In this document: positions 1-64,000 of the stretch, one piece after another
Position numbering within the stretch: the stretch's first letter is position 1
How the letters are laid out: each line of letters opens with the position of its first letter
Assembly: GCF_003315795.1 (NCBI RefSeq)
Contig: NZ_QMEY01000024.1
Coordinates: 62,001 to 126,000, forward strand
Source of the DNA: Spongiactinospora rosea
GTDB lineage: Bacteria; Actinomycetota; Actinomycetes; Streptosporangiales; Streptosporangiaceae
Direction of reading: 5' to 3'
Length of the DNA: 64,000 bases
The notes under the pieces: model-generated
Seen by the model: the letters and a program-made list of their open reading frames with translations, nothing else
Database searches by the model: none
What the model was told of the DNA's origin: nothing
Made by a program: the position numbers and the translations under genes

Positions 1-1
1 G

Positions 2-1255
2 TTCGTCGAACTCGACGGCCCGCGGGCGGGCCGGTCGCTGGACGTGCTCGACGCGAGCGGCGGGTACGCGTCCGCGTGCCTCGGAGCCGGTTCGCCGGTG
101 ATCGCCGCCGCCCTCCAGCGGGCCATCGAGGACAGCGGCTACGTGACCGACGAGATCGCCTCCCTGGAACGGGCCCGGCTGCTCGCGCGCCTGTTCGGCC
201 CCGGCGGGCTGTGGTCGGACCGGTTCCCCGTCGGCGAGTACCACGTCAGCGGCCGTAACTCCGGTTCGGAGGGGATGGAACTGGCGCTGCGCCTGGTGCT
301 GGAGTCCCGCTTCGACCGCCGCCGGCTGCGGCCCGCCGAGGGACGCGGGGGCCGCGACGTCATCCTCGCCTTCGAGGGGGCCTGGCACGGCTGGACGGGC
401 GCGCTGCTGCCGCTGATCAACCGGCGGCACTACCGGGCCGGGCTGCCCACCCTGGCCGCGGAGCCGTTCGGCGTCACCGTCGAGCACATCCCGTTCGGCG
501 AGATCGAGGCGGCCAGGGAGTACTTCGCGGCCAACGGGCACCGGCTGCTGGGCGTGGTCATCGAGCCCGTCCAGGGCGACGCCGGTATCCTCACCCCGCC
601 GCCCGGCTACCTGCGCGAGGTGGCCCGGCTGTGCCGGGACGGCGGCGCGCTGCTCGTCGCCGACGAGATCCTGACCTTCGCCAAGACCGGCCGGTTCTTC
701 GGCATGACGGACGACGAAGGGCCCATCCCCACCGACGTCACCGTGCTCGGCAAGAGCCTCGGCATGGGCGTGCTGACCACGTCCATGGTCGTGGCCCGCC
801 GCGAGCTCACCGTACGGGAGACCGGCGCGGTCGCCACCTCCGACCTGCGCCCGATCACCTGCGCCGTGATGGGCGCGGGCATCGGCCACATCCACGCCGA
901 GGGCCTGCTCGAACGGTCGCGCAAGGTGGGGGAGCACCTGGGGACGCTGCTCCGGCAGGAGGTGGTGGAACGCTTCCCCGACCTCTACCACGAGGCCAGG
1001 GGACTGGGCGTGATGCACGGCGTGGAGCTGACCGAGGCGGCCGCCAGGGACGTCCCCGCGTTCCGCGAGCACATGATCAGAAGCGGCGTGTACGTGGAGT
1101 TCATGGCGGGCGCGGGACGGCGCTCGCACGGCCTGCGCTACGTCTTCCCCACCATGCGGGTCGCCCCGCCGCTCATCATCACCGAGTCCGAGGCGGAGTC
1201 GATCGTCGAGCGGATCGCCGCCGGTTCCCGGGCGATTCGCGAGGCGGCCAGGTGA
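2..1255 (+). CDS. Class III PLP-dependent aminotransferase (5' end outside window)
   Basis: Fold-type I, class III aminotransferase (glutamate-1-semialdehyde mutase / omega-transaminase / EctB superfamily). The reading frame is open from base 2, so the N-terminus lies to the left of the window; a GTG at 44 is only an internal candidate start. Visible family features are an E-P-V-Q-G-D substrate/PLP strand, the VADEI segment with the PLP-ring Asp, and the Schiff-base lysine in VTVLGKSLGMG (codon 752-754). It overlaps the thioesterase by GTGA, so it belongs to the same operon. It probably aminates a ketone or aldehyde of the acyl chain made by the downstream PKS-like genes. The substrate cannot be read from sequence. 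Confidence 0.85.
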   Translation, partial: FVELDGPRAGRSLDVLDASGGYASACLGAGSPVIAAALQRAIEDSGYVTDEIASLERARLLARLFGPGGLWSDRFPVGEYHVSGRNSGSEGMELALRLVLESRFDRRRLRPAEGRGGRDVILAFEGAWHGWTGALLPLINRRHYRAGLPTLAAEPFGVTVEHIPFGEIEAAREYFAANGHRLLGVVIEPVQGDAGILTPPPGYLREVARLCRDGGALLVADEILTFAKTGRFFGMTDDEGPIPTDVTVLGKSLGMGVLTTSMVVARRELTVRETGAVATSDLRPITCAVMGAGIGHIHAEGLLERSRKVGEHLGTLLRQEVVERFPDLYHEARGLGVMHGVELTEAAARDVPAFREHMIRSGVYVEFMAGAGRRSHGLRYVFPTMRVAPPLIITESEAESIVERIAAGSRAIREAAR

Positions 1256-1701
1256 CCACCGACCTCGCGCCCGCCGCCGTCCGGCATCGCGTCGAGCACG
1301 TGGACATCGACGCCTCCGGCGTCGTCCACTTCGCGCGCCACGCGACCCTGCTCGAAACCGCGGCCCTCGCCCACCTCGACCGCATCGGCACGGGCATCGA
1401 CGCCCTGGCCCGCCTCGGTCTCGACCTCGTCGTGGTGGACCTGCGCATGCGCTACCACGCCCCGGCCCGCTTCCGCGACCACCTGGACCTCGCCGCCGAC
1501 GTCCTGCACGTCGGCGCGGCGAGCTTCCGGCTGTCCGGCACGATCACGCTCGTGCCCTCCGGCCCCGAGGCGGAGCCACGCGCGCTGTCCACCGGCGTGT
1601 TCGTCTTCGGCGTGGCCGGCCGGGCGTGCGGCACCGCGCGACCGCTCCCGGAAAAGCTCCGCACACTGCTCAAGGAGTGCCGCCGACATGCAGACATCTG
1701 A
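1252..1701 (+). CDS. Hot-dog-fold acyl thioesterase (4HBT/YbgC type)
   Basis: A 149-residue single hot-dog domain. The N-terminal segment HVDIDASGVVHFARH matches the 4HBT/YbgC pattern D-x-D-x-x-G-V-V-H-F, in which the Asp is catalytic. The GTG start overlaps the aminotransferase stop (GTGA), which fixes the start and implies translational coupling. It probably hydrolyses an acyl-CoA or acyl-carrier thioester, either releasing the chain or editing it; aryl-polyene pathways use a similar small thioesterase. Release versus proofreading cannot be decided here. Its 3' end overlaps the next gene by 14 bases. Confidence 0.8.
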   Translation: MTTDLAPAAVRHRVEHVDIDASGVVHFARHATLLETAALAHLDRIGTGIDALARLGLDLVVVDLRMRYHAPARFRDHLDLAADVLHVGAASFRLSGTITLVPSGPEAEPRALSTGVFVFGVAGRACGTARPLPEKLRTLLKECRRHADI

Positions 1702-2209
1702 GCCGGTCAGCACGGCCCCCGGTGAACCGGCCGAACCTGTAGCACAGACCACGACCATGGGCTTCACCGAACTGAAGCAATGGCTCCGCCACCGGCATCC
1801 CATGATCTACATCGACCGGGTGCTGGACTACGCGCCCGGCTCGCACCTGACCAGCAGCCTCATGGTCTCCGGGACGATGGACGTCATCGCCGGGCACTTC
1901 CCGGAACGCGCGATCTTCCCGGCCAGCCACCTCACCCAGGCGTTCGCCCAGTCCGGGATCATCCTGTACCAGGTCAGCACCTCCCCGGTCGCGGACGACG
2001 AGCTCACCCTCATCGGCTCGATGAAGTCGCGGTTCACCCGCATCGTGGTCCCCGGCGACCAGGTGGTCTTCCGGGTGCGCAGCGAGCGGATCGAGGACAC
2101 CACGTTCTTCTTCTCCGGCCGGGCGACCGTGGAGGACCGGCCCGTGGCCGTGTTCAGCGGCACGCTCGTGCGGGTCAAGGTCGCGGACCTGGGGAGGATG
2201 CTGTGGTGA
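1688..2209 (+). CDS. FabZ-like 3-hydroxyacyl-carrier dehydratase, catalytic Glu replaced
   Basis: A 173-residue FabZ-family hot-dog protein. The HRHPMIYIDRV stretch aligns with the FabZ HR(Y/F)P-F-L-L-V-D-R-V box, so H35 is the expected catalytic His. The following GHFPERAIFPASHLTQAFAQ aligns with G-H-F-P-x-x-P-x-M-P-G-x-x-x-x-E-A-x-A-Q; the usual catalytic Glu is Gln (Q84) and the usual PG is AS. Residues 1-23 are a low-complexity extension, and ATG 1757 is an alternative start. It may act with another subunit, as split dehydratases do in aryl polyene pathways, or have altered activity. It lies between the thioesterase and ketosynthase genes. Confidence 0.78.
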   Translation: MQTSEPVSTAPGEPAEPVAQTTTMGFTELKQWLRHRHPMIYIDRVLDYAPGSHLTSSLMVSGTMDVIAGHFPERAIFPASHLTQAFAQSGIILYQVSTSPVADDELTLIGSMKSRFTRIVVPGDQVVFRVRSERIEDTTFFFSGRATVEDRPVAVFSGTLVRVKVADLGRMLW

Positions 2210-3351
2210 GCGGCCCGGCCACGGGAGAGCCGGAGGTCTGGGTCACCGGAATGGCGTGGTCCTCCGCGCTCGGCTCCGGCCTGCGCGAGGTGTGGGACCG
2301 CCTGCTCGGCGGCGCGGGCGGCATCCGGCCGGTGCCCTCGCCGCACCCGCTGCGCAACGAGGGCGCCGCCGTGCTCGCGGACCTCCCGCTGGAGAAGGAC
2401 CCGCGCGAGCGGCAGTACATCCTCACCCGCGACACCGTGGCCGGCGCCGTGGCCGACGCGGGCCTTGAGGTCACCGACCCGCGGCTGCGGACGGTCTTCG
2501 GGACCAGCTTCGCCGCCCACCTGGACACCACGGGTGTGGCCTCTCTGGACGACTGGTGCGCGGAGGTCACCGGCGCGCTGGGCATGGCCCACGCCCCGGT
2601 CTCGCTCACCACGGCCTGCTCCTCGGGCTCCGACGCCCTGCTGGTCGGCGCGGAGCTGATCCGGAGCGGCGACGCGGAGATCTGCCTCTGCGGCGCGGCG
2701 GACGTCCTCACCCCGGCCAAGCGGCTCGGCCACACGGTGCTCGGCACCATGTCGCCGACCGCGCTGCGGGCGTTCGACCAGGCCCACGACGGAACGCTGC
2801 TCGGCGAGGGCGCGGCCTTCCTGGTGCTGGAGTCCGGCCGTTCGGCCAGGGCGCGCGGGGCCCGGCCGCACGGACGCCTGCTGGGCGCGGGCTCGGCCAA
2901 CGACGCGGTGAACACCGCGGCCCCCGACCTGTCCGGCGACAGCGTCGTGGCGGCCGTGGGCCGGGCGCTGCGGTCCGCCGGCCGATCGGCGGCGGACGTC
3001 GCCGTGATCAACGCGCACGGCTCCGGCACGCCCGTCAACGACCTGGTGGAGTGCCGCAGCTACGCACGCGTGTTCGCTGGGGACGGCACGGCGGGGCCGC
3101 TGGCGTTCGCGACCAAGGGCGCGTTCGGGCACACGCTCGGGGCCACCGGCGCGATGGAGGCCGTCGCCGTGCTGCTGGCCCTGCGCGAGGGGGTCGTGCC
3201 GCCGGTCCACGGCCTGACGAACGTCATGCCGGGCTTCCCGCTCCGGCTGCCGCTGGGCGGCCCGGCGGCGTTCGAGGGCCGGGTCGGGCTGAGCGTGACG
3301 CTCGGCTTCGGCGGCTTCAACACCTGCCTGGCCTTCGGGGCGGCGACATGA
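2206..3351 (+). CDS. Beta-ketoacyl synthase (KS)
   Basis: A 381-residue ketosynthase of the FabF / type II PKS KS-alpha fold. The catalytic triad is complete: Cys138 in TACSSGSD, His271 in NAHGSGTPVND and His309 in GAFGHTLGATGA. It would catalyse decarboxylative Claisen extension of an acyl chain on a carrier protein. Tandem GTG codons lie at 2203 and 2206; 2206 sits about 8 bases after a GGAGG and overlaps the previous stop. The next gene is a short KS-like protein overlapping by ATGA, as expected for a KS/chain-length-factor pair. No acyl carrier protein is visible in this window. Confidence 0.88.
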   Translation: MSGPATGEPEVWVTGMAWSSALGSGLREVWDRLLGGAGGIRPVPSPHPLRNEGAAVLADLPLEKDPRERQYILTRDTVAGAVADAGLEVTDPRLRTVFGTSFAAHLDTTGVASLDDWCAEVTGALGMAHAPVSLTTACSSGSDALLVGAELIRSGDAEICLCGAADVLTPAKRLGHTVLGTMSPTALRAFDQAHDGTLLGEGAAFLVLESGRSARARGARPHGRLLGAGSANDAVNTAAPDLSGDSVVAAVGRALRSAGRSAADVAVINAHGSGTPVNDLVECRSYARVFAGDGTAGPLAFATKGAFGHTLGATGAMEAVAVLLALREGVVPPVHGLTNVMPGFPLRLPLGGPAAFEGRVGLSVTLGFGGFNTCLAFGAAT

Positions 3352-3875
3352 GCGAGATCGGCTCGCTCGCGGGCGAGGGCGTCGTCGTGCGGGCGACGGG
3401 GGAGGCCGCCTGCGCCGAACTGCGCCCGGTGCGCAGCAGGATCCCCTCCCTGTACGCCGACCCGCTCGCCTGGCTCGTGGTGGACGCCGTCGAGGACGCC
3501 CTTTCTACCTGCTCGGACGAGTTGTACGAGGCGCGAGACGACGTGGCCGTCATCCTGATCAGTCCGCTCTGCACGCTGCTGACCATGGAGGCGGTCGCGC
3601 GGGCGGCGCCCGGCGGCCGGGTCTCCCCGCTCCGGTTCGCCGGGGCCAGTCCGGGCGGCGGGGGCAGCCTCACCTGCGTCGCCCGCGGGTTCAGAGGGCC
3701 CTCGCTCACCCTGGCCACCCACCCGGACAGGGGCCTGCCCGTCGCACGGACCCTCGTCCGCTCCTGGCTGCGGTCGGGGCAGGCCGCGTACGCCGTGGTC
3801 AGCGCGCACGAGGCGACGGCGGAGGGCGGGCACCGGGTGCGCTGCGGCGTCCTGGCGCCGGAGCCGGGCCGATGA
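3348..3875 (+). CDS. Short ketosynthase-like protein, probable chain-length-factor-type partner
   Basis: A 175-residue protein. The stretch RVSPLRFAGASPGGGGS followed by RGFRGPSLTLAT resembles the N-terminal KS region N-P-x-x-F-x-x-S-x-x-N-A-x-x-G-x-x-x-x-x-x-x-x-G-P-x-x-T. There is no catalytic Cys at the usual place and no C-terminal His motifs. It resembles the truncated KS-like partners (PF13723 type, such as ApeC) that pair with an active KS. Start ATG 3348 overlaps the KS stop and its own stop overlaps the ligase start, so all three should be co-translated. The chain-length-factor role is inference from order and partial similarity. Confidence 0.6.
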   Translation: MSEIGSLAGEGVVVRATGEAACAELRPVRSRIPSLYADPLAWLVVDAVEDALSTCSDELYEARDDVAVILISPLCTLLTMEAVARAAPGGRVSPLRFAGASPGGGGSLTCVARGFRGPSLTLATHPDRGLPVARTLVRSWLRSGQAAYAVVSAHEATAEGGHRVRCGVLAPEPGR

Positions 3876-5260
3876 GCGCGATCCAGGTGGACGGACTGCC
3901 GGGCCAGGACGAGATCCACGCCTTCCTGACCAGCGTGGTGGACCTCGACCGGTCCGGTCCCGCCGCGCCGCTGTCGTCCGTCGCCGATGACCTGGCGGCC
4001 CTCGGCACGCCGCCGGGGACCCCGGTGCTCATCGCCCTGCCCAACGGGACGCCGCTGCTCGCCTGCTTCTTCGCGGTCCTGCTCACCGGCGGGGTGCCGG
4101 TCCTCGTACCCCCGTCGGCCGGTGCCGCGCGGATCGAGGCGATCGGCCGCCGGTTCGGGGCGGGCGCGCTGATCGCACCCCGGGTGGACCCCCAGCGGTA
4201 CGGCGCGGCGGCCAGGCATCGGGCCGGTGACGGCGAGGCGATCATCGCCCCCTGGCCGCAGCGGCGGCGGCACGCCCCCGGCGAGGTGATCCTGATGACG
4301 TCCGGCACGTCCGGCATCTTCAGCGGCTGCCTGCACGGCATCGGCTCGCTGCTGCGCAACGCCGCCCTGCACGCGCGGGCGATCGGCCAGCGCGCGGGCG
4401 ACACGGTGCTGCTCAACCTCCCGCTGCACTACTCCTACGGCCTGGTGGCCCAGGCGCTGGCCGCGCTGGTCACAGGGTCGCGCCTGGTGGTGTGCGGGCC
4501 GCCGTTCACCCCGGTGGCGTACGCGGCGACGCTGCGCGAGCAGGGCGTCACGCTGTCGTCGCTGACCCCGGCGCTGGTCGTCCGGCTGGCCGGGACCGTG
4601 GCCTGGTCGCGGCCCCTGCGGGTGCTCACCGTCGGCGGCGACCACCTCGGCCCGCAGCACGTCGGGCGGGTGCTCGCCGCGCACCCCGGCCTGGAGCTGT
4701 ACCTCACCTACGGCCTCACCGAGGCCGGACCACGGGTCTCCACCCTGGCCGCCCACCTGGAACCCCCGCACCGGCACGCCTCGGTGGGCCTGCCGCTGCC
4801 CGGCGTCACCACCGCCCTGCGCCCGGCCCCGCTCGGCGACGGCTCGCGCGAACTGCTGGTGCGGTCGGACACCGTGCTGCGCCGCCGGGTGCCGGACGAC
4901 CGGCCGGACCCGCTGGTCGCGTCCCGGACCATCGCCACCGGCGACCTCTTCGAGATCGACGGGGACGGCTACCACTACTACCGGGGACGGCTGTCGGACT
5001 CGCTGGTCGTCAACGACGAGAAGGTCTGGCTGCCGTCGGTCAGGGAGCTGGCGGCGGCGATCCCCGGCGTGCTGCGGGCCACCACGCGGGTGTACCGCAA
5101 CGACGACGAGCCCCGCTACGACCTCGACCTCTACGTGGACCGCCCGGACCCCGCGCAGGCGGCGGAGATCGAGCGCACCCTGCGCCGGTTGCTGCTGCGG
5201 GCGGAACGGCCCTCACGGATCGTGCTGCACCCGATCTCGGACGCGGGCTGGCACAAGTGA
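3872..5260 (+). CDS. Acyl-activating AMP-dependent synthetase/ligase
   Basis: A 462-residue ANL-superfamily adenylating enzyme. Visible core motifs are the P-loop-like LMTSGTSGIFSG, YGLTEAG (the usual Y-G-x-T-E), and GDLFEIDGDGYHYYRGR followed by a short C-terminal lobe. It is shorter than typical acyl-CoA ligases (about 500-550 residues) because the N-terminal lobe is abbreviated. It should activate a carboxylic acid starter as acyl-AMP and load it on CoA or a carrier protein for the KS. It is coupled to its neighbour by ATGA. Substrate unknown. Confidence 0.82.
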   Translation: MSAIQVDGLPGQDEIHAFLTSVVDLDRSGPAAPLSSVADDLAALGTPPGTPVLIALPNGTPLLACFFAVLLTGGVPVLVPPSAGAARIEAIGRRFGAGALIAPRVDPQRYGAAARHRAGDGEAIIAPWPQRRRHAPGEVILMTSGTSGIFSGCLHGIGSLLRNAALHARAIGQRAGDTVLLNLPLHYSYGLVAQALAALVTGSRLVVCGPPFTPVAYAATLREQGVTLSSLTPALVVRLAGTVAWSRPLRVLTVGGDHLGPQHVGRVLAAHPGLELYLTYGLTEAGPRVSTLAAHLEPPHRHASVGLPLPGVTTALRPAPLGDGSRELLVRSDTVLRRRVPDDRPDPLVASRTIATGDLFEIDGDGYHYYRGRLSDSLVVNDEKVWLPSVRELAAAIPGVLRATTRVYRNDDEPRYDLDLYVDRPDPAQAAEIERTLRRLLLRAERPSRIVLHPISDAGWHK

Positions 5261-5317
5261 GCACCGCCTCGGCGGAGAGACGATGAACGACCTTCGGCCC
5301 GCGATCGGGCCGCCCCC

Positions 5318-5722
5318 GTGCCACGGGTCGTCACGGACCGGGTCCGCGAGGCCCCGGACGCCGAGGCGGTGACGTCCGGCGGGCGCTCCCTGACCTACGG
5401 CGAACTGTGGGCCGCCTCCGGCGAGGTGGCCCACCGGCTCGCGGCCCACGGCGCGACCGCGGGCACCCGGATCGGCGTCTGCCTGGACCGGCCGGCCGAG
5501 CTGGTGGGCGACGAGAAGGAGGCGGCGACGCCGCGGCTGGTGTCCACGGCGCTCGCGTGCGGGATCGGTGACATCCTCGCCGGCCTGACCCCGCCCGGCC
5601 TGACCCCGCCCGGCCTGACCCCGCCCGGCCTGCACCGCGCCGCGGCGGAGCCGCAGGCGGTGCGCCGCTGGCTGACCGCCCTCGAAGGCCACGGCATCAC
5701 CTGTGCGTTCCGGCGATCCTGA
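5318..5722 (+). pseudogene. Truncated NRPS adenylation-domain N-terminus (remnant)
   Basis: Residues 1-60 (RVREAPDAEAV, SLTYGELWAASGEVAHRLA, RIGVCLDRP) are the start of an NRPS adenylation domain, covering the region around motifs A1-A2. The similarity stops abruptly, and the remaining 75 residues include a Leu-Thr-Pro-Pro-Gly repeat from a 15-bp tandem repeat. No A3-A10 motifs follow. A separate ATG at 5283 opens a short out-of-frame reading (MNDLRPAIGPPP), which could be the original N-terminus lost by a frameshift. I read this as a decayed adenylation gene, but a small functional protein cannot be excluded. Confidence 0.55.
5581..5625 (+). repeat. 15-bp tandem repeat, three copies
   Basis: Three perfect copies of CGGCCTGACCCCGCC follow each other, with a partial fourth. 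In the frame of the adenylation remnant they encode repeated Leu-Thr-Pro-Pro-Gly. This is probably replication slippage in a gene no longer under selection. Confidence 0.9.
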
Positions 5723-5734
5723 GAGGAGCCAGCC

Positions 5735-6109
5735 ATGATTTTTCGCGACATCGCCGACATCCTGCACACCGAGCGGGACGTCCACCACGAGTACTACCGC
5801 AGCACCCGCCTGCTGCTCGCCGAGGACGGCGCAGGCGTCGGCCTCACCGACACCACCCTCAACCCCGGTACCAAGGCCGCCTACGGCTACCCCGACCGCA
5901 CCGAGATCGCCTACTGCCTCAGCGGCGCGGCCACCGCCGTCGACCTGGAGACTGGCGAGGAGCACGCCGTCGGTCCCGGCGTACTGTGGGTCGCGCCCCC
6001 CGGTTCCAGGTTCACCCTCGCCGTCACCGAGCCCACCCGGCTCATCTGCGTCTTCGACCCCCCGATCGAGGGAACGGGAGACCGGCGTACTGGACCCGTG
6101 AGGCGCTAG
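5735..6109 (+). CDS. EctC-like (ectoine synthase family) cupin lacking metal ligands
   Basis: A 124-residue cupin with end-to-end resemblance to L-ectoine synthase: an MIFRDIADI start, a RTEIAYCLSG strand (family xLEAVYCIEG), EEHAVGPGVLWVAPPGSRF (family YPIKPGTxYALDxHDxH) and RLICVFDPP near the end (family RLVCVFNPP). In EctC the iron is held by a Glu, a Tyr and a His. By alignment the Glu is kept (RTEIAYC), Tyr becomes Trp and His becomes Phe. It therefore probably does not bind iron in the EctC way. It ends a biosynthetic operon, behind a GAGAGGAG RBS, with no EctA nearby. A cyclase role on another amino-acyl substrate is inference. Confidence 0.75.
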   Translation: MIFRDIADILHTERDVHHEYYRSTRLLLAEDGAGVGLTDTTLNPGTKAAYGYPDRTEIAYCLSGAATAVDLETGEEHAVGPGVLWVAPPGSRFTLAVTEPTRLICVFDPPIEGTGDRRTGPVRR

Positions 6110-6177
6110 ACGATCATCGCCGAGCGGCTGTGAGGGTCTGACGACGCAGACGGCGCGCTCCTTCCGGGCAGCCCGCG

Positions 6178-6228
6178 GGCATTCCAAAAGCCACCGCCGG
6201 CGCCCGACGCGGCGGCTCCTGGAATGCC
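6178..6228. terminator. Long inverted repeat between convergent operons
   Basis: GGCATTCCA (6178-6186) pairs perfectly with TGGAATGCC (6220-6228). Inside lie further complementary AGCC-CCGCC and GGCGGCT tracts, giving a long interrupted stem. It sits between the convergent cupin and P450 genes, the right place for a bidirectional factor-independent terminator. There is no U-tract, which is usual in high-GC actinomycetes. Confidence 0.7.
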
Positions 6229-6323
6229 GATCCTCCCAAGTGCGGGCGGTTCATCGGCGGCCGGCGCAGTGGACCGGCCCGGCCGCAGTCAGGCGGATCG
6301 GGAGGAAAGGTGCAACCCTGCCC

Positions 6324-7568
6324 TCAGGTCAGGCGGATCGGCAGGTGGTCCACGCCCCGGGTGCCGATGGCGGTGCCCACGGCCTGGGTCCACACGGGCT
6401 CCCCGGCGGCGCTCAACTGCGGGAAACGGCGGTGCATCATGGTGAGCAGGATGTTCATCTCCGTCCGTACCAGCGCCGCGCCGTTGCAGTAGTACATTCC
6501 GTACCCCATGCTCAACGTGGCGTTGTGGTTGCGCCCGGGATCGAAGCGGTCGGGGTCGGAGAACACCTCCGGGTCACGGTTGGCGGCGGCGAGCACCATC
6601 CGCACTGGGGCCCCCTTGGGCAGGGTGTGCCCGTCGAACTCGATGTCGGTGGTGGCCACTCGCGGGATCGGGGTGAACAGCACCACGCCGTCGTGCCGCA
6701 GCGCCTCCTCGACGAACGCGGCGGCCTCGTCATAGCTGCCACGTAGCCAGTAGAGCTGGTCAGGGTGGTCAAGCATCGCCTGGAGGCCGCGGTCGATGCC
6801 GGCCGCGGTGCTGTCATAGCCGGTCATCCACATGACCCAGAGCAGACCCAGCATCAGGCGGTCGTCCCCGGGCCTGGCGGTCCCGTCGTGGGCCGTGACG
6901 AGCGTGCTCAGCAGGTCGTCGCCCGGCGCGCGCCTGCGCTGCTCGATCTCCTCGCGGAAGTACGCCTCCACGCGCTCGGCGGCGGCATCCGCGGAGTTCA
7001 GGGTGTCCTCGTCGCGGGCCTCCAGAGCGGCCATCACCTCGACCACGTCGCTGGACAGCCGGTCGCGGACGTCCTCCGGCACGCTGAACAGGTCAGCGAA
7101 CACCTCGATGGTCAAGGGGCGTGAGACCGTCTCGTGGAAGTCGACGACCTCACCGTCGCGCAGCCGCTCTGTGATCGCGTCCAGGAGGCGCTCGCACTTG
7201 GCGCTGATGTCGGCCTGCAGACCCTCCACGTTCTTGACCGACAGGTCACGGCTCATCAGCTTGCGCAGGCCGGTGTAGGCGCTCTCGTGCTTGCTCGCGA
7301 ATGCGTCCAGTTGAATGGCGACGGCCCGGTGCCGGTCGGCCTGCGGGAACTGGTGCCGCAGATCCTCCCTGCCGGGCACGGTCAGCGCGTTGCCGGTGTT
7401 CTGCAGCGCCCACTGCACGTTCCCGTGCCGGCTCAGCAGGTAGAAACCGGCCGTGGTCAGATGCACCGGCTCGTTCTCGCGCAGCCAGTGCAGGAACGGA
7501 TAGGGATTGGCGCGCTCCTCAGGAGCCGCCAGTCGTTGCAGTACGTCGACGGAAATGGTCGGGCTCAT
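6324..7568 (-). CDS. Cytochrome P450 (last gene of the indolocarbazole operon)
   Basis: A 414-residue bacterial P450. The haem-binding loop is SMGYGMYYCNGAALV, with the proximal Cys about residue 361. The I-helix has TGYDSTAAG in place of the common A-G-x-D/E-T-T, and the K-helix ExxR is in EEALRHDG. ATG 7568 is chosen because GGAGG precedes it by five bases; a GTG at 7583 would place the RBS inside the gene. It is the most distal gene of the staO-D-C-P operon, 67 bases after the methyltransferase. StaN, the sugar C-N-bond P450, is one family precedent, but no sugar genes are visible. A tailoring oxidation of the aglycone is the safer call. Confidence 0.85.
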   Translation of the reverse strand: MSPTISVDVLQRLAAPEERANPYPFLHWLRENEPVHLTTAGFYLLSRHGNVQWALQNTGNALTVPGREDLRHQFPQADRHRAVAIQLDAFASKHESAYTGLRKLMSRDLSVKNVEGLQADISAKCERLLDAITERLRDGEVVDFHETVSRPLTIEVFADLFSVPEDVRDRLSSDVVEVMAALEARDEDTLNSADAAAERVEAYFREEIEQRRRAPGDDLLSTLVTAHDGTARPGDDRLMLGLLWVMWMTGYDSTAAGIDRGLQAMLDHPDQLYWLRGSYDEAAAFVEEALRHDGVVLFTPIPRVATTDIEFDGHTLPKGAPVRMVLAAANRDPEVFSDPDRFDPGRNHNATLSMGYGMYYCNGAALVRTEMNILLTMMHRRFPQLSAAGEPVWTQAVGTAIGTRGVDHLPIRLT

Positions 7569-7635
7569 CGATCCTCCGCTCACAAGCAGGAATGGGTTGC
7601 GGCGCCACCGGCGGCTCCGGTCGCGCGCGGGGTCG

Positions 7636-8388
7636 TCAGACGCGCTCGGCCGAGACCTGCCAGATGGGCAGGAGCAGGCGGCCCTGGTCGTCGGCGGGCA
7701 GCCCTTCGACGAACGACGCGCCGTCGGCCACGTTCATCGCTTCCACGATCCGGTGGAGCAGGTCGCGGGTGAAGTCGGGACTGGCGGTGTAGGTGGCGCG
7801 GTCAAAGCGCGTGATCGACCAGCCGGCGTCGGTCAGGGTGCGCCTGATGTCCTGCTCCGAGCACCGGTTGGGCGCCAGGATCTCCCTGGGGACCTCGTCG
7901 GAGAAGCAGGCGATGTGCAGTCGCGCGCCCGGAGCGGTCACCCCGTGCAAGGCGGCGGCGTACTTACGGCGCTGCTCGGGGTCCAGGCCGTGATAGAGCG
8001 CACTGTCGATCACTGTGTCATAGGCCCTGCCCTCCAGGCTTCGCAGCGTGACGGCGTCCGTCACCACGAACGTGATCTCCAGCCCGAGGGAGCGCGCCCG
8101 CTCGCCGGCCCGTTCTATCGCCTTGGGGGAGACGTCCAAGGCGGTGACCCGGTGCCCACGCCCGGCCAGGAACAGGGTGTTGTCGCCGAGCCCGCAACCG
8201 ACGTCGAGCACCTCCCCGCGGAAGGCGCCCTCCGCTTCCAGGGCGACGACCACAGGTTGCGGGCCGCCGATGTCCCACGGCACCACGTCGCGGTAGATCG
8301 CGTGCAGCGGGGAGTCCTCGGCGTAGATGGAGTCACCGCGATAGTTGGCGTCGAAGTGGAACTCCGACAGGGTCATCGGATCAGGCAT
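7636..8388 (-). CDS. Class I SAM-dependent methyltransferase
   Basis: A 250-residue Rossmann methyltransferase with motif I VLDVGCGLGDNTLFLA, the acidic end of strand beta2 in VTALDVS, and VVTDAVTL for motif II. The N-terminal FHFDANYRGDSI resembles TPMT/TehB-like small-molecule methyltransferases rather than the sugar methyltransferase RebM. ATG 8388 overlaps the staP stop by eight bases, so it is coupled to the indolocarbazole core. It probably O- or N-methylates the aglycone. The position of methylation is not predictable. Confidence 0.82.
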   Translation of the reverse strand: MPDPMTLSEFHFDANYRGDSIYAEDSPLHAIYRDVVPWDIGGPQPVVVALEAEGAFRGEVLDVGCGLGDNTLFLAGRGHRVTALDVSPKAIERAGERARSLGLEITFVVTDAVTLRSLEGRAYDTVIDSALYHGLDPEQRRKYAAALHGVTAPGARLHIACFSDEVPREILAPNRCSEQDIRRTLTDAGWSITRFDRATYTASPDFTRDLLHRIVEAMNVADGASFVEGLPADDQGRLLLPIWQVSAERV

Positions 8389-9601
8389 ATGGTCGCTCCT
8401 TCGTTGTCGGGTGCGAGATCGTCGTCACCAGCGGGAATCGGGTCGGTCCATGAAAGATCAGGTCGTCGTCGAAGACGGGCGGCTCCGACGGCAAGGTCAT
8501 GCCGGGAAAGGCGGCGAAGAGAGCGGCCAGTCCGATCTCGGCCTCCGCGCGCGCCAGGCTGGCGCCCAGGCAGTAGTGGATGCCCAGGCCGAACCCCGTA
8601 TGGCGGGCCGGCGGCCGGTCCAGGCGCAGAAGGTCCGGCGCGGGGAAGCGGGCAGGGTCGCGGTTGGCCGCACCGAGGACCGGCACGACCTTCTCCCCGG
8701 CCCTGATGCGCTTGCCCCCGAGCAGCTGGTCCTGCCGGGCCCACCGGCTGACCATCTGCACCGGCGAGTCGAAGCGGACCAGTTCTTCCACCGCGGTGGG
8801 GAGCAAGGCGGGATCGGAGCGCAGGCGCCGCAGGACCCCTGGCCTGCGCAGCAGGGCCAGCGTTCCCTTGGTGAGCAGATGGGTCGTGGTCTCGTGGCCG
8901 GCGGTCAGCAGGTGCACGCAGGTGCCGACGATCTCGTCCTCGCTCAGCGCCGTGCCTTTCCGGGCGGCAGCGACCAGGAGCGAGAGCAGGTCCTCGCGGG
9001 GTGCCCGAGCGCGCAGCCGAGCCTGCTCGGAGAAGTACGCCGCCAGCTCGCGGGCCGCGCGTTCGGCCAGGTCCGCCCCGGTCCTGCCGGTACGGCCGGC
9101 GCGGGACGTACTCGCCCCCTGCAACCACACGGCACGCTCCCTGAACCAGTCGCGGCGCTCGGATGGGACGCCCAGCAACTCGGAGATGACCAGGAGGGGG
9201 AAGGGCGCGGCGAAGTCCCGGACGAGGTCGATCAGCGGCTTCTCCTGCAGCGGGGCGAGCAGCTCTGCGGCGATGGCGGTGACGCAGGGGCGCAGCGCCC
9301 GCACGACCTTGGGTGAGAACGTGGCCTGTAACAGGTCACGAAGCTCGGTGTGCCGCGGCGGATCCATGAAGACCAGCCAGTTCTGGACGAGCCGGCGCAG
9401 CGCCGGGCTACGGTCGCTGACCGGTCCGCCGGGTCCCCGCCCGAAGGCGGGGCTGGTGAGGACCTCGTACGCCTCGTCGTAGCCGAAGACGTACCAGGTG
9501 CCGCCCTCGCCTCGCTGCACCGAATCCTGCTCCCTGTACCGCCGGTAGACGGGGTAGGGGTCGGCCAGGTGCTCTTGCGGCCAGCCGGTGGGAGCGAACA
9601 T
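8381..9601 (-). CDS. staP: StaP/RebP-type cytochrome P450, aryl-aryl coupling of chromopyrrolic acid
   Basis: A 406-residue P450 close to StaP/RebP (CYP245). Shared stretches recalled from StaP include NWLVFMDPPRHTELRDLL (StaP NWLVFLDPPHHTELRSLL), GTCVHLLTAGHETTT (I-helix), GFGLGIHYCLGASLARAEAE (haem loop, Cys about residue 344) and DDLIFHGPTR near the C-terminus (StaP DDMVFHGPTR). StaP forms the C-C bond between the two indoles of chromopyrrolic acid, working with StaC. ATG 9601 overlaps the staC stop; a longer open frame upstream runs antisense-like and is not credible. Similarity was judged by eye from memory, but the family call is strong. Confidence 0.92.
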   Translation of the reverse strand: MFAPTGWPQEHLADPYPVYRRYREQDSVQRGEGGTWYVFGYDEAYEVLTSPAFGRGPGGPVSDRSPALRRLVQNWLVFMDPPRHTELRDLLQATFSPKVVRALRPCVTAIAAELLAPLQEKPLIDLVRDFAAPFPLLVISELLGVPSERRDWFRERAVWLQGASTSRAGRTGRTGADLAERAARELAAYFSEQARLRARAPREDLLSLLVAAARKGTALSEDEIVGTCVHLLTAGHETTTHLLTKGTLALLRRPGVLRRLRSDPALLPTAVEELVRFDSPVQMVSRWARQDQLLGGKRIRAGEKVVPVLGAANRDPARFPAPDLLRLDRPPARHTGFGLGIHYCLGASLARAEAEIGLAALFAAFPGMTLPSEPPVFDDDLIFHGPTRFPLVTTISHPTTKERPYA

Positions 9602-11235
9602 CAGGCGGCTCCCCGCACGGCGTCGACGAGTTCGAGCGGGTCGTCCGGCGGCCGGTGTCCTCGCCAGGCGACGTGGTCGTCGGGCCGTACCAGGACGTAG
9701 GGGTGGCCGTACAGGGCGGCGATCTTCTCGTCCCGGCACACCAGTACCGACAGGGGGACGCCTCGGTCGCGGAACGCGCGCTCCAACCCGTACGGCGCCG
9801 CCTCGGGGTGGAAGCACAGCAGGGTGAAACCGCGGCCGAACACGTCGAGAGTGGATGTGCCGGGGCGGAGCCAGGCGTGTGCGGCGCGGTAGCCGGGGTC
9901 GCTGCCCGGCCGCCACCCGGGCGTGAGCTCTACCCGTTCACCAAGGACGAGCGGGGAGGAGTACCGGTAGCCGAAGTGGATCTCAGGGGCGTCGAACTCC
10001 CGGCGCGCACCCCCGTTGCGCAACCGATCGGCCATCCGTGCGCGGGCCTGCTTCCCCGCTGCCGTGTCGGCGTGCAGGTCGGCGGGCAGGACCTGGCCGG
10101 TCGTCCTGGTCAGGTTGGCGTTGGCGGCCTCCAGGTTGCGTACCGCGACGGGCCGCCGCTCCAGATCGTAGCTGTCGAGCATCGCCGGACCCGCCCAGCC
10201 CGACAGCAGGGCGGCGAGCTTCCACCCGAGGTCCGCGGCATCAGCGATCCCGGTGTTCATCCCGAACCCGCCGGAGGGCGAGAGGGTGTGGGCGGCGTCG
10301 CCGGCGAGCAGCACACGCCCGTGCCGGTAGCGATCGGCGATCCGCTGGGTCAGGTGCCAGGCCCCGTCGGACAGCACCTCGACCGGGACGTCGACGGCGA
10401 TGGTTTCCCGTACCAGAGCACCCGCGTCGTGCGACGCTGTGGCACCGCTCACCACCAGGTTGTACAGGCCGGCGCCGTCCAGTGACCGCATGGGGAAGCG
10501 CAGGCTCGCCGACCGGAGCAGGAAGTAGACCATGGCGGTGCGCAGGCCCATCGCGGTGAGCTTCCCCGCCAGGTCGGGCGCCTTGAAGAGGACGTTCCTG
10601 AACTCCTGCGTCTCGTACCGGTAGGGCGCTTCGATGCCGCAGGCACGCCGGACCTGGGAGGAGGCGCCGTCGCAGGCCACGAGGTATCGCGCGCGGACGG
10701 TGAGCGGCAGGCCGGAGGTCAGATCGGTGACGTGCGCGGTGACAGCGTTATCGTCCTGGGTGAAGGAGTCCAGTCGGTGAAGGAGGCGCACATCGCAGCC
10801 GTCCCTGCCGGTCAGCTCCTCCAGCAGGAGCGGGTTCAACCAGTGGGCGGGGCAAACCTGGTCCGGCTCGGGGGTGTGCAGGAACTCCGGGCGGTCGGCG
10901 GCCGTGCCGCGTTCGTAGCGGTAGATCTCGTGCCCGCCGACCTGGGTCACCCAGGCGATGTCCAGCGGATGGTCCGGTGGCCAGCCCGCCTGTCTGATCC
11001 GCTGTGCGACTCCCCAGCGACGGAACAGCTCCATCGACCGGGCCCCGATCGTGCTCACCTTCGGGTGGCGCACCCGGCCGTCGCCGCTGTCCACAACCGT
11101 GCACGGCACGTTCCGGTACGTCAGGTCCAGTGCCAGCGCCATCCCGACCGGGCCGGCTCCGATGATCAGCACGTCGGTCTCATGGTCGGAACCGGTCATC
11201 TCGCTCCTCATCCGTTCGTTCCTCGGGCTGCTCAC
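9601..11235 (-). CDS. staC: StaC/RebC-type FAD monooxygenase with StaC diagnostic residues
   Basis: A 544-residue aromatic-hydroxylase-fold flavoprotein. FAD motifs are DVLIIGAGPVGMALALDL and GRVLLAGDAAHTLSPSGGFG, and the C-terminus has a thioredoxin-like lobe as in RebC. In indolocarbazole pathways the StaC type gives K252c, while RebC gives the imide arcyriaflavin. Aligned to RebC as I recall it, the Phe216 position is Val236 here and the Arg239 position is Asn259; Val and Asn are the StaC-like states. RebC Arg230 is conserved as Arg250. GTG 11235 overlaps the staD stop and has GGGAGGAG five bases before it; ATG 11199 with GAGGAG is a good alternative start. Confidence 0.92.
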   Translation of the reverse strand: MSSPRNERMRSEMTGSDHETDVLIIGAGPVGMALALDLTYRNVPCTVVDSGDGRVRHPKVSTIGARSMELFRRWGVAQRIRQAGWPPDHPLDIAWVTQVGGHEIYRYERGTAADRPEFLHTPEPDQVCPAHWLNPLLLEELTGRDGCDVRLLHRLDSFTQDDNAVTAHVTDLTSGLPLTVRARYLVACDGASSQVRRACGIEAPYRYETQEFRNVLFKAPDLAGKLTAMGLRTAMVYFLLRSASLRFPMRSLDGAGLYNLVVSGATASHDAGALVRETIAVDVPVEVLSDGAWHLTQRIADRYRHGRVLLAGDAAHTLSPSGGFGMNTGIADAADLGWKLAALLSGWAGPAMLDSYDLERRPVAVRNLEAANANLTRTTGQVLPADLHADTAAGKQARARMADRLRNGGARREFDAPEIHFGYRYSSPLVLGERVELTPGWRPGSDPGYRAAHAWLRPGTSTLDVFGRGFTLLCFHPEAAPYGLERAFRDRGVPLSVLVCRDEKIAALYGHPYVLVRPDDHVAWRGHRPPDDPLELVDAVRGAA

Positions 11236-14105
11236 GCCCGCTCCTCCCGGAAGTACGCGCTGAGAAAGGCGCTCTGCTCCGCCACCCGGCGGGGTACGAG
11301 CGAGCAGGCCGCCGCCCGCGTGGCCAGCCGCTGGAACCGGGCGGCGAGCGTGCGCGCTGCGACGCCGGGCTGCGCCAGGTAACCCGGCAGGAGGTCCAGC
11401 TCGAAAGTCGGGCCGGCGGTGCGCCCCGCCCTGCCCGCAGGCAACGTGACGAGCAGCTCGGCCAGTGGCCGCATCATCGCGGTCATCACATCGATGGCGT
11501 GATTCATCAGCGGTGAACGACGCAGGCTCCCTCCCGGCCTGCCGTAGAAGTGCTGCACCATGAGCTGAAGCATCAGGAAGTACGCATCGTTGAACAGCAT
11601 CGCGACCTCGCGCGCGACCGGATCGGTGATCGCGTCCTTGGCGTGGTCGCCCGGGTCCAGGCTGGGATTGCGCAGCACCGGGTACGACGGCCGCCAGCTC
11701 AGGTCCGCGGCGAGCAGGCTCGACAACCGCAGGAACGCGGCGTGGTGCGACTCCTCGCCCGGGTCCTCGGCGGTGAGCACGCCGCCCTCACCCTGCTCGG
11801 TGATCACGTCGATCGCGAACAGGGCACTGGGCAGGTCGTCGACCTCCATTTGGTAATCGGGGTGCTCACGGTCGATGGAACGGCGCAGAAACAGGTGGTG
11901 CTCGCCGCCACCGCTCTCCCCGGCGGCCACGAAGAGATCGGGGAGCCGGGTCAGCCCGTCGCGGATGTCGGCGTACAGCTCGCTCAGCGAGCCGTATCCG
12001 GGCCGTGCGGCCGCGCCGGTCAGGTTGCCGAGCCGTACCTCGCCGGAGGCCCCGGCCGGCTCCTCGATGCGGGCGAACCGCTCGGCGCTGCCGACGCTCA
12101 GGCCCTCCAGGCAGAAGTCGAGCGGAACCGGTAGTTCGGCGTTGATCGTGCCGAAGTCGATCCGCGGCACGTGGAACGGCTCGCCCACGGCGGTCAGGAT
12201 GTTGTTGACCATCAGGAAATGGACCATCTCCTCTCGGGCGATGCCGAGGAGCGTCCCGCGAACTCCGCCGTCCGCCGTCTTTCCACCGTCCCCGCAGGCC
12301 ATCGCCAGCTGAGCGGAGGTCCACTCGCCGCGTCGGACGAGCTCCACGCCGGTGCCGTAGGTGGGTACCGAGTACGCGGCGTACAGGTACTGGAGCATGA
12401 CCGCGAGCTCGACGGCGGCTCCGCAGCGCAGCGCCCGGACGAGTGCGTCGCGGGTCGCCAGGACCGGCCTGCCGTCGTGCCCGCCGGGGGTGACCACGAG
12501 CACGTCGCGCGGTGTCTGCTGCCGTCGCAGGTACTTCAGCAGCAGCCGTGCCTTCGGCGCGGTGAGATCACGCGAGGGCGGCATGTAGTACGTGCGGTCC
12601 TTGTTGCGCGGGTCGCACATCTGCCAGATCAGCATGGCGTAGGTCTCCACCTTGAACCGGTCGGCGAGGCTGAACACCTCCTCCCGCATGAACGGATACA
12701 ACTCCTCATACGGTGCGAAGACCTCGCGGTGGATCAGGGAGAAGTCCACCTTCTCCAGGGGGATGCCGTCCAGCCGCCAGTCGTCGGGCAGCACCCGCAC
12801 CGTCATCGCGCCCGGGAAGTGCCGCTCGTCGTCGTGCCCCTGTGGCGCGGCCTCCCCGTCGGCGCAGAGCGACAGCCGGGCCGTACCCGCACGCAGTCCT
12901 CTGAGAGTGAACGTGCCAAGGCCGGACGCGTCGGTGCTCAGGACACAGGAGGGCTCACCGTCCAGGGCCACCACTGGATGCCGTCCCTGCGTCGCCCGCG
13001 GGTTCGCACACTGCCGGACCTCCACCCGCGAGACGGCTGCGGGCACGCCCCGCACGAAGGAGCGGACGGTCACCTCGACGTCGTGGTCGGCGTCCTCCGG
13101 TCCCCTAGGGTGTTCCAGGATCACGCAGGCGTCGTCCACCTGGACGTTCACCACCTCTTCCGCCAGTACCACGGCTCCTGACGCGTCCACGACCTCCAGC
13201 GGTTCCGCATCGGCACGCTCGGGCGGCCCGGTCAGGGCGGCGGACACGATCCCGGTCACGCCGGCAGGCAGGTGGGCCACCGTCGAACCGGAGTGCGCGG
13301 TGCGCAGGGAGAGCCCGTGCGGCAGTAGCTCGACCAGGTTCACCAGCAGGTCCGCCGGGGTGATCTGCAGCGTCAGGTTGACCGGCGGGCGGCAGGTGTC
13401 CTTGGCGCGTCTGGAGGTGAGCAGCCTGCCCGCCGGGTAGGTCCGTAGCTCGTGAGAGTGCCAGGGCGCGATCACGCCGTCGAGGTCGAAAGGGACGCCC
13501 GGTGGCTCGCCGCGCGGTGCGGGGCGGGTGCGGTGGTTCAGGACGAACTGCACGACCAGGCCACTTGCCCGTTCCGCGGCGAGAAGCGTGCGCAAGGCGG
13601 TGACGGCCGGGCTGCGGTCGGCTTCGGGCAGCCAGGTCAGCCCGCCGGCCTGGTCCACCACGAACTGGTGCAGCACCTGGCCCGGCCGGTGCCACCGGGG
13701 TGGCTGGAACCCTTCGACCTGTCCGGTGAGCATGTACCCCGTGTCGGATGACCGTCCGGAACGTCCGAACCCGAACTGTCCCACCATCACGATCGTGGAC
13801 CAGCGGGACGCCGGATCCACATCGAAGATCCGCGCTCGGTTGGCCGTGGTGCCGAGGTACTCGTTGTAGTGCCCCCAAAAATCCACCGCGCGTCCCACGA
13901 CCGGATCTGGCGAGGCGGCCGGCGGGTCCACCGAGGTGATCACCGCGTCGATCAGGAAGTGGCCGTTACCGGCGAAGTTGTCTCCTTTGCGGAGCGTGTG
14001 CACCCGGCCGGTCGCCAGATCGACGTCACTTGCCGCAGGGCCACTGGGCAGCCTGCTCAGCGCGGTGCCGGCGAACCGCAGCCGGGGCAGGTCGAAGACG
14101 CTCAC
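11232..14105 (-). CDS. staD: Chromopyrrolate synthase (StaD/RebD/VioB family)
   Basis: A 957-residue haem enzyme of the VioB/RebD/StaD family, which oxidatively dimerises indole-3-pyruvate imine to chromopyrrolic acid. The start VFDLPRLRFAGTA is characteristic of the family. The ferritin-like segment near residues 560-650 contains AAVELAVMLQYLYAAY and GIAREEMVHFLMVNNIL. Length matches RebD/VioB (about 1000). GTG 14105 overlaps the staO stop (GTGA). It acts directly on the StaO product; no domain is missing. Confidence 0.93.
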   Translation of the reverse strand: MSVFDLPRLRFAGTALSRLPSGPAASDVDLATGRVHTLRKGDNFAGNGHFLIDAVITSVDPPAASPDPVVGRAVDFWGHYNEYLGTTANRARIFDVDPASRWSTIVMVGQFGFGRSGRSSDTGYMLTGQVEGFQPPRWHRPGQVLHQFVVDQAGGLTWLPEADRSPAVTALRTLLAAERASGLVVQFVLNHRTRPAPRGEPPGVPFDLDGVIAPWHSHELRTYPAGRLLTSRRAKDTCRPPVNLTLQITPADLLVNLVELLPHGLSLRTAHSGSTVAHLPAGVTGIVSAALTGPPERADAEPLEVVDASGAVVLAEEVVNVQVDDACVILEHPRGPEDADHDVEVTVRSFVRGVPAAVSRVEVRQCANPRATQGRHPVVALDGEPSCVLSTDASGLGTFTLRGLRAGTARLSLCADGEAAPQGHDDERHFPGAMTVRVLPDDWRLDGIPLEKVDFSLIHREVFAPYEELYPFMREEVFSLADRFKVETYAMLIWQMCDPRNKDRTYYMPPSRDLTAPKARLLLKYLRRQQTPRDVLVVTPGGHDGRPVLATRDALVRALRCGAAVELAVMLQYLYAAYSVPTYGTGVELVRRGEWTSAQLAMACGDGGKTADGGVRGTLLGIAREEMVHFLMVNNILTAVGEPFHVPRIDFGTINAELPVPLDFCLEGLSVGSAERFARIEEPAGASGEVRLGNLTGAAARPGYGSLSELYADIRDGLTRLPDLFVAAGESGGGEHHLFLRRSIDREHPDYQMEVDDLPSALFAIDVITEQGEGGVLTAEDPGEESHHAAFLRLSSLLAADLSWRPSYPVLRNPSLDPGDHAKDAITDPVAREVAMLFNDAYFLMLQLMVQHFYGRPGGSLRRSPLMNHAIDVMTAMMRPLAELLVTLPAGRAGRTAGPTFELDLLPGYLAQPGVAARTLAARFQRLATRAAACSLVPRRVAEQSAFLSAYFREERA

Positions 14106-15616
14106 GCCGACCTGCTCACCGGGCGCCGGTCATACCGGTGCAGGCTGATGCCCTGGACCGCCTCCAGCGCCGACTCGACCGCGCTCTCGATCCAGGCGGG
14201 AGTGGTCGCGCAGTGCTCACCGGCGAAGAAGAGATGCTTGTCCGGGCGCGCGGCCAGTTCCCGTTCCGCCTCGGCCGCGGATGCGGTCTTGCCCCAGCGG
14301 ACGGTGCAGCCGCCGTGGGTCAGGCCGTCCTGCCCCCACGCCATGCTGGCCGCCGCCCGAACCATGCCCGGCTCGTCCAGGGCCGGGTGGATCGCGGCGA
14401 GCTGCCGGCGGACGTGCTCGTGCCTGCGCTCGGCCGTCATCCGGCCGAGCCGGTCGGCCTCCTCCCCGATCGTGTAGCTGGCCAGCAGCACCGATCCGTG
14501 GTCGGGGTAGTAGGTCTGCCGGATGTCGCCGCCGGTGAAGGAGGCTCCGCCGGTGATGCCCTCGCGCTCCCAGAACCGTTCCCGGCAGTGGAAGGCGACC
14601 TTCGTGGCGGAGCAGTAGACGGTGGTGCGGATCGCTTCGGCCTTGTCCTGCGACAGCCCGTCCATGCGGACGTGGCGCAGGGCGGAGAACGGGATCGCGC
14701 AGACCGCGTAGTCCACCCGGCGGACGATCGTGCGGCCCGCACAGGAGAGTTCGAGGATCACATCGCGTTCCCGCACCCGCAGCCCGGTCAGTGTGTGTCC
14801 AAGGTGTACGGCAGAGCCCAAAGCGAGGGCCAGCCGTTCGGGCAGGGCGCTTATGCCGTGCTCCAGCCGGAGCAACGCGGGACTGATCTCGGTGAGGACG
14901 TCGTCGAGGAATCCGTCCAGCTCCAGTGGCAGAACCTTGCGGCACCGGGGATGGTCGGTGAAGAAGGCCTCCAGATCGGCCGGGCGGTCCGCGCCGCGCA
15001 CGTACGGCCCCAGGTTCATGCCGTCGAGCTGGCCGAGCAGCCTGCCGAGCACGATCTTGTTGTCGAGCTGGTCGCGCAGCCGCTGGGGTGAGAGCGCCCG
15101 CACCGCCGCGATCAGCCACGCGGCGAACAGCAGGCTCTCCTCCCGGTAGCCGGGCTCACCGAGCCTCGCCCGTAACTCGCCGACCAGCGCGGGTGCGGCC
15201 TCGGAGACCTGCACAGGGCCCGGCTCCATGGCAAGGAAGGCCCTCCCGTCCGACAGCCATGAGCGAAAGGGGCGTAAGCGATCCGACAGCCCCAACTCGT
15301 CGATGTAAGAGAGCGTTCGCACATGGTGCGCCGGCAACCGCATGGCACCCAGCTCGGCGAAGGAGCCGGTCGGGTCGGCGTCGAACCGGTGTGTGTGCAC
15401 GCGCCCGCCGATCCGGCTTCCTGCTTCGTAAAGCTCGACCTGGTACCCGAGTTTGCCGAGCTCGTACGCCGCGACCAGGCCGGCCATACCACCCCCGAGC
15501 ACGGCGACCGACGGCCCTGGGACCTCGGCGCGCGTGAGGCCCGTCGCTCTCGGAACGGTCCCCTGTGGTTGTGCGGGCAATCTGGACAACCTCCAACCTC
15601 CAACCTCCGTGGTCAA
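14102..15616 (-). CDS. staO: L-tryptophan oxidase (StaO/RebO, flavin amine oxidase)
   Basis: A flavin amine oxidase with N-terminal dinucleotide-binding motif VAVLGGGMAGLVAAYELG, the amine-oxidase motif IGGRVHTHRF, and a C-terminal HLFFAGEHCATTPAWIESAV segment. It resembles RebO/StaO/VioA, which oxidise L-Trp to its imine to feed StaD. Its position as first gene before staD fits exactly. The start is uncertain: 15616 is a TTG without a clear RBS, while TTG 15580 follows GGAGG by nine bases and gives about 492 residues. It heads the minus-strand operon, so its promoter should lie in 15617-15990. Confidence 0.9.
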   Translation of the reverse strand: MTTEVGGWRLSRLPAQPQGTVPRATGLTRAEVPGPSVAVLGGGMAGLVAAYELGKLGYQVELYEAGSRIGGRVHTHRFDADPTGSFAELGAMRLPAHHVRTLSYIDELGLSDRLRPFRSWLSDGRAFLAMEPGPVQVSEAAPALVGELRARLGEPGYREESLLFAAWLIAAVRALSPQRLRDQLDNKIVLGRLLGQLDGMNLGPYVRGADRPADLEAFFTDHPRCRKVLPLELDGFLDDVLTEISPALLRLEHGISALPERLALALGSAVHLGHTLTGLRVRERDVILELSCAGRTIVRRVDYAVCAIPFSALRHVRMDGLSQDKAEAIRTTVYCSATKVAFHCRERFWEREGITGGASFTGGDIRQTYYPDHGSVLLASYTIGEEADRLGRMTAERRHEHVRRQLAAIHPALDEPGMVRAAASMAWGQDGLTHGGCTVRWGKTASAAEAERELAARPDKHLFFAGEHCATTPAWIESAVESALEAVQGISLHRYDRRPVSRSA

Positions 15617-15990
15617 TGTGAGAAGGACCGGCGATGTTTTCCCCCGTCCGCTGACGCGGAGGCATCACCTGACGAGGGGCACTTCCCAGCAGTAGCTGCC
15701 AGGACGTGTCCGCCTCTTGCGGCAGGATGTACGAACGTGCCGAAACCGCCGGGTGCCTGCCGGCACCGCGTCCAGACGCGCGGGGGTCTGGCCCGGCGCC
15801 CTCCCCGGTCTCCGCCGTCCGGCCGCCCGTGCGGACCGGCGCCGGGGTGCTCAAGGCGCCGTCCTGTCCAGGCGAGGCGTCGCCGGAGCGCAGAATCCCC
15901 GCGGGCGTGACCGCGACCGCCGCGACCGGCGCACCCTCCGGGCCGACCGATCACCTCGCGCGTGCCGGCCCTCCGATGGTCACCGAATTG
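15617..15990. other. Intergenic region upstream of staO
   Basis: About 370 bases with no credible gene on either strand; the open frames are Arg/Pro-rich shadows. It must carry the promoter of the indolocarbazole operon. Short CCAACCT repeats lie at the staO 5' end (15586-15606). I see no regulator gene (LuxR/LAL type) of the kind that accompanies staurosporine and rebeccamycin loci. Confidence 0.5.
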
Positions 15991-16296
15991 TCAAGTGGTC
16001 GTTCGATAGAAGGAATTCACCGGGCTATTCAAGCGGTGCTGGTACCGGATGGTCGCATTGTTGTCGCCGGACTGGACGTGGTAAATGCCGTGGGCGGCCA
16101 TACCTACTGTGCCCGCGTTCGCCCGGCAGTGCTGGTCGCCGTTGCCGTTGCCGATATATAGGAAGTCGCCGCCATCCTTGGGGCAGGCAACGCCGTTGAT
16201 GGCGAACGCGGGGGAGGCCGGACTGACGAGTACGCCCAGGAGGAGCGCCGCGGCGACCGCTCCTGAGGTGAGGATCTTGCGAAAGGTCGCCCTCAT
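15991..16296 (-). CDS. Small secreted protein, beta/gamma-crystallin-like
   Basis: A 101-residue precursor. Residues 1-31 form a Sec signal peptide (basic MRATFRK start, hydrophobic AAALLLGVLV core, ASPAFA cleavage region). The mature part has two cysteines and the pattern NGVACPKDGGDFLYI, then HCRANAGTVGM, then HGIYHVQSGDN, which resembles actinomycete beta/gamma-crystallin-like and killer-toxin-like small secreted proteins. The usual C-terminal strand looks short. ATG 16296 is followed by a typical signal sequence. It reads in the same direction as the staO operon but is probably independent. The family call is tentative. Confidence 0.65.
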   Translation of the reverse strand: MRATFRKILTSGAVAAALLLGVLVSPASPAFAINGVACPKDGGDFLYIGNGNGDQHCRANAGTVGMAAHGIYHVQSGDNNATIRYQHRLNSPVNSFYRTTT

Positions 16297-16623
16297 GACC
16301 GCCCTTCTGTCGGAGGGGTGAACCTTGCGCCTTTACTTTCGCCGGAGAAGCTGTCCAATTGACAGGCCATTGGCTGCCCATTTGGTGCTCACCACGGTCA
16401 CCACCGCGGCGGAGGGAAAGGCGTCCTGAGAGGCATTCCTGGCTATGGCCGGCAACTCGGCCGTGTCCCTGGCCTTTTCGCCACCGGCCCTTGGACGTGA
16501 CTGTCTGCGGACTCGGCCGAAGCGCTCAGCCTGGACAGTACGGGAGACCGGGCGCCACGCGCCCTGGCCTTCGGGGGATGCGAGTTGGCCTTGAGGCGTG
16601 CCCACCAACCGTGTCCACACAAA
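16297..16623. other. Intergenic region, nothing recognised
   Basis: About 330 bases between the end of the nrfD-like gene and the small secreted protein. A 95-codon minus-strand frame here has no family resemblance and no convincing RBS. The promoter of the secreted protein gene should lie just to the right of 16296. Confidence 0.4.
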
Positions 16624-17562
16624 TCACCGGCCGTGCGCTCGGTTCCGCTCCCGGGCGTCGATTCGTTCGCGCTGCGGGACGACCGTGTACTTGGGGTCGG
16701 CGGCCGACGCGCGGCCCGCCCGCAGTACGCCGAAGCGGACGCACAGCGACCCCGCCGTCAGCGCCGCGGCCGAAAGGACGGACGGCGTCCGCCATCTGGT
16801 GAGGCCGGAGACCGCCGCGAGCGCGCCTCCGGTCACGGTCAGCACCCGCGCCGCGCGCATCAGCCGCCCGGCCGACCCCTCGCGGTACGGCTCGGCGAGG
16901 AGGCCGAGCCGCCGTTCGAGCACCTCGCCCGCCACGGTCTCCATCGCCGCGCCCACCATCGCCATCCGCCGGGCCGGACCGGCCTCCCGGTGCGGGGCGG
17001 CGACCATGGCGACCGCCCCGGCGCTGGCCAGCGCGCTGCCCGCGAACAGGAACGGCAGCTCCCGGTGACCGGTGTGCCAGGACGGCACGGCGGTGTCGGC
17101 CACCAGCACCGCCGTGTAGGTCGCCATCATCGGCCCGGTGATCCCCGTGGCCAGCCCGGCGGCCTTGCCGATGGAGGGCAGCAGGCCGGTGAGGGCGGAG
17201 CCCGCGGCGACGGCGGCGAGGCCGCTCTGCGCGGCGAGGATCCACGAGCCGACGCTCATCGGCGAGGTCGTCTTGAAGACCCGCAGCATGTTCAGGAAGC
17301 GCTCCGGGCGGCCCAGCTCGGCCACCAGGAACGCCGCGCCCGCCGTTCCCGCGGCCGCGGCGGCGATCTTGGCGGGGGCGGCCAGGCGGTCCCGGCCGGT
17401 CAGCTCGCACCCGGCGGCCAGCAGCGAGGACGCCCCCGACAGGCCGCCGAGGTACAGGTAGGCGGGCATGTGCGGCTCGTGCCAGAGCGGGCCCTTGATG
17501 ATCGGCTGCCCGTAGTAGGAGCGGAACTCGGGCTCGGGCACCATCGCCCGCTCGCGGCTCAT
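16624..17562 (-). CDS. NrfD-like membrane subunit of formate dehydrogenase
   Basis: About 312 residues with eight or so hydrophobic segments (for example PAYLYLGGLSGASSLLAAG, AAAAAGTAGAAFLVAELG, LPFLFAGSALASAGAVAMV), typical of NrfD/PsrC-type quinone-reactive anchors. Residues GRPERFLNMLRVFKTTSPMS and ITGPMMATYTAVL match conserved NrfD stretches. It probably passes electrons from the FdhB iron-sulfur protein to the menaquinone pool. ATG 17562 overlaps the fdhB stop (ATGA), so a longer upstream frame is rejected. It is the last gene of the fdh operon. Basic residues dominate the C-terminal tail. Confidence 0.82.
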   Translation of the reverse strand: MSRERAMVPEPEFRSYYGQPIIKGPLWHEPHMPAYLYLGGLSGASSLLAAGCELTGRDRLAAPAKIAAAAAGTAGAAFLVAELGRPERFLNMLRVFKTTSPMSVGSWILAAQSGLAAVAAGSALTGLLPSIGKAAGLATGITGPMMATYTAVLVADTAVPSWHTGHRELPFLFAGSALASAGAVAMVAAPHREAGPARRMAMVGAAMETVAGEVLERRLGLLAEPYREGSAGRLMRAARVLTVTGGALAAVSGLTRWRTPSVLSAAALTAGSLCVRFGVLRAGRASAADPKYTVVPQRERIDARERNRAHGR

Positions 17563-18323
17563 CGGCGCGCCCCGCGGGCGAACACGCCGACGCACACGGC
17601 GGCCATGGACACCGCCGCCGCCCCGGCCCACAGCCACATCGACGGCAGGTCACGGGTCGTCACCACGGGGTCGGGCGGCAGGCCGTACACCTCGGGTTCG
17701 TCCAGGAGCAGGAAGAACGCGCCGTCGCCGCCCACGCCGTCATCGGGACGCTCGCCGTACAGCCTGGCCTCGGCGACTCCGGCCTCGTGCAGCGTGGACA
17801 GCCGCTCCGCGGCGCGTTCGCGCAGCTCGTCCAGCGGGCCGAACTGGATCGAGTCGGTCGGGCACGCCTTGGCGCAGGCCGGTTCCAGGCCGTCGCGCAG
17901 CCGGTCGTAGCACAGCGTGCACTTCCACGCCCGCCCGTCGTCCTCGCGGCGGTCGATCACCCCGTAGGGGCAGGCCGGGACGCAGTAGCCGCACCCGTTG
18001 CAGACGTCGGCCTGCACCACGACGGTGTCGAACTCCGTGCGGAACAGCGCGCCGGTCGGGCAGACGTCCAGGCAGGCCGCGTGCGTGCAGTGCTTGCACA
18101 CGTCGGAGGACATCAGCCAGCGGTCGCCGCGCTCGGTGAAGTCCTCGATGAAGGCCACGTGCCGCCAGGTGCTCGCGCCCAGCCCGCCGGTGTTGTCATA
18201 AGACGTGGCCCGGAACACGAACCCGTCGTCGGGCACGTTGTTCCACTCCTTGCAGGCGACCTCGCACGCCTTGCACCCGATGCACACGCTGGTGTCGGTG
18301 AAGAACCCCATCCGCTCACTCAC
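17559..18323 (-). CDS. Formate dehydrogenase iron-sulfur subunit (FdhB/FdoH type)
   Basis: A 254-residue electron-transfer subunit with four ferredoxin-type cysteine clusters: CIGCKACEVAC, CKHCTHAACLDVCPTG, CNGCGYCVPACPYG, and CTLC followed by CAKACPTDSI. Together these bind four [4Fe-4S] clusters, as in E. coli FdnH/FdoH. The C-terminus has one hydrophobic helix (MWLWAGAAAVSMAAVCVGVF), which should anchor it beside the NrfD-like subunit. GTG 18323 overlaps the end of fdhA by eight bases. It carries electrons from FdhA to the membrane subunit. Confidence 0.93.
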   Translation of the reverse strand: MSERMGFFTDTSVCIGCKACEVACKEWNNVPDDGFVFRATSYDNTGGLGASTWRHVAFIEDFTERGDRWLMSSDVCKHCTHAACLDVCPTGALFRTEFDTVVVQADVCNGCGYCVPACPYGVIDRREDDGRAWKCTLCYDRLRDGLEPACAKACPTDSIQFGPLDELRERAAERLSTLHEAGVAEARLYGERPDDGVGGDGAFFLLLDEPEVYGLPPDPVVTTRDLPSMWLWAGAAAVSMAAVCVGVFARGARR

Positions 18324-21300
18324 GCCGGTACTCCTCGATCAGGGCCCGCAGCGCCGCCCCGCGCGGCCGCCGCCCGGGCAGCACGTCGCAGGTGGCCGCC
18401 TTGCTCTCCTGGATGTAGACGTTGGGGTCCAGTACGACGCCCAGCAGGTCGTTGGCCGCGTCGCCGGTGACCAGGCCGCCGCCCGCCCAGCCCCAGTGGT
18501 AGGGCACGCCGATCTGGTGGACCGTCCGCCCGGCCACCCGCAGCGGCCGGACCCGCTCGCTGACCAGCACCCTGGCCTCGATCGCGGCCCGGCTGGTGAT
18601 GATCGTCGCCCAGCCGCCGTTGCCCAGCCCCAGCTCGGCGGCGAGCTGCGGGGACACCTCGCAGAACATCTCCGGCTGCAACTCCGCCAGGTGCGCCAGG
18701 GAACGGCTCATGCCGCCCGCCGTGTGGTGCTCGGTCAGCCGGTACGTGGTCAGCACGTACGGGAACCTGGTCCCGTTGGCCGGGTTGTCGGCGCGCCGGT
18801 AGATCTTCCTGGCGGGGTTGGCGCGCGTGCCGTACAGGGTGTTGGGCACCGGAGACTCGTCCGGCTCGTAGTGCGTGGGCAGCGGCCCGTCGGCGAGCCC
18901 GGCGGGGGCGAACAGCCAGCCCTTGCCGTCGGTCTGCATGATGAACGGCGAGTCGCCCGCGATCGCGGCCTGCGCGGTCGCGCCCGGCGGCGGCACGTAG
19001 TCCGGCGGCTTGTCCTTCTCGAAGTCCGGTACGTCGGGGCCGGTCCACTCGCGCCGCTCCGGATCCCAGACGATGTAGGACTTCCGCTCGCTCCACGGAC
19101 GCCCCTGCGGGTCGGCCGAGGCGCGGTTGTACAGGATGCGGCGGTTCAGCGGCCAGGCCCACCCCCACTCCGGGGCGACCAGCGACTGCTCCCGGCCGGG
19201 CTTGCGCCTGGCCGCCTGGTTGACCTCGTCGGCGAACACGCCGCAGTAGATCCAGCAGCCGCAGCGGGTGGACCCGTCGGCGGCCAGTTCGAGATAGGAC
19301 GACAGCGCCCGCCCGTCCGGACCGGTCCCGTTGATCTCGCGCAGCACGGCCTCGGCCGAGGGCTCGGCGTGCTCGCCCTCCTCCGGGTAGTCCCAGGTGA
19401 GGTCGCGCAGCGGCGCGTCCATCTCGGTGTCGCCGGCCCGCTCCCGCAGGAGTTTGCCCAGGTGATAGTAGAACCACAGGTCGCTGCGGCAGTCGCCGGG
19501 CGGATCGACCGCCTTCTCCCGCCACTGCAGCAGCCGCTGGGTCTGGGTGAACGTGCCCTCCTTCTCCACATGCGAGGCCGCGGGGAGGAAGAAGACCTCG
19601 GTGCCGATGTCGGCGGTGCGCAGCTCGCCCGTCTCGATCTCCGGCCCGTCCTTCCAGAACGTGGCCGTCTCGATCGGGACGAGGTCCCTGACCACCAGCC
19701 AGTCCAGGTTCGCCAGGCCGAGCCGCTGCGCCCGCCCGCCCGCCGAGCCCACGACCGGGTTCTCGCCGATCACGAAGTAGCCCTTGACCGTGCCGTCGAT
19801 CTGCCCGAACACCGTGGCGTAGGTGCCGTGGTCGCCGGTGATCCGCGGCATGTAGTCGAAGCGGAAGTCGTTGTCGGCGGTGGCCGAGTCGCCCCACCAC
19901 GCCTTGAGCAGGCTGACCATGTAGGAGCGCTTGTTGCCCCAGAAGCCGGTGTCGCCCGCGGCGTAGCCGAGGTAGTCCTCCAGGGTCTCGTGCAGCTCGG
20001 CGTGCGGCATCGGCATGTAGCCGGGCAGGATGTTGAACAGCGTCGGGATGTCCGTCGAGCCCTGGATGCTGGCGTGGCCGCGCAGGGCCAGGATGCCGCC
20101 GCCGGGGCGGCCGATGTTGCCCAGCAGGAGCTGCAGGATCGAGGCCGCGCGGATGTACTGCGCGCCGACCGTGTGCTGGGTCCAGCCGACCGAGTAGACC
20201 CACGCCGTGGTGCGGTCTCTGCCGCTGTTGGCGACGATCGCGTCGGCGAGCCGCTGGAAGTCGGCGCGCGGGATGCCGCACAGCTCCTCGACCAGCTTGG
20301 GCGTGTAGCGCGCGAAGTGGTGGGCGAGCAGCTGGTACACGCACCTGCGGTGGGTCAGGGTGGGGTCGGTGTGCGGCGTCGGGTGCGCCGACGGCCCGCC
20401 GGAGCCGTACTGGTCGGCGCTGGCCGCTCCGGCGTGGACCCGCCCGCCCCTGGCGTGCTCCTCGCGCTCCCTGGGGGCGTCCTCGCCCTCATAGGACCAG
20501 CTCGCCGGGTCGTAGGAGGCGTTGTCCGCCTGGAAGCCGGAGAACAGGCCGTCGAGGTCTTCGGTGTCGCGGAAGTCCTCCGAGATGATGGTGGCGGCGT
20601 TGGTGTAGGCCAGGACGTACTCGCGGAAGTCGTGCGCGCCCTTCAGCACATGGTTGATCAGCGCGCCGAGCAGCACGATGTCGCTGCCCGCCCGGATGGG
20701 CAGGTGCGCGTCGGCCATCGCGCTGGTGCGCGTGAAGCGCGGGTCGATGTGGAACACCTTGGCCCCGCGCGCCTTGGCCTCCATGACCCACTGGAACCCC
20801 ACCGGATGGCACTCGGCCATGTTGGAGCCCTGGATCACGATGCAGTCACTGTTGACCAGGTCCTGCTGGAAGGTCGTGGCGCCGCCGCGCCCGAAGCTGG
20901 CCCCCAGACCGGGGACGGTGGAGGAGTGTCAAATGCGCGCCTGATTCTCCACCTGTATCGCGCCGAGCGCGGTGTACAGCTTCTTCATCAGGTAGTTCTC
21001 TTCGTTGTCGAGCGTCGCCCCGCCCAGGCTCGCCAGCCCCATGGTGCGCCGCACGACCTTGCCGTCGGCGGTCTCCTGCCAGGTGTCCCGCCTGGTGGCC
21101 ATCACCCGATCGGCGATCATGTCCATCGCGGTGGCGAGGTCCAGGCTCTCCCACTCCGTGCCGTACGGCCTGCGGTACATGACCGTGGTCTGCCGCCCCG
21201 GGTGCGTGACGAGCTGCTTGCTCGCCGCCCCCTTCGGGCACAGCCGGCCGCGTGAGATCGGGGAGTCGGGGTCGCCCTCGATCTGGGTGACCTTCCCGTC

Positions 21301-21489
21301 CTTGGCGTACACGAGCTGGCCGCAGCCCACCGCGCAGTAGGGGCACACCGAGCGCGCGACCGAGTCGGCCTCGGCCGTGCGCGGGCGCAGCGCGTCGGTG
21401 CGCGCCGAACGGGCCGCCGAACCGCGCCCGTCCTCGCCGCGAAGCTGCCGGATGACCGGCCAGCGGCCGATCAGACCGCGAAGGTCCAT
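18316..21489 (-). CDS. fdhA: Selenocysteine-containing formate dehydrogenase alpha subunit (UGA read-through)
   Basis: A molybdopterin/[4Fe-4S] formate dehydrogenase of 1057 residues if the in-frame TGA at 20929-20931 is read as Sec187. The N-terminal part has the CPYCAVGC cluster motif and GRLCPKG. Just before the TGA is ENQARI and just after it HSSTVPGLGASFGRGGAT, matching the FdnG context N-Q-A-R-(I/V)-U-H-x-x-T-V-x-x-L-x-x-x-F-G-R-G. The next start-like Met in frame is about 90 bases downstream, inside a conserved segment, so two separate genes are unlikely. The C-terminal molybdopterin dinucleotide-binding domain is complete. FdhA oxidises formate to CO2. Conventional calling would split it at the TGA. 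Confidence 0.93.
20902..20914 (-). promoter_or_regulatory. SECIS-like hairpin downstream of the Sec UGA
   Basis: On the mRNA strand, CCCC-GGUCU-GGGG forms a perfect 4-bp stem closing a GGUCU loop, starting 14 bases after the UGA; further pairing may extend the base of the stem. In E. coli fdhF the SECIS loop is also GGUCU and starts 18 bases after the UGA, the same distance as here. This supports SelB-dependent insertion. The hairpin lies inside the coding sequence. Confidence 0.85.
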
Positions 21490-21659
21490 GCCATGGGCTG
21501 TGCCCCGATTGCGGGGGCTTTATGCAGGGTCATTCTTGCGGCCCGTCCTAGCTGTTCGTCAAACTCCGGAGTGAACCCCTGATTCGGTCATCGAGGGCGT
21601 GACCTTCTGGCATGATCGCTGGAATACACTCAGGCAACGAGACTGACGGACAGTGACGA

Positions 21660-22907
21660 ATGCCCTCCATCGATGAGATAACCACCTTCGCAGCACAAAA
21701 TCCGGTCGGAACAGTCGTCGTAAGCGTCATCGCTCTCGCCTTGCTCGGCGTGGCCGTCCTGGCCCTGCGCGCAGGGGGCCGTGCGGGGGCACGGCTTTTC
21801 AACAGATTCGTCGCACCGCGTCCGATCGAGGACATCCTCACCATAGTGGCCGCGTGCATCGCCACGGGCGTGTCCGCGCAGGGCATGTGGCGCTTCTCCA
21901 GCGACGTCCTCGGCTTCGACGGCCCGCTGCGGCTGCTGCTGTTCGCGTTCATCGAGGTCGCGGTGATCACCAGCGCGGTCCGCGCCCGGCGCAGCATGCG
22001 AGAGAACTTCTCGGCCGGCATCGACGGCATCGCGGTGTGGGCGCTCACCGGGCTGACCGCGATCCTGTCCAGCATGGACGCCCGCAGCCTGCCCGAAGCC
22101 GTCTTCCGGCTGGCCGCCCCGCTGGTGGCGGCCTGGCTGTGGGAGCGCGGCATGGCGATCGAGCGGCACCGGATCACCGGCCGCGGCAAGATCAACTGGC
22201 GGCTCACCCCGGAGCGGATCATGGTCAGGATCGGCCTCGCCGAGGTCAGCGACCGTACCGCGTCGGAGGTGGACGCCCACCGCAGGCTGACCAAGGTCGC
22301 GCTGGCCGCCAAGCGGGCCCGCGCGCTGCGCGAGAGCGGGGCCTCCGAGCGCAAGATGCGGCACGCCCTGGCCAAGCTGGACCAGGCGATGGACCGCGCC
22401 GTGGAGCACACCGGGCTCGCGGTCGACTCCGCCCGCCAGGAGGCGCTGCTCTCCCAGATCGGCGCGCTTTACAACACCAACGTGCTGATCGACCTCAAGC
22501 CGCCGGTGCCCTGGGACCCCGAGCCCGTCGCGCACGCGCTGCCGTCATCCTCGGCGCTGCCGCGCCCGGACGACGAGGACGAGGAGTTCGAGATGGTCGA
22601 GGGCGCCCAGGTACCGCAGCAGCCGATGGACACCGCGCAGCGCGCCGCGCTGATGCGGGCCGCCCGCCGCTACTGGGACGAGCAGATCGAGCGCAAGTAC
22701 GTGCCCCGCGCGGACGACATCGCGGCGGAGACCGGCATCTCGCTGACCACCGCCCGCGAGTGGCGCGCGCTGTGGAAGCTGGAGCCCAAGGCGTACGCGC
22801 TGCTCCAGGCGGCCTTCAACGAGCACGGCATCATCGACACCGGCACCTTCCCGGCGATCGTCACGCCCGACCCGGTGCTCACCGTCAACGGCTCGGCGAC
22901 CCGCTGA
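21660..22907 (+). CDS. DUF2637-like membrane protein with C-terminal helix-turn-helix
   Basis: A 415-residue protein. Four or so N-terminal hydrophobic segments (VVVSVIALALLGVAVLAL, LTIVAACIATGVSAQGMW, LRLLLFAFIEVAVIT, VWALTGLTAILSSMDA) resemble actinobacterial DUF2637/SpdB-type membrane proteins. A basic middle region (about 170-270) and an acidic linker (DDEDEEFEMVE) follow. The last 85 residues hold a helix-turn-helix-like DDIAAETGISLTTAREWRAL. Such proteins are often plasmid- or element-associated, but this one sits among chromosomal genes. It is divergent from fdhA across a 170-base spacer. Function unknown. Confidence 0.7.
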   Translation: MPSIDEITTFAAQNPVGTVVVSVIALALLGVAVLALRAGGRAGARLFNRFVAPRPIEDILTIVAACIATGVSAQGMWRFSSDVLGFDGPLRLLLFAFIEVAVITSAVRARRSMRENFSAGIDGIAVWALTGLTAILSSMDARSLPEAVFRLAAPLVAAWLWERGMAIERHRITGRGKINWRLTPERIMVRIGLAEVSDRTASEVDAHRRLTKVALAAKRARALRESGASERKMRHALAKLDQAMDRAVEHTGLAVDSARQEALLSQIGALYNTNVLIDLKPPVPWDPEPVAHALPSSSALPRPDDEDEEFEMVEGAQVPQQPMDTAQRAALMRAARRYWDEQIERKYVPRADDIAAETGISLTTAREWRALWKLEPKAYALLQAAFNEHGIIDTGTFPAIVTPDPVLTVNGSATR

Positions 22908-22959
22908 CCTCACCTGCGGCCGGTCGGCGACAGCCGGCCGGCCGTTCGTTCGCAAGCGA

Positions 22960-22987
22960 TTTACAACGTTGGTTGCAACGATGTAAA
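22960..22987. promoter_or_regulatory. LacI-family-like operator upstream of the arabinofuranosidase
   Basis: TTTACAACGTTGGT joined to TGCAACGATGTAAA is an imperfect 28-bp palindrome with 11 of 14 positions complementary. It contains the CGTTG...CAACG core seen in many LacI-family sites. It ends 39 bases before the GTG start at 23027, overlapping the likely promoter, so repression in the absence of arabinoside is likely. Confidence 0.7.
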
Positions 22988-23026
22988 AGAGTACGTACCG
23001 TCTGCCCCCGAACTGGAGGACCCCAC

Positions 23027-24517
23027 GTGCCGACCGCCCGCCTGACCCTGGACCGGGCCTTCACCATCGCCCCCGTCAACCGGCGGCTGTTCGGCTCGTT
23101 CGTGGAGCACATGGGCCGATGCGTCTACACGGGCGTGTTCGAGCCCGGCCACCCCGCCGCCGACGAGCGGGGCCTGCGCACCGACGTCATCGACCTGACC
23201 AGGGAGATGGGCGTCGAGGTCGTCCGTTACCCGGGCGGCAACTACGTCTCCGGCCACCGCTGGGAGGACGGGGTCGGCCCGGCCGCCGAGCGGCCCAACC
23301 GGCTGGACCTCGCCTGGCGGCAGATCGAGACCAACCGGTTCGGGCTGAACGAGTACATGGCCTGGACGCGGGCCGCCGGCGTGGAACCGATGATGGCGGT
23401 CAACCTCGGCACGCGCGGCATCCAGGAGGCGTGCGACCTGCTGGAGTACGCCAACCACCCGGGCGGCACGCACTGGTCGGACCTGCGGATCAGGCACGGC
23501 GTGGCCGACCCGTACGGGATCAGGCTGTGGTGCCTGGGCAACGAGATGGACGGACCCTGGCAGATCGGGCACAAGACCGCCGTCGAGTACGGGCGCCTGG
23601 CGAATGAGACCGCCAAGGCGATGCGCCTGGTGGACCCGGACGTCGAACTCGTGCTGTGCGGCAGCTCCAACAGCTCCATGCCGACCTTCGGGACCTGGGA
23701 GGCGACCGTCCTGGCCGAGGCGTACGACGCGGTGGACTACCTCTCGCTGCACGCCTACTACGAGGAGGACGGGGACCTGCCGGGGTTCATGGCCAGCGCG
23801 GTGGACATGGACGCATTCATCGACGCCGTGGTCGCCACCGCCGACGGCGTGGCGGCCAGGCGGCGTTCCCGCAAGCGGATCGCGCTGTCCTTCGACGAGT
23901 GGAACGTCTGGAACTTCTCGCGGTTCACCGGCCGGGACCGGGCGGCCTTCGAGGAGGCCCCGCGGCTCATCGAGGACACCTTCACCGCGGCCGACGCCGT
24001 CGTGGTCGGCGACCTGCTGATCACCCTGCTCAGGCACGCCGACCGGGTCACCGTGGCCTGCCAGGCGCAGCTCGCCAACGTCATCGGCCCGATCCGCACC
24101 GAGCCCGGCGGCCCGGCCTGGCGGCAGACCATCTTCCACCCGTTCGCCCTGACCGCCCGGCACGCGCGCGGCGAGGTGCTGCGGGTGGAGCCGGTCGGGC
24201 CGACCCTGGACACCGCCAGGTACGGCGACGCGCCCCAGCTCTCCGCGGTCGCCACCCTCGATGACGAGGGCGTCACCCTGCTGCTGGTCAACCGGGGCGT
24301 CACCGAGGCGCTGGACCTTGCGGCCGACGTACGCGACGTCGGCGTGACCCGCGTCGGCCTGGCCGCCTGCCTCGCCGAGGACGACCCGCACCGGGTCAAC
24401 GGCCCCGGCGCTGAGACCGTGGTCCCGCGGCCCCTGCCCGGCGTCCGCATCGACGCCGGGGTGTTGCACGCTCGCCTCCCCGCCATGTCCTGGAGCCTCG
24501 TCCGCCTGCACGCCTGA
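23027..24517 (+). CDS. Alpha-L-arabinofuranosidase, GH51
   Basis: A 496-residue clan GH-A enzyme, full length for bacterial GH51. The catalytic acid/base Glu is in LWCLGNEMDGPWQ and the nucleophile Glu in ALSFDEWNVW; RLFGSFVEHMGRCVYTGVFEP at the N-terminus is also typical. There is no signal peptide, so it probably acts in the cytoplasm on imported arabino-oligosaccharides. GTG 23027 follows GGAGGA by seven bases. The upstream palindrome suggests sugar-responsive control. It is monocistronic, with no transporter or regulator visible beside it. Confidence 0.93.
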   Translation: MPTARLTLDRAFTIAPVNRRLFGSFVEHMGRCVYTGVFEPGHPAADERGLRTDVIDLTREMGVEVVRYPGGNYVSGHRWEDGVGPAAERPNRLDLAWRQIETNRFGLNEYMAWTRAAGVEPMMAVNLGTRGIQEACDLLEYANHPGGTHWSDLRIRHGVADPYGIRLWCLGNEMDGPWQIGHKTAVEYGRLANETAKAMRLVDPDVELVLCGSSNSSMPTFGTWEATVLAEAYDAVDYLSLHAYYEEDGDLPGFMASAVDMDAFIDAVVATADGVAARRRSRKRIALSFDEWNVWNFSRFTGRDRAAFEEAPRLIEDTFTAADAVVVGDLLITLLRHADRVTVACQAQLANVIGPIRTEPGGPAWRQTIFHPFALTARHARGEVLRVEPVGPTLDTARYGDAPQLSAVATLDDEGVTLLLVNRGVTEALDLAADVRDVGVTRVGLAACLAEDDPHRVNGPGAETVVPRPLPGVRIDAGVLHARLPAMSWSLVRLHA

Positions 24518-24650
24518 TCCCTGTTCATGATCACTGCCTGATGGCGCTGGGTATCCTGGCCGTGTCCGCGACCTCGGTCTCGACGGCACGGCCCCGGCGG
24601 GGTGACTCCGCACGGGTCGGTTGAACACGACCTCCGGAGGATGACCAGGC

Positions 24651-25514
24651 ATGACCGTCCGAACCGCCACCGACGCAGACCGCGCCGCCATCGCGGCGCT
24701 GGCCTCGGCCGCGCTCGATCTCGACAGCGCGGAGGCCCCTGCCCTCACCGCCAGGCTCGCCGCCCCGCCGCCCGGCCGGGTCTGGACGGCGCTGCTGGCC
24801 GGTGAGGACGGCGTGGCGTACGCCTCGCTGTCGCAGGCCGACCCCTCGATCGGGCACATCGACCTGCTGGCCGTACATCCCAGGGCCAGGGGGCGCGGCC
24901 TCGGCAAGGAACTGGTCCGCGCGGCGGAGGACTGGCTGCGCGGCAACGGCGCGGCACAGGTCCGGATGGCCGGCAACCCGCCCTGCTACGCCTGGCCCGG
25001 CATCGACGTGCGCGCCACCCCCGCCGCCTGTCTGGCCGAGAGCCTGGGCTACGAGCGCTACCACACCGCCTTCAACATGACCGCCGACCTGACCGGAGAC
25101 CTCGGCGTGAGCGACGACCTGGATCGGCTGGCGAAGTCCGGCGTCACCGTCTACAGCGCCCCGCCCAGCGACCGCGACCGGGTCGCCGCCTTCGGCAGGA
25201 AGCACTGGAACGACAACTGGGCCTGGGAGATCGAGTACGCCACCGGCTGCCACTACGCGGTACGCGCCGGTGAGGTCATCGGGTTCGCGGCGTGGGGCAC
25301 GCGGCCGGAGTGGTTCGGGCCGATGGGCACCGCCGAGGAGGCGCGCGGGCTGGGCGTGGGCGGCGTACTGCTGCGCCGCTGCCTGGCCGAGCAGCGCGAC
25401 CGGGGGCACGCCACGGCGCAGATCTCCTGGGTGGGTCCGATGCGCTTCTACGCCAGGACGGTCGGCGCGCGGGTCGAGCGCGTTTTCTGGCTATACCGCC
25501 GCGACCTGCGCTGA
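24651..25514 (+). CDS. Tandem-domain GNAT acetyltransferase
   Basis: A 287-residue protein with two GNAT folds. The first (about 1-145) has the acetyl-CoA loop in VHPRARGRGLGKELV. The second (about 150-287) has a looser version in GTAEEARGLGVGGVLL, ending in a FYARTVGARVERVF strand typical of motif B. ATG 24651 follows GGAGGATG. Substrate unknown. It stands directly before murQ on the same strand, 90 bases apart, so a role linked to amino sugar or wall-fragment recycling is possible but only inferred from position. Confidence 0.8.
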   Translation: MTVRTATDADRAAIAALASAALDLDSAEAPALTARLAAPPPGRVWTALLAGEDGVAYASLSQADPSIGHIDLLAVHPRARGRGLGKELVRAAEDWLRGNGAAQVRMAGNPPCYAWPGIDVRATPAACLAESLGYERYHTAFNMTADLTGDLGVSDDLDRLAKSGVTVYSAPPSDRDRVAAFGRKHWNDNWAWEIEYATGCHYAVRAGEVIGFAAWGTRPEWFGPMGTAEEARGLGVGGVLLRRCLAEQRDRGHATAQISWVGPMRFYARTVGARVERVFWLYRRDLR

Positions 25515-25604
25515 TGTGGCTCTGAAGGGGACCCCGCCGTACCATCGGGCGAAGCTATTTTGCATAATGGAAGTCTTCGGTGAAAGTTAGCGACATGGGA
25601 TGAC

Positions 25605-26519
25605 ATGACTGAGCAACTTGCCGCACTGTCCACCGAGCAGAGCGATCCGCGCTACCGGCGGATCGACAGGCTCCCGACGGAAGAGGTGGCGCGGCTGATG
25701 AACGCGGCCGACGCCACCGTGCCCGCCGCGGTCGCGCGGGCGATCCCCGCGATCAGCGCGGCGATCGACGCCATCGCCGCGCGGATGGGCCGGGGCGGGC
25801 GCCTGATCTACGTGGGCGCCGGTACGTCCGGGCGGCTCGCCGTACTTGACGCCTCGGAGTGCCCGCCGACCTTCGGCACCGACCCCGAGCTGGTGCAGGG
25901 CGTGATCGCCGGGGGAGCGCCCGCGCTGACCCGCTCGGTGGAGGGCGCCGAGGACGACCACGCCGACGGCGTCCGGTCGATCGCCGAACTCGGCATCGGC
26001 CCCCTGGACTCCGTGGTCGGCGTGTCGGCCAGCGGGCGCGCGCCGTTCGTGCTGGGCGCCCTCGCCGAGGCCGCCCGGCGGGGCGCGCTCACCGCGGCGC
26101 TGTCCTGCAACGCGGGCACGCCGCTGTCGGCGGCGGCCGAGCACCCCGTCGAGGTCGTCGTCGGGCCGGAGGTGGTCACCGGCTCGACCAGGCTCAAGGC
26201 CGGTACCGCGCAGAAGCTCGTGCTCAACATGATCTCGACGATCACCATGATCAGGCTCGGCCGCACCTACGGCAACCAGATGGTCGGCCTGTCGGCGATG
26301 AACACCAAGCTCGCCGACCGCGCCGTGCGGATGGTCGCCGGGATCACCGGGGTCGACCCGGACGTGGCCCGCCCCGTGGTCGAATCGGCCGGCTGGGACG
26401 TCCGAACCGCCGTCGTCATGATCGAGCGGGAGGTCGGCGCGGAAGCCGCCCGCGCCCTACTACGCACCCACGGCGACCGCCTGGACGCCGTACTCGCCAC
26501 AGACCCAGGCAGCGCCTGA
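25605..26519 (+). CDS. murQ: N-acetylmuramic acid 6-phosphate etherase
   Basis: A 304-residue MurQ with one SIS domain. Family motifs are LIYVGAGTSGRLAVLDASEC, VSASGRAPFVLGAL, STRLKAGTAQKLVLNMIST and GLSAMNTKLADRA. Length matches the family (about 300). MurQ removes lactate from MurNAc-6-P to give GlcNAc-6-P during murein recycling. No MurNAc kinase (AnmK) or PTS gene is visible next to it. This is the last clearly chromosomal gene before the att region. Confidence 0.95.
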   Translation: MTEQLAALSTEQSDPRYRRIDRLPTEEVARLMNAADATVPAAVARAIPAISAAIDAIAARMGRGGRLIYVGAGTSGRLAVLDASECPPTFGTDPELVQGVIAGGAPALTRSVEGAEDDHADGVRSIAELGIGPLDSVVGVSASGRAPFVLGALAEAARRGALTAALSCNAGTPLSAAAEHPVEVVVGPEVVTGSTRLKAGTAQKLVLNMISTITMIRLGRTYGNQMVGLSAMNTKLADRAVRMVAGITGVDPDVARPVVESAGWDVRTAVVMIEREVGAEAARALLRTHGDRLDAVLATDPGSA

Positions 26520-26594
26520 CCCCGGCCCCGCCACTGAGCGGCGTCCGCGGTATTTCGAGCCACCTGGGCAGGAGCCGTGCGTACACTCGAAGAC

Positions 26595-26831
26595 ATGACC
26601 GTCGCCCATGACTACGACGACGTGCACCACCTCGTCGAGCAGCTGACCCCCGACCAGTTGGTCGAGGTCCGCGCCCACGCGCTCCGGTTGGTCACCGGCC
26701 GCCGGGCCTTCGTGCCGTGGAGCGAGCTCAGGCGCGCAGCCGCCCGTCTGCCGCGCATCGACTACGCCGAGTTCCGCAGCGACGTCGACGCCGTGATCGA
26801 CTCCGATACCCTGCTCGGGGACGACCGGTGA
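26595..26831 (+). CDS. Probable antitoxin of a VapBC-like pair
   Basis: A 78-residue acidic protein (start ATG 26595; a GTG at 26577 is possible but its GGAG is only two bases away). Helical, with HLVEQLTPDQLVEVRAHALRLV in the N-terminal half. No classical ribbon-helix-helix or AbrB signature is evident. The call rests on its ATG/GTGA overlap with the downstream PIN-domain protein and its size. It should neutralise the toxin and autoregulate the pair. Confidence 0.65.
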   Translation: MTVAHDYDDVHHLVEQLTPDQLVEVRAHALRLVTGRRAFVPWSELRRAAARLPRIDYAEFRSDVDAVIDSDTLLGDDR

Positions 26832-27256
26832 GCGACCCGCACAACCTGCTGCTGGACACCTCCGCCATCATCGATCTCGAACGGCTCGACGAGCAGCACA
26901 TCGCCGGCTCTCTCGGCTGTCGGCCAGGCGACCTGCGCCCGGCGATCAGCTCCATCTCGATGGCCGAACTCGCGGCCGGCCCGCACGCGGCCAAGACCGC
27001 CGACGCGCGAGCCGTACGGCAGGCGGTGCTGCAGTGGGCGGAGTCAACCTTCGACCCGATCCCCTTTGACACCGACGCCGCCCGCGCCTACGGGATCATC
27101 TACGCGCTCGTACTGGATCTCGGTCGCCAGCCGCGCAAGCGGCTCGCCGACCTGCTGATCGCATCGATCGCCGCGGCCAACGCGCTTCCCCTGGTGACCC
27201 GGAACCCCGACGACTTCGCAGGGCTCGAATCCCAGATCCAGGTGATCGCCGCCTGA
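26828..27256 (+). CDS. PIN-domain ribonuclease toxin (VapC family)
   Basis: A 142-residue PIN domain. Acidic residues are at the expected places: LLLDTSAIIDLER (first Asp), SMAELAAGPH (Glu), DTDAARAYG (Asp) and a C-terminal RNPDDFAGL. GTG 26828 overlaps the antitoxin stop. It should cleave RNA when free of antitoxin. It lies 170 bases from the tRNA-fragment att core, a place where toxin-antitoxin pairs often stabilise elements, so it may belong to an element rather than the chromosome. Confidence 0.88.
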   Translation: MSDPHNLLLDTSAIIDLERLDEQHIAGSLGCRPGDLRPAISSISMAELAAGPHAAKTADARAVRQAVLQWAESTFDPIPFDTDAARAYGIIYALVLDLGRQPRKRLADLLIASIAAANALPLVTRNPDDFAGLESQIQVIAA

Positions 27257-27332
27257 AACGGCCACGGTTGGGACGGCCGAACGGATCAAGAGCCCGGTTT
27301 GCTCGATGGTTGCTCGCTTGTCGCGGTACCGC

Positions 27333-27420
27333 ACGGCACGCGGTGACATCACCCGGTAGAACGGCAGGGACAGCGGCGGACAGAACGGCACAAGACGGCA
27401 CGCCACGGCATCGGACGGCA
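27333..27420 (+). repeat. Helically phased ACGGCA repeats beside the att core (probable integrase or Xis arm sites)
   Basis: ACGGCA occurs at 27333, 27361, 27385, 27395, 27405 and 27415. The last four are exactly 10 bases apart, one helical turn, and end eight bases before the tRNA fragment. In addition GGTTGCTCGC is found on both sides of the core, at 27308-27317 and 27557-27566. This arrangement resembles arm-type recombinase sites. Confidence 0.75.
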
Positions 27421-27428
27421 GTGAACCC

Positions 27429-27478
27429 GCAGACTTTTAATCTGTAGGTTCAGGGTTCGAGCCCCTGGCGCCCCACCA
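27429..27478 (+). other. 3' fragment of tRNA-Lys(TTT) gene, integration core (att site)
   Basis: The 3' part of a tRNA is present from the anticodon stem onward: GCAGA, loop CTTTTAA (anticodon TTT at 27436-27438), TCTGT, variable bases, T-stem CAGGG with loop TTCGAGC and CCCTG, then acceptor GCGCCCC, A and CCA. The 5' half (acceptor GGGGCGC, D-arm) is absent upstream, so this is not a functional tRNA. A tyrosine integrase lies 277 bases away. This is the usual crossover region for integration into a tRNA gene. Confidence 0.88.
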
Positions 27479-27754
27479 CTCCCACCCCACCTGACCAGCG
27501 CCCCCTCCCCAGAGGAGCACTCGCGACGAGCAGTTCGTCTCGCGTGGTCGCTCGCCGGTTGCTCGCGGGCACGGACCGGGCACATCAATGATCGTTTAGG
27601 CCACCGGTATCTGAGGCGGCGGTGACCGAGCGCCGAGCCCTTCGGGCGATATGCCCGGGTGAGGTCTGTGATCGATCAAGATCATTCCTGGCTGTCGGGG
27701 CGCCTGCCGGTGAGGGAGCAGGCCCGCTGCAGCCCCGCAGCGGGCCCGTCTCGG

Positions 27755-29392
27755 TCAGGTGTCGGCTGTGGTGTCGCCCCCTGCGGCCTTCAGCCGCCGT
27801 GGCCGCGCCGTACGCCCCTGCCGTTCCAACCGGCCTGTGCGGGCGGCGGGGATCGGTGGCGGGGCTGGGGTGGTGATGAGGGCGGCGGTCTGCTCGGCCG
27901 CCGCGGCTGCTACCTCGGGGTAGACGCTGGTGTAGGTGTCGCGGGTGAAGGTCGAGGAGACGTGGCCGAGGGTTTCTTGGACGATCTTCAGTTCGACTCC
28001 GGCGGCGAGCATCATGGAGGCGGCTCCGTGGCGCAGGTCGTGAAGGCGGATCGGTGGTAGTCCCGCCTCATAGGCGAGCCAATAGAACTGGTCGGTGAGG
28101 TGCTGGGGATGCAGCGGTCGTCCGAGTTCGTCGGTGAACACAAACCCGCTGCCAGCCCAGTCCTGGCCTGCGGCGAGGTGTTCTTTCGCCTGCTGGGCGT
28201 GGTGGTGGCGGAGGGCGGCCATGGTCTGGGCGTCTACGGCGATGACGCGGTCGCTGGCGTCGGTTTTCGGTTTGCCCTGGATGGGTTGCCAGCCGAGTTG
28301 GGTGATCTGCCAGTTGATCCCGATCGTCTTGGCCGACTCGTTCACCTCACGCCAGCGCAGCCCGGCGGCTTCTCCTCGGCGGAGCCCGCGTAGCGCGATC
28401 AGCCGGTACAGGGCGTACAGCCGGTGAAGCCGGGCGTGGGTGAGGAAGACCGCGGTCTGCTGCGGGGTCCAGACCATCACGGGGGAGGGCCGATCCCCAG
28501 CGAGGTAGACGCCGATCACATCGACGCCGCCCATCGGCCGCTGCTGCTTGGCGGTGGCCAGTCGCCGGGTGTGGTCGGTTTGCCAGCAGGCGACGCGTTC
28601 GGCGGTCCACACGGCGGGTTTGGGGCGGGTGATGGCAGGGAGTTCGACTACGGCGGCGGGGTTGAAGTCGAGCAGGCGGTCTTGTTTGATCGCGATGTTG
28701 AGGGCGTGGCGCAGGGTGGCGCGGATGCGGTGCATGGAGGAGGCGCCGACGGGGCGGCGGTATCGCACTTCCACGATCTGTTCGGGGTCGCCGCTGGCGC
28801 GGGCTTGGGTGATGGTGTCGTTGAACTCCTCGATGGCGTCGAACATGCCCGCGATGTCGGAGACGCGGAGCCGGTCCAGGCGGATGTGGCCGAGGTAAGG
28901 GGTGAGGTAGAGGCGGATGTCGGTGGCGTAGCCGCGGCGGGTGGTGGCATCGATACGGCGTTTGCGGGCGAGGAATTCCTCCAGCCATTCGGCGACGGTG
29001 AGGTGCCGGTTGAGGTCTTGCCGGGTGCGGACCTTCCGGCGTATCTCTTCCATCGGCGGCAGGTGCCGGGTGTCCTTGAGGGTGGTGAGGATGAGTTCGG
29101 TGATCTGCCGCCGCACGTGCGGGTCATCGTCAAGGGCGAGCAGTCCGCGGGCGTGGTCGAGTTCGGCTTCGGCGTCCTCCAGCGTAGAAAAGCCGCTGCG
29201 GCGTAGCGGGTTGCGGCGTCGCCCGTCGGCGTGGGCGGGGAGTTCGAGTTGATAGGCCCAGCGTCCGTGGGTACTGCTCCATCGTTCCCCACCGCCGCCT
29301 GTTCGGCGCAGCTTGGGGCAGGTTTTGCCGAGCCTACGGCCGGTCGTCTCGTCGCGGCAGGAGCAGCTTTTGTAGGTGGATCCGTTGGCCAC
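27755..29392 (-). CDS. Tyrosine recombinase / integrase
   Basis: A 545-residue phage-type integrase. Catalytic residues: Arg in ALRGLRRGEAAGLRW, His-x-x-Arg in HDLRHGAASMML, the second His in LGHVSSTFTRDTYTSVY, and Tyr in the same segment. The N-terminal part has a short zinc-finger-like CSC...CPKLRR region and a SAM-like core-binding domain (TVAEWLEEFLARKR). GTG 29392 is chosen because it follows the excisionase stop by seven bases; the open frame extends further upstream but would overlap xis. It should insert and excise the element at the tRNA-Lys core to its left. Confidence 0.93.
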   Translation of the reverse strand: MANGSTYKSCSCRDETTGRRLGKTCPKLRRTGGGGERWSSTHGRWAYQLELPAHADGRRRNPLRRSGFSTLEDAEAELDHARGLLALDDDPHVRRQITELILTTLKDTRHLPPMEEIRRKVRTRQDLNRHLTVAEWLEEFLARKRRIDATTRRGYATDIRLYLTPYLGHIRLDRLRVSDIAGMFDAIEEFNDTITQARASGDPEQIVEVRYRRPVGASSMHRIRATLRHALNIAIKQDRLLDFNPAAVVELPAITRPKPAVWTAERVACWQTDHTRRLATAKQQRPMGGVDVIGVYLAGDRPSPVMVWTPQQTAVFLTHARLHRLYALYRLIALRGLRRGEAAGLRWREVNESAKTIGINWQITQLGWQPIQGKPKTDASDRVIAVDAQTMAALRHHHAQQAKEHLAAGQDWAGSGFVFTDELGRPLHPQHLTDQFYWLAYEAGLPPIRLHDLRHGAASMMLAAGVELKIVQETLGHVSSTFTRDTYTSVYPEVAAAAAEQTAALITTPAPPPIPAARTGRLERQGRTARPRRLKAAGGDTTADT

Positions 29393-29399
29393 CGTGGTG

Positions 29400-29681
29400 T
29401 CATCCTTTCCAGTGTTCGCGGCACTCGTGGGTGTCGCGATATCCCAGCAGCGCACGCACCCCGCGTACCGGCACCGCGTACCGGCTGCCGATCCGTAGGA
29501 CCGGGCAGGGGAATCGCCCGGTCTTGGCCAGCCGGTATGCCTTGGTCCGGCCCATTCCGAGTAGTTTCCCGGCGGCGACCACGCCGATCACGGCGGGATA
29601 CTCTGCCTCCGCCATGTGATGCCGCTCCTCGGAGTCGAGGGCGGGTTCATCCCGCTCGCTGCTGGTTGGTCGTGCGGTCAT
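29400..29681 (-). CDS. Excisionase / MerR-like helix-turn-helix protein
   Basis: A 93-residue protein with an AlpA/Xis-type winged helix in the middle: VVAAGKLLGMGRTKAYRLAKTGRFPCPVLRIG, interrupted here only for length, ending in RYAVPVRGVRALLG. ATG 29681 follows GGAGGTGA; the longer frame upstream lacks support. It precedes the integrase with a seven-base gap, the standard xis-int order of actinomycete elements. It should bind the att region and bias recombination toward excision. Confidence 0.88.
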   Translation of the reverse strand: MTARPTSSERDEPALDSEERHHMAEAEYPAVIGVVAAGKLLGMGRTKAYRLAKTGRFPCPVLRIGSRYAVPVRGVRALLGYRDTHECREHWKG

Positions 29682-29802
29682 CAAGTCACCTCCATGGGGC
29701 AGGTCCGGGCACAGGTGGCGGGATGGTGTGCGTTTCGCCGGCCCGGCCCGCTGGTGGGTGGGCCGTGGCGAGCGGTATCGACACCCACCTTGGACCGCGC
29801 CG

Positions 29803-30759
29803 TCAAGCGAAATCCGCTGGTCCATCGGCTGATGTCGCTGTTTCCGGTGCTGAGCGGTGTAGTGCCGGATGGCCGGGGACGGTGCCCGGGTGCCTGGCCG
29901 GAGGGCGGCCGTCTGGTGGCTTGCGGAAGACGAGGAGATCTTCGTGTGCGATGGCATGGATCGGCCGCCCGTGCGTCCATCCCCGGCGCGCTTCGTGGAG
30001 CTGGAAGAACGACGCGCGGTTCAGCAGCGTGCCGTCGCCGAGGCCGCACAGCAGGCAGACGATCCGGTCGGCGAACTCCAGTCCCGCCCGGCGGCCGAGG
30101 GTGATGATCTGGCCGGGGAGGTCGATGAGTTCGCCGCGGTTGCGGTAGGGGCGGGCGGTGACCGCGACCACGCCGCCGGGCCGCAGCATCCGGATACTGC
30201 CCGCGAGAATGCGGGAGAAGCCGTCCAGCAGCCCCGGGAGCCGCCGGTACGCCAGGTTGGCCCGGTCGGCACGGTCGGTGTAGTGGTGATTCCATTTGCG
30301 GACCCCGGGCTGTCCGGTGTCGCGGGTGGAGCGGACGTGACCATGGGTGGCCAGCCCGTAGGGGGGAGAGGTCAGCACCAGGCCCGCCTTGCCGTGCAGG
30401 TCGGGTAGCAGCTGCGCGATGCGTCGGGCGTCTCCGGTGACGACCCGGCCGAACCCGGCCGCTCCAGCTCGGCGTGCGTGGGCGAGGTTGGCGACGGCGA
30501 GGTCGGCCCAGCGCGCTTCCAACTCGACTCCGGCGGCGTGCCGGTCTTGGTGGACGGCCTCGACCAGTGTGGTGCCGATGCCGCACATCGGGTCGATGAC
30601 GAGATCACCGGGGCGGGTGTAGGTGGCGATGACCTGGGCGGCGATCGCGGGGAGCATCTTGGCGGGGTGCTTCATCGAGGCGGGCAGATAGCGCCCGCGC
30701 CGCTGGATGCGGGAGGGCTGTTGCCCGGTCGCCCAGACCGACGTGGTCATCTCGATCAC
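29803..30759 (-). CDS. DNA adenine/cytosine-N4 methyltransferase
   Basis: A 318-residue amino-methyltransferase. Motif I is LVIDPMCGIGTTLVEA (SAM binding) and motif IV is LTSPPYGLATHG (catalytic SPPY), in the order I then IV. No obvious target-recognition domain separates them beyond about 60 residues. No restriction enzyme lies beside it, so it is probably a solitary methyltransferase that protects the element during transfer. GTG 30759 follows GGAGGTGA and overlaps the preceding gene. The C-terminal 60 residues are Pro/Arg-rich. Confidence 0.87.
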   Translation of the reverse strand: MIEMTTSVWATGQQPSRIQRRGRYLPASMKHPAKMLPAIAAQVIATYTRPGDLVIDPMCGIGTTLVEAVHQDRHAAGVELEARWADLAVANLAHARRAGAAGFGRVVTGDARRIAQLLPDLHGKAGLVLTSPPYGLATHGHVRSTRDTGQPGVRKWNHHYTDRADRANLAYRRLPGLLDGFSRILAGSIRMLRPGGVVAVTARPYRNRGELIDLPGQIITLGRRAGLEFADRIVCLLCGLGDGTLLNRASFFQLHEARRGWTHGRPIHAIAHEDLLVFRKPPDGRPPARHPGTVPGHPALHRSAPETATSADGPADFA

Positions 30760-31574
30760 GAGGGGTCACCTCCTGCGTTCTCAGTGGGGAGATCGGCCAC
30801 CCGTGGTGATTGCCGGGGCTTGGTGAAGATCAGCACGTCGGTGTGGAGCCGGGTGCTGATCGGCAGCCCGGCACACCGTGCCGTAGCCGGGCCTGGCGCG
30901 GGTACTCGCCAGGCCGGGGGTGGTTCGAGGCGCCCGCCGCGGACGGGGACGTGAAGGGCCACGATGTGCTGGAGGTAGGTCAGTTCTGCTTGCCGGGCAT
31001 TGTCGATGATGTCCGGGGCGGGGTCATGGACGTGTCCGCCTGCGCGATGCAGGCTGGTAATGACGGCCAGATGACCTCCCGGCTTCACCAGCGCCGCTAG
31101 GAGGGCCAGCCCCACCTGCTCGCTTTGGCGGCAACAGCGTTTGGCGATGACGAGATCGGCAGTGCCGAGCAGATCGGTGACCATGCGGTGGGTGGTGCCT
31201 GTCGGGGCGAGGCGCAGGTCGGCGACCTCAAGGTCATGGCGGGGATGCAAGCGCTGCAACGCCTGCCAGCAGCGGTGTGCCCGGGCGGGGTCGCTAAAGG
31301 TGGCCACGGCCCGGCAGCCGGTGGTCAAAGCGCTGGAGACGATGGCATGGTCGGCCGCGTCGATGTCGATGACCAGGCCGCCGAGCCGTGTGCAGGTGGT
31401 GATCAGATGCCGGGCGAGGAGCGTACTGACCGGCCGGCAGCAGCCATAACGGCATGAGGGTTCCGGTTCGGTGTCGTTGGCGGCGAGCCAGACGCTCAAT
31501 GGCAGGTGCCCCTGTGCGCCACTGTCCGGGTCGCTCCGGTGCAGAGCGCGAGTGTGGTGGTGAGGTGGGTTCAA
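30756..31574 (-). CDS. Methyltransferase-like partner protein, catalytic motif missing
   Basis: A 272-residue protein coupled to the DNA methyltransferase (GTGA overlap). It has a Rossmann-like core (GGLVIDIDAADHAIVSSAL, then VKPGGHLAVITSLHRAGG), which aligns with SAM-binding and motif-X-like strands, but no SPPY/DPPY catalytic motif; the matching place reads LVIAKRCCRQSEQ. A Cys cluster (CRYGCC) is near residue 45. It may be a non-catalytic or target-specifying subunit of the methyltransferase. No precise family recognised. Confidence 0.65.
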   Translation of the reverse strand: MNPPHHHTRALHRSDPDSGAQGHLPLSVWLAANDTEPEPSCRYGCCRPVSTLLARHLITTCTRLGGLVIDIDAADHAIVSSALTTGCRAVATFSDPARAHRCWQALQRLHPRHDLEVADLRLAPTGTTHRMVTDLLGTADLVIAKRCCRQSEQVGLALLAALVKPGGHLAVITSLHRAGGHVHDPAPDIIDNARQAELTYLQHIVALHVPVRGGRLEPPPAWRVPAPGPATARCAGLPISTRLHTDVLIFTKPRQSPRVADLPTENAGGDPS

Positions 31575-33191
31575 CGATGGTGTGGCCCGATCACACGAGC
31601 CGCCTGGTCCCTGTCACATCGGAAATACCTGCCGCGAGAAGCGAGATGGGACAACCGGGCAGAACGGCGGCCGTGTGGAACCGCGGTGATCACGCTTCCC
31701 GGCGGTACCGTACGCACCGTTCGTTGTTCATGCAGGTCAGGGCGCTGCTGTACCGGTTTCGAGCATCCTTCGTACAAGGTCTGCGGCGCCCGTCGTCTTC
31801 GAGATCGGCGAACGGCTGCCCTTGTGCTGTCTGTCGTTCTACTTTGAAAAGCGGTACCTCTTCGGCTGGATCAGGGGTCGATCTCGGGCGGCGATCGAGG
31901 CGGCCGGGCATGACGAGCTCGCCGAGCGCCGGTTCGGTAAGAAGGTCGATCGCCTCAAGACTTTGATGGAAGCGTCGCTGCGGCCGGCCTACCGTGGCTA
32001 CCACGGCCAGCTGGTGCTGACTGATCAACAAGTCGGCGGCGAGATCGGCGACATGGCCGAGGTACGCCGGACAGCCCGGGCGGCGGGGCGAGCCCTCGTC
32101 TGAAAGACCGTTACCCATATCGCCCGATGGACGGCCGTTCGTTGTGGATGATCGAGATCCGCGTGCGAATGTTCAGACGCGAGCTCAGCATCGCGGTGGC
32201 GAGGCTGATGACGGTCAAGGACGCCGTCGGTGACCAGTCGGGCAGGCTCGCCGCTTTCGGCTATTTCGGCACCGAGTAGGCCGCGACCGCGCACGGTTGT
32301 TCCCGTGGGAGATCAGGACGCCTAGGGGGTCGTCGCGCGAGATCGAGCCGATTCACTGCTATGTCGAGTACTCGCACGATGCGGTGCCCGAAGCCGGTTG
32401 AGCCATGTGTCTCCCCCCGGCGTACACACGCTGACCTCCGGCACGCGTAGGGTCCAGGCCACCGTGACACGTTCCTGCCTGGGCCTGCTCCAGGCCAGAT
32501 CGGAGACCCTCCACCAGTGTCTGGAACACCGGGCAGACCTCCACGATCTCGCTGAACTCCACCTCCCGCCCGGGCTATCACCCTCACCGGCGCCGTCACC
32601 TCTAGCCTGCTAGTCGGTGACACGGTCCTGATGAACCTCACCGGACCGTCCCTTGACATCACTTGTGCACGCTCGGCCTGGGCACGGTCTCCAGCATGTA
32701 CTCCCTGGTCACTCTGGAGATCACCTCCCTGTGACCCGAGTACCACGACCCCGCTGGGTACCGGCGCCCGCTGGCGGGTCCAGCACGACCCTGCCACCGC
32801 CGGTCGGGCAACTCCAGGGGAAACACCGCAACTTCTTACCCTTCGCACCACTCTCGATAGCAAGAGGGCAGCGCAATGGCGACGGCCTGGCACGTACCCA
32901 TCCTGGGCGGACTCAGCAGAGTTACCCTCGGTGGACAACTCCTCCAAACCCTGAACCCTGGAAATCTGCGGCGGAGGCCTGTGTCCGCTCCCGCTCACCG
33001 TAAATCGTGCATTGTTCGGACGATTAGCTATGAAAGTATGACGTTTCGCCCAAAGGTGACCGAACTCGTTGGCGGTACATGGGCGTGAGGGCTGTGGATG
33101 GCTCCGCCAGGTTGAGTCGATCGTGACGGGCACTGTCGTGGCTCCGCCCTGTCGTCACTGCGATCTGGCCATCCAGTTGAGATCGTCGTGG
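31575..33191. other. Decayed region, fragmentary coding remnants
   Basis: No intact gene is convincing. On the plus strand, an open stretch ending at 32103 reads coding-like (VVFEIGERLPLCCLSFYFEK, then EASLRPAYRGYHGQLVLTD) but lacks a start. A 50-codon frame at 32127-32279 (MDGRSLWMIEIRVRMFRREL) and a tail ending at 32401 (EIEPIHCYVEYSHDAVPEAG) follow in changing frames, as expected of an old, frameshifted gene or genes. Base composition is less GC-biased than around it. The minus-strand frames here look like shadows. Confidence 0.5.
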
Positions 33192-33416
33192 TCAGTCGTC
33201 TTTGAGCAGGTCTTGGAAGTGCGGACAGTCGATGGCGTGCCACTCACGCACGACGATCTCCTCATCGACAACGACAACTTCGGCGTGCCAAGGAAGGCAG
33301 TCGTGACAAGGCCAGATCTCGTTCGGCGTACCGTCGGCTTTGGCGTGCATCAAGTCGATCGACCCTACGGGCGCTGTGTAGGTGGTGTTCGGCTTGCGCT
33401 TCTCGGGGGAGTTCAC
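33192..33416 (-). CDS. Small conserved-looking protein with CxxC and spaced Cys/His
   Basis: A 74-residue frame with GTG 33416. Its second half has Cys and His residues spaced in a metal-site-like way: WPCHDCLPWHAEVVVVDEE then REWHAIDCPHF. The upstream continuation to 33842 is low-complexity and not supported. I do not recognise the family. A perfect hairpin lies just upstream. No strong RBS is seen. Confidence 0.5.
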   Translation of the reverse strand: MNSPEKRKPNTTYTAPVGSIDLMHAKADGTPNEIWPCHDCLPWHAEVVVVDEEIVVREWHAIDCPHFQDLLKDD

Positions 33417-33433
33417 CAGGCCAGTATCGGCGA

Positions 33434-33463
33434 AGGCCCGCACGGCAGGAGCCGTGCGGGCCT
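33434..33463. terminator. Perfect 13-bp stem-loop
   Basis: AGGCCCGCACGGC (33434-33446), AGGA loop and GCCGTGCGGGCCT (33451-33463) form a perfect 13-bp hairpin. It lies between two small minus-strand genes. No U-run follows on either strand. Best read as a terminator or RNA processing structure. Confidence 0.65.
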
Positions 33464-33475
33464 CGGTGTGTGTTG

Positions 33476-33667
33476 CTATCTCTCCCCACCGATCGCCCTT
33501 GCCCACAGGGTGAGCTGGCGGACGAACGAGAGCACTGTCCGCTGCCGGTGCTCCGGCAGGAAAGGCCACGAGGCCCATGCTGGGGCGGACAGGAGGACAA
33601 CGCACAATAGGGGCAGGGACAGCAGTGCTGCGGCCACAAGCCGCAGCCACACGGGGTGAACTTGCAT
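33476..33667 (-). CDS. Small membrane/secreted protein
   Basis: A 63-residue frame from ATG 33667. Residues 1-32 form a single strong hydrophobic segment after a short basic start (RLVAAALLSLPLLCVVLLS then APAWA), so it is a signal peptide or one-pass membrane protein, followed by a basic tail. No family recognised. It is bounded by hairpins on both sides. Confidence 0.4.
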   Translation of the reverse strand: MQVHPVWLRLVAAALLSLPLLCVVLLSAPAWASWPFLPEHRQRTVLSFVRQLTLWARAIGGER

Positions 33668-33709
33668 TACTTATCCGTTCGGACAAGACGGATGTGGCGT
33701 GAGCCACCA

Positions 33710-33728
33710 GGCACCTCGACGAGGTGCC
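33710..33728. terminator. Stem-loop upstream of the small membrane ORF
   Basis: GGCACCTC (33710-33717), GAC loop and GAGGTGCC (33721-33728) form a perfect 8-bp stem. It lies 43 bases upstream of the small ORF start on the minus strand, so it could be a terminator or a leader structure. Confidence 0.45.
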
Positions 33729-34021
33729 CGACCCATCTCTGACCCCATCGACCAGCCGTTGCGTTGGGGAGTTCGCCATTTCCCCTGTGATACTTATTGT
33801 GTCCGAATAAGGATCAATGGCATACCTACTACAAAGTAGCACGCAGAACCGGCCGCGCGGTCAAAGTACGGCTCTCAAAGTCTACATCTATCCTAATGCA
33901 GACATGTCTGCATCTGCTGATACATGCCCGCTCAGCAAGATCATGGATGTGTGGCACCGCGTTCTTCGGTGAGTGAGATCGCCGCGCTGAAGAGCGTTTC
34001 CGGGGTTGCCTGCTTTGAGCG

Positions 34022-34411
34022 GTGCTAGGGCTGGTGGCGGTGTACTGCAGCAGGGCATCAGATATAGGGAGGCCTCCTGGCCGGATGAGGGATGGGGCCG
34101 CGGGGGTCACCAAAGCCCTGGCCGACAGTGCCTGCCGGACCACCGTCATCGACGGCGGAGCCACCCTTGGCATCGACCTCGAAGTCGTCCGCCGAGACTC
34201 CGCCGCCCGAGGCTTCACCTCACTGCCACGCCGCTGTGTGGCTGAGCGTACCCTCGGCCGGCTCATGCTCTGCCGCCGCCTGGTCCGCGGCAACGAGACC
34301 CTGTACGTCCGCTCCGAAACAATAATCCATATCGATCTTATGGCCCGCCGCCTGACCGGCGAATTCACCCCACGTGGCGCGGCACCTGAACTCGGAATCA
34401 AGAAGGACTAA
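34022..34411 (+). pseudogene. IS5-family transposase fragment (C-terminal remnant)
   Basis: From about 34100 the translation CRTTVIDGGATLGIDLEVVR, then GFTSLPRRCVAERTLGRLML and CRRLVRGNETLY, matches the C-terminal part of IS5/IS1182-like DDE transposases (pattern GF-x-x-LPRRWVVERTLGW-L-x-x-CRRL-x-x-DYE), including the catalytic Glu in AERTLG. The first two thirds and the usual LPRRW tryptophan are missing. No terminal repeats were recognised. It marks an old insertion in this decayed zone. Confidence 0.8.
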
Positions 34412-34769
34412 ACGTCGGCTAAATAGGGCGCTCTCCGTGAATTGCGTAGGTCGGAGCGAACGTGGCCGACGCTGCGCAGGCATCGACTTTGATGGAAGTT
34501 TGACCTCAGCCGTCACGGTGACGCGCATCATTGCAGGTGAGGGCCATCAACGGGCAGCCGCTGGGCATTGAGCCCTGTCGGCGGCGAGGGAGGGGCGCGG
34601 CAACATAATCGACGAGGTTTCGCCATACCGCAAGGCGCTTGGGAACTTTGAGCAGGGGCCGCCGAAAATATTACCCACAGCAATGTCTGTCCGGAAAGTG
34701 CCCGGTTCTTGTACGTGACATATGGCGGCATGAGCAACGTCCGAATCCACGCTTCATTCGGGAGTTGTC

Positions 34770-35540
34770 ATGTCCCAGCCCACATCGCACGCCCCTCGTA
34801 CCGCCTCATCCTTCTCTCACGTTCGCGGGCCGCTGGATGCGGCCGAAGACGCGTTCCGCCTGCTGATGCAGGGGCCGCAGTCGCTCGGCATCGACGGAGC
34901 CCACCTCGGAGCCGGTCTTCCGGCCAGAGTCATCGCGCTGGAGGAGCTGCGGGCGATCCTGCTTCACCCCTCCTGCGGGCGGGTGACCCGTGATGAGGTG
35001 TGGCGGCATCTGATCGGTCAGGCCCGGGTACGGCGGGGCGCGTGGATGGTGGCCGCCGTGGCGCTGGCCATGCCGATGCTGCGCCGCCTCGCCACATCGA
35101 TCTGCCGGTCGGCGGATGCGGAGCGCGACGATGTCGAGGCCGAGGTGCTGACCGGCTTCATGGACGCACTGTCCAAGGTCAATCTGCAATGGACCCACCC
35201 ATTGCTGCGGCTGTCTCGTCTGACCCGCCGGTCCGTGGCGCGAAGCGGGGTACTGCAGCGGCCGTGCCTGCTCAACGACGCAGAGACGGCCGAAGGGCAC
35301 ACCCTCGCCTATCCGTCGGGGCACGCCGACCTGCTTCTCGCGAAAGCGGTCACACAAGGAATCATCACCGCCGAAGCCGCGGAGATCATCGCGGTCACCC
35401 GACTGGAGAACATTCCGCTCAGCGACTACTGCCGCCGCCGTGGCCTGCTGTACTGCACCATCCTCAAGCGACGCCAGCGTGCCGAGGCGCGACTGCGCCA
35501 GGCGATCGTCAATGGTGACCTGACCGGCGGCGATCTGTAG
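34770..35540 (+). CDS. Sigma-70-like regulatory protein of the element
   Basis: A 256-residue protein. The middle part (RRLATSICRSADAERDDVEA, then LTGFMDALSKV) resembles sigma region 2, and the C-terminal part (GIITAEAAEIIAVTRLENIP, then LSDYCRRRGLLYCTILKRRQ) resembles the region 4 helix-turn-helix. The core promoter-opening residues of true sigma factors are not evident. ATG 34770 follows GGGAG. It stands just upstream of the conjugation operon in the same direction and is the best candidate for its activator. That role is inferred. Confidence 0.62.
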   Translation: MSQPTSHAPRTASSFSHVRGPLDAAEDAFRLLMQGPQSLGIDGAHLGAGLPARVIALEELRAILLHPSCGRVTRDEVWRHLIGQARVRRGAWMVAAVALAMPMLRRLATSICRSADAERDDVEAEVLTGFMDALSKVNLQWTHPLLRLSRLTRRSVARSGVLQRPCLLNDAETAEGHTLAYPSGHADLLLAKAVTQGIITAEAAEIIAVTRLENIPLSDYCRRRGLLYCTILKRRQRAEARLRQAIVNGDLTGGDL

Positions 35541-35648
35541 CACACCGCCGATGGCGAGCACGCGCGATAGCTGCTCGCCGGTCAGCGAAAAGCAAATTCG
35601 GCACCGGCCGATGTCCGAAATCGGCTCGACGGCCAAGTCTTTTCCCAG

Positions 35649-35870
35649 GTGAAGAGGAAGCGCGGAGGCCCGGCCTTGGCTGGGGCCGCACACGGTCACC
35701 GGTCCCTGTCGCCACCGGCCCGCACGCTTCGCCGCTCGAAGGAGGACGCCCACCCGGCCCCAGCCGGTCTCGCCTCCGCGCTGCCTCTCCAAGGACTCAT
35801 CGCCCAAGTGCTCGCCCTGCCCGCTTCGGCTCGGGGCACACCCCGCATGCTCAGGGAAGGTGGTCAGTGA
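35649..35870 (+). CDS. Possible small basic protein, first gene of the conjugation operon
   Basis: A 73-codon frame from GTG 35649 whose stop overlaps the GTG of the pilin-like gene (GTGA). The product is Arg/Ala/Pro-rich with no recognisable domain. Only the overlap argues for translation; the RBS is weak. Confidence 0.3.
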   Translation: MKRKRGGPALAGAAHGHRSLSPPARTLRRSKEDAHPAPAGLASALPLQGLIAQVLALPASARGTPRMLREGGQ

Positions 35871-36250
35871 TAGCCCGCTCCCGTAGAAGTCGGCGCACGG
35901 CCCATCTCATCGCCGCCACCGTCGCCGCCTCGATCGGCCTTGGTTTCATCCTCGCGATCGGTATCGCCCACGTCGCGAGGGCGAGCCCGGACATCGTTGC
36001 CGAGGGTCTGGCCGCCCCGTCCTCGCTGAGCCAGGTGATCGACAACCTGCGCAATGTCATCGTCGGCCTGCTGGTCGGTCTGGCGACCTTGTTCCTCACC
36101 GTGGGCGGGGTCCGCTACATCCTGGCAGGAGGCGACCCCGGTGAGGTCGAAGCGGCGAAGAAGACCCTTCGTTATGCCGCCCTCGGCTATGGCGTGGCCG
36201 TTCTTGCGCCGCTTCTGGTGAGCGTCCTCAAGGGGATCGTGGGGGCGTAG
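35867..36250 (+). CDS. VirB2/TrbC-like pilin-like membrane protein
   Basis: A 127-residue protein with a signal-like first segment (HLIAATVAASIGLGFILAIG) and two further hydrophobic helices (VIVGLLVGLATLFLTVGGVRY and AALGYGVAVLAPLLVSVL) separated by GGDPGEVEAAKK. This is the layout of VirB2/TrbC-type subunits in Gram-positive conjugation systems. It opens the cluster of secretion genes, two bases before the TrbL-like gene. Confidence 0.72.
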   Translation: MIARSRRSRRTAHLIAATVAASIGLGFILAIGIAHVARASPDIVAEGLAAPSSLSQVIDNLRNVIVGLLVGLATLFLTVGGVRYILAGGDPGEVEAAKKTLRYAALGYGVAVLAPLLVSVLKGIVGA

Positions 36251-36252
36251 CC

Positions 36253-37863
36253 GTGACCGCCACCCGGTATCAGACGGCCGTCGCATTGCGCCGCGCGGCG
36301 TGGATTCTTCTGGCCGTTGCGATGGTGCTGGGCTTGGGCGGTACCGCGGCCTCGGCTTCACCGGCTCCCACGCCCAGCCCCGTGGTCAGCCCCCTTCCAG
36401 ACCCGCAAGGGAAGGTGCTCGCGCCTGCGGCCCCGGATGGGTGCGGGTGGATGGACGTCGGGTGCAAGGTCAAGGAGGCGATGAACGGCTGGTTCACCCG
36501 GCTGGTGGTCGAGGCGATCAATCCGGCGTTCGTCATGGTGGGCCGGATACTGCTGTCCTCGCCTCCGCCGTCGATGCTCGCCCGGGTGCGAGAACTGTCC
36601 GATCATGTCCGGCTGATAGCCAACGCTCTGCTGGGATTGTTCGTCCTGGCGGGCGGCGTGATCGTGATGTCCTACGGCAGCGTGCAGACCTCCACCACGG
36701 TCCAGGAGATCGCCCCGCGCCTGGTGGTCGCCGCCATCGCCGTCAACTTCTCGCTCACCGTCTGCGAGTACGCGGTCCAACTGGCCAACGACCTGGTGAC
36801 GGCGTTGCTCGGCCAGGGCGTGGACGGCCGGCGGGCGGGAGATCTGCTGGCGGGCAAGGTCGCGGGTCTCATCACCGATACCGAGAACACGTTGCTGTTC
36901 TTGGTGCTGATGGTCGGCGTGGCGGTGCTGCTGGGGATCGTGCTGGCCTTCATCGCGTTCGTCCGGATCACCCTGCTGCTGTTCCTGATCATCGCGGCCC
37001 CGCTCGCGCTGCTGTGCCACGCACTCCCGCAGACCGAGGGCATCGCCCGGTTGTGGTGGCGCGGCTTCACCGGGGTCCTGGCGATCCAGGTGTTGCAGGC
37101 GCTGGCGTTGATCCTCGCCTTCAAGGTGTACCTGACCCAGGCCACCGACGTCTTCACCCCGCCCCCGCCAGACGCCGGTACCGCCGAGACCCTGCTGGCC
37201 CAGCCGATCGCCAGCCAGGCCATCGACGCTCTGATCCTGATCGGCATTCTCTTCGTCCTGATCAAAATCCCCGGCTGGGTGGCGCGCAGTATCTGGCAGC
37301 AGGCCCAGCCCAATCTCCTCAAGCGCCTGATCAAGGCAGTGATCGTCTACAAGGCGCTGGGAGCGATCGGCGGGGCCCGTAGAGCGGCCAGAAGAAGAAC
37401 CCGGCCCGGCCCTGGCAGACGCCCAAGGGGAGCAGCAGGGCCACGGTCTGGCAGTGCCGCACGCCAAGGTCCACGACCGGCTTCAGCAAAGCGGCCGTCC
37501 ACCTCCACAGGAGCACACCCAGTGAAGCCACCCACCCGCTCGGGCGGCCCGCCCCGGCAAGGCGCTGCGCCACAGCAACTCCAACTGCCGCTCGACCTCC
37601 CTCCAGCAGCCCGACGAGCACCTATGGCGTCGGTACAGGCACGGCAAGGCCGCCAGATGGCGTTGCCATTCCCCGTCACCCGGGTCCCCCGTCCACCGGC
37701 CTCGCCCACGCCGCCGCCATCGGGCGGGCCGTGGATCCGGCCCCGCCCTCCGTATGTGCAGGACCGGCTGCCTGGCATGCCCACCAGGCCGCCCCGCCCC
37801 GGCCAGCTCCGGCTCCGCCTTGACCCACCGCCCCGCCGCACACCGAGAAAGCACGGCCAATGA
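36253..37863 (+). CDS. VirB6/TrbL-like integral membrane conjugation protein
   Basis: A 536-residue protein. A signal-like N-terminus (RAAWILLAVAMVLGLGG) is followed by CGWMDVGCKVKEAMNGWF and at least five hydrophobic segments between residues 90 and 350 (for example LLFLVLMVGVAVLLGIVLAF and ITLLLFLIIAAPLALLCHAL), as in TrbL/VirB6 channel proteins. The last 150 residues are a Pro/Arg-rich, probably disordered cytoplasmic tail. It overlaps the next gene by ATGA. It should form part of the inner membrane channel for ssDNA. Confidence 0.78.
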   Translation: MTATRYQTAVALRRAAWILLAVAMVLGLGGTAASASPAPTPSPVVSPLPDPQGKVLAPAAPDGCGWMDVGCKVKEAMNGWFTRLVVEAINPAFVMVGRILLSSPPPSMLARVRELSDHVRLIANALLGLFVLAGGVIVMSYGSVQTSTTVQEIAPRLVVAAIAVNFSLTVCEYAVQLANDLVTALLGQGVDGRRAGDLLAGKVAGLITDTENTLLFLVLMVGVAVLLGIVLAFIAFVRITLLLFLIIAAPLALLCHALPQTEGIARLWWRGFTGVLAIQVLQALALILAFKVYLTQATDVFTPPPPDAGTAETLLAQPIASQAIDALILIGILFVLIKIPGWVARSIWQQAQPNLLKRLIKAVIVYKALGAIGGARRAARRRTRPGPGRRPRGAAGPRSGSAARQGPRPASAKRPSTSTGAHPVKPPTRSGGPPRQGAAPQQLQLPLDLPPAARRAPMASVQARQGRQMALPFPVTRVPRPPASPTPPPSGGPWIRPRPPYVQDRLPGMPTRPPRPGQLRLRLDPPPRRTPRKHGQ

Positions 37864-38804
37864 GCGATCAAGAGCCGCTGACCGCTCGTATCCCGGCGGA
37901 CATCGACCGCCCCGACAAGATCGCCTATGGCCTCACCTTCCGGCAGATCCTCATCATCACCGTAACCGGAGCGGTCGCCGCCAGCGTCTACTACCTGTTC
38001 CACCACCTGCTGCCCATCGTGGTCCTGGCAGCCGTACTCCTGCCCGTCCTTGCGGTAGGGCTCGCCGTCGCCCTCGGCCGCCGAGACGGACTCACCCTGG
38101 ACCGCTTCGCCATGGCCGCTCTGCTGTTCACCTACTCCCCGAAGCGGCTGGTGGCCGCGCCGGAAGGCGTCAGTGAGCCGCCGAGCTGGTGCCGTCTGCG
38201 CGGCAAGTTGCCCGCTCCGCTCAGCCTGCCGGTGCGCGCGATCCGCACCGACGGCGCGCTGGAGCTGGCCGAGGGCGGCGTCGCCGTACTGGTCGAAACC
38301 TCCACACTGTCCTTTCACCTGCGCACCACCACCGAACAGGCGGGACTGGTCGCCGCGTTCGGCCGCTGGCTCAACAGCTTGGAAGCGCCGATACAGATCC
38401 TCATTCGCACCCGCCCCATCGACCTCAGCGGCCTGATCGACACCGTCGAGCAGAAGGCCGCGGACCTGCCGCATCCAGCGCTGTCTCACGCCGCCGACCA
38501 GCACGCGGCCTTCCTCAGCCGGCTCAACGCCTCCCCGGATCTACTCGCCCGCCAAGTACTCATCGTCCTTCGCGACCACCAAGCCACCGGCAGACGCGCG
38601 GTGCGTCGCGACGCCTCCGCGGCAGTACTCCTACGCCGAGCAACCGAGATCGCGCGAAACCTCGCCGCGTTCGGCGTCACCGCCGGCGTACTCGACGCCC
38701 AGACCGCCTACCAGGTGCTGTCAGAGTGCCTGGACCCAGGCGGATGGCATCCCGCCGACACCGCGCTGCCCCACGAGCCCGTCACCACAAGGGAGAACCC
38801 ATGA
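37860..38804 (+). CDS. PrgI-like (VirB3-type) conjugation membrane protein
   Basis: A 314-residue protein. The start (TARIPADIDRPDKIAYGLTF) and the two hydrophobic helices that follow (QILIITVTGAVAASVYYLFH, VVLAAVLLPVLAVGLAVALG) match the PrgI/VirB3-like family. The soluble 200 residues after it resemble the domain that precedes VirB4 ATPases. It is coupled to the VirB4 gene by ATGA. It should anchor the VirB4 ATPase at the membrane. Confidence 0.78.
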   Translation: MSDQEPLTARIPADIDRPDKIAYGLTFRQILIITVTGAVAASVYYLFHHLLPIVVLAAVLLPVLAVGLAVALGRRDGLTLDRFAMAALLFTYSPKRLVAAPEGVSEPPSWCRLRGKLPAPLSLPVRAIRTDGALELAEGGVAVLVETSTLSFHLRTTTEQAGLVAAFGRWLNSLEAPIQILIRTRPIDLSGLIDTVEQKAADLPHPALSHAADQHAAFLSRLNASPDLLARQVLIVLRDHQATGRRAVRRDASAAVLLRRATEIARNLAAFGVTAGVLDAQTAYQVLSECLDPGGWHPADTALPHEPVTTRENP

Positions 38805-40579
38805 GACGCCGGGCCCACGAGCCGAGCGCACTGCCGGCGGCCGGAGCCGTGGAGATCGGAGCCCGCACACTCACCTTCCCCCACAGCCTCGCCTCTTCCT
38901 TCGCTGTGGTCGGCTACCCGCGCGACGTCGGCGCAGGCTGGCTGGAACCGCTGCTCGCCTACCCCGGCCGCCTGGATGTGTCCCTGCACATCGAGCCGAT
39001 CCCACCGGCCGTGGCCGCGATGCGGCTACGCCGCCAGCTCGCCCGCCTCGAATCGGCCAGCCGCTCCGACGCCGAACACGGACGCCTGCAGGACTTCGGC
39101 ACCGAGGCCGCCGCCGATGACGCCACCGAGCTGGCCGCCGGACTCGCCCAAGGACACGGCCGCCTGTTCAAAGTGGGCCTCTACCTCACCGTCCACGCCG
39201 CCACCGACGAGGAACTGACGGCCGAGGTCGAACGCGTCCAGGCACTCGCTGCCTCCCTGCTCTTGGACGCCCAGCCGACCACCTTCCGTGCCCTGCAAGG
39301 CTGGATCACCAGCCTGCCGTTGGCCACCGACGCCATCAGGCTTCGCCGCAGCTTCGACACCACCGCGCTGGCCGCCGCCTTCCCTTTCACCTCACCGGAC
39401 CTCGCCACGCCGGTCGGAGACACCGCCGTCCTCTACGGCGTGAGCGCCTCCGGTTCCGGCGTCGTGCTGTGGGACCGCTTCGCCCAGGACAACCACAACT
39501 CCGTCATCCTGGCCCGCTCCGGTGCCGGTAAGAGCTTCTTCACCAAGCTGGAGACACTGCGCCTGCTGTACCAGGGCGTCGAGATCGCCGTCATCGACCC
39601 CGAAGACGAGTACGCCCGCCTGGCCCGCGCCGTCGGCGGCACCTACCTCCGCCTCGGCGCGTCCGGCGTGCGGTGGAACCCGCTCGACCTGCCCACCGGC
39701 CACGGAGCAGCCGATGACGTACTCGCCCGCCGGGCGCTCTTCCTGCAGACCCTCATCGCCACCATGCTCGGCACACCCATCACCCCCCAGGACCGCGCCG
39801 TACTGGACGCCGCCATCCTCGCCGCCTACGCAGCCGCCGGAATCACTACCGACCCGGCGACCTGGACACGCCCCGCTCCGCTGCTCGCCGACCTGGTCAC
39901 CGCACTGCAAGCCCAGACGGGCGGCGAGGAGCTGGCTCGCCAGCTCGCCCCATATGTGTCCGGCTCCTACCGGCACCTGTTCGACGGACCTACCACCACC
40001 AGCCCGGCCGGGCACCTGATCGTCTTCTCCCTGCGGGACCTGCCGGAGGAGATCAAGCCGGTCGGCACGCTGCTGGCACTGGACGCCGTCTGGCGACGGG
40101 TGGCCAACCCCCGCGACCGCCGTAAACGCCTGGTCGTGGTCGATGAAGCGTGGCTTCTCATGCGCGAGCCCGAAGGCGCCCGCTTCCTCTTCCGGATGGC
40201 CAAGGCGGCCAGAAAGCACTGGGCCGGGCTCGCCGTCGTCACCCAGGACGCCGCCGACCTGCTGGCCAGCGAACTCGGACAGGCCATCGTGGCCAACGCC
40301 GCCAGCCAGATCCTCCTGCGCCAAGCGCCACAAGCCATCAAAACGGTAGGCGACGCCTTCGACCTGTCCGACGGCGAACGGCAGTTCCTGCTCACCGCCG
40401 AACGCGGCGAGGCCCTCCTGATCGCCGGCCCCGCCAGCCGTACCGCCTTCTACGCCACCGCCTCCCCCGAAGAGACCGAACTGATCACCAGCGACCCAGC
40501 CGAACTGGCCCGCCTCGAACCCGGCCAGGCCCCCGCCTTCACCACCGGCCAGCAAGACGAGGAAGGGGACCCGTTGTGA
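38801..40579 (+). CDS. VirB4/TraE-type secretion ATPase
   Basis: A 592-residue ATPase. Walker A is LARSGAGKSFFTKLE; Walker B is RLVVVDEAWLLM; ARKHWAGLAVVTQDAADLL and an arginine-rich C-terminal segment complete the VirB4 pattern. The first 230 residues are the VirB4 N-terminal domain (LQGWITSLPLATDAIRLRR). ATG 38801 overlaps the previous stop, and its own stop overlaps the VirD4 gene. It should power pilus assembly and DNA transport. Confidence 0.92.
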   Translation: MRRRAHEPSALPAAGAVEIGARTLTFPHSLASSFAVVGYPRDVGAGWLEPLLAYPGRLDVSLHIEPIPPAVAAMRLRRQLARLESASRSDAEHGRLQDFGTEAAADDATELAAGLAQGHGRLFKVGLYLTVHAATDEELTAEVERVQALAASLLLDAQPTTFRALQGWITSLPLATDAIRLRRSFDTTALAAAFPFTSPDLATPVGDTAVLYGVSASGSGVVLWDRFAQDNHNSVILARSGAGKSFFTKLETLRLLYQGVEIAVIDPEDEYARLARAVGGTYLRLGASGVRWNPLDLPTGHGAADDVLARRALFLQTLIATMLGTPITPQDRAVLDAAILAAYAAAGITTDPATWTRPAPLLADLVTALQAQTGGEELARQLAPYVSGSYRHLFDGPTTTSPAGHLIVFSLRDLPEEIKPVGTLLALDAVWRRVANPRDRRKRLVVVDEAWLLMREPEGARFLFRMAKAARKHWAGLAVVTQDAADLLASELGQAIVANAASQILLRQAPQAIKTVGDAFDLSDGERQFLLTAERGEALLIAGPASRTAFYATASPEETELITSDPAELARLEPGQAPAFTTGQQDEEGDPL

Positions 40580-42984
40580 GCCCTTGCCTCCTGTGCGATC
40601 TCACCGATCGCGACGTCGAAGCAGTACTCGACGCCCTGAGCGACCTCCCCTCCCGGCTACCAGAATTGCTCGCCCTGTACGGCTGGCACATCGGCGCGAC
40701 CGTGACCTGCGTAATGTCAGTGCTGGCCCTCCTACGGCACGGCCTGGCACTCCTGCGACACACCAGGCTCGAACCCGGCTCGCGCCTCATCGAGATCACC
40801 CCACCCCCGCAGACCGACCCGAACGGTGCCCCGGTCCTGTGGAGCCACCTCCTGGGACTCCTGCGCCCGGCCTGGAAACGGCTACTCACCGGCCAGCCAC
40901 ATCTGGCCTGGGAGTACCTCGCCGACGAGTCAGGTGTCCGCATCCAGCTCTGGGTGCCCGGCACCGTCCCGCCCGGCACCGTGGAAAAGGCCGTCCAGGC
41001 GGCCTGGCCCGGTACGACGATCACCACCCGGCCCGCGACCGCCCCACTGGACACCAAGGCCCGCACGGCAAGCGGACGGCTCCTGCTCGGCCGCCCCGAG
41101 CACTTCCCGCTCAAGACCGACCATCCCAACGATCCCGTGCGTTCGATGCTCGCCGCCATGACCGGCCTGCGCCCCGGCGAGCACGCCCTGGTGCAGATCC
41201 TCGCCCGGCCCACCACCGGCAGGCGGCTACGCCGTGCGCACCGAGCCGCAGCCGCCCTGCGCGGAGCGAGAACCGCCGGCCTCCTCGGACAGGCCCTGGA
41301 CGAGCTCGCCCCCATGTCCGGCCACACCAGCCCCGGCGAACTGGCCCGCATGTTCCCCGAACGCGCCGACCAAGTCCGCGCCATCCTCATCAAAGCCGCC
41401 CAGCCCCGCTACGAAGTCGCCGTCCGATACACCGTCACCGGCAAGGCAGTACCCCGGTTGCGGGGCCGGGCACACACCCTGGCCGGCGTCTTCGCCCTGT
41501 ACACCTCCAGCCACCAGTACCTGCGCCGCGCCCGGCTCTTCCCCAGCAGGCCGGGCTCGCGGCGGCTCGGCACCGGATATCTGCTCTCGGTCGGCGAACT
41601 GGCCGCGCTCGCCCACCTGCCCTGGGACATCGACGCCCCGGGCGTCACCCGCGCCGGAGCGCGCCCCGTCGCCCCGTCACCGGCCGTACCGAGCGGCCCG
41701 GCCGACCAGCGCGTCCGCGTGTTGGGCGACGCCGACAGCGGCCACAGACGGCCCGTGGCCATGCCCATCCCGGACGGCCGCCATCACATCCACGTACTCG
41801 GCGGCACCGGCGTCGGCAAATCCACCCTGCTGGCCAACATGGTCCTCGCCGACGCCGAGGCAGGCCGAGGCGCCCTGGTGATCGACCCGAAGGGCGACCT
41901 GATCACCGACGTACTGGCCCGGCTGCCCAGCCGCACGATCGGCTCAACCGTCGTCTTCGACCCGCAAGACGCCGCGCCGCCACCCGTCATCAACGTCCTC
42001 GCCGGCCCCAACCCCGCCTTCGCCGTCGATTCCATCGTCACCATCTTCCACCGATGCTTTTCCACAGCCTGGGGACCACGCGTGGACGACCTCCTGCGGT
42101 CAACATGCCTGACCCTCACCAAGGTCCTCGGGCCACGCGCCACCCTGGCCGACGTACCAAAGCTGCTCACCGACTCCGCCTACCGCACGCGGATCACCGC
42201 CCGGCTGGGCGACGAACTTTTGGCCGGCTTCTGGGACTCCTACCAAGCTCTCACCCCGGCCGGACAGGCCACCGTGATCGGCCCGGTCATGAACAAACTC
42301 CGCGCCGTCCTGCTTCGGCCCTTCATCCGGCACGCCCTCACCAGCCCCACCACCACCGTCCCCATCGGCGAACTCCTCGACGAAGGCGGTCTCATCCTCG
42401 CCCGCCTGCCCAAAGGCATCCTCGGCGATGACGCCGCCCGGCTGTTCGGCTCGATCCTGCTCGCCCACACCTGGCATGCCACCACCCGCCGAGCGGTACT
42501 CGCCGCATCCGCCCGCCCCGACGCAGCCCTCTACATCGACGAGTGCCACAACTTCCTCAACCTCCCAGGCCACATCAGCGACGTCCTCGCCGAGGCACGC
42601 GGCTACCGCCTCTCCCTCGTACTCGCCCACCAGCACCTGGACCAGCTCCCCGCCGACCTCCGCGAAGCCCTGTCGGCCGACGCCCGAAACAAGATCTTCT
42701 TCACCACTTCCCCCAAGGACGCCAACGACCTCAAGGCGCACACCGCGCCATTGATCACCCCGCACGACCTGGCCCACCTCGGCGCTTACCAGGCCGCCGT
42801 CCGGCTGATCATCGACGGCCGGCAGACCCCGCCCTGCACCGTACGCACCCGGCCACTGCCACCGATCCAAAGCGGCCGTGAAGAAGAGATCCGCAAGGCC
42901 TCCCGCGAGCGCTTCTCAACCGCCGCCCCCGAACCGACCCCGCGCAACAGACGACGCAAGCCCGCCGACCCACGCAACCACTAG
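40576..42984 (+). CDS. VirD4/TraG-type coupling protein (T4CP)
   Basis: An 802-residue coupling ATPase. Two N-terminal hydrophobic stretches (about 30-60) precede a long soluble region. Walker A is VLGGTGVGKSTLLANMV, and IDPKGDLITDVL follows, the usual T4CP strand. Walker B is ALYIDECHNFL; a KIFFTTSPKDANDL sensor and a TraG-like C-terminus follow. GTG 40576 overlaps the VirB4 stop. It should bring the relaxase-DNA complex to the channel. It is a single-stranded DNA type coupling protein, unlike the FtsK-like TraB of typical actinomycete elements. Confidence 0.92.
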   Translation: MSPCLLCDLTDRDVEAVLDALSDLPSRLPELLALYGWHIGATVTCVMSVLALLRHGLALLRHTRLEPGSRLIEITPPPQTDPNGAPVLWSHLLGLLRPAWKRLLTGQPHLAWEYLADESGVRIQLWVPGTVPPGTVEKAVQAAWPGTTITTRPATAPLDTKARTASGRLLLGRPEHFPLKTDHPNDPVRSMLAAMTGLRPGEHALVQILARPTTGRRLRRAHRAAAALRGARTAGLLGQALDELAPMSGHTSPGELARMFPERADQVRAILIKAAQPRYEVAVRYTVTGKAVPRLRGRAHTLAGVFALYTSSHQYLRRARLFPSRPGSRRLGTGYLLSVGELAALAHLPWDIDAPGVTRAGARPVAPSPAVPSGPADQRVRVLGDADSGHRRPVAMPIPDGRHHIHVLGGTGVGKSTLLANMVLADAEAGRGALVIDPKGDLITDVLARLPSRTIGSTVVFDPQDAAPPPVINVLAGPNPAFAVDSIVTIFHRCFSTAWGPRVDDLLRSTCLTLTKVLGPRATLADVPKLLTDSAYRTRITARLGDELLAGFWDSYQALTPAGQATVIGPVMNKLRAVLLRPFIRHALTSPTTTVPIGELLDEGGLILARLPKGILGDDAARLFGSILLAHTWHATTRRAVLAASARPDAALYIDECHNFLNLPGHISDVLAEARGYRLSLVLAHQHLDQLPADLREALSADARNKIFFTTSPKDANDLKAHTAPLITPHDLAHLGAYQAAVRLIIDGRQTPPCTVRTRPLPPIQSGREEEIRKASRERFSTAAPEPTPRNRRRKPADPRNH

Positions 42985-43007
42985 CAAACGAACCGGGAGA
43001 AGATCGA

Positions 43008-43898
43008 ATGCCGGTGACCCGTACGCCCATCGGACTGCCCCGCCTCGACGCCGCCGCACTGGCCGAGCTGGCCGCCCGGCTGACCCCGCGCGACTACGAG
43101 ATCCTCAGCCACCTGCACCAGCACCGAGTCCTGACCACCCACCAGATCCAAAAGATCTTCTTCAACCTGCCGCAGCCGACCCGTCGCCGCCTCGGCATCC
43201 TGCACGCGTTCCACGCCATCACCCGCTTTCGCCCCTGGACCGCGTACGGCGGCGGCTCGGCCCCCTCCCACTGGATCCTCGGCCGAGCGGGAGCCGCCGT
43301 CCTGGCGCTCAAAGACGACACCACCATCGCCCAGCTCGGCTACCACCCCGACACGGCCATGGCCATCTCCGTCTCAAAGCGGCTCGGCCACCAGATCGGC
43401 GTCAACGACTTTTTCGCCGACCTCCACCACCACGCCCGCCGTACCAGCAGGCAGGCCGAGGTGGGCGCCTGGTGGTCCGAACGCCGCTGCGCGCAGCTCT
43501 GGGGCGACCTCGCCCGCCCCGACGCCTTCGGACGATGGAACGAGAACGGGCGCCAGCTCGACTTCTTCCTCGAACACGACACCGGCAGCGAAACCCTCAC
43601 CAAGGTCATCGCCAAACTCGCCGACTACGCCAACCTCGCCGAAGCCACCGGCATCTCCACTCCGGTGCTGCTCTGGTTGCCCAGCCGAGCCCGGGAGACC
43701 AACCTGCGCCAGCGGCTGACCAGCGCGGAGGTCCCAGTGGCCACCGCCGTCCACACCACGATCGGAGACGGCCCAGCCGGACCGGTATGGCTGGCGGTCG
43801 GCTCCGAAGGCCCACGACTACGCCTGGCGGAACTCGGCAATGCATGGCCCCACCTCGGCCGCGCCGCCGGCTCTCCGGCCGGAGCCGACGAGGAGTGA
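43008..43898 (+). CDS. Replication-relaxation family protein, MOBC-type relaxase candidate
   Basis: A 296-residue protein. The N-terminal 70 residues are a winged helix (LTPRDYEILSHLHQHRVLTT, HQIQKIFF). The C-terminal half has VNDFFADLHHHAR, then ARPDAFGRW and FFLEHDTGSETLTKVIAKL, matching the PD-(D/E)xK-like pattern of PF13814 proteins, a family that includes MOBC relaxases (MobC of CloDF13). It lies directly between the coupling protein and the NlpC gene, which fits a relaxase. No other relaxase is visible in the window. Nicking activity is inferred from family and position. Confidence 0.72.
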   Translation: MPVTRTPIGLPRLDAAALAELAARLTPRDYEILSHLHQHRVLTTHQIQKIFFNLPQPTRRRLGILHAFHAITRFRPWTAYGGGSAPSHWILGRAGAAVLALKDDTTIAQLGYHPDTAMAISVSKRLGHQIGVNDFFADLHHHARRTSRQAEVGAWWSERRCAQLWGDLARPDAFGRWNENGRQLDFFLEHDTGSETLTKVIAKLADYANLAEATGISTPVLLWLPSRARETNLRQRLTSAEVPVATAVHTTIGDGPAGPVWLAVGSEGPRLRLAELGNAWPHLGRAAGSPAGADEE

Positions 43899-44932
43899 AG
43901 TACGCCGCAGTCGGCGCCGCTCTCTTGCTGCTCATCGGACTGTTCATCGCCGCGGCCGGAAGCATCCTCACCAGCTCCGGCGGCCCCGGTTGCCTGATAA
44001 CGCCCGGACCGGACAGCTCACAACAGTCCCTTGGGACCCTGGACGAGGAGCAGAAGCGTAACGCCACACTCATCATCCAAGCCGCGCTGCACCGTGACCT
44101 GCCGACACGAGCCGCCGTGATCGCGGTCGCCACAGCCTTGCAGGAGTCCCGCCTCCGCAACGCCACTTACGGACACCTCGACTCATTGGGCCTGTTCCAG
44201 CAGCGCCCTTCACAAGGATGGGGAAGTCCCGAACAGATCCTGGACCCCGCATACGCGACCAGCCAGTTCTACGACCGCCTCGTCAAAATTCCTCGCTGGG
44301 AGCGACTTCCACTCGCCCACGCCGCCCAGGCCGTACAACGGTCCGCCTTCCCCAACGCCTACACGAAATGGGAGCCGCTCTCCCAGCGCCTCGTCGATGC
44401 CGTCGCCGGCTTCTGCGTCGTACCTGTCGGAGGGGAAGGCGTCTCCGCTGTCCTTGCGTACGCGCACGCCCAGCTCGGCAAGCCCTACATCTGGGGAGCC
44501 GAAGGGCCGGCCGCCTTCGACTGCTCCGGACTCACCATGCGGGCCTACCAGGCGGCCGGACTCAACATCCCACGAGTTGCGGCTGACCAGTGGCGCTACG
44601 GCCCGCCCGTCCCACGAGGTCAGGAAAAGCCCGGCGACCTGGTGTTCTTCCGGATGTACCGCGGCGAACCCCAGCACGTCGGCCTCGTCATCGGCAACAG
44701 ACAGATGATCCACGCACCGAACAGCAGAGACGTCGTCAAGATCGCGTCCTACCAATGGCCGGACCTGGTCGGCTTCACACGCCCGATGGCCCGCAAGGCC
44801 GCACGGTTGACGACCACTGTGGAACTGCTCGATATCGATGTCGGAGGCACTACGGAGCATTCCACCAACCACGAGCACATTCAGCGGCGGTTCGTGATGG
44901 GCACTCCCGGGAGCCACCCCGGTCACATGTGA
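43895..44932 (+). CDS. NlpC/P60 peptidoglycan hydrolase with lysozyme-like domain (VirB1-like)
   Basis: A 345-residue protein: one N-terminal membrane helix (AAVGAALLLLIGLFIAAAG), a lysozyme/transglycosylase-like region (VATALQESRLRNATYG, LGLFQQRPSQGWG), and an NlpC/P60 domain with Cys in AAFDCSGLTMRAYQ, His in EPQHVGLVIG and a final HAPNSRD. It should open the wall locally for conjugation. GTG 43895 overlaps the relaxase gene stop. Its last ten bases overlap the convergent gene on the minus strand. Confidence 0.9.
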   Translation: MKYAAVGAALLLLIGLFIAAAGSILTSSGGPGCLITPGPDSSQQSLGTLDEEQKRNATLIIQAALHRDLPTRAAVIAVATALQESRLRNATYGHLDSLGLFQQRPSQGWGSPEQILDPAYATSQFYDRLVKIPRWERLPLAHAAQAVQRSAFPNAYTKWEPLSQRLVDAVAGFCVVPVGGEGVSAVLAYAHAQLGKPYIWGAEGPAAFDCSGLTMRAYQAAGLNIPRVAADQWRYGPPVPRGQEKPGDLVFFRMYRGEPQHVGLVIGNRQMIHAPNSRDVVKIASYQWPDLVGFTRPMARKAARLTTTVELLDIDVGGTTEHSTNHEHIQRRFVMGTPGSHPGHM

Positions 44933-45579
44933 TCATGGTCTCGTAGCCGCTGTTCGACGGCGTTGCCGGTGAGGCCGACTGCGCGGCCGATGCTCGGGCG
45001 GCTCGCCCCGTCCGCGAGCAGGTCCCGCGCGATGGCCGCCCACTCTCCCGGGGTGGCGGCGGCCTGCAGGCGCGCGGCCTCTTGGTCGGTGAGGTCGCGC
45101 CCACGGCGGGCGTCGCGCTCGGTCGCGCTGGCCACCCCGGCTCCCGGCCGGTCGTTGAGCAGGTTCACGACGTCGCCCGTGCGGTAGAGGGTGCGGGCTC
45201 CGTGGTCGCGGTGTTCCGCGTGCGCGTCGAACGTTTGCCGGTACTGGGAGAGCGTCTTCCCGGCGACGCCGAGCAGCCGGGCGATCGCATTCAAGGTGCG
45301 CATCTCGTCCGGATCGCCGGGGACCTCATACCGACGGCGGGGGCGGGCGCGGGCCTCCTCCCATGCGGCGAGCCAGGTCTCCAGCGCATCGCGGTCGTAC
45401 ACCGGCTCGCCCGGGCCGCGAGCACCCAACCGCCGGCGGCGACCGGCTGGGCGCGGGAAGCCTGGTGTCGGCCGCCATCGGATGGCGATGTGCTCGGGCG
45501 TGCGACCGACCTCCTTCGCCCACTCGGCGAGGGTGATCGTGCCGCTGTCCTCGTCGTCGTCCCTGGTCATGTCCACCAT
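44923..45579 (-). CDS. Protein with three successive helix-turn-helix-like segments
   Basis: A 218-residue protein. The first segment (TITLAEWAKEVGRTPEHIAI with a beta-wing and VYDRDALETWLAAW) is of Xis/MerR type; the second (LNAIARLLGVAGKTLSQYRQ then LYRTGDVVNLLN) repeats that layout; the third (IARDLLADGASRPSIGRAVG) is a resolvase-like HTH. It is the last gene of the minus-strand cassette and converges on the hydrolase gene. I do not know a named family. Regulation or DNA binding at the element is likely. Confidence 0.65.
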   Translation of the reverse strand: MVDMTRDDDEDSGTITLAEWAKEVGRTPEHIAIRWRPTPGFPRPAGRRRRLGARGPGEPVYDRDALETWLAAWEEARARPRRRYEVPGDPDEMRTLNAIARLLGVAGKTLSQYRQTFDAHAEHRDHGARTLYRTGDVVNLLNDRPGAGVASATERDARRGRDLTDQEAARLQAAATPGEWAAIARDLLADGASRPSIGRAVGLTGNAVEQRLRDHDHM

Positions 45580-45693
45580 CCTCCAGCTTGGTCAGAGCCG
45601 GTCGATAGGCTAGGGGAGTTCCTTCCTTCGTGGGTGGGACCAATCGGCGGCCGGTGTGTGCGAGCGGGCGTTGCCCGTATCACCGGCCGCCAC

Positions 45694-45948
45694 TTACCTT
45701 TCATCCTCCGGCGGGGGCGCGCTGTCGGCCAGCGTGGCCAGGACGGACCGGAACGGTGTCGGCGGCCCCGGGTAGCGGGTCAGCTCGGCGGCCACGATGC
45801 CGGTCGTGGTGTCGGTGATGGTCCAAGTGCCCGTCTGGCGTGGCTGTCCGGGCCGGTCGCGGGTCAACTCGTCAAGCCGGGCCTCGGCGAGGGCCAGCGT
45901 GTCCTCGCTGCCGAGGGCCTGCCCGGCCTGGTCGCGGATCTCGAACAT
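45694..45948 (-). CDS. Hypothetical protein, 84 residues
   Basis: A small acidic protein (MFEIRDQAGQALGSEDTLAL start, ending in a PPPEDER tail). Short beta/alpha pattern, no recognisable motif. It is part of the minus-strand cassette and has a plausible RBS (AAGGAGCACC) before ATG 45948. Confidence 0.6.
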   Translation of the reverse strand: MFEIRDQAGQALGSEDTLALAEARLDELTRDRPGQPRQTGTWTITDTTTGIVAAELTRYPGPPTPFRSVLATLADSAPPPEDER

Positions 45949-46090
45949 GGTGCTCCTTGTTGATCGTGAGTGGTCGCGCTGGTGCTTCCGTCAGGATGGC
46001 CGGTCCGCCCCGGCCCGCGCTGAACGGAGCGTTGTTCTGTGGATAACCCCGGGGGGCGGCCCGTGCGGGCCGCCCCCGGGTGCTGGGCGG

Positions 46091-46597
46091 CTACTCGGCC
46101 CGGCGTCGCGCTCGGCCCTCCTGGTCGAACACCGCGTTCGCGGCGGCGGCGGCCACCCGCCATGTGGCCACCTGCTGGTCGTACGCCTCCCGGTCGTCGG
46201 CCACGATGGTCAGCGGCCCGACCACGATGGCCAGTTCCCCGCAGCCGCTGCGGGAGTGGAGGTAGTTGCGGGCGAACACCTCCACCGACTGCTTGCCCTG
46301 CAGGCCGATCGTGATGTGGCTGGTGTGCCGGTTTGCCACCTCGTAGCCGCCCGCGCGGCGCGCACCGAACGTTCGCTCGGCGAGCCCGCCCGCGTTGCGC
46401 CACGCGGTCAGCATGGTCCAGGCGGCCCGCTCGTCCCAGAGAATCACGATGGCCCCGGGGATGTAGACATCGACCTGGGCGCGATCCCGGTCGCGGCGGG
46501 GGACGACGCGGTTCTCGGCCGCGCCGGTCAGACGGATGGTGACGCTGGGGAGGTAGTGCATGGTCCGGACGGCCAGGGCGGTCTTGGTGGCCTTCAT
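46091..46597 (-). CDS. Hypothetical protein, 168 residues
   Basis: A mixed alpha/beta protein (VDVYIPGAIVILWDERAAW, then SHITIGLQGKQSVEVFARNY and LAIVVGPLTIVADD). No family recognised. ATG 46597 follows GAAGGAG. It is the gene nearest the A/T-rich stretch 46645-46670, which holds a promoter-like TATACT on the minus strand (46654-46659). It belongs to the accessory cassette. Confidence 0.65.
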   Translation of the reverse strand: MKATKTALAVRTMHYLPSVTIRLTGAAENRVVPRRDRDRAQVDVYIPGAIVILWDERAAWTMLTAWRNAGGLAERTFGARRAGGYEVANRHTSHITIGLQGKQSVEVFARNYLHSRSGCGELAIVVGPLTIVADDREAYDQQVATWRVAAAAANAVFDQEGRARRRAE

Positions 46598-46653
46598 GGG
46601 GACTCCTTCGTGTGTTGGGCGGCGGGTGTGCGTCCCGCCTTCTTTCTAAATAC

Positions 46654-46659
46654 AGTATA
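46654..46659 (-). promoter_or_regulatory. Promoter-like -10 element
   Basis: On the minus strand, TATACT stands about 57 bases before the ATG at 46597, inside a short A/T-rich run in otherwise GC-rich DNA. A matching -35 is weak (TTTCCG at about 17-18 bases). Confidence 0.35.
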
Positions 46660-46708
46660 CCCAAAAAGAGCCGTCCGGAAACCCGAAAATGCTGCCTGAG
46701 CTGGGATT

Positions 46709-46930
46709 TTACCTTTCCTGGACCCTGGCTCCGCACTGCTTGTTGCCTTTGCCGGTCACGTGCAGCGAGCAGGCGGGCGGGTCGTAGTCGGCCGGCACGA
46801 GCCCGGCAGCTCGGCGCGGCGTATCCCCGAGGCGTACAGGGCGGCGATCACCACGGCGTCGCGCAGCGCCCGCCATCGGGCCGCTCGCGGTCGGCCGCGC
46901 GGCGCGGCGCGGGTCCACTGTGGTCCTGCC
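46709..46930 (-). pseudogene. Broken tyrosine recombinase fragment
   Basis: Two reading frames together spell part of an integrase catalytic core: RALRDAVVIAALYASGIRRAEL in one frame, with the catalytic Arg in GIRRAE, then DYDPPACSLHVTGKGNKQ in another. This matches the XerC/phage integrase pattern R-D-x-A-x-x-x-x-L-Y-x-x-G-L-R-x-x-E and the beta strands after it. A frameshift separates the two, and the HxxR and Tyr parts are missing. It lies just left of the GIY-YIG gene on the opposite strand. Confidence 0.75.
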
Positions 46931-47015
46931 TCGGCAAAGCGGTCGTCACAGTTAGCTATTGATCCGCTACTCTCCAGAAGATCTGGACTGGATTCACGAC
47001 CTGGGGAGACATGAG

Positions 47016-47900
47016 ATGGAAGGGCACATACCCACACAAACGATACTGACGACACTGATCCCGGCGGACCTTAATGCTCCATTGGAGATCAGCATCGGAC
47101 ACTCTGTCGTGGGTATGGCTATTGCCGAACGCGCCCATCTCTCCCGGCTCGATGTCACCTGGGATGTACCAGGGGCGTACCTGCTTCTGGATCGACCAGA
47201 TTCCCAAGGGCGTTGGGGTGCCTACGTGGGCAAATCCTCCCTCCCGGGACTGCGCACGCGAGTTCGGCAACAACTTCGCACTCGCGGCCATTGGTATCGG
47301 GCCCTGCTTGTTCGCCGAGAAGGAGGAGCAAGTCTGCACAGTGGCGAAACCGGTTGGCTAGAAGGAAAGCTCTATGACATCCTTCATGATTCTTCGCAGG
47401 TCGATCTCCATAACGGTAACCGACCTCGCGATCTCAGCATCTCCATCGACGACCAAAGGAACATGCTGGCCTACGTTCCGCCGGTCCTGTGCGCTCTGCG
47501 CCTGATCGGCCACGGCGTCGCGACGGGCCCCATGAGCAGGCCAGCGGCAGCGGAGCGCAGTAGATCTCGGCCAGGTGGCCGCAGGATGAGAAGCGCGACG
47601 ACTCTGGCCGACCTCGTCGCGGCGGGGCTGATCCAGCCGGGCGCGAGACTGTTCTCGTCCTCGCCTTCCTATCCGGCGGAGGCGGTAGTGGGTGCGGACG
47701 GTTGGATTCGCTATGGTCAGCAGTCCCATCTCAAACCGACCAGCGCCGCCTGCGCGGTCACAGGTACCAGTGTGAATGGATGGGACTTCTGGCAGGTCCA
47801 AACCTCGAATGGCCTTGTCAAGCTGAAGGAGTTGCGTCGCCGGCTCGATGAACGCCTCACGGCGGAGGGCGGTGATCAGAATCTGCTTTCCCCGAGTTGA
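47016..47900 (+). CDS. GIY-YIG nuclease-like protein with C-terminal RAMA domain
   Basis: A 294-residue protein. Residues about 50-130 form a GIY-YIG fold: GAYLLLDRPDS, RWGAYVGKSS, then LRTRVRQQLRTRGHWYRALL and SGETGWLEGKLYDIL (the metal-binding Glu). Residues about 190-275 form a RAMA domain (LADLVAAGLIQPGARLFSSS, EAVVGADGWIRY, WDFWQV). RAMA domains accompany modified-DNA-sensing and restriction proteins. ATG 47016 follows GGGGAG by seven bases; a TTG at 46959 is possible. It is the only plus-strand gene in a minus-strand cassette. A role in restriction of incoming DNA is inferred. Confidence 0.8.
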   Translation: MEGHIPTQTILTTLIPADLNAPLEISIGHSVVGMAIAERAHLSRLDVTWDVPGAYLLLDRPDSQGRWGAYVGKSSLPGLRTRVRQQLRTRGHWYRALLVRREGGASLHSGETGWLEGKLYDILHDSSQVDLHNGNRPRDLSISIDDQRNMLAYVPPVLCALRLIGHGVATGPMSRPAAAERSRSRPGGRRMRSATTLADLVAAGLIQPGARLFSSSPSYPAEAVVGADGWIRYGQQSHLKPTSAACAVTGTSVNGWDFWQVQTSNGLVKLKELRRRLDERLTAEGGDQNLLSPS

Positions 47901-48022
47901 ATGCCGACCGCTGACCGGTAAGCCCATTGCTCGGAAATGACCCGGTGATGCAGGAGGTGCGCCCCGGCCGCGCGCACGAGGTGCGCGGACCGGGGCACTC
48001 CACCTGCGCCACCGGGGCGCGG

Positions 48023-48394
48023 TTACCGCCAGCCGTATCCCTTCTCGCCGCCGTGGATTCGACAGATCCGCTCCTCCTCTGGGGTGAGGAGGATGGCGGG
48101 TAGCCGGTCCGTTCCCGTGGTCAGGGCCTTGTAGATCCGGTGCCAGCCGTCGATGACGAGCGGGCCGCCCGCGTCGGGTACCGGGACCGCGATCACCGGT
48201 TCGGACAGGTCTACATTTGCAGCGTGGTCAGGGTCGATCGTGATCAGGGACAACAGGGCCGCCCATTCGGCTGGTGCCAGTGTGCCCTTCGGGGTGCGGC
48301 CCGCCGCGAACCCTTTGGCCGCCGTGATGTTCCAGCGCCACGCCAGCAGATGGAACACCTCGATCTCCGCGCCCTCACCGGCCGAGACGCTCAC
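48023..48394 (-). CDS. Small ParB-like-fold protein
   Basis: A 123-residue protein with IEVFHLLAWRWNITAAKGFA and LVIDGWHRIYKALTTGTDRL; the D-G-W-H-R segment resembles the G-x-x-R-x-x-A loop of ParB/Srx-type domains. GTG 48394 overlaps the stop of the preceding gene. Function unknown; part of the cassette of small genes downstream of the DUF932 gene. Confidence 0.6.
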   Translation of the reverse strand: MSVSAGEGAEIEVFHLLAWRWNITAAKGFAAGRTPKGTLAPAEWAALLSLITIDPDHAANVDLSEPVIAVPVPDAGGPLVIDGWHRIYKALTTGTDRLPAILLTPEEERICRIHGGEKGYGWR

Positions 48395-48807
48395 CGGACC
48401 TCCTCCTGGGAGAAGGCGTGCAAGGTGAGGAGTTCTCCGCTGGTGGTGAGGAACTCGCGTGCCGCCGCCCGGGAGGCGTGGGCGATGGCGTGATCGAACA
48501 GCGTCCCGGGCACGCTGGAGGCAGGCTCGGTGGTGAGGTACTGGCGGACCCAGGCTCGCACTCGGCGCAGTGCGTGGTCTGTGGTGATCTCGTTTTCGTT
48601 GATCTGCTTGATCACCGTGCCCCACCAGGTACGCAGGTCCCGCCCATAGGCGGTGCCGTACAGGCACGTGGACGAGAGCCGGTGGCCTTCGCTGATGCGG
48701 TAGGTCAGCTCGGCGGCTTCCGCCGCGTGCGCCCGCGTGACCGACTCGATCACCTGCCGCAGGTGAAGGTCCAGAGTGCAGGGCTGTGCGCATGGCAAGA
48801 TCATCAT
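48391..48807 (-). CDS. Hypothetical protein, paralogue of its upstream neighbour
   Basis: A 138-residue protein. The TWWGTVIKQIN segment and the C-terminal LFDHAIAHASRAAAREFLTT match GWWQSVMDQVN and LFAQAMAQARRQAAQRFLAV in the gene just upstream, so the two come from a tandem duplication. No known domain. ATG 48807 overlaps the neighbour's stop and its own stop overlaps the next GTG, so three genes are co-translated. Confidence 0.65.
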   Translation of the reverse strand: MMILPCAQPCTLDLHLRQVIESVTRAHAAEAAELTYRISEGHRLSSTCLYGTAYGRDLRTWWGTVIKQINENEITTDHALRRVRAWVRQYLTTEPASSVPGTLFDHAIAHASRAAAREFLTTSGELLTLHAFSQEEVR

Positions 48808-49133
48808 CGGCTCCTCTCGGGGGCGGGGAAGGCGTCGGCGAGCGTCTGCGTGACGGCGAGGAACCGCTGGGCGGCCTGGCGACGGGCCTGGGCCATGGCC
48901 TGAGCGAACAGCTCACCGCGACATGCCGGTTCCTGTCCGATCAGCACTCGCTCTGCCCGGACCCGGGTGCGCGTGATCACGTACGCCGGTGCGGCCCCAC
49001 CGGTGTTGACCTGATCCATGACTGATTGCCACCAGCCACAGACGTACTGGGCGACGGCGGCGCGGGAGATCTCCTTGGCGGTGAAGTCCTGGCCCTGGTC
49101 CGCATCGATGGCGTGGAACTCGAAGTAGCCCAT
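48804..49133 (-). CDS. Hypothetical protein, shorter paralogue
   Basis: A 109-residue protein (MGYFEFHAIDADQGQDFTAK start). It shares the WW-x-x-V-x-x-Q-x-N and LF-x-x-A-x-A-x-A-x-x-x-A-A-x-x-F-L pattern with the next gene. No family recognised. ATG 49133 follows AAGGAGAC. It lies 73 bases downstream of the DUF932 gene. Confidence 0.65.
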   Translation of the reverse strand: MGYFEFHAIDADQGQDFTAKEISRAAVAQYVCGWWQSVMDQVNTGGAAPAYVITRTRVRAERVLIGQEPACRGELFAQAMAQARRQAAQRFLAVTQTLADAFPAPERSR

Positions 49134-49206
49134 GCTTTGTCTCCTTTCAGGGGTGAGGTGGGGGGATGGGCGGTACGCCCGGGTTGGTGAGCCGGGCGTA
49201 CCGTGG

Positions 49207-50208
49207 TCAGGCGGCGAGCAGGTGGAAGGCGCGGCTTTTGATCTTGCTGTTGGCGTGGTCGTCCAGCAGCGCGCGCTCGGCGCGGACGATCGCGGCCTCG
49301 CGCCGTCCGATCACCGGGCTGCGGTGGTCCAGCCGTTCGGTCACCGCGTTGTAAGCGGCCCACCGGGTGCCCCGGATCGGTTCGTTCGTCGGGGCGGAGG
49401 TGAAGAGCCACTCCAGGTCCCGCATCGCCAGTTCGTGGTTGCGCCGGGTCAGGTCTTTGGCGTCCGGGCCGAGTGGGTGCAACGCGGCGGCGAACTGGCG
49501 GAACTCCTTGACGTCCATCGGTGTGGCCAGCAGTCTCTCGGCTTCGGCGGCGAACGCCTCACCGTGCCGCCACGTCAGCCGTAGCGCGTCGCGGGCCTCG
49601 GCGATGCGCCCGGCGATGTGACCCGTGTGGCGCACTTTGAACATGGCGGCGTGGTTGCGCAACGCGGCGCGTTCGGTGTTGGCGCACACGACGCGGACGG
49701 GGGTGGCGACGGTGGTGAACGCGCCCCATCCGTCATGCCGGGAGAACGCCGCGAGGTAGAGATCGACCTGGTCGAAGCCGCCGACCATGAGCGGTTCGGG
49801 CAGGCGCATGGTGACGAACATCCGGCGTCCGCCGTTCAGCGAACCGCCGGTGTCGAAGACCGCGCCGGACTCGTCCACGAGGGTCTGAAGGAACTCGGCG
49901 ACCTCCTCGTTGTGAACGATCTTGTAGTCCTTGCCGACCATGCCGAGCCGTTCCGGCGCGCCGGTGTGCGGGTTGGTACGCACGATCAGGAAGTCCTCCT
50001 CGGCCGCGACCGTCTGGCCGGTGTCCGGGTCGGTGACCTGGCCGACCGGGACCTTGCGGACGTTCCAGCCGCCGAGCTGAGCGTGGGCGAGCAGTTCCTC
50101 AGCGGTCATCGGGCCGGGGGCGGTGTAGCCGAGCCGGTGCCAGCCGGGCTTACCGGCGGCGGCGAACGCGGCGGAACCGTCAGCGAATACTTCGAGTTCG
50201 TGAGCCAT
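49207..50208 (-). CDS. DUF932 family phage/plasmid-like protein
   Basis: A 333-residue DUF932 (TIGR03299-type) protein. The start (MAHELEVFADGSAAFAAAGK, then PGWHRLG) and RLGMVGKDYKIVHNEEVAEF, VVCANTERAALRN, and AYNAVTERLDHRS are typical. Members occur in phages, plasmids and conjugative elements, and are common in actinomycete islands; their biochemical role is not settled. ATG 50208 follows GGAAGAGG. It heads the small-gene cassette. Confidence 0.88.
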   Translation of the reverse strand: MAHELEVFADGSAAFAAAGKPGWHRLGYTAPGPMTAEELLAHAQLGGWNVRKVPVGQVTDPDTGQTVAAEEDFLIVRTNPHTGAPERLGMVGKDYKIVHNEEVAEFLQTLVDESGAVFDTGGSLNGGRRMFVTMRLPEPLMVGGFDQVDLYLAAFSRHDGWGAFTTVATPVRVVCANTERAALRNHAAMFKVRHTGHIAGRIAEARDALRLTWRHGEAFAAEAERLLATPMDVKEFRQFAAALHPLGPDAKDLTRRNHELAMRDLEWLFTSAPTNEPIRGTRWAAYNAVTERLDHRSPVIGRREAAIVRAERALLDDHANSKIKSRAFHLLAA

Positions 50209-50368
50209 GACAGACCTCTTCCTAATGAGATGAATGGGATGGACGGGCGGTCAGATCGCGCCCCTACGTGGGATGTGAGTGGCCGTAGGGGCCCGGCGGC
50301 GTATGGTGCCGGGTAAGGTCCTAGCGGGCCCGGGGGCGGGCTATAGGCCAGCCCGCCCCCGGCCCGTC

Positions 50369-51595
50369 TCAGGCACCCTGACCGGCGGCGACGGTGAATC
50401 GGCGGGGCCGTTCGCAGGTCAGCTCGGCCTGTCCCAGGCTGACGAGCCGGTCGAGTGCGTTGGCCACCGCGCCCGATGAGCTGTCGAGCACCCGGCCGAT
50501 CTCGTACGGCGTGAAGTCCTTACCCGGGTGCTCGGTCAGGTGGGCCAGCACACGATCCCGCAGCGCCCCGGGCCGGACCGCCGCTGTGCCGGTTGCTCCA
50601 CCGGACCGGCTGTCCGTTCCCCGGGTCGAACCGGGGCGGGCGGTCGTGACGCCGGTCAGGACCGCGCGGGCGTTCCGGTGCGCCTGTGCGGACTTGGCGA
50701 TGAACATCTCCAACCGGCCCAACGCCATCACCCGGTCACCCTCACCGTCCATCTCGGCGACCGCGCCGGTGAGCAGGTCGGCCAACTCCAGTAGCTCGGC
50801 CCGCGCACGCGTCCACGCCGGGTCCACAACCTGAGGGGATTCCGCCGCCGTCTCCTCCTCGTCAGCCTCGCCGGTGGGGGCGGTGACGGCGAACGCGGGG
50901 ACAGCGGCCGGGCTGAGGTCAGGGGTGCTGTCGGACTCATCCCCCGGGACGCCCACCAAGATCTCCTCGCCCGCCGGGCCTGAGGCGTCGAAATCATCGG
51001 TACTGACGAACTCCGAGGCGGCCGAGTCCCCGGTGACGGTGTCGGGCGCGTTGTCGTCGGGAAGATCAGCCGGGGCCGCATCGGTCGTCGTGGTGAATAC
51101 GCCGACCGTTGCGGCACCGTCGGCGTCGGCCTCGGCGTTGTCGTCGGTGTTGTCGTCGGTGTCGGGGGTGTCCGGGGCCGCGACCGCGCCGGTAGCGGGC
51201 GATCCGACCGGGGCATCACTCACGCTGTCCGATCCGCACTCGTCCGCCGCGCCGTTGTCGGCGTCGGACACCACGGGGAACCAACGGTCAGGGGTACGGC
51301 CCCGCCCGTCGTGACCGCCCGCCGTACGGGTAACCCGGCCCTCCGCCTCCAACTCGTTGAGGATCTTGCTGGCGCTGACCCGGCTGATTCCCGCCTCGGC
51401 CCCGACAGCGGTTGCCGACCCCCCGGGGTTGGCCAGCAGCGCCGCCCACACAGCCCCGTGGCGGTCCGTGCGGGCGGCGTCGGCGTCACCGGCGACTGAC
51501 GGTGTAGGGGCCACGTCAGGGGCGCTGACGGCGGCGGTGTCGGTTGCGATGTCGTGGGCGTCCGTTGCGTTGGATTCGGTGACTCGGCTGTTCAT
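50369..51595 (-). CDS. Double winged-helix protein with long acidic linker
   Basis: A 408-residue protein. An N-terminal winged helix (about 45-95: GAVWAALLANPGGSATAVGA, GISRVSASKILNELEAEGRV) and a C-terminal winged helix (about 335-400: LRDRVLAHLTEHPGKDFTPY, SGAVANALDRLVSLG) are joined by about 160 residues rich in Asp, Ala and Thr. Between them is a short helical domain (ELLELADLLTGAVAEMDGEG). It resembles actinobacterial element regulators, but I know no named family. ATG 51595 follows AAAGGAGCC. It may compact or bridge DNA, by analogy with two-site binders. Confidence 0.7.
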   Translation of the reverse strand: MNSRVTESNATDAHDIATDTAAVSAPDVAPTPSVAGDADAARTDRHGAVWAALLANPGGSATAVGAEAGISRVSASKILNELEAEGRVTRTAGGHDGRGRTPDRWFPVVSDADNGAADECGSDSVSDAPVGSPATGAVAAPDTPDTDDNTDDNAEADADGAATVGVFTTTTDAAPADLPDDNAPDTVTGDSAASEFVSTDDFDASGPAGEEILVGVPGDESDSTPDLSPAAVPAFAVTAPTGEADEEETAAESPQVVDPAWTRARAELLELADLLTGAVAEMDGEGDRVMALGRLEMFIAKSAQAHRNARAVLTGVTTARPGSTRGTDSRSGGATGTAAVRPGALRDRVLAHLTEHPGKDFTPYEIGRVLDSSSGAVANALDRLVSLGQAELTCERPRRFTVAAGQGA

Positions 51596-52563
51596 TTGGT
51601 AAGGCTCCTTTCCGATTCCGAACCGGTTTTATAGTGGCCTGTTCGTGATTGGTGGAGCTCGACTATCGCTCGGCTCGCATAGGCATTGCAAGCGATCGCG
51701 AAATGTTTTTAGTCACCACAACGGCTGGAGAGGCTTGCCTAACTGAACCCAACTGAACTGCCGGTGCCTACATGAGGTGGAGCAGTTGAGCTGAACTCGC
51801 CAGCCGCAATGGCTGTGCCTTATCTTCGGAATCAGGAAAAGAGCCGCCAGAAACGATGCTCGTTCGGAATGGCCTTGCTGGTAGGACCGCAAGTCCGCCG
51901 CTACCATCGCATATCACCTGCTACCGGGATCGCCGTGTCCAACACCTACGAACCCGATCGAACCAATACGTTTCTGTGTGCTCAAATGCGGCATATCACC
52001 ACAGCGATGTGGTCAGCGCCCATCGTCGGGGCACCTCGGCATCACATCGGGCCGGCCTTATCCGGCCATGTAAGGATGGGGCCCGTAAGCGGGCAGCGGG
52101 AGGCTGGTGGTCTCCAGAGGAGACGCACGGTGATTGCCTTCATGATAGAAGCGAGGTACATCGTGGACGGGCGAGCACTTATTCGGGGTCGCCCATAGGC
52201 GAGTCGGGCTGCGCAACGCATCGTCCGCGCACAGCTTGACCTGCGGGTACCGGCCGTGAACGGTGAGGCGATCTAAGCGGCTACACCGGTCGCACACATA
52301 AAAGACAACGCTGAGCGCAGCACCGAACGAACGGTTCCCTGTGGCAGCGCTCGGCGAACGCCACAGACGCCTCTCGGTCGGAGGCCGCTTCATCCTGTAT
52401 CGCCAGGCACCCCCGCCGCTCCATCACGTGCGGCGGGTCGGTGCGCAGCCATTAACGTGCCACTGCCTATGTCGTGTCAAGTCCGGGGGGATAGGGGATC
52501 GTCCATGCCGGGCGAGGTCAGTGACACGATAGCGACCGAAGCCTTGACCTGCGTTGCGCTCGG
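51596..52563. other. Non-coding stretch of about 970 bases with clustered hairpins
   Basis: No convincing gene on either strand. Three perfect small stem-loops crowd into 52050-52124: GGCCGG/CCGGCC with CCTTAT loop, GCCCG/CGGGC with TAAG loop, and GTCTCC/GGAGAC with AGA loop. The GC content is visibly lower than in the flanking genes. It lies between two divergent or separate transcription units of the element, a plausible place for oriT or a replication origin, or for a structured RNA. Confidence 0.55.
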
Positions 52564-54279
52564 CTATCCGAGGAGCCGCTGATATGTCTGTCGAACTTGC
52601 CGGCTTGGCTGAGCATCGATCTCCGCCAACCGTTCCGACATCTGCTGGAAGGTCCGCCGGACCGCAGGCAACCGGCCCACCTCGCTCTGAATCGTCATCA
52701 TCTGACACCACAACAGCTCGTTGTAGGAATCGATCCGATCAACGGCCAACGTCAGTACATCCAGTGCCCTGTACGGATCATTCCTCGACTCCAAATCAGC
52801 CAAGCGCAGGGCTGCATTCACAGCTTGGTCAGTAGCGGCCTGGCGCAGCGGAAGACACCACAAATCATCTCGGTCGGCGAGAAGCGGCCCTTGGTACAAG
52901 GTCACCATCTGCCGTAGGGCACTCAGTCGATCGGCCTCGTTCTCCGCCGTATTCGACTTGACATAGCTATCCTCGAACCGCCACCAGTCAACATCGAAGT
53001 AGACCGGTGCCAAGCGCCGCCGCTGCCCAGTCTTCAGCACGAACTTGACCTCGGCGGCAAGGCCTGTGGCCTGCCGCATCGATGCATTGATATCCCTGAT
53101 CGCCGACTCCAGCCTGCGTATGCCCCGCTCTCCTTCATCAGGCCACAGTCGGTCGATCACCGTCTCGGGGGACTCTCCATCCCGTGAGGTGGCCAGCAAC
53201 GCGAACAGGTCCCGTCCCTCCGTACGCCGGAAGGACACCTCCTCGGCCCCCACGACCACCCGCAACGGACCCAGCACCTGAACCTTGGCCTTCGAGGAGC
53301 CCCTGGAAGGCGCGGATGCGTTTTGGGCGGCTTCCTCTGGGAGATCCGCCACAATGTCGGGCGCGGGGGTCGCGTCCTGATGCACCGGTGGCCTGGGAGA
53401 CGCGCCCTCCAGGTCGGCCTCGGAGTAGGTGGGCGTCAGATCCACGGGCGAGCGCTGCACTGCCACCGCACCGCCCTCCGAAGGACTCAAGGAGACAGAG
53501 CGTGAATGTGACGCACTGCGAAGGCGGCGAGCCAGCAGCGCGCTACCGAACATCACCATTACCCCGAACAACAGGGCCGAGCCGGCATTGACGCCAACCG
53601 ACTGTCGATCCACCGGATCTACGCGGCCCATCTTCTTTTCGTTCGATGTCGCGGGCGAGAACGCCGGCGATGGATGTGCGGGCGCGGACTCAGCCGTGGA
53701 AGGGCGTGCTGGAGCTGTTCGCTTGGCCGGCCGGGCCCTCTTCACTTGCGACCTATCGTGCTCTGCTTCCTCCTTTCCCTGCCCCCAGTGCATCTTCTTT
53801 TCTACACCCCCAGTCCATGGCTGAGGCGAGCCAACCACAATGGGCTGGCCGCGCCGAACATCTTCATTCCGCCTATCGATCGCAGGCGCCTCCTGATCAG
53901 GACGTGGATGTCGCCTGGCCACCTCTTCTCTGTCGGGGCGAGATTTTGGTTGCGGCGGGATCGATGCCTTCGCGACAGGCGGTGAGTCGGCATGGGGTTC
54001 CGGAAAGCGCTGTGCCTCCTCGAAGCGGTTGGCCACATTGTCCGACTTGCCGTTCAGTGCGTCCCGAGCTAGATTGTCGCAGAGCTTCTCCATATCCCAG
54101 TACTGATCGGCCAGTGGAGTCAGACCCTTTGGGCAGTCAGTACGTACCGCATTGGCCGATACAGGAGGAGCCAGCGAAGCGGCGGCAGCCAGCGGAAGCA
54201 CGGTCGAAAGTTGCACCAACCGCAGCGACCGGGGAAGCAGCCGCTGATTCACTTGTAGGCCAAAGCCTCTTCCCCGCAC
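52564..54279 (-). CDS. Membrane-tethered transcriptional-activator-domain (BTAD) protein
   Basis: A 571-residue protein. A signal-like N-terminus (VQLSTVLPLAAAASLAPP), a Pro/Arg/Glu-rich extracytoplasmic part, a membrane helix near residue 235 (SALLFGVMVMFGSALLARR), then a winged helix near 320-395 (VQVLGPLRVVVGAEEVSFRR, ETVIDRLWPDEGERG) and a BTAD helical-repeat domain to the end (ALRQMVTLYQGPLLADRDDL). This is the SARP/BTAD layout, but placed on the cytoplasmic side of a membrane anchor. It could transmit an outside signal to transcription or to the conjugation apparatus; that is inference. Confidence 0.8.
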   Translation of the reverse strand: MRGRGFGLQVNQRLLPRSLRLVQLSTVLPLAAAASLAPPVSANAVRTDCPKGLTPLADQYWDMEKLCDNLARDALNGKSDNVANRFEEAQRFPEPHADSPPVAKASIPPQPKSRPDREEVARRHPRPDQEAPAIDRRNEDVRRGQPIVVGSPQPWTGGVEKKMHWGQGKEEAEHDRSQVKRARPAKRTAPARPSTAESAPAHPSPAFSPATSNEKKMGRVDPVDRQSVGVNAGSALLFGVMVMFGSALLARRLRSASHSRSVSLSPSEGGAVAVQRSPVDLTPTYSEADLEGASPRPPVHQDATPAPDIVADLPEEAAQNASAPSRGSSKAKVQVLGPLRVVVGAEEVSFRRTEGRDLFALLATSRDGESPETVIDRLWPDEGERGIRRLESAIRDINASMRQATGLAAEVKFVLKTGQRRRLAPVYFDVDWWRFEDSYVKSNTAENEADRLSALRQMVTLYQGPLLADRDDLWCLPLRQAATDQAVNAALRLADLESRNDPYRALDVLTLAVDRIDSYNELLWCQMMTIQSEVGRLPAVRRTFQQMSERLAEIDAQPSRQVRQTYQRLLG

Positions 54280-54352
54280 CAGAGTAGCCTCCTGTTCGAA
54301 TATGGGTTGTCAGGCCTCGCTATGAGCAATGCCTCTCACTCATACGCAGAGA

Positions 54353-54718
54353 TCATTTCCTGTGCTTGAGCCAGATGGATTGATCGCACTGTCTCCAGAC
54401 GTGACGCTTGCCATAGCAGAGCTTGAAGACATCGACGCGTCCCAGAATGACTCGGTCTACGGCGCAGCCCGCGAGGGCGCCGTTGCTGTCGGCCACCTTG
54501 TGGATGGCCAGGAAGCTGGTGGCGTACTCAGCCTCGACGTAGGTGTCATCGGCCTGGAAGTCGCATACGGTGACGACGTCGCGTCCCGAGTTGACGGTGA
54601 CACTTCCCCGCCGGTTGGCGCTCTCCCATACCCGGCGTTCGGCCGAGGCCGAGGCCGGGGCCGCCGGCATGAGGACACATGCGATAGAGACGGCGACGAT
54701 AGCCGCGCGGATGAACAT
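54353..54718 (-). CDS. Small secreted Cys-containing protein
   Basis: A 121-residue precursor. Signal peptide 1-26 (AAIVAVSIACVLMPAAPASA). The mature part has four cysteines (VVTVCDF, ALAGCAVD, KLCYG, RQCDQS), enough for two disulfides. ATG 54718 follows GGAGGTC; the longer open frame is not supported. No family recognised. It is next to the BTAD protein gene on the same strand and could be its exported partner. Confidence 0.75.
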   Translation of the reverse strand: MFIRAAIVAVSIACVLMPAAPASASAERRVWESANRRGSVTVNSGRDVVTVCDFQADDTYVEAEYATSFLAIHKVADSNGALAGCAVDRVILGRVDVFKLCYGKRHVWRQCDQSIWLKHRK

Positions 54719-54801
54719 AGATGACCTCCGAAAAGAGAAATGGCTTGGTCGCCCCTGGCGGATCGGCAGGCGGGGGTGGCATGTGGTCCGGCGCTCTCCG
54801 G

Positions 54802-55647
54802 CTACATCCGCGGGGCTTTGCCGGAGCTGTCGCGACTCAGAGCAGCCGCCGCGGCGAGTGCGACCTCGATGTGGGCCCTCTGATCCGAGGGCGGTATCCC
54901 GCGAAGTACGAGCAGGGAGGTAGCGGCGTACACCGCCATTGCCTGCTGGGCGGCGATACGGCCGGTGAGGGCCAGCTCGGCCGCGCGGGTGCGGGCGTGG
55001 AACCACATGGCCGGGCGTGTACTGGGGCGGGGGTGACCAGGGCACAGTGCGATCACTGCGGCTCCGTGGGTGGTCAACGGTTCGCCGGGTTCCAGGGTCC
55101 GAAGCAGGTGGCGGGCCGCGTACCCGGCCATCGCGCACAAGGTGACGTTGCGGTCGTAGCGCAGCGCGCCGAGGATCTGCCGCCAGGGGGTCGTTTCCAC
55201 AGGGCGGCGGGTGGTCAGCAGCGGGGGTACGACCTTGACGTAGGTAAGGTTCGCGCCGCGATCGAGCACGAAGCCGGCCAGGCTGGGATCGAGCCGGGCC
55301 TCACTGTCGTGCAGCCGGTTCACCCAATCGCCGACACGGCGAACCGCTGTGACGAACTCAGCGGCCTGGGATCCGGGAAGCTCGGTCAACGCCGTCCCGT
55401 CCACTCGTCGATGCCGCATTTCGAGCCCATCGGGGCCATTGACCATGCGCAGATCGTCAGGCAGCGTCACTTGCTTCGCTCGAAGAGTGGCCAGGTAGTG
55501 GCGTACCTCGGCGGCTACCTCGCCCGTCCCAGGCTGGCCAGGCCAGCCCAAGCGTCTCCGGATCTGGCGGCCGTCGTCGCTGTGCGGGAGTACTTCCATC
55601 GTTGCGGCGACGATCGGGGTGTTCGTCGCTCCGGCCCGTATTTCCAT
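54802..55647 (-). CDS. Hypothetical protein, weakly kinase-like
   Basis: A 281-residue protein from ATG 55647 (RBS GGGAAGG). The segment RVGDWVNRLHDSEARLDPSL, then FVLDRGANLTYVKVVPPLL, faintly resembles the catalytic-loop region of aminoglycoside-phosphotransferase-like kinases (R-L-H-D-S-E, then a D-x-x-PP strand), but no clear nucleotide-binding lobe is seen. It is divergent from the XRE regulator gene 55870-57237, with 220 bases between them. Confidence 0.5.
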   Translation of the reverse strand: MEIRAGATNTPIVAATMEVLPHSDDGRQIRRRLGWPGQPGTGEVAAEVRHYLATLRAKQVTLPDDLRMVNGPDGLEMRHRRVDGTALTELPGSQAAEFVTAVRRVGDWVNRLHDSEARLDPSLAGFVLDRGANLTYVKVVPPLLTTRRPVETTPWRQILGALRYDRNVTLCAMAGYAARHLLRTLEPGEPLTTHGAAVIALCPGHPRPSTRPAMWFHARTRAAELALTGRIAAQQAMAVYAATSLLVLRGIPPSDQRAHIEVALAAAAALSRDSSGKAPRM

Positions 55648-55869
55648 GCCTTCCCTTTCGCTGGATGCATGGGGACGGTACGAAGGGGACCAGTACCTGA
55701 TCGTCAGTGCCGCTACGAGGTAGGAGCCCCGCTCCGGCCCAGCACGGTGGTGAATCCGCTGAACTCCGCTCTGACCGGCCGACACCGGTTCGGGTAGGGC
55801 AGAGCTCCAGAAGCTCGCTCATAACACAAGGTCATCTTGCGATTGCACTGCGTGAGATAGAGACTGGTC

Positions 55870-57237
55870 GTGACATCAGACCAGCGAGTGGGGCACGTGG
55901 TGGCCGTGGACAAGCATGATCTGTTGATCGCGCAGCGCATCATGGAAAGCCGCCGCCGCAGAGGGTTGTCGCAACTGGAGTTCGGGTCCCTGATCGGCCG
56001 CTCCGAAAGCTGGGTCTCCAAGGTCGAGACCGGGGTGATGCGGGTGGACAGTCTCGCCCTGCTGCGGACGATCGCCACGGTTCTGCGAGTGGAGCTGAGC
56101 TACCTCATCGGTGTGGAGTCCGACCAGGCCGGAGATCAGGGCCATGGCTCGCAGTCGCCGATGACGCTCCAGCACCTGCTGATCGACCCCGCCGGCTGGG
56201 ACATCTGCGATCTTGAACGGCGGCGCTGGTTCCTGGTGCAGTCCTCGGCAACGGTGACGAGCGTTCTGCACCATCTCCGGCCCGGCATTGAAGAGGGCCT
56301 TACCGAACGGCTGTCGGCGGTCAAGGGGAAGAGCGTGCGGCTGGACGCCGACACCGTCCACGGTCTGGAACAGATCGTGTCGGGATTTCGGCAGTCCTAC
56401 CGCTCGGCCAGTGCCCATTGCCTGCTGGCACCGGCCCACGGAACTCTGAACCTGCTCACCGAATTCGCTGCTGAGGCGGGCGCACAATGCGACCGGGTGG
56501 TGTCGTTGATCGGCCAGATGGGTACGCTCCTGGCCGCCGTGCTCGGATTGGATCTGGACGACCCCTTGGCGGCCAGGCCCTACATCACGATCGCGATGCG
56601 CGCCGCCCAGCAGATCGACGACGCCGAGTTGATGGCCTTCACCCTCGGCGGGCGCGCGTTCCTGTCCGCCTATGGAAACAAGGACCCGCACGCCGGTCTC
56701 GGATTCGCCGACGCGGCCCTGGACACAGCCCGCCGCGGAATCCATCCACGCACTCACGCCTGGCTGATGGCCGTGACCTCCGAGATGCACGCCTCCCTCG
56801 GCCAGGAACAGGAATGCCAGCACCACCTCGCCCAAGCCGAACTGCGCCTGACGAATGCAGCGCCGGCCCGGCCGTGGATCGGCATTGGATCCTTCGGCGG
56901 CGACAAGCTCCTGGCCTACCGTGGAGGAGACCTGATGCGCCTGGGCAGGTACCAGGACGCCCAAGCCATCCTGGCTCAGTCCCTGGCCTGCTTGGATCCG
57001 TCATTGAAACGACACCGCTGCACCGCCCACATCGACCTGGCCGAAGCCCTCGCCGCCACCGCGAGCATGGAGGACGCGGCCGATCACGCGATCAAAGCCC
57101 TGGACATCATCGAGCAGACCGGCCACACGCCCAGCCTGCAGCGAGTGGACCGCCTGCACCAGCACATGCAACAGACCCCCTCAGCGGCCGGACGCCGCCT
57201 GGGCGAACACCTTCTCCACCTGAAAGGCATGCGATGA
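55870..57237 (+). CDS. XRE-family regulator with tetratricopeptide-like domain
   Basis: A 455-residue regulator. The N-terminal HTH (about 16-75) reads LIAQRIMESRRRRGLSQLEF then GSLIGRSESWVSKVETG. The C-terminal part is made of helical repeats (for example LAQAELRLTNAAP, AQAILAQSLACLDPSL) as in actinomycete XRE-TPR proteins that often sense small molecules or peptides. GTG 55870 or GTG 55900 could start it. It overlaps the HAD gene by ATGA, so the two are co-translated. Confidence 0.85.
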   Translation: MTSDQRVGHVVAVDKHDLLIAQRIMESRRRRGLSQLEFGSLIGRSESWVSKVETGVMRVDSLALLRTIATVLRVELSYLIGVESDQAGDQGHGSQSPMTLQHLLIDPAGWDICDLERRRWFLVQSSATVTSVLHHLRPGIEEGLTERLSAVKGKSVRLDADTVHGLEQIVSGFRQSYRSASAHCLLAPAHGTLNLLTEFAAEAGAQCDRVVSLIGQMGTLLAAVLGLDLDDPLAARPYITIAMRAAQQIDDAELMAFTLGGRAFLSAYGNKDPHAGLGFADAALDTARRGIHPRTHAWLMAVTSEMHASLGQEQECQHHLAQAELRLTNAAPARPWIGIGSFGGDKLLAYRGGDLMRLGRYQDAQAILAQSLACLDPSLKRHRCTAHIDLAEALAATASMEDAADHAIKALDIIEQTGHTPSLQRVDRLHQHMQQTPSAAGRRLGEHLLHLKGMR

Positions 57238-57857
57238 GGCCACGCGCCCTCCTGCTGGACTTCGGCGGTGTCGTCACCACCGATTTCTACGCCGCGATCC
57301 GCACCTTCTGCGCGAGCCAGGGCCTGCCGGACAACGCCATCGAGCACGTCCTGGCAACTCGCCCGGAGGTCCGCGCCCGCCTGGTCGACGCCGAGCGCGG
57401 ACGGATCACCCAGCACGAGTTCGAGGAGACCTTGGGCGGCGCGCTCGGCATCCCCGGCCGCGGCATCATCGCCCGCATCGGGGCCCACCTGAAGCCCTAC
57501 CAGCCAGTCCTCGCCCTGGTCGCCCGAGCCCGGCACCAGGGCATCCGCACCGGCGTCCTGTCCAACTCCTGGGGCAGCGGCGACTACAACGTCTACGACG
57601 CCTACGACCTAGAGCGCCACTTCGACACCATCGTCATCTCCGACCAGGTCGGCACCAGCAAACCCGACACGGCCATCTACCAGCTCGCCGCCGACCGCCT
57701 GGGCGTCAATCCCCCCGAGTGCATCTTCGCCGACGACACCGCCGCCTACCTGGCCCCCGCCCACGACCTCGGTATGGCCGTGGTCCACTTCGCCGAGCCG
57801 GAATCCGGAATCGCAGAAATCATCAAACGGCTCGGCCTGTCCAATCCGGGTACATAG
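57234..57857 (+). CDS. HAD-superfamily hydrolase
   Basis: A 207-residue HAD protein. Motif I is LLLDFGGVVTT (D9 nucleophile; the second Asp position is Gly, as in the YihX-like subgroup), motif II is GVLSNSWGSG, motif III is the Lys in GTSKPDTAIY, motif IV is IFADDTAAYL. It probably dephosphorylates a small metabolite. ATG 57234 overlaps the regulator stop, so the two genes share control, suggesting that the regulator and enzyme act on one signal. Confidence 0.85.
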   Translation: MRPRALLLDFGGVVTTDFYAAIRTFCASQGLPDNAIEHVLATRPEVRARLVDAERGRITQHEFEETLGGALGIPGRGIIARIGAHLKPYQPVLALVARARHQGIRTGVLSNSWGSGDYNVYDAYDLERHFDTIVISDQVGTSKPDTAIYQLAADRLGVNPPECIFADDTAAYLAPAHDLGMAVVHFAEPESGIAEIIKRLGLSNPGT

Positions 57858-57899
57858 GCTCCTCAGAGCGAAGCGCAGTGGGCTCGGCCTCGTGTCAAT

Positions 57900-58775
57900 T
57901 TACAAGGCCGCTGTCTTCTCCGATCTACCGGCAAGGGCAGCTCCCGCCACGATGGCTACAAGGCCTAATGCGGTCACCGCGGTCAGCCGCTCGTGCAGCA
58001 GAGTAACTCCGAAGAGGACGGCGAACGCGGGCGATAGGTAGAAGGCAAGCGCGGCCTGTGCCGGTCCTGCTCTGCTCACCAAGGTGTAGAACAAGACCAG
58101 CGTTCCACCGGTGCAGACGACCCCAAGAACCATCAGGACGCCGAGGACCGACAAGTCCGGAACGCTGCTGGGCAGTGAAAGAACGCCAGGAATGAGCAGG
58201 GCACAGGTGGTTACCAGCATGGAGCACGTGGCGACGCCAAGCGGTTCAGCGTCGGCGTGGCGGCGATGGATCATCAGCCCACCAGCGGCGTAGCAGACCG
58301 CGGCACCAACAAGCAGTACGCCGCCAAGCAGTTCCTCACGCCCACCGCGCAGATCGAACCCGAAGAGAAGGATCAGTCCAAGGAAGCCCAAAGAAAGCCC
58401 GAGAATGCCGGGCCACCCCTGTGGTCGCTCCCCGGGCGCGAACCGCACCGCGAGCAGGGCGACGAACAGCGGCTGCGCTCCTACGAGAATGCCGGCAAGC
58501 CCCGACGGAACGTACTGTTGCCCAACGGTGAGCAGCAGCAGCGGAGCCGTCGATTGCATCAGGGCGGTCTCGATCACCGCGCGGGGATGACGAAGAAGTG
58601 GCTGCAGGGCTCCGTAGCGAAGGGCCAGTGGGGTGAGCATCAGCGCTGCGGTGGTCACCCGCCCGAGGACCACATGCACGGGAGATAGCCCCTGAAGGGC
58701 GATCTCGATGAGCGGGTATGCCGCGCCCCATAGAGCAGAAAGAAGGATGAGCGCCCACCATGTGCGGCGGTTCAT
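57900..58775 (-). CDS. EamA/DMT-family exporter
   Basis: A 291-residue membrane protein with ten predicted helices and two EamA repeats (WWALILLSALWGAAYPLIEI at the start; the second repeat from about residue 150, LLGGVLLVGAAVCYAAGGLM). RhaT/YdcZ-like proteins export amino acids or metabolites. It converges with the HAD gene and is followed upstream, on the same strand, by the second XRE-TPR gene 28 bases away, so it is probably in that regulator's operon. Confidence 0.88.
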   Translation of the reverse strand: MNRRTWWALILLSALWGAAYPLIEIALQGLSPVHVVLGRVTTAALMLTPLALRYGALQPLLRHPRAVIETALMQSTAPLLLLTVGQQYVPSGLAGILVGAQPLFVALLAVRFAPGERPQGWPGILGLSLGFLGLILLFGFDLRGGREELLGGVLLVGAAVCYAAGGLMIHRRHADAEPLGVATCSMLVTTCALLIPGVLSLPSSVPDLSVLGVLMVLGVVCTGGTLVLFYTLVSRAGPAQAALAFYLSPAFAVLFGVTLLHERLTAVTALGLVAIVAGAALAGRSEKTAAL

Positions 58776-58803
58776 GGAAGGTGCTGCACCGTGGGCGCCG
58801 ATT

Positions 58804-60165
58804 TCAACTGAGTAGAAGCCTGCTGGCGAGCTCCTGTACGCAGGCGGATCGGTTCCATGGCACTAGCACTACCAGGAGTTCCCGCAGTCGGCGTAGGTTC
58901 CGTTGTGACGAGGTTGCCCGAGACAGTTCGTCTGCTTGCGCCGCGATGCGGCATGCCTCGTCGATTTCTCCGGCCTGGGCCAGAGCGTTCGCCAGATCGA
59001 TCAGTGTGCCTCCTCGTTCCCGCACATACGTAGGGGGTAGTTGACGAAGGCTGTCGTTCAGCACCTCGATGGCCGCATTCGCGTGCCCCAACCGAACGAG
59101 ACATCTTCCTTTCAGGCGAGCCGCGTGAACAGGGCTGTTGTAGAAGGCCAGCCAGGGCGGCGCAGTCGATTCGGTCACCTTGTCGAACGCGACCTCGGCC
59201 GCGTGCAGAGACGAGAGTCCGGCACGCTGGTCACCTGCCAGAGCGAGGGCTTCACCCCTCGCCTCCGCGATCCACGAGCGGACCGCCGACGGCACGGCAT
59301 GTGTGGCCATCTCACTTGCGGCGCTCAGAAGCTTCAGTGCGTCATGACCGCGGCAGGCATGCAACGAGATGTAGCTCATCACGCCGAGCACATAAGCATG
59401 CATGCCGTGATCCTTGGCCTCTTCGGCGACCGTGAGCGCCAGTCGGCAGTGACGCTTGGCGGTTGAGTACTCCTGCCCATCGATCGCAAGCCATGCTGCC
59501 AGTTGGGCGACATCGGCAGTGGCACAGAGCAGTTCCCTATTGGTAGCGGAAGTTCGACCTTGGTCCCTCAAGTCCAGCATGCGGCGTAGATGAGCGTTGA
59601 CTTCGCTGTGTACGCTTCGCGCGCCGGATAGGTAGTCCATCTGGCGAAAGGTCTGTGTCATCGCGGAGAGACCTTCGAGAAGTCCGGGGGAAAGGCGCGG
59701 TCGCTTAAGAATGTGTCCCCCTCGCGCTACTGCCATTGCCGTATCCGGTGACGCGATCGAGCCAGGTGATTGCGGAGCTCCGCTGGATCCAAGGCGCTGA
59801 TACGCCTGATCAAGATGCCGGAAGTCGTAGTGGTCCGACAGCAGGGCACTCACGCTGCACTCGTACAGCTCGGCGAGCCTCCCCAGCGTGTCCATACTGG
59901 GGAGTCGGCCAGTGGCCTGGGGCCACGCCTCCCAATATGAAATGATCTTGTTGGTCTTCGGGTCATCCGGCCATCGCTGATTCCAGGCCCTCGCAGCTTC
60001 GCTTTGACTCCATCCTCGCGCTATACGGAAAGCGACCCGCATGTTCACGCGGAACTTCTGGTGAATTTGCTCAGCTATTTCCACCCATGTCGATCCCTGG
60101 GCGCGCAGCGTCGCCGCATGCCGCATCTGGGTCTGCCGAACTCCCTGACTGCCGGCCACGTTCAC
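58804..60165 (-). CDS. XRE-family regulator with tetratricopeptide-like domain (second)
   Basis: A 453-residue protein. HTH-like region about residues 20-110 (WVEIAEQIHQKF, ARGWSQSEAARAWNQRW, MDTLGRLAELYECSVSALLS), followed by helical repeats through the C-terminus (SLHAAEVAFDKVTE, LIDLANALAQAGEIDEACRI). It resembles the other XRE-TPR regulator in length and layout, but not closely in sequence. It stands divergent from the small-peptide operon, and the spacer between them is rich in inverted repeats, so it may control both directions. Confidence 0.82.
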   Translation of the reverse strand: MNVAGSQGVRQTQMRHAATLRAQGSTWVEIAEQIHQKFRVNMRVAFRIARGWSQSEAARAWNQRWPDDPKTNKIISYWEAWPQATGRLPSMDTLGRLAELYECSVSALLSDHYDFRHLDQAYQRLGSSGAPQSPGSIASPDTAMAVARGGHILKRPRLSPGLLEGLSAMTQTFRQMDYLSGARSVHSEVNAHLRRMLDLRDQGRTSATNRELLCATADVAQLAAWLAIDGQEYSTAKRHCRLALTVAEEAKDHGMHAYVLGVMSYISLHACRGHDALKLLSAASEMATHAVPSAVRSWIAEARGEALALAGDQRAGLSSLHAAEVAFDKVTESTAPPWLAFYNSPVHAARLKGRCLVRLGHANAAIEVLNDSLRQLPPTYVRERGGTLIDLANALAQAGEIDEACRIAAQADELSRATSSQRNLRRLRELLVVLVPWNRSACVQELASRLLLS

Positions 60166-60240
60166 CGTCCCGAGTAACCGCGTTCTTACAATCGAACGCT
60201 ACACCGGCAATCACACCAACACTGCAGATCAACGAGCTTT

Positions 60241-60288
60241 TCCCCGTCTGACGGGGATGCCCGGCATCATGTTCCCCGTTCTGGCGGG
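60241..60288. promoter_or_regulatory. Pair of operator-like palindromes
   Basis: TCCCCGTC-T-GACGGGGA (60241-60257) is a perfect 8-bp-arm palindrome. A related imperfect copy, CCCCGTTCTGGCGGG (60274-60288), has its centre 32 bases further on, about three helical turns. They lie between the divergent XRE-TPR gene and the peptide operon, a good place for binding of the XRE regulator. Confidence 0.65.
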
Positions 60289-60311
60289 TTGTTCGCGGTG
60301 ACCAGGCCGCA

Positions 60312-60355
60312 GATTCTTTGGTGCCAAGAATCCTACACACTCGGGACGACCGAGT
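60312..60355. promoter_or_regulatory. Two further inverted repeats in the divergent spacer
   Basis: GATTCTT...AAGAATC (60312-60332, with inner GG/CC) and ACTCGG-GACGA-CCGAGT (60339-60355) follow the two palindromes. Their function is unknown; they may be extra operator sites or a leader structure of the peptide operon. Confidence 0.5.
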
Positions 60356-60402
60356 AACAGAAATGTCCCGTTCACACCATAACGGACAATTGGAGGTCGA
60401 TC

Positions 60403-60480
60403 ATGCCTTACGCCACAGCGGGCCAAAGAGCGCCAGAGACCACCGAGCTGGATTACGCCACTATCCCGGCGGCCGGCTGA
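60403..60480 (+). CDS. 25-residue peptide ORF, first gene of a small operon
   Basis: ATG 60403 follows a strong TGGAGG by six bases. The product has 25 residues, starting MPYATAGQRAPE and ending DYATIPAAG, with no hydrophobic signal. Its TGA overlaps the next ATG (TGATG), so the downstream gene must be translated after it. It could be a leader peptide, a signalling peptide or a modified-peptide precursor. The short length and good RBS are visible; the role is not. Confidence 0.55.
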   Translation: MPYATAGQRAPETTELDYATIPAAG

Positions 60481-60827
60481 TGAACGCCTTCATGCTCGTC
60501 TACCGGCCGACCCACCCAAAACCTTCGGCACCTCCAGTTCTACAGGAAACCGCCCGAAGGCTTCAGGACGCGCTCGCCGCGCACGGCATCCACACCGACC
60601 TCACCGACGATCAGAGGAGAGTCTTGGTCTCGGTCTGCCACGGTCTCGTCGCCATGGTTCAAGAGGACGGGATCTGGTGGCACAGCCCGCGTGAGCTCAG
60701 ACCCGGTATCCCGCTTTACGTGCATCGCGGCACTGTGGCCGGGGCCGCCGAAGCCTTGGTCGACGACCACGCGCTGCTGACCCCAGTGCAGATCGCGGAG
60801 GAGCCCCATGACGCAACTCCCGTCTGA
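60480..60827 (+). CDS. Hypothetical protein, 115 residues
   Basis: Start ATG 60480 overlaps the peptide stop. The product (MNAFMLVYRPTHPKPSAPPV start, then LQDALAAHGIHTDLTDDQRR and MVQEDGIWWHSPRELRPGIP) is mixed alpha/beta with no recognisable family. A frame open upstream is not used because the 25-residue ORF provides a clear start. It overlaps the next gene by 20 bases. Confidence 0.6.
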   Translation: MNAFMLVYRPTHPKPSAPPVLQETARRLQDALAAHGIHTDLTDDQRRVLVSVCHGLVAMVQEDGIWWHSPRELRPGIPLYVHRGTVAGAAEALVDDHALLTPVQIAEEPHDATPV

Positions 60828-61107
60828 CTGCTCCCACCTCGGCTGCACCGCACGCCCCCTCCTCGTGGTCTGGGAGGTCGAAGCCCGCGACCACAGCGCT
60901 GGCGGTGTGAGCGATAACGAACAGACGGCCGAGACCGCCATGTTCGAGACCCTCGACGCCCTCCCGTCAGGTCGTGGCCGCGTACGGTACGCGCGCCTAT
61001 CCGTCCTGGGCATCGGCTACCAGTACGGGGAGACGCTGCTGACCGCTTACCGCAAGAACGGCGCGACCGTCGCGGTGGCCGGTGACGCCTGGGAGAGCAT
61101 TCCATGA
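60808..61107 (+). CDS. Hypothetical protein, 99 residues
   Basis: Product with CSHLGCTARPLLVVWEVEA near the N-terminus and VRYARLSVLGIGYQYGETLL in the middle. Two Cys early may bind metal or be structural. No family recognised. ATG 60808 lies inside the upstream gene and is preceded by GGAGGAG, a strong RBS. Confidence 0.6.
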   Translation: MTQLPSDCSHLGCTARPLLVVWEVEARDHSAGGVSDNEQTAETAMFETLDALPSGRGRVRYARLSVLGIGYQYGETLLTAYRKNGATVAVAGDAWESIP

Positions 61108-61486
61108 TCGGGCACGGCGGCGTGGTGCGGATATGGGCGCCGCCGTGCCGTACGGCGGGCCGTCGGGGGCCCGCCCGGCGCGGGCAGGTACGAGGCCTTC
61201 TCCCTGCCCGCGCCACCCACCTACCCAAGACGCGCGGCGGCCCCACACCTTCCCAGGCCGGACCGCGCCGCACAGGGAGTCTGGTAGCTCCCGTGCCCGC
61301 GTGGGCGGGCGGCCCACCACCCCCAGGTTCGCCGCCCGCCCGCGCCCTCCCCAAGAGGGGTGCCATTGGACTGCCTGAGCGTCTTCCGGACACGTCTGGT
61401 GCGGAACATGACGATGGCCGCCTCCGCCCAAGCCGACGAGCCGCCCGAAGGAGCTGTCGCCCCGAACGGTGAGAGGAGGAGCGCTG
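61108..61486. other. Gap within the small operon, nothing supported
   Basis: About 380 bases. A 122-codon frame that overlaps the previous stop by ATGA reads as Arg/Pro/Gly-rich and has no coding character beyond composition. GC-rich inverted tracts around 61155-61200 could terminate transcription. I do not call a gene here. Confidence 0.4.
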
Positions 61487-62374
61487 ATGCGCATGCGATG
61501 GGAGAACCTGCCGCAGCCGCTCCGCGCCGACATGGAGACGTACCTTGGCGCGGTGGTCAAGGCGGAGTCCAGGGCCATCGGCCCCGCCCGGTGCGTTACG
61601 GCCCGGCTGCTGCACGAGTCCGGCGCAGGCACATGGCTCAAGGCGTGCCCTGCCGACCATCCGGCCGCCTGGCTGTACGAGCGGGAGCGCCAGGCCGGAC
61701 GGATCCTGCCCATCGTCGTGCCGGCCCCGCGCATGCCGTGGTCCAGCGCTGATCATGGATGGATCGCGCTCGCCCACACCTACCTGGACGGATCACCGGC
61801 GGATCTATCACCCGGTTCCCCGGACGTGCCAGAAGTACTGGCGACCGTCGCGCGGTTGGGCGACCTGCTCACGCCATGTCCTCCGGGAGTGCCGCCATTG
61901 TCCGGTTACATCACCCGCATGCTCGCCAAGGCGTACGCCATGCTGGACGACGACAACGCGCTCCCGAAAGGCGACCGTGCGATGTATCGAGCCGCGCTCG
62001 ACGGGCTTGATGTGGCCGGACTGGAGGGCGACACGATGCTGCACTATGAGATGCACACGGGGGCCTTCCGAATGGTGGGCCGGAGCGTCTTCGTGCTCGA
62101 CTGGGGATTCGCCTGCCAGGGCGCTGCATGGTTCGACGCCGTGATGTTCACGCCGTGGCTGATCTCCGCCGGTCACACCCCGCAGCAGGCGGAGAATTCA
62201 CTGATGGACATGAGAGAGTGGCGATCCGCGCCAGGCGATCTGGTGACAGGGGTCGCAGCACTATGGACTCTGTTCCGCCTCTACAAGGCTGTGTACGGAC
62301 CCGAGTCCGCCCGCGCTGGTTATCAAAGTGAAGCCAGGGCCGGGTACACCTGGCTGAAGTACCGGCTCGCGTGA
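61487..62374 (+). CDS. Aminoglycoside-phosphotransferase-like protein with degenerate catalytic loop
   Basis: A 295-residue protein. The C-terminal half carries the kinase-like sequence MLHYEMHTGAFRM followed by VFVLDWGFACQGAAWFDAV; the usual H-x-D-x-x-x-x-N reads H-Y-E-M-H-T-G-A, so catalytic Asp is Glu and metal-binding Asn is Ala, while the DWG (DFG-like) Asp is kept. The N-lobe has CVTARLLHESGAGTWLKACP. ATG 61487 follows GGAGG. Related actinomycete proteins are called phosphotransferases; true activity is doubtful here. It is the last gene of the peptide operon. Confidence 0.7.
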   Translation: MRMRWENLPQPLRADMETYLGAVVKAESRAIGPARCVTARLLHESGAGTWLKACPADHPAAWLYERERQAGRILPIVVPAPRMPWSSADHGWIALAHTYLDGSPADLSPGSPDVPEVLATVARLGDLLTPCPPGVPPLSGYITRMLAKAYAMLDDDNALPKGDRAMYRAALDGLDVAGLEGDTMLHYEMHTGAFRMVGRSVFVLDWGFACQGAAWFDAVMFTPWLISAGHTPQQAENSLMDMREWRSAPGDLVTGVAALWTLFRLYKAVYGPESARAGYQSEARAGYTWLKYRLA

Positions 62375-62435
62375 CGAGATCTGTTCGGCGGACAAGATGC
62401 ATAAATCGAGTCCCTTACCTCAGGGGCAACACCGG

Positions 62436-63542
62436 TCATGATCTGGCCAAAGGGATCAACTGAGCCTCGGCTCTGGCGACCGAGGCCATGAGATCGACCA
62501 GAAGACCGTGCGGTATCGCGCCGTTTCCAAGGCCGGCCGCCTGAACCATGGCCTGCATCGCTTGCTGCTGTCGCGATATCATCGCCGAGCGAAGAGAGGC
62601 GTGCCCAAGTACTTCTCGGCTGGCATAGGCGTCCGACATCGCTCCGGTCATCACGGCCCTCTGCAAGCGGAGGGCAGGCTCCGGGTCGTAGCCCGCGGTC
62701 AGGTCGAGAGCGGTCATGCCGACCCGTGTGCGGAAGACCGCCGTTGAGGGGTCGGCATGCTCAAAGAGTTCGAGGGTGCCCAGGATCATCGCGGTGGTGT
62801 CCTCATTGGTACCGATGCCCGCCGCCTGTCGGCAGTAGACGCGTAGCAGCCCGGCCACCGCCTTCTCCCAGGGTTCAGCGGGCAAAGTCTCGCCCACCAT
62901 GGCAGTGGCCTTGTTAATGTCGCCGCGTTCTACAAGGGCCACAATGGTGACCTGGCGACCGTCGAGCAGGCGGGTGCCGACGCCGCGGTTCTTGGCGGCA
63001 TGCTCGGCGGCCTCCTGCCAGCGTCCGGCCAGGGCGAGCGCACGAGCGCCGTCGGCGAGAAGTGCCGCCCACAGCAGCTTGCTCAACAGTTCGTGATCGT
63101 CCGGGCTTGCGGTCACCACTCGCAGATCGACCCGCCGACCGGCGATCTCGGTATCGGTTCGGTTCAGGGCGGCGATGAGGAGCCCGTGGAGGACCTGGTA
63201 GGCGCCATCGCCATCACCTTCGCGAATCAGTTGACGAGCGATGTTCAGTACAGGTTGCAGAGCCAGCTTCCCTGCCCACGCCGGGATGGGACGGGTTTGA
63301 GTGAGCGCGTCGTACTGTCGCCAGCACAGCTCGCGGGCGAGGTCCGGAAGAGCGCAGTCTGAAGCGATCAAGGCCGCCTTGTTGCACACTTCGCAGGCCC
63401 TGATCACTCGCTCGAGGTCGTCGAGCCCGGACGATTCCTCGACGATCTTCCGGAGTTCGGCGACCCGGGCTGCAAGGGTGAGGCCCGGGGGCCGGGAGCG
63501 GGAGACCAGCGGGAACCGGCGGGCTATCATCTGCCGGTCCAT
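62436..63542 (-). CDS. Helical-repeat (TPR-like) protein without HTH
   Basis: A 368-residue all-helical protein (LARELCWRQYDALTQ, LADGARALALAGRWQEAAEH, FRTRVGMTALDLTAGYDPEP). Helical repeats resemble the sensor part of XRE-TPR regulators, but no HTH is present at the N-terminus. It ends the minus-strand unit that begins with the methyltransferase at the right edge, one base after it. Its role may be protein-protein interaction in that pathway; the family is unclear. Confidence 0.65.
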   Translation of the reverse strand: MDRQMIARRFPLVSRSRPPGLTLAARVAELRKIVEESSGLDDLERVIRACEVCNKAALIASDCALPDLARELCWRQYDALTQTRPIPAWAGKLALQPVLNIARQLIREGDGDGAYQVLHGLLIAALNRTDTEIAGRRVDLRVVTASPDDHELLSKLLWAALLADGARALALAGRWQEAAEHAAKNRGVGTRLLDGRQVTIVALVERGDINKATAMVGETLPAEPWEKAVAGLLRVYCRQAAGIGTNEDTTAMILGTLELFEHADPSTAVFRTRVGMTALDLTAGYDPEPALRLQRAVMTGAMSDAYASREVLGHASLRSAMISRQQQAMQAMVQAAGLGNGAIPHGLLVDLMASVARAEAQLIPLARS

Positions 63543-63543
63543 C

Positions 63544-64000
63544 TCAGTTCCAGTCGATGGCCAGCCGGACGTGGGGCTTGTCGATGACGAACTGGCCGGT
63601 CAGCGATGCGCGATGCGGACCTCGCGCCATGCGGATCGTTGGCGTGGTGTCACGGTACTCATGGCCCCATACGCGTAGATGCTCGGCGACCTGGGCAGCC
63701 AGTTCACCACCGCGAAGGCCGTGTCCGATCAGGCCCCCTTCCCAGTAAGGACCCTCATCATCATGCCCCGCACGCAGAGTGAGATAGGCGACGGAGTCGC
63801 CGTCCACGGCCGCCATCGCCCCCCAGGGGAACTGGGGCCGTACCAATCCGGATCGCACGGCCGGGCCGTCCACGGGCATACGCACGATCCCGCCGGGCAG
63901 CGCGCAGGCCAGATAGAGGTTGGTGAACTCCCATGGGTCCCCCTTGCGGAAGATCACCCCGGAGTAGACCTCGGTGGCGGGCTGTCGCAAGACCGTCGCC
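63544..64000 (-). CDS. C-terminal part of a PCMT-like methyltransferase (continues beyond the window)
   Basis: The frame is open to the right edge; only the C-terminal region (about 150 residues) is visible, so SAM motifs are not. The visible part has NLYLACALPGGIVRM, AAVDGDSVAYLTLR, LIGHGLRGGELAAQVAEHLR and FVIDKPHVRLAIDW, matching the C-terminal domain of the PCMT-like methyltransferases found in actinomycete lanthipeptide and ATP-grasp peptide loci. It may methylate an Asp side chain of a peptide. A TTG at 63990 is not its true start. Confidence 0.72.
   Translation of the reverse strand, partial: ATVLRQPATEVYSGVIFRKGDPWEFTNLYLACALPGGIVRMPVDGPAVRSGLVRPQFPWGAMAAVDGDSVAYLTLRAGHDDEGPYWEGGLIGHGLRGGELAAQVAEHLRVWGHEYRDTTPTIRMARGPHRASLTGQFVIDKPHVRLAIDWN

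Follow-up and report, generated by a model that had tools for sequence, protein, structure and literature searches.

A formate dehydrogenase gene of Spongiactinospora rosea with an internal UGA codon predicted to encode selenocysteine

The window analysed here, a stretch of 64,000 nt from one contig of Spongiactinospora rosea, carries on its minus strand a long formate dehydrogenase (FDH) gene with a TGA triplet inside its reading frame. The locus thus raises the question of whether this codon is decoded as selenocysteine (Sec), is a nonsense mutation or sequencing error, or is read in some other way. A formate dehydrogenase whose internal UGA is decoded as Sec appears to be the best explanation of the locus as a whole, with a probability of roughly 0.97 on the sequence evidence given below.

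The fdhA gene and its interrupted frame

18316..21489, minus strand: fdhA, formate dehydrogenase alpha subunit, 1057 aa, with a predicted Sec at residue 187 (translated with TGA as U)
20929..20931, minus strand: UGA codon 187, predicted to be read as Sec (same codon in two other Spongiactinospora genomes)

The gene starts with an ATG at position 21489 and its stop TGA ends at 18316, the sequence-only reading of this DNA having delimited both the gene and its frame correctly. Codon 187, located in the context NQARI-U-HSSTVPGLG, is the sole in-frame TGA ahead of the terminal stop and is followed by a His codon (ARI-U-HS). The frame does remain open behind it, for 870 sense codons, the 871 counted by that reading including the stop. 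The length of the open frame was nevertheless rejected as support for recoding, since antisense frames are equally long: a frame of 1016 aa lies opposite fdhA on the plus strand (18205-21255), and in such GC-rich DNA an open frame alone is weak evidence.

The case is carried instead by homology and by the covariation described in the next section. The product scores 1915 bits against the NCBI model NF041513 (formate_DH_Act, cut-off 1400), nearly the full length being covered, and 905 bits against TIGR01553, and it possesses the Fe4S4, molybdopterin and molydop-binding Pfam domains, which form the set expected of the family, over its full length. Its top matches among solved structures are Sec-containing FDH alpha subunits, with the TGA aligning with their Sec site (ARI-x-HS.TVP), so the placement of the codon at the Sec position, originally proposed from the ARI-U-H motif, is borne out.

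All three Spongiactinospora genomes examined have TGA at this site, the protein identity of the S. rosea product to the other two copies being 97% and 87%, which confirms, as far as sequence allows, that the codon is TGA and not TGC. In the comparison with Spongiactinospora gelatinilytica 7K107 (locus L046) the dN/dS values are 0.127 before the UGA and 0.121 after it, and in comparisons with four more distant relatives they amount to 0.20-0.29 and 0.27-0.35, respectively. Purifying selection thus acts on the frame past the UGA as it does on the part ahead of it.

These data bear on the possibility that the gene codes for a cysteine (Cys) enzyme that has acquired a nonsense mutation, or in which TGC was misread as TGA during sequencing. 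The two codons are only one base apart, and a stray in-frame TGA does exist in a relative, namely at locus L126 (G099:C2:25000-31000), which has Cys (TGC) at the Sec site and, at codon 868 within the stretch that matched, a separate TGA in place of the Trp of the protein from the window (ADGKG-stop-LFAP versus TDGKGWLFAP). That TGA may have arisen by mutation or reflect an error in sequencing. Genome G099 has a single TGA in this gene but lacks a clear tRNA-Sec; it was considered as a conflicting case and dismissed, its Sec site being TGC and its TGA lying elsewhere. Against such an origin of codon 187, the same codon is TGA in the three Spongiactinospora genomes and in 57 further named relatives, selection acts on the frame past it, and all UGA and UAG copies of the gene keep a hairpin which the Cys copies lose, leaving this explanation a vanishingly small chance.

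The hairpin downstream of the codon

20900..20916, minus strand: bacterial SECIS hairpin, nt 16-32 (U of UGA counted as 1), six pairs, loop GGUCU (covariation and fold)

The stem of this hairpin consists of the pairs G16-C32, U17.G31, C18-G30, C19-G29, C20-G28 and C21-G27, and the GGUCU loop occupies nt 22-26. In the E. coli fdhF sequence, which was folded as well, GGUCU also starts at nt 22 by the same count. The fdhF-like spacing of the loop suggested earlier therefore stands, while the proposed CCCC-GGUCU-GGGG hairpin was too short, the real stem having six pairs.

The six-pair hairpin is the minimum free energy structure of the isolated 20-24 nt (-10.8 kcal/mol); the 42-nt fold favours a different structure with z = +0.5, and 59 nt give z = +0.21. 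Folding energy was rejected as SECIS evidence because it is uninformative at these lengths, and covariation was therefore used. Rfam at gathering scores gave no match within the window, the SECIS element being unrecognised there.

All six pairs are formed in 65 of 65 distinct relatives with UGA or UAG, and the whole hairpin is kept in none of the 16 distinct Cys relatives, GGTCT being present in one of 17 Cys loci. Nucleotides 18 and 30, both of which are silent third-codon positions, covary through the combinations C-G, U-A, U-G, G-C and G-U; they pair in 65 sequences against a shuffle mean of 36.2, a value of 65 being reached in 0 of 20,000 shuffles, which ignore kinship and so treat related sequences as if they were independent. 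Since copies with UGA or UAG retain the hairpin and those with Cys do not, the constraint tracks recoding and not the protein sequence alone. This covariation is the best evidence for the predicted Sec recoding of fdhA.

Selenocysteine machinery, operon partners and gene neighbourhood

Each of the genes selA, selB, selC (tRNA-Sec) and selD is found in the genome above its curated cut-off. A single tRNA-Sec exceeds the Rfam cut-off (67.5 bits, anticodon tca, i.e. UCA) and is located on contig 19, directly followed by selB (266 bits, cut-off 242), selD is on contig 23 (383 bits), and selA (59732-60985, 417 bits) is on contig 17, which is also the contig of fdhA, the window starting at its position 62001. 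The distance from selA to fdhA is about 19 kb and to fdhC about 18 kb. A common origin of the three contigs is assumed, the genome's listed completeness being 100% and its listed contamination 7%, and it is favoured because selA shares its contig with fdhA. The absence of selB or tRNA-Sec, named in the sequence-only reading as grounds for giving up the Sec assignment, did not occur.

The complete set also bears on a reading in which no Sec is inserted, the UGA being decoded near-cognately or else as Trp or Cys. DNA alone leaves some room for such an event; against it stand the full sel set with a UCA tRNA-Sec, the preservation of the hairpin through compensatory silent changes, which would be expected if SelB uses it but not if reading is near-cognate, and the selenium-dependent removal of formate in Actinomycetospora chiangmaiensis (PMC7176365). 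Decoding without Sec is accordingly considered extremely unlikely, and Sec insertion remains the preferred reading.

Two further genes accompany fdhA, and the order fdhA-fdhB-fdhC is seen in most named relatives:

17559..18323, minus strand: fdhB, iron-sulfur subunit, overlapping the end of fdhA (Fer4_11; TIGR01582 at 187 bits, below the cut-off of 334.7)
16624..17637, minus strand: fdhC, NrfD-type membrane subunit (PF03916 NrfD, 43.6 bits)

The codon, the hairpin with its covariation, the full sel set, the gene order and the purifying selection before and after the UGA can be read from the DNA, and the way in which they would work together is modelled on known families. In the fdhA mRNA, the UGA at codon 187 would be followed by the six-pair hairpin with its GGUCU loop, and SelB, bound to this hairpin and to Sec-tRNA(Sec) with the anticodon UCA, would deliver Sec at the UGA. 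SelA would make Sec from seryl-tRNA(Sec) using selenophosphate supplied by SelD. In the resulting molybdopterin-dependent enzyme, Sec187 would ligate the active-site metal, and electrons from formate oxidation would pass to FdhB, then to the NrfD-type FdhC and probably to the quinone pool.

Directly after fdhC, the region 6105-16630 of the window contains VioA- and VioB-family genes, an FAD monooxygenase gene, two P450 genes and a methyltransferase gene, and this set of about 10.5 kb looks like an indolocarbazole-type gene set. At L046 of S. gelatinilytica, the end of fdhC is at about L046:6875 and the sequence matching window position 6105 begins at L046:6890; the flanks are nearly joined, and therefore about 10.5 kb was either inserted in the window or lost in S. 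gelatinilytica. At loci L047, L055 and L114, about 1.3-2.2 kb separates fdhC from the selA that comes after it, compared with about 18 kb here. Co-transcription of the indolocarbazole-type set with the formate dehydrogenase operon, which would tie a selenoprotein operon to secondary metabolism, is very unlikely, the data here amounting to a difference in gene order from the sister species. Elsewhere in the window, a phage-type integrase gene (27755-29455, minus strand) adjoins a gene with a DNA-methylase domain (29803-30759, minus strand), and this pair may mark a mobile element.

Relation to known enzymes and distribution of the UGA, UAG and Cys versions

E. coli FdnG (1kqf) and Desulfovibrio FdhAB (9qm0, 6sdr) belong to the same family by sequence, with the Sec site aligned and two matched blocks over the length. 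Assignment to the membrane-bound FDH of the FdnGHI kind was rejected: no Tat-like twin-arginine was seen by eye at the N terminus of the fdhA product, unlike in the FdnGHI alpha subunit, and the third gene, fdhC, codes for an NrfD-type protein (PF03916), whereas FdnI is a cytochrome b. The subunit arrangement therefore differs from that of FdnGHI.

Another counterpart is FDH1 of A. chiangmaiensis DSM 45062, for which the cluster and selA, selB and selD have been studied, the proteins detected and formate removal found to be selenium-dependent (PMC7176365). It resembles the S. rosea system in having a Sec alpha subunit, FdhB, FdhC, selA and selB, but selA and selB lie inside the FDH1 cluster there, whereas in S. 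rosea selA is remote from fdhC and selB, like the tRNA-Sec gene, is on another contig. No feature setting fdhA apart from the NF041513 family was found; the nearest relatives among its members share the UGA and the hairpin, and other members have UAG or Cys.

Among the 80 nearest named loci, which are the closest matches and hence biased towards Sec, 58 have TGA, 22 have TAG and none has Cys at the Sec site. TAG at this codon together with the same hairpin is present at L065, L068, L071, L077, L079-L083, L086, L087, L089, L090 and L094, and further at L097-L099, L102, L107, L109, L113 and L119. These copies belong mostly to Blastococcus, Modestobacter, Geodermatophilus and Klenkia (Geodermatophilaceae), L113 coming from a MAG labelled Frankiales. 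UAG-encoded Sec has already been described for Geodermatophilaceae, together with formate dehydrogenases and a tRNA-Sec with the anticodon CUA (PMC5330540, citing its reference 56). The enzyme is homologous to the one studied here and, at the 22 loci, has the same hairpin, but it combines UAG with the anticodon CUA instead of UGA with UCA.

In the order as sampled, the FDH family is above cut-off in 244 of 347 genomes and tRNA-Sec in 236 of 347. Among 30 relatives whose loci come from this order, all 13 with UGA have a clear tRNA-Sec (E < 1e-12), compared with 3 of the 17 that carry Cys (one-sided Fisher p about 5e-6, computed by hand). A literature search for selenoproteins and Streptosporangium found nothing. 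The bacterial selenoproteins with the widest distribution are formate dehydrogenase alpha and SelD (PMC5029168). The idea that selenoproteins are uncommon in filamentous actinomycetes, put forward by the sequence-only reading, does not agree with these tRNA-Sec counts, with UGA or UAG in all 80 nearest named relatives, or with the existence of the dedicated model NF041513. Selenoprotein genes are often cut short or overlooked by automated tools (2026 review, PMC13188914); the expected splitting of this gene in two by automatic annotation is still not a given, as NF041513 is a full-length model of the actinobacterial enzyme.

The fdhA gene of S. rosea is thus real and ordinary, a selenoprotein gene correctly spotted from the raw sequence by a reader and belonging to a family already known across actinobacteria, and with it a widespread actinobacterial enzyme gains one more member. 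The UGA, UAG and Cys variants themselves have been described before; as versions of one gene in which the hairpin is kept or lost to match, they make a clean natural data set on the gain and loss of Sec.

Follow-up and report, generated by a model that had tools for sequence, protein, structure and literature searches.

What is the role of an ORF of only 25 codons that opens an operon and faces, across a short spacer, a regulator of the XRE-TPR type? This question is raised by a locus in the 64,000-nt stretch of the Spongiactinospora rosea genome analysed here (the window; contig NZ_QMEY01000024.1, positions 62,001 to 126,000). The initial annotation had described an operon of a peptide ORF, two small genes and a degenerate kinase gene under the control of inverted repeats, and had proposed that the 25-residue product could be a signal or a precursor modified by the downstream proteins. 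The operon and its control region were confirmed by our analysis, while the proposed role of the peptide has to be revised.

Organization of the locus

The 25-codon ORF, the genes A and B, the kinase-like gene, the divergent regulator gene and the spacer are all present where they had been annotated. The ORF (60403-60480, plus strand) starts with ATG, and its Shine-Dalgarno sequence GGAGG (60392-60396, plus strand) is located 6 nt before this ATG. Its stop codon overlaps the start codon of gene A (60480-60827, plus strand) in a TGATG junction. Gene A encodes a small protein of 115 aa with the predicted fold alpha-beta5-alpha and overlaps by 20 bp with gene B (60808-61107, plus strand), which encodes 99 aa. 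Directly 3’ of B lies a GC-rich inverted-repeat segment (GTGCCGTACGGCGGGCC...; 61104-61230, plus strand), which is strongly conserved and found at the same position after B in several sister loci. Its pattern was detected in 13 of 26 loci, including two (L012 and L092) in which the match is located elsewhere in the locus.

The kinase-like gene follows at 61487-62374 (plus strand). Its product scores as an APH enzyme (PF01636, 28.5 bits, cut-off 23.2), but the catalytic loop, which in APH enzymes has the motif HxDxxxxN, is altered to HYEMHTGAF, in agreement with the designation as degenerate. The paralogue L090/L190 keeps HYDLHAGN.

The divergent gene (58804-60165, minus strand) encodes a TPR-like regulator of 453 aa and is separated from the 25-codon ORF by 237 bp. 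It matches the NCBIfam model NF053720 for NsdA-family regulators with 223 bits (cut-off 75), but is far below the cut-off of the NsdA equivalog (69 versus 830), and its HTH and TPR matches in Pfam are below cut-off. Judged by these scores, it is a member of the NsdA family and not NsdA itself.

The locus belongs to a family of multi-copy cassettes

The locus is not a lone operon. It is one copy of a cassette present in multiple copies in Streptosporangiaceae, which appears to comprise a divergent regulator of the XRE-TPR type, an operator-rich spacer, a variable first cistron, the genes A and B, and sometimes the kinase-like gene. The host genome (G000, 9.8 Mb) contains 12 copies of A according to a one-sequence search and 13 according to a profile search, 24 copies of B, and seven kinase relatives, counting that of the window. 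At E 0.001, relatives of A were found in 106 of 297 Streptosporangiaceae genomes, and the A protein of a same-genus relative, matched to Spongiactinospora gelatinilytica 7K107, is 97% identical to that of the window. Most A or B copies adjoin a regulator-like gene, usually in divergent orientation. In a scan covering 20 of the 25 upstream neighbours, 13 matched an HTH, GntR or DUF5753 model (E <=0.01) and seven had no match. The kinase can be regarded as a recurring companion of the cassette, since five of its seven copies are located within 6 kb of an A or B copy. One kinase copy (G000:C1:516589-517485) is broken by a TGA codon, a further sign of decay of cassettes. At another locus (L097:1464-2836), two B copies and a deleted methyltransferase gene are found together with a divergent GntR-like regulator gene.

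The structures of A and B were predicted confidently (mean pLDDT 84 each), and Foldseek returned nothing for either of them at E 0.001 or better. With VIA, the best match of A was the DNA-binding domain of T4 MotA (Z 8.2, rmsd 3.0, 85 residues aligned), which is borderline, and the best match of B (Z 5.5, rmsd 2.9, 72 aligned) was uninformative. Neither protein matches a Pfam family above cut-off, and neither contains DUF397. The cassette resembles the XRE-DUF397 pairs and the bldB/whiJ/abaA paralogue clusters of Streptomyces, which, as outlined in PMC10364602 and PMC10294661, also form many paralogous loci per genome and place an HTH regulator beside small proteins without an assigned biochemical function. 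In comparison to the systems outlined there, the regulator of the window belongs to the NsdA family and is divergently oriented, and A and B lack DUF397. By likeness to the XRE-DUF397 pairs and the bldB/whiJ paralogues, it is tempting to speculate that A and B might be partners of the regulators.

PADLOC gave no match for the regulator, A, B or the kinase; the neighbouring gene at 62436-63542 has a single sub-threshold Csm6 match (E 0.017). No homologue of A was found in the plasmid collection, and none of the 12 sister loci searched has an Rfam match at gathering score. In the window, a mir-34 match in the regulator gene (E 0.005, below gathering) was taken as chance.

A methyltransferase gene precedes A in some sister loci

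Three Spongiactinospora genomes provided 22 loci in which the stretch before A was read. This position is found in three states: it carries an intact gene of the methyltransferase family PF04672 (Methyltransf_19, here MT19), MT19 fragments, or short ORFs which are unrelated or untraceable, the window being among the last. Intact MT19 genes directly precede A in L018 and L020 (Pfam PF04672, E 3e-69 and 4e-55) and, according to reading frame, motif and length, also in L101 and L102. Fragments of MT19 are encoded by the upstream ORFs of L017 (105 aa, PF04672 E 1.5e-8), L010 (53 aa, E 0.012) and L093 (50 aa, a score reached in 0 of 200 shuffles), and by a 67-aa remnant in L097, in which the N-terminus of MT19 is joined to its C-terminus (PF04672 E 1.6e-11). 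In L095, the end of MT19 persists in a shifted frame (0 of 200 shuffles). The MT19 set used for the comparisons with shuffles contained 13 proteins; seven of the 22 loci gave none because of the motif filter, and two duplicates were removed. The junction with A is TGATG in 11 of the 22 A copies and ATGA in four. The slot before A probably held, ancestrally, an MT19 gene whose stop codon overlapped or abutted the start of A. This gene would have been lost repeatedly, either through deletions within it or when the A-B part was exchanged.

The locus L102 of a third species (G001) is particularly instructive. Its regulator is orthologous to that of the window (52% identity over residues 1-453; the next best among the loci compared, with the near-identical orthologue set aside, has 27%), and across the spacer it faces an intact MT19 gene of 291 codons, which is followed by A. 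Since MT19 faces the orthologous regulator in this locus, the 25 codons of the window occupy the MT19 position. A simple deletion is complicated by the A proteins: that of the window is only 39% identical to that of L102 and up to 62% identical to those of other cassettes, which points to a possible exchange of the A-B part. Further pairs of loci show opposite conservation on the two sides of the start of A. The A genes of L012 and L093 differ at 24 of 340 sites and have unrelated leaders, while L011 and L094 have three differences in 120 positions before A and 59 in 337 within it. At the sequence level, this suggests that A-B cassettes have been exchanged between regulatory contexts. L011 and L094 retain a 19-aa ORF in the region that is better conserved than their A genes, and this pattern could reflect selection on the ORF or on the leader.

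These observations bear on the proposal that the peptide is a signal. As in RRNPP systems, the window has a short gene adjacent to one for a TPR-type HTH regulator, and the peptide is encoded across the spacer shared with the regulator gene; the peptide could therefore be sensed by the regulator. However, the peptide has no visible export signal, and peptide and receptor are not conserved together, since the orthologous regulator of L102 faces a full MT19 gene in place of a peptide. In addition, the peptides of the sister loci are unrelated or are MT19 debris. An RRNPP-like signal is thus very improbable. More generally, the other copies of the cassette keep A, while the ORF upstream of it is unrelated, frameshifted or a remnant of MT19, which argues against both a signal and a modified precursor. 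At the level of the family, the peptide frame is not conserved while the downstream genes are kept. This does not apply to the closest relative, the near-identical orthologue L021, which retains the peptide with one synonymous change; its conservation is uninformative because the whole locus is nearly identical there.

The 25-codon ORF is probably a leader for translational coupling

The sequences in the slot are replaced or degraded, while an ORF leading into A is found more often than expected. In 12 of 17 loci, an ORF that has a Shine-Dalgarno sequence and at least 12 codons ends at the start of A, compared to 1.53 expected when the stop is fixed and the upstream 300 nt are shuffled. The loci with intact MT19 (L018, L020, L101 and L102), the locus with gene B upstream (L100) and the near-identical L021 were left out of this count. 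Three of the 12 ORFs (L016, L093 and L099) use TTG, a weak start codon. The five loci without a qualifying ORF are L010, L013, L015, L017 and L096; among them, the ORF of L017 exceeds the scanned stretch, and that of L010 did not qualify due to its weak Shine-Dalgarno sequence. The excess indicates that a coupled ORF before A is kept while its own sequence is not.

A frame arising by chance, with A translated independently, would have to be considered for the window taken alone, because a qualifying ORF arises in 5.8% of the shuffles at this locus. The count in the sister loci (12 of 17 against 1.53) speaks against it, and so does the codon usage of the ORF, whose score of 0.22 bits per codon is close to that of gene A (0.23) and is reached by only 0.1% of 1058 out-of-frame pieces of 25 codons. 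Moreover, the ORF has a strong Shine-Dalgarno sequence and A has none. We therefore consider a chance frame improbable. It should be noted that coding-like codon usage would equally fit a peptide with a function of its own.

The window thus has the architecture known from translational coupling: a short ORF led by GGAGG, the stop codon of which overlaps the start of the following cistron. No Shine-Dalgarno sequence is present within 3-12 nt of the start of A, and gene B carries its own GGAGG. We propose, with moderate confidence, that the 25-codon ORF is a translational-coupling leader for A in what was probably an MT19 slot of a multi-copy regulatory cassette. The coupling is suggested by the architecture of the junction, with which the lack of a Shine-Dalgarno sequence at A is consistent. 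Ribosomes would load at the GGAGG of the leader, terminate at its TGA, reinitiate at the ATG of A that overlaps it and continue to B via the second overlap. After the loss of MT19, selection would retain an ORF that supplies A with ribosomes, and no particular peptide. A Shine-Dalgarno-led ORF running into A could be kept because A, lacking a good ribosome-binding site, would depend on the coupling.

The peptide itself carries no trace of MT19. It has no match in profile scans with Pfam (up to E 10) or NCBIfam, and its score against the MT19 proteins is reached by 193 of 200 shuffles. Alignments made by eye to the N- or C-termini of MT19 were discarded, since shuffled peptides aligned equally well. 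Because the peptide lacks similarity to MT19, its ancestry is argued from position and family only, and the 25 codons may derive from an MT19 gene.

Leader genes by which translation of a downstream gene is increased through reinitiation have been described (Korolev et al. 2016, PMC4833913). As far as outlined in this work, they are short ORFs that terminate at the start of the structural gene or close to it, they do not need to yield a stable product, and they are described for Actinobacteria. The distances reported there, from which overlapping genes were excluded, peak at 10-11 bp, whereas stop and start overlap as TGATG in the window; a further difference to the leader genes as outlined is that the slot of the window held an MT19 gene in relatives. 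The cassettes analysed here show that short "peptide genes" can arise when a gene is lost and its remnant stays coupled, apparently kept for ribosome loading and not for its product, and this calls for caution in the prediction of small ORFs and of peptide signals.

Inverted repeats in the spacer and a candidate operator

The notion of a control region rich in inverted repeats was corroborated. Counting arms of at least 6 bp and loops of at most 12, the spacer contains four inverted repeats compared to 0.60 expected, a number reached in 0 of 500 shuffles. They are located at 60180-60199 (6-bp arms, loop 8), 60241-60257 (8-bp arms, loop 1), 60312-60332 (7-bp arms, loop 7) and 60339-60355 (6-bp arms, loop 5). 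The second of them has a related, imperfect counterpart at 60272-60288 (TTCCCCGT...GGCGGG; direct repeat D6), 32 bp away; the shared sequence TTCCCCGT starts at 60240 and 60272. Inverted repeats of 10-mers at any distance are ordinary, as 103 of 500 shuffles have one.

Comparison with the spacer of L102 revealed a conserved 87-bp segment at 60225-60311 (local score 37; maximum of the shuffles 29, 0 of 500). This footprint beside the orthologous regulator of the third species includes both related repeats, and on the basis of its conservation it is the best candidate for an operator. The regulator probably binds there and controls the promoter via the paired repeats. In the spacer, the promoter scan detected 0 sigma-70-like sites, although actinomycete promoters may escape such a scan, and two terminator-like sites were found compared to 0.2 expected.

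A two-hairpin leader in related cassettes

In many sister cassettes, two hairpins are located just before the first start codon, with the Shine-Dalgarno sequence in the loop of the second (for example L011:3718-3802, L014:3550-3634 and L102:2014-2095). The second hairpin has the form CGCAC-N-GGAG-GTGCG and occurs in the compensatory versions CGGAC/GTCCG and CGCAG/CTGCG. In 31 copies, picked for spread from many matches and aligned without structure (alignment A8), 91% of the cells pair, although this set leans towards structure because it was found with a model built from 11 copies of this kind. Among these copies, 39 cells are changed on both sides (11.8 after shuffling), and the covariation score is 0.293 compared to at most 0.097 for slid structures; double-sided changes are present in eight of the 13 pairs counted. 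This covariation fits RNA hairpins and DNA sites alike, since inverted repeats in DNA covary too.

The 11-copy model matches 32 of 120 Streptosporangiaceae genomes and 23 of 68 genera (E 1e-5). The leader precedes MT19 genes, whether intact or reduced to remnants, and several kinds of small genes; among 22 leader places read, two (L164 and L165) are not followed by a long gene in this orientation. It is also present before the MT19 gene of L102 (47.1 bits). No Rfam family was found at the two-hairpin leader even at lax thresholds, which yielded two mir-3926 matches far below gathering in the leader of L172. A description of such a leader was not encountered in the titles and abstracts found by our literature searches. 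In the window, the leader is not recognised by either of the family leader models (R1 and R2).

Together with the genes A and B, these data define a multi-copy cassette of regulator and small-protein genes with a candidate structured leader. We tentatively consider it possible that this is an undescribed cis-regulatory element, which may act as a family-wide translational switch (or as a DNA palindrome bound by the regulator). The first cistron behind it would be free to decay into coupling ORFs like the 25-codon one of the window, as long as the switch and the coupling persist, and the window copy would have lost a recognisable switch.

The hairpins raise the question of whether the short ORF of the window could itself be a regulatory uORF of the attenuator type, in which stalling or loading of ribosomes switches translation of A and B upon a signal, perhaps via competing hairpins. 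A hairpin (GTCCCGTT/AACGGAC) directly 5’ of the Shine-Dalgarno sequence of the window leader and the covarying hairpin with the Shine-Dalgarno sequence in the loop in related cassettes are in line with this possibility. Yet folding of the window leader is unremarkable (z -1.36), the family leader model finds nothing in it, and the peptide shows no visible run of regulatory codons. An attenuator is therefore unlikely, and we retain the coupling leader as the preferred explanation of the ORF.

A RiPP-type neighbourhood

On the minus strand, from 63544 to past the end of the window (L009:8045-12970), lies a gene for an FxLD-type methyltransferase fused to a thiopeptide-type domain. Behind it follow lanthionine-synthetase-like and thiopeptide-type genes, and this amounts to a lanthipeptide-like cluster next door. 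In the host genome, six of 15 PIMT-type methyltransferase genes (the PF01135 matches with E below 1e-10, out of 22) are located within 4 kb of one of 26 A/B places, compared to 0.32 expected under random placement, which does not control for clustering in islands. Due to the FxLD-type neighbour and the PIMT-type genes near A/B copies, the regulator may govern the RiPP cluster.

The same two observations are in favour of a RiPP precursor role for the 25-residue peptide, in which A, B, the kinase or the FxLD enzymes encoded nearby would modify it. On the other hand, the peptide is coupled to A, lacks Cys and bears no likeness to the 44-45-aa putative precursors found beside such methyltransferases, and elsewhere MT19 is in the same position. 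Nothing was found that ties the peptide to the adjoining cluster, and we regard a precursor function as very improbable.

The putative precursors were observed in two sister loci (L012, oriented, 393-1651; L014:880-2145), where peptides of 44-45 aa with the sequence MSAT(R/Y)G(E/D)HEGKP... are encoded directly before PIMT-type methyltransferases. The latter are TIGR04188-like, below the cut-off of this model. These pairs of peptide and methyltransferase genes look like two-gene RiPP loci of an imiditide-like kind.
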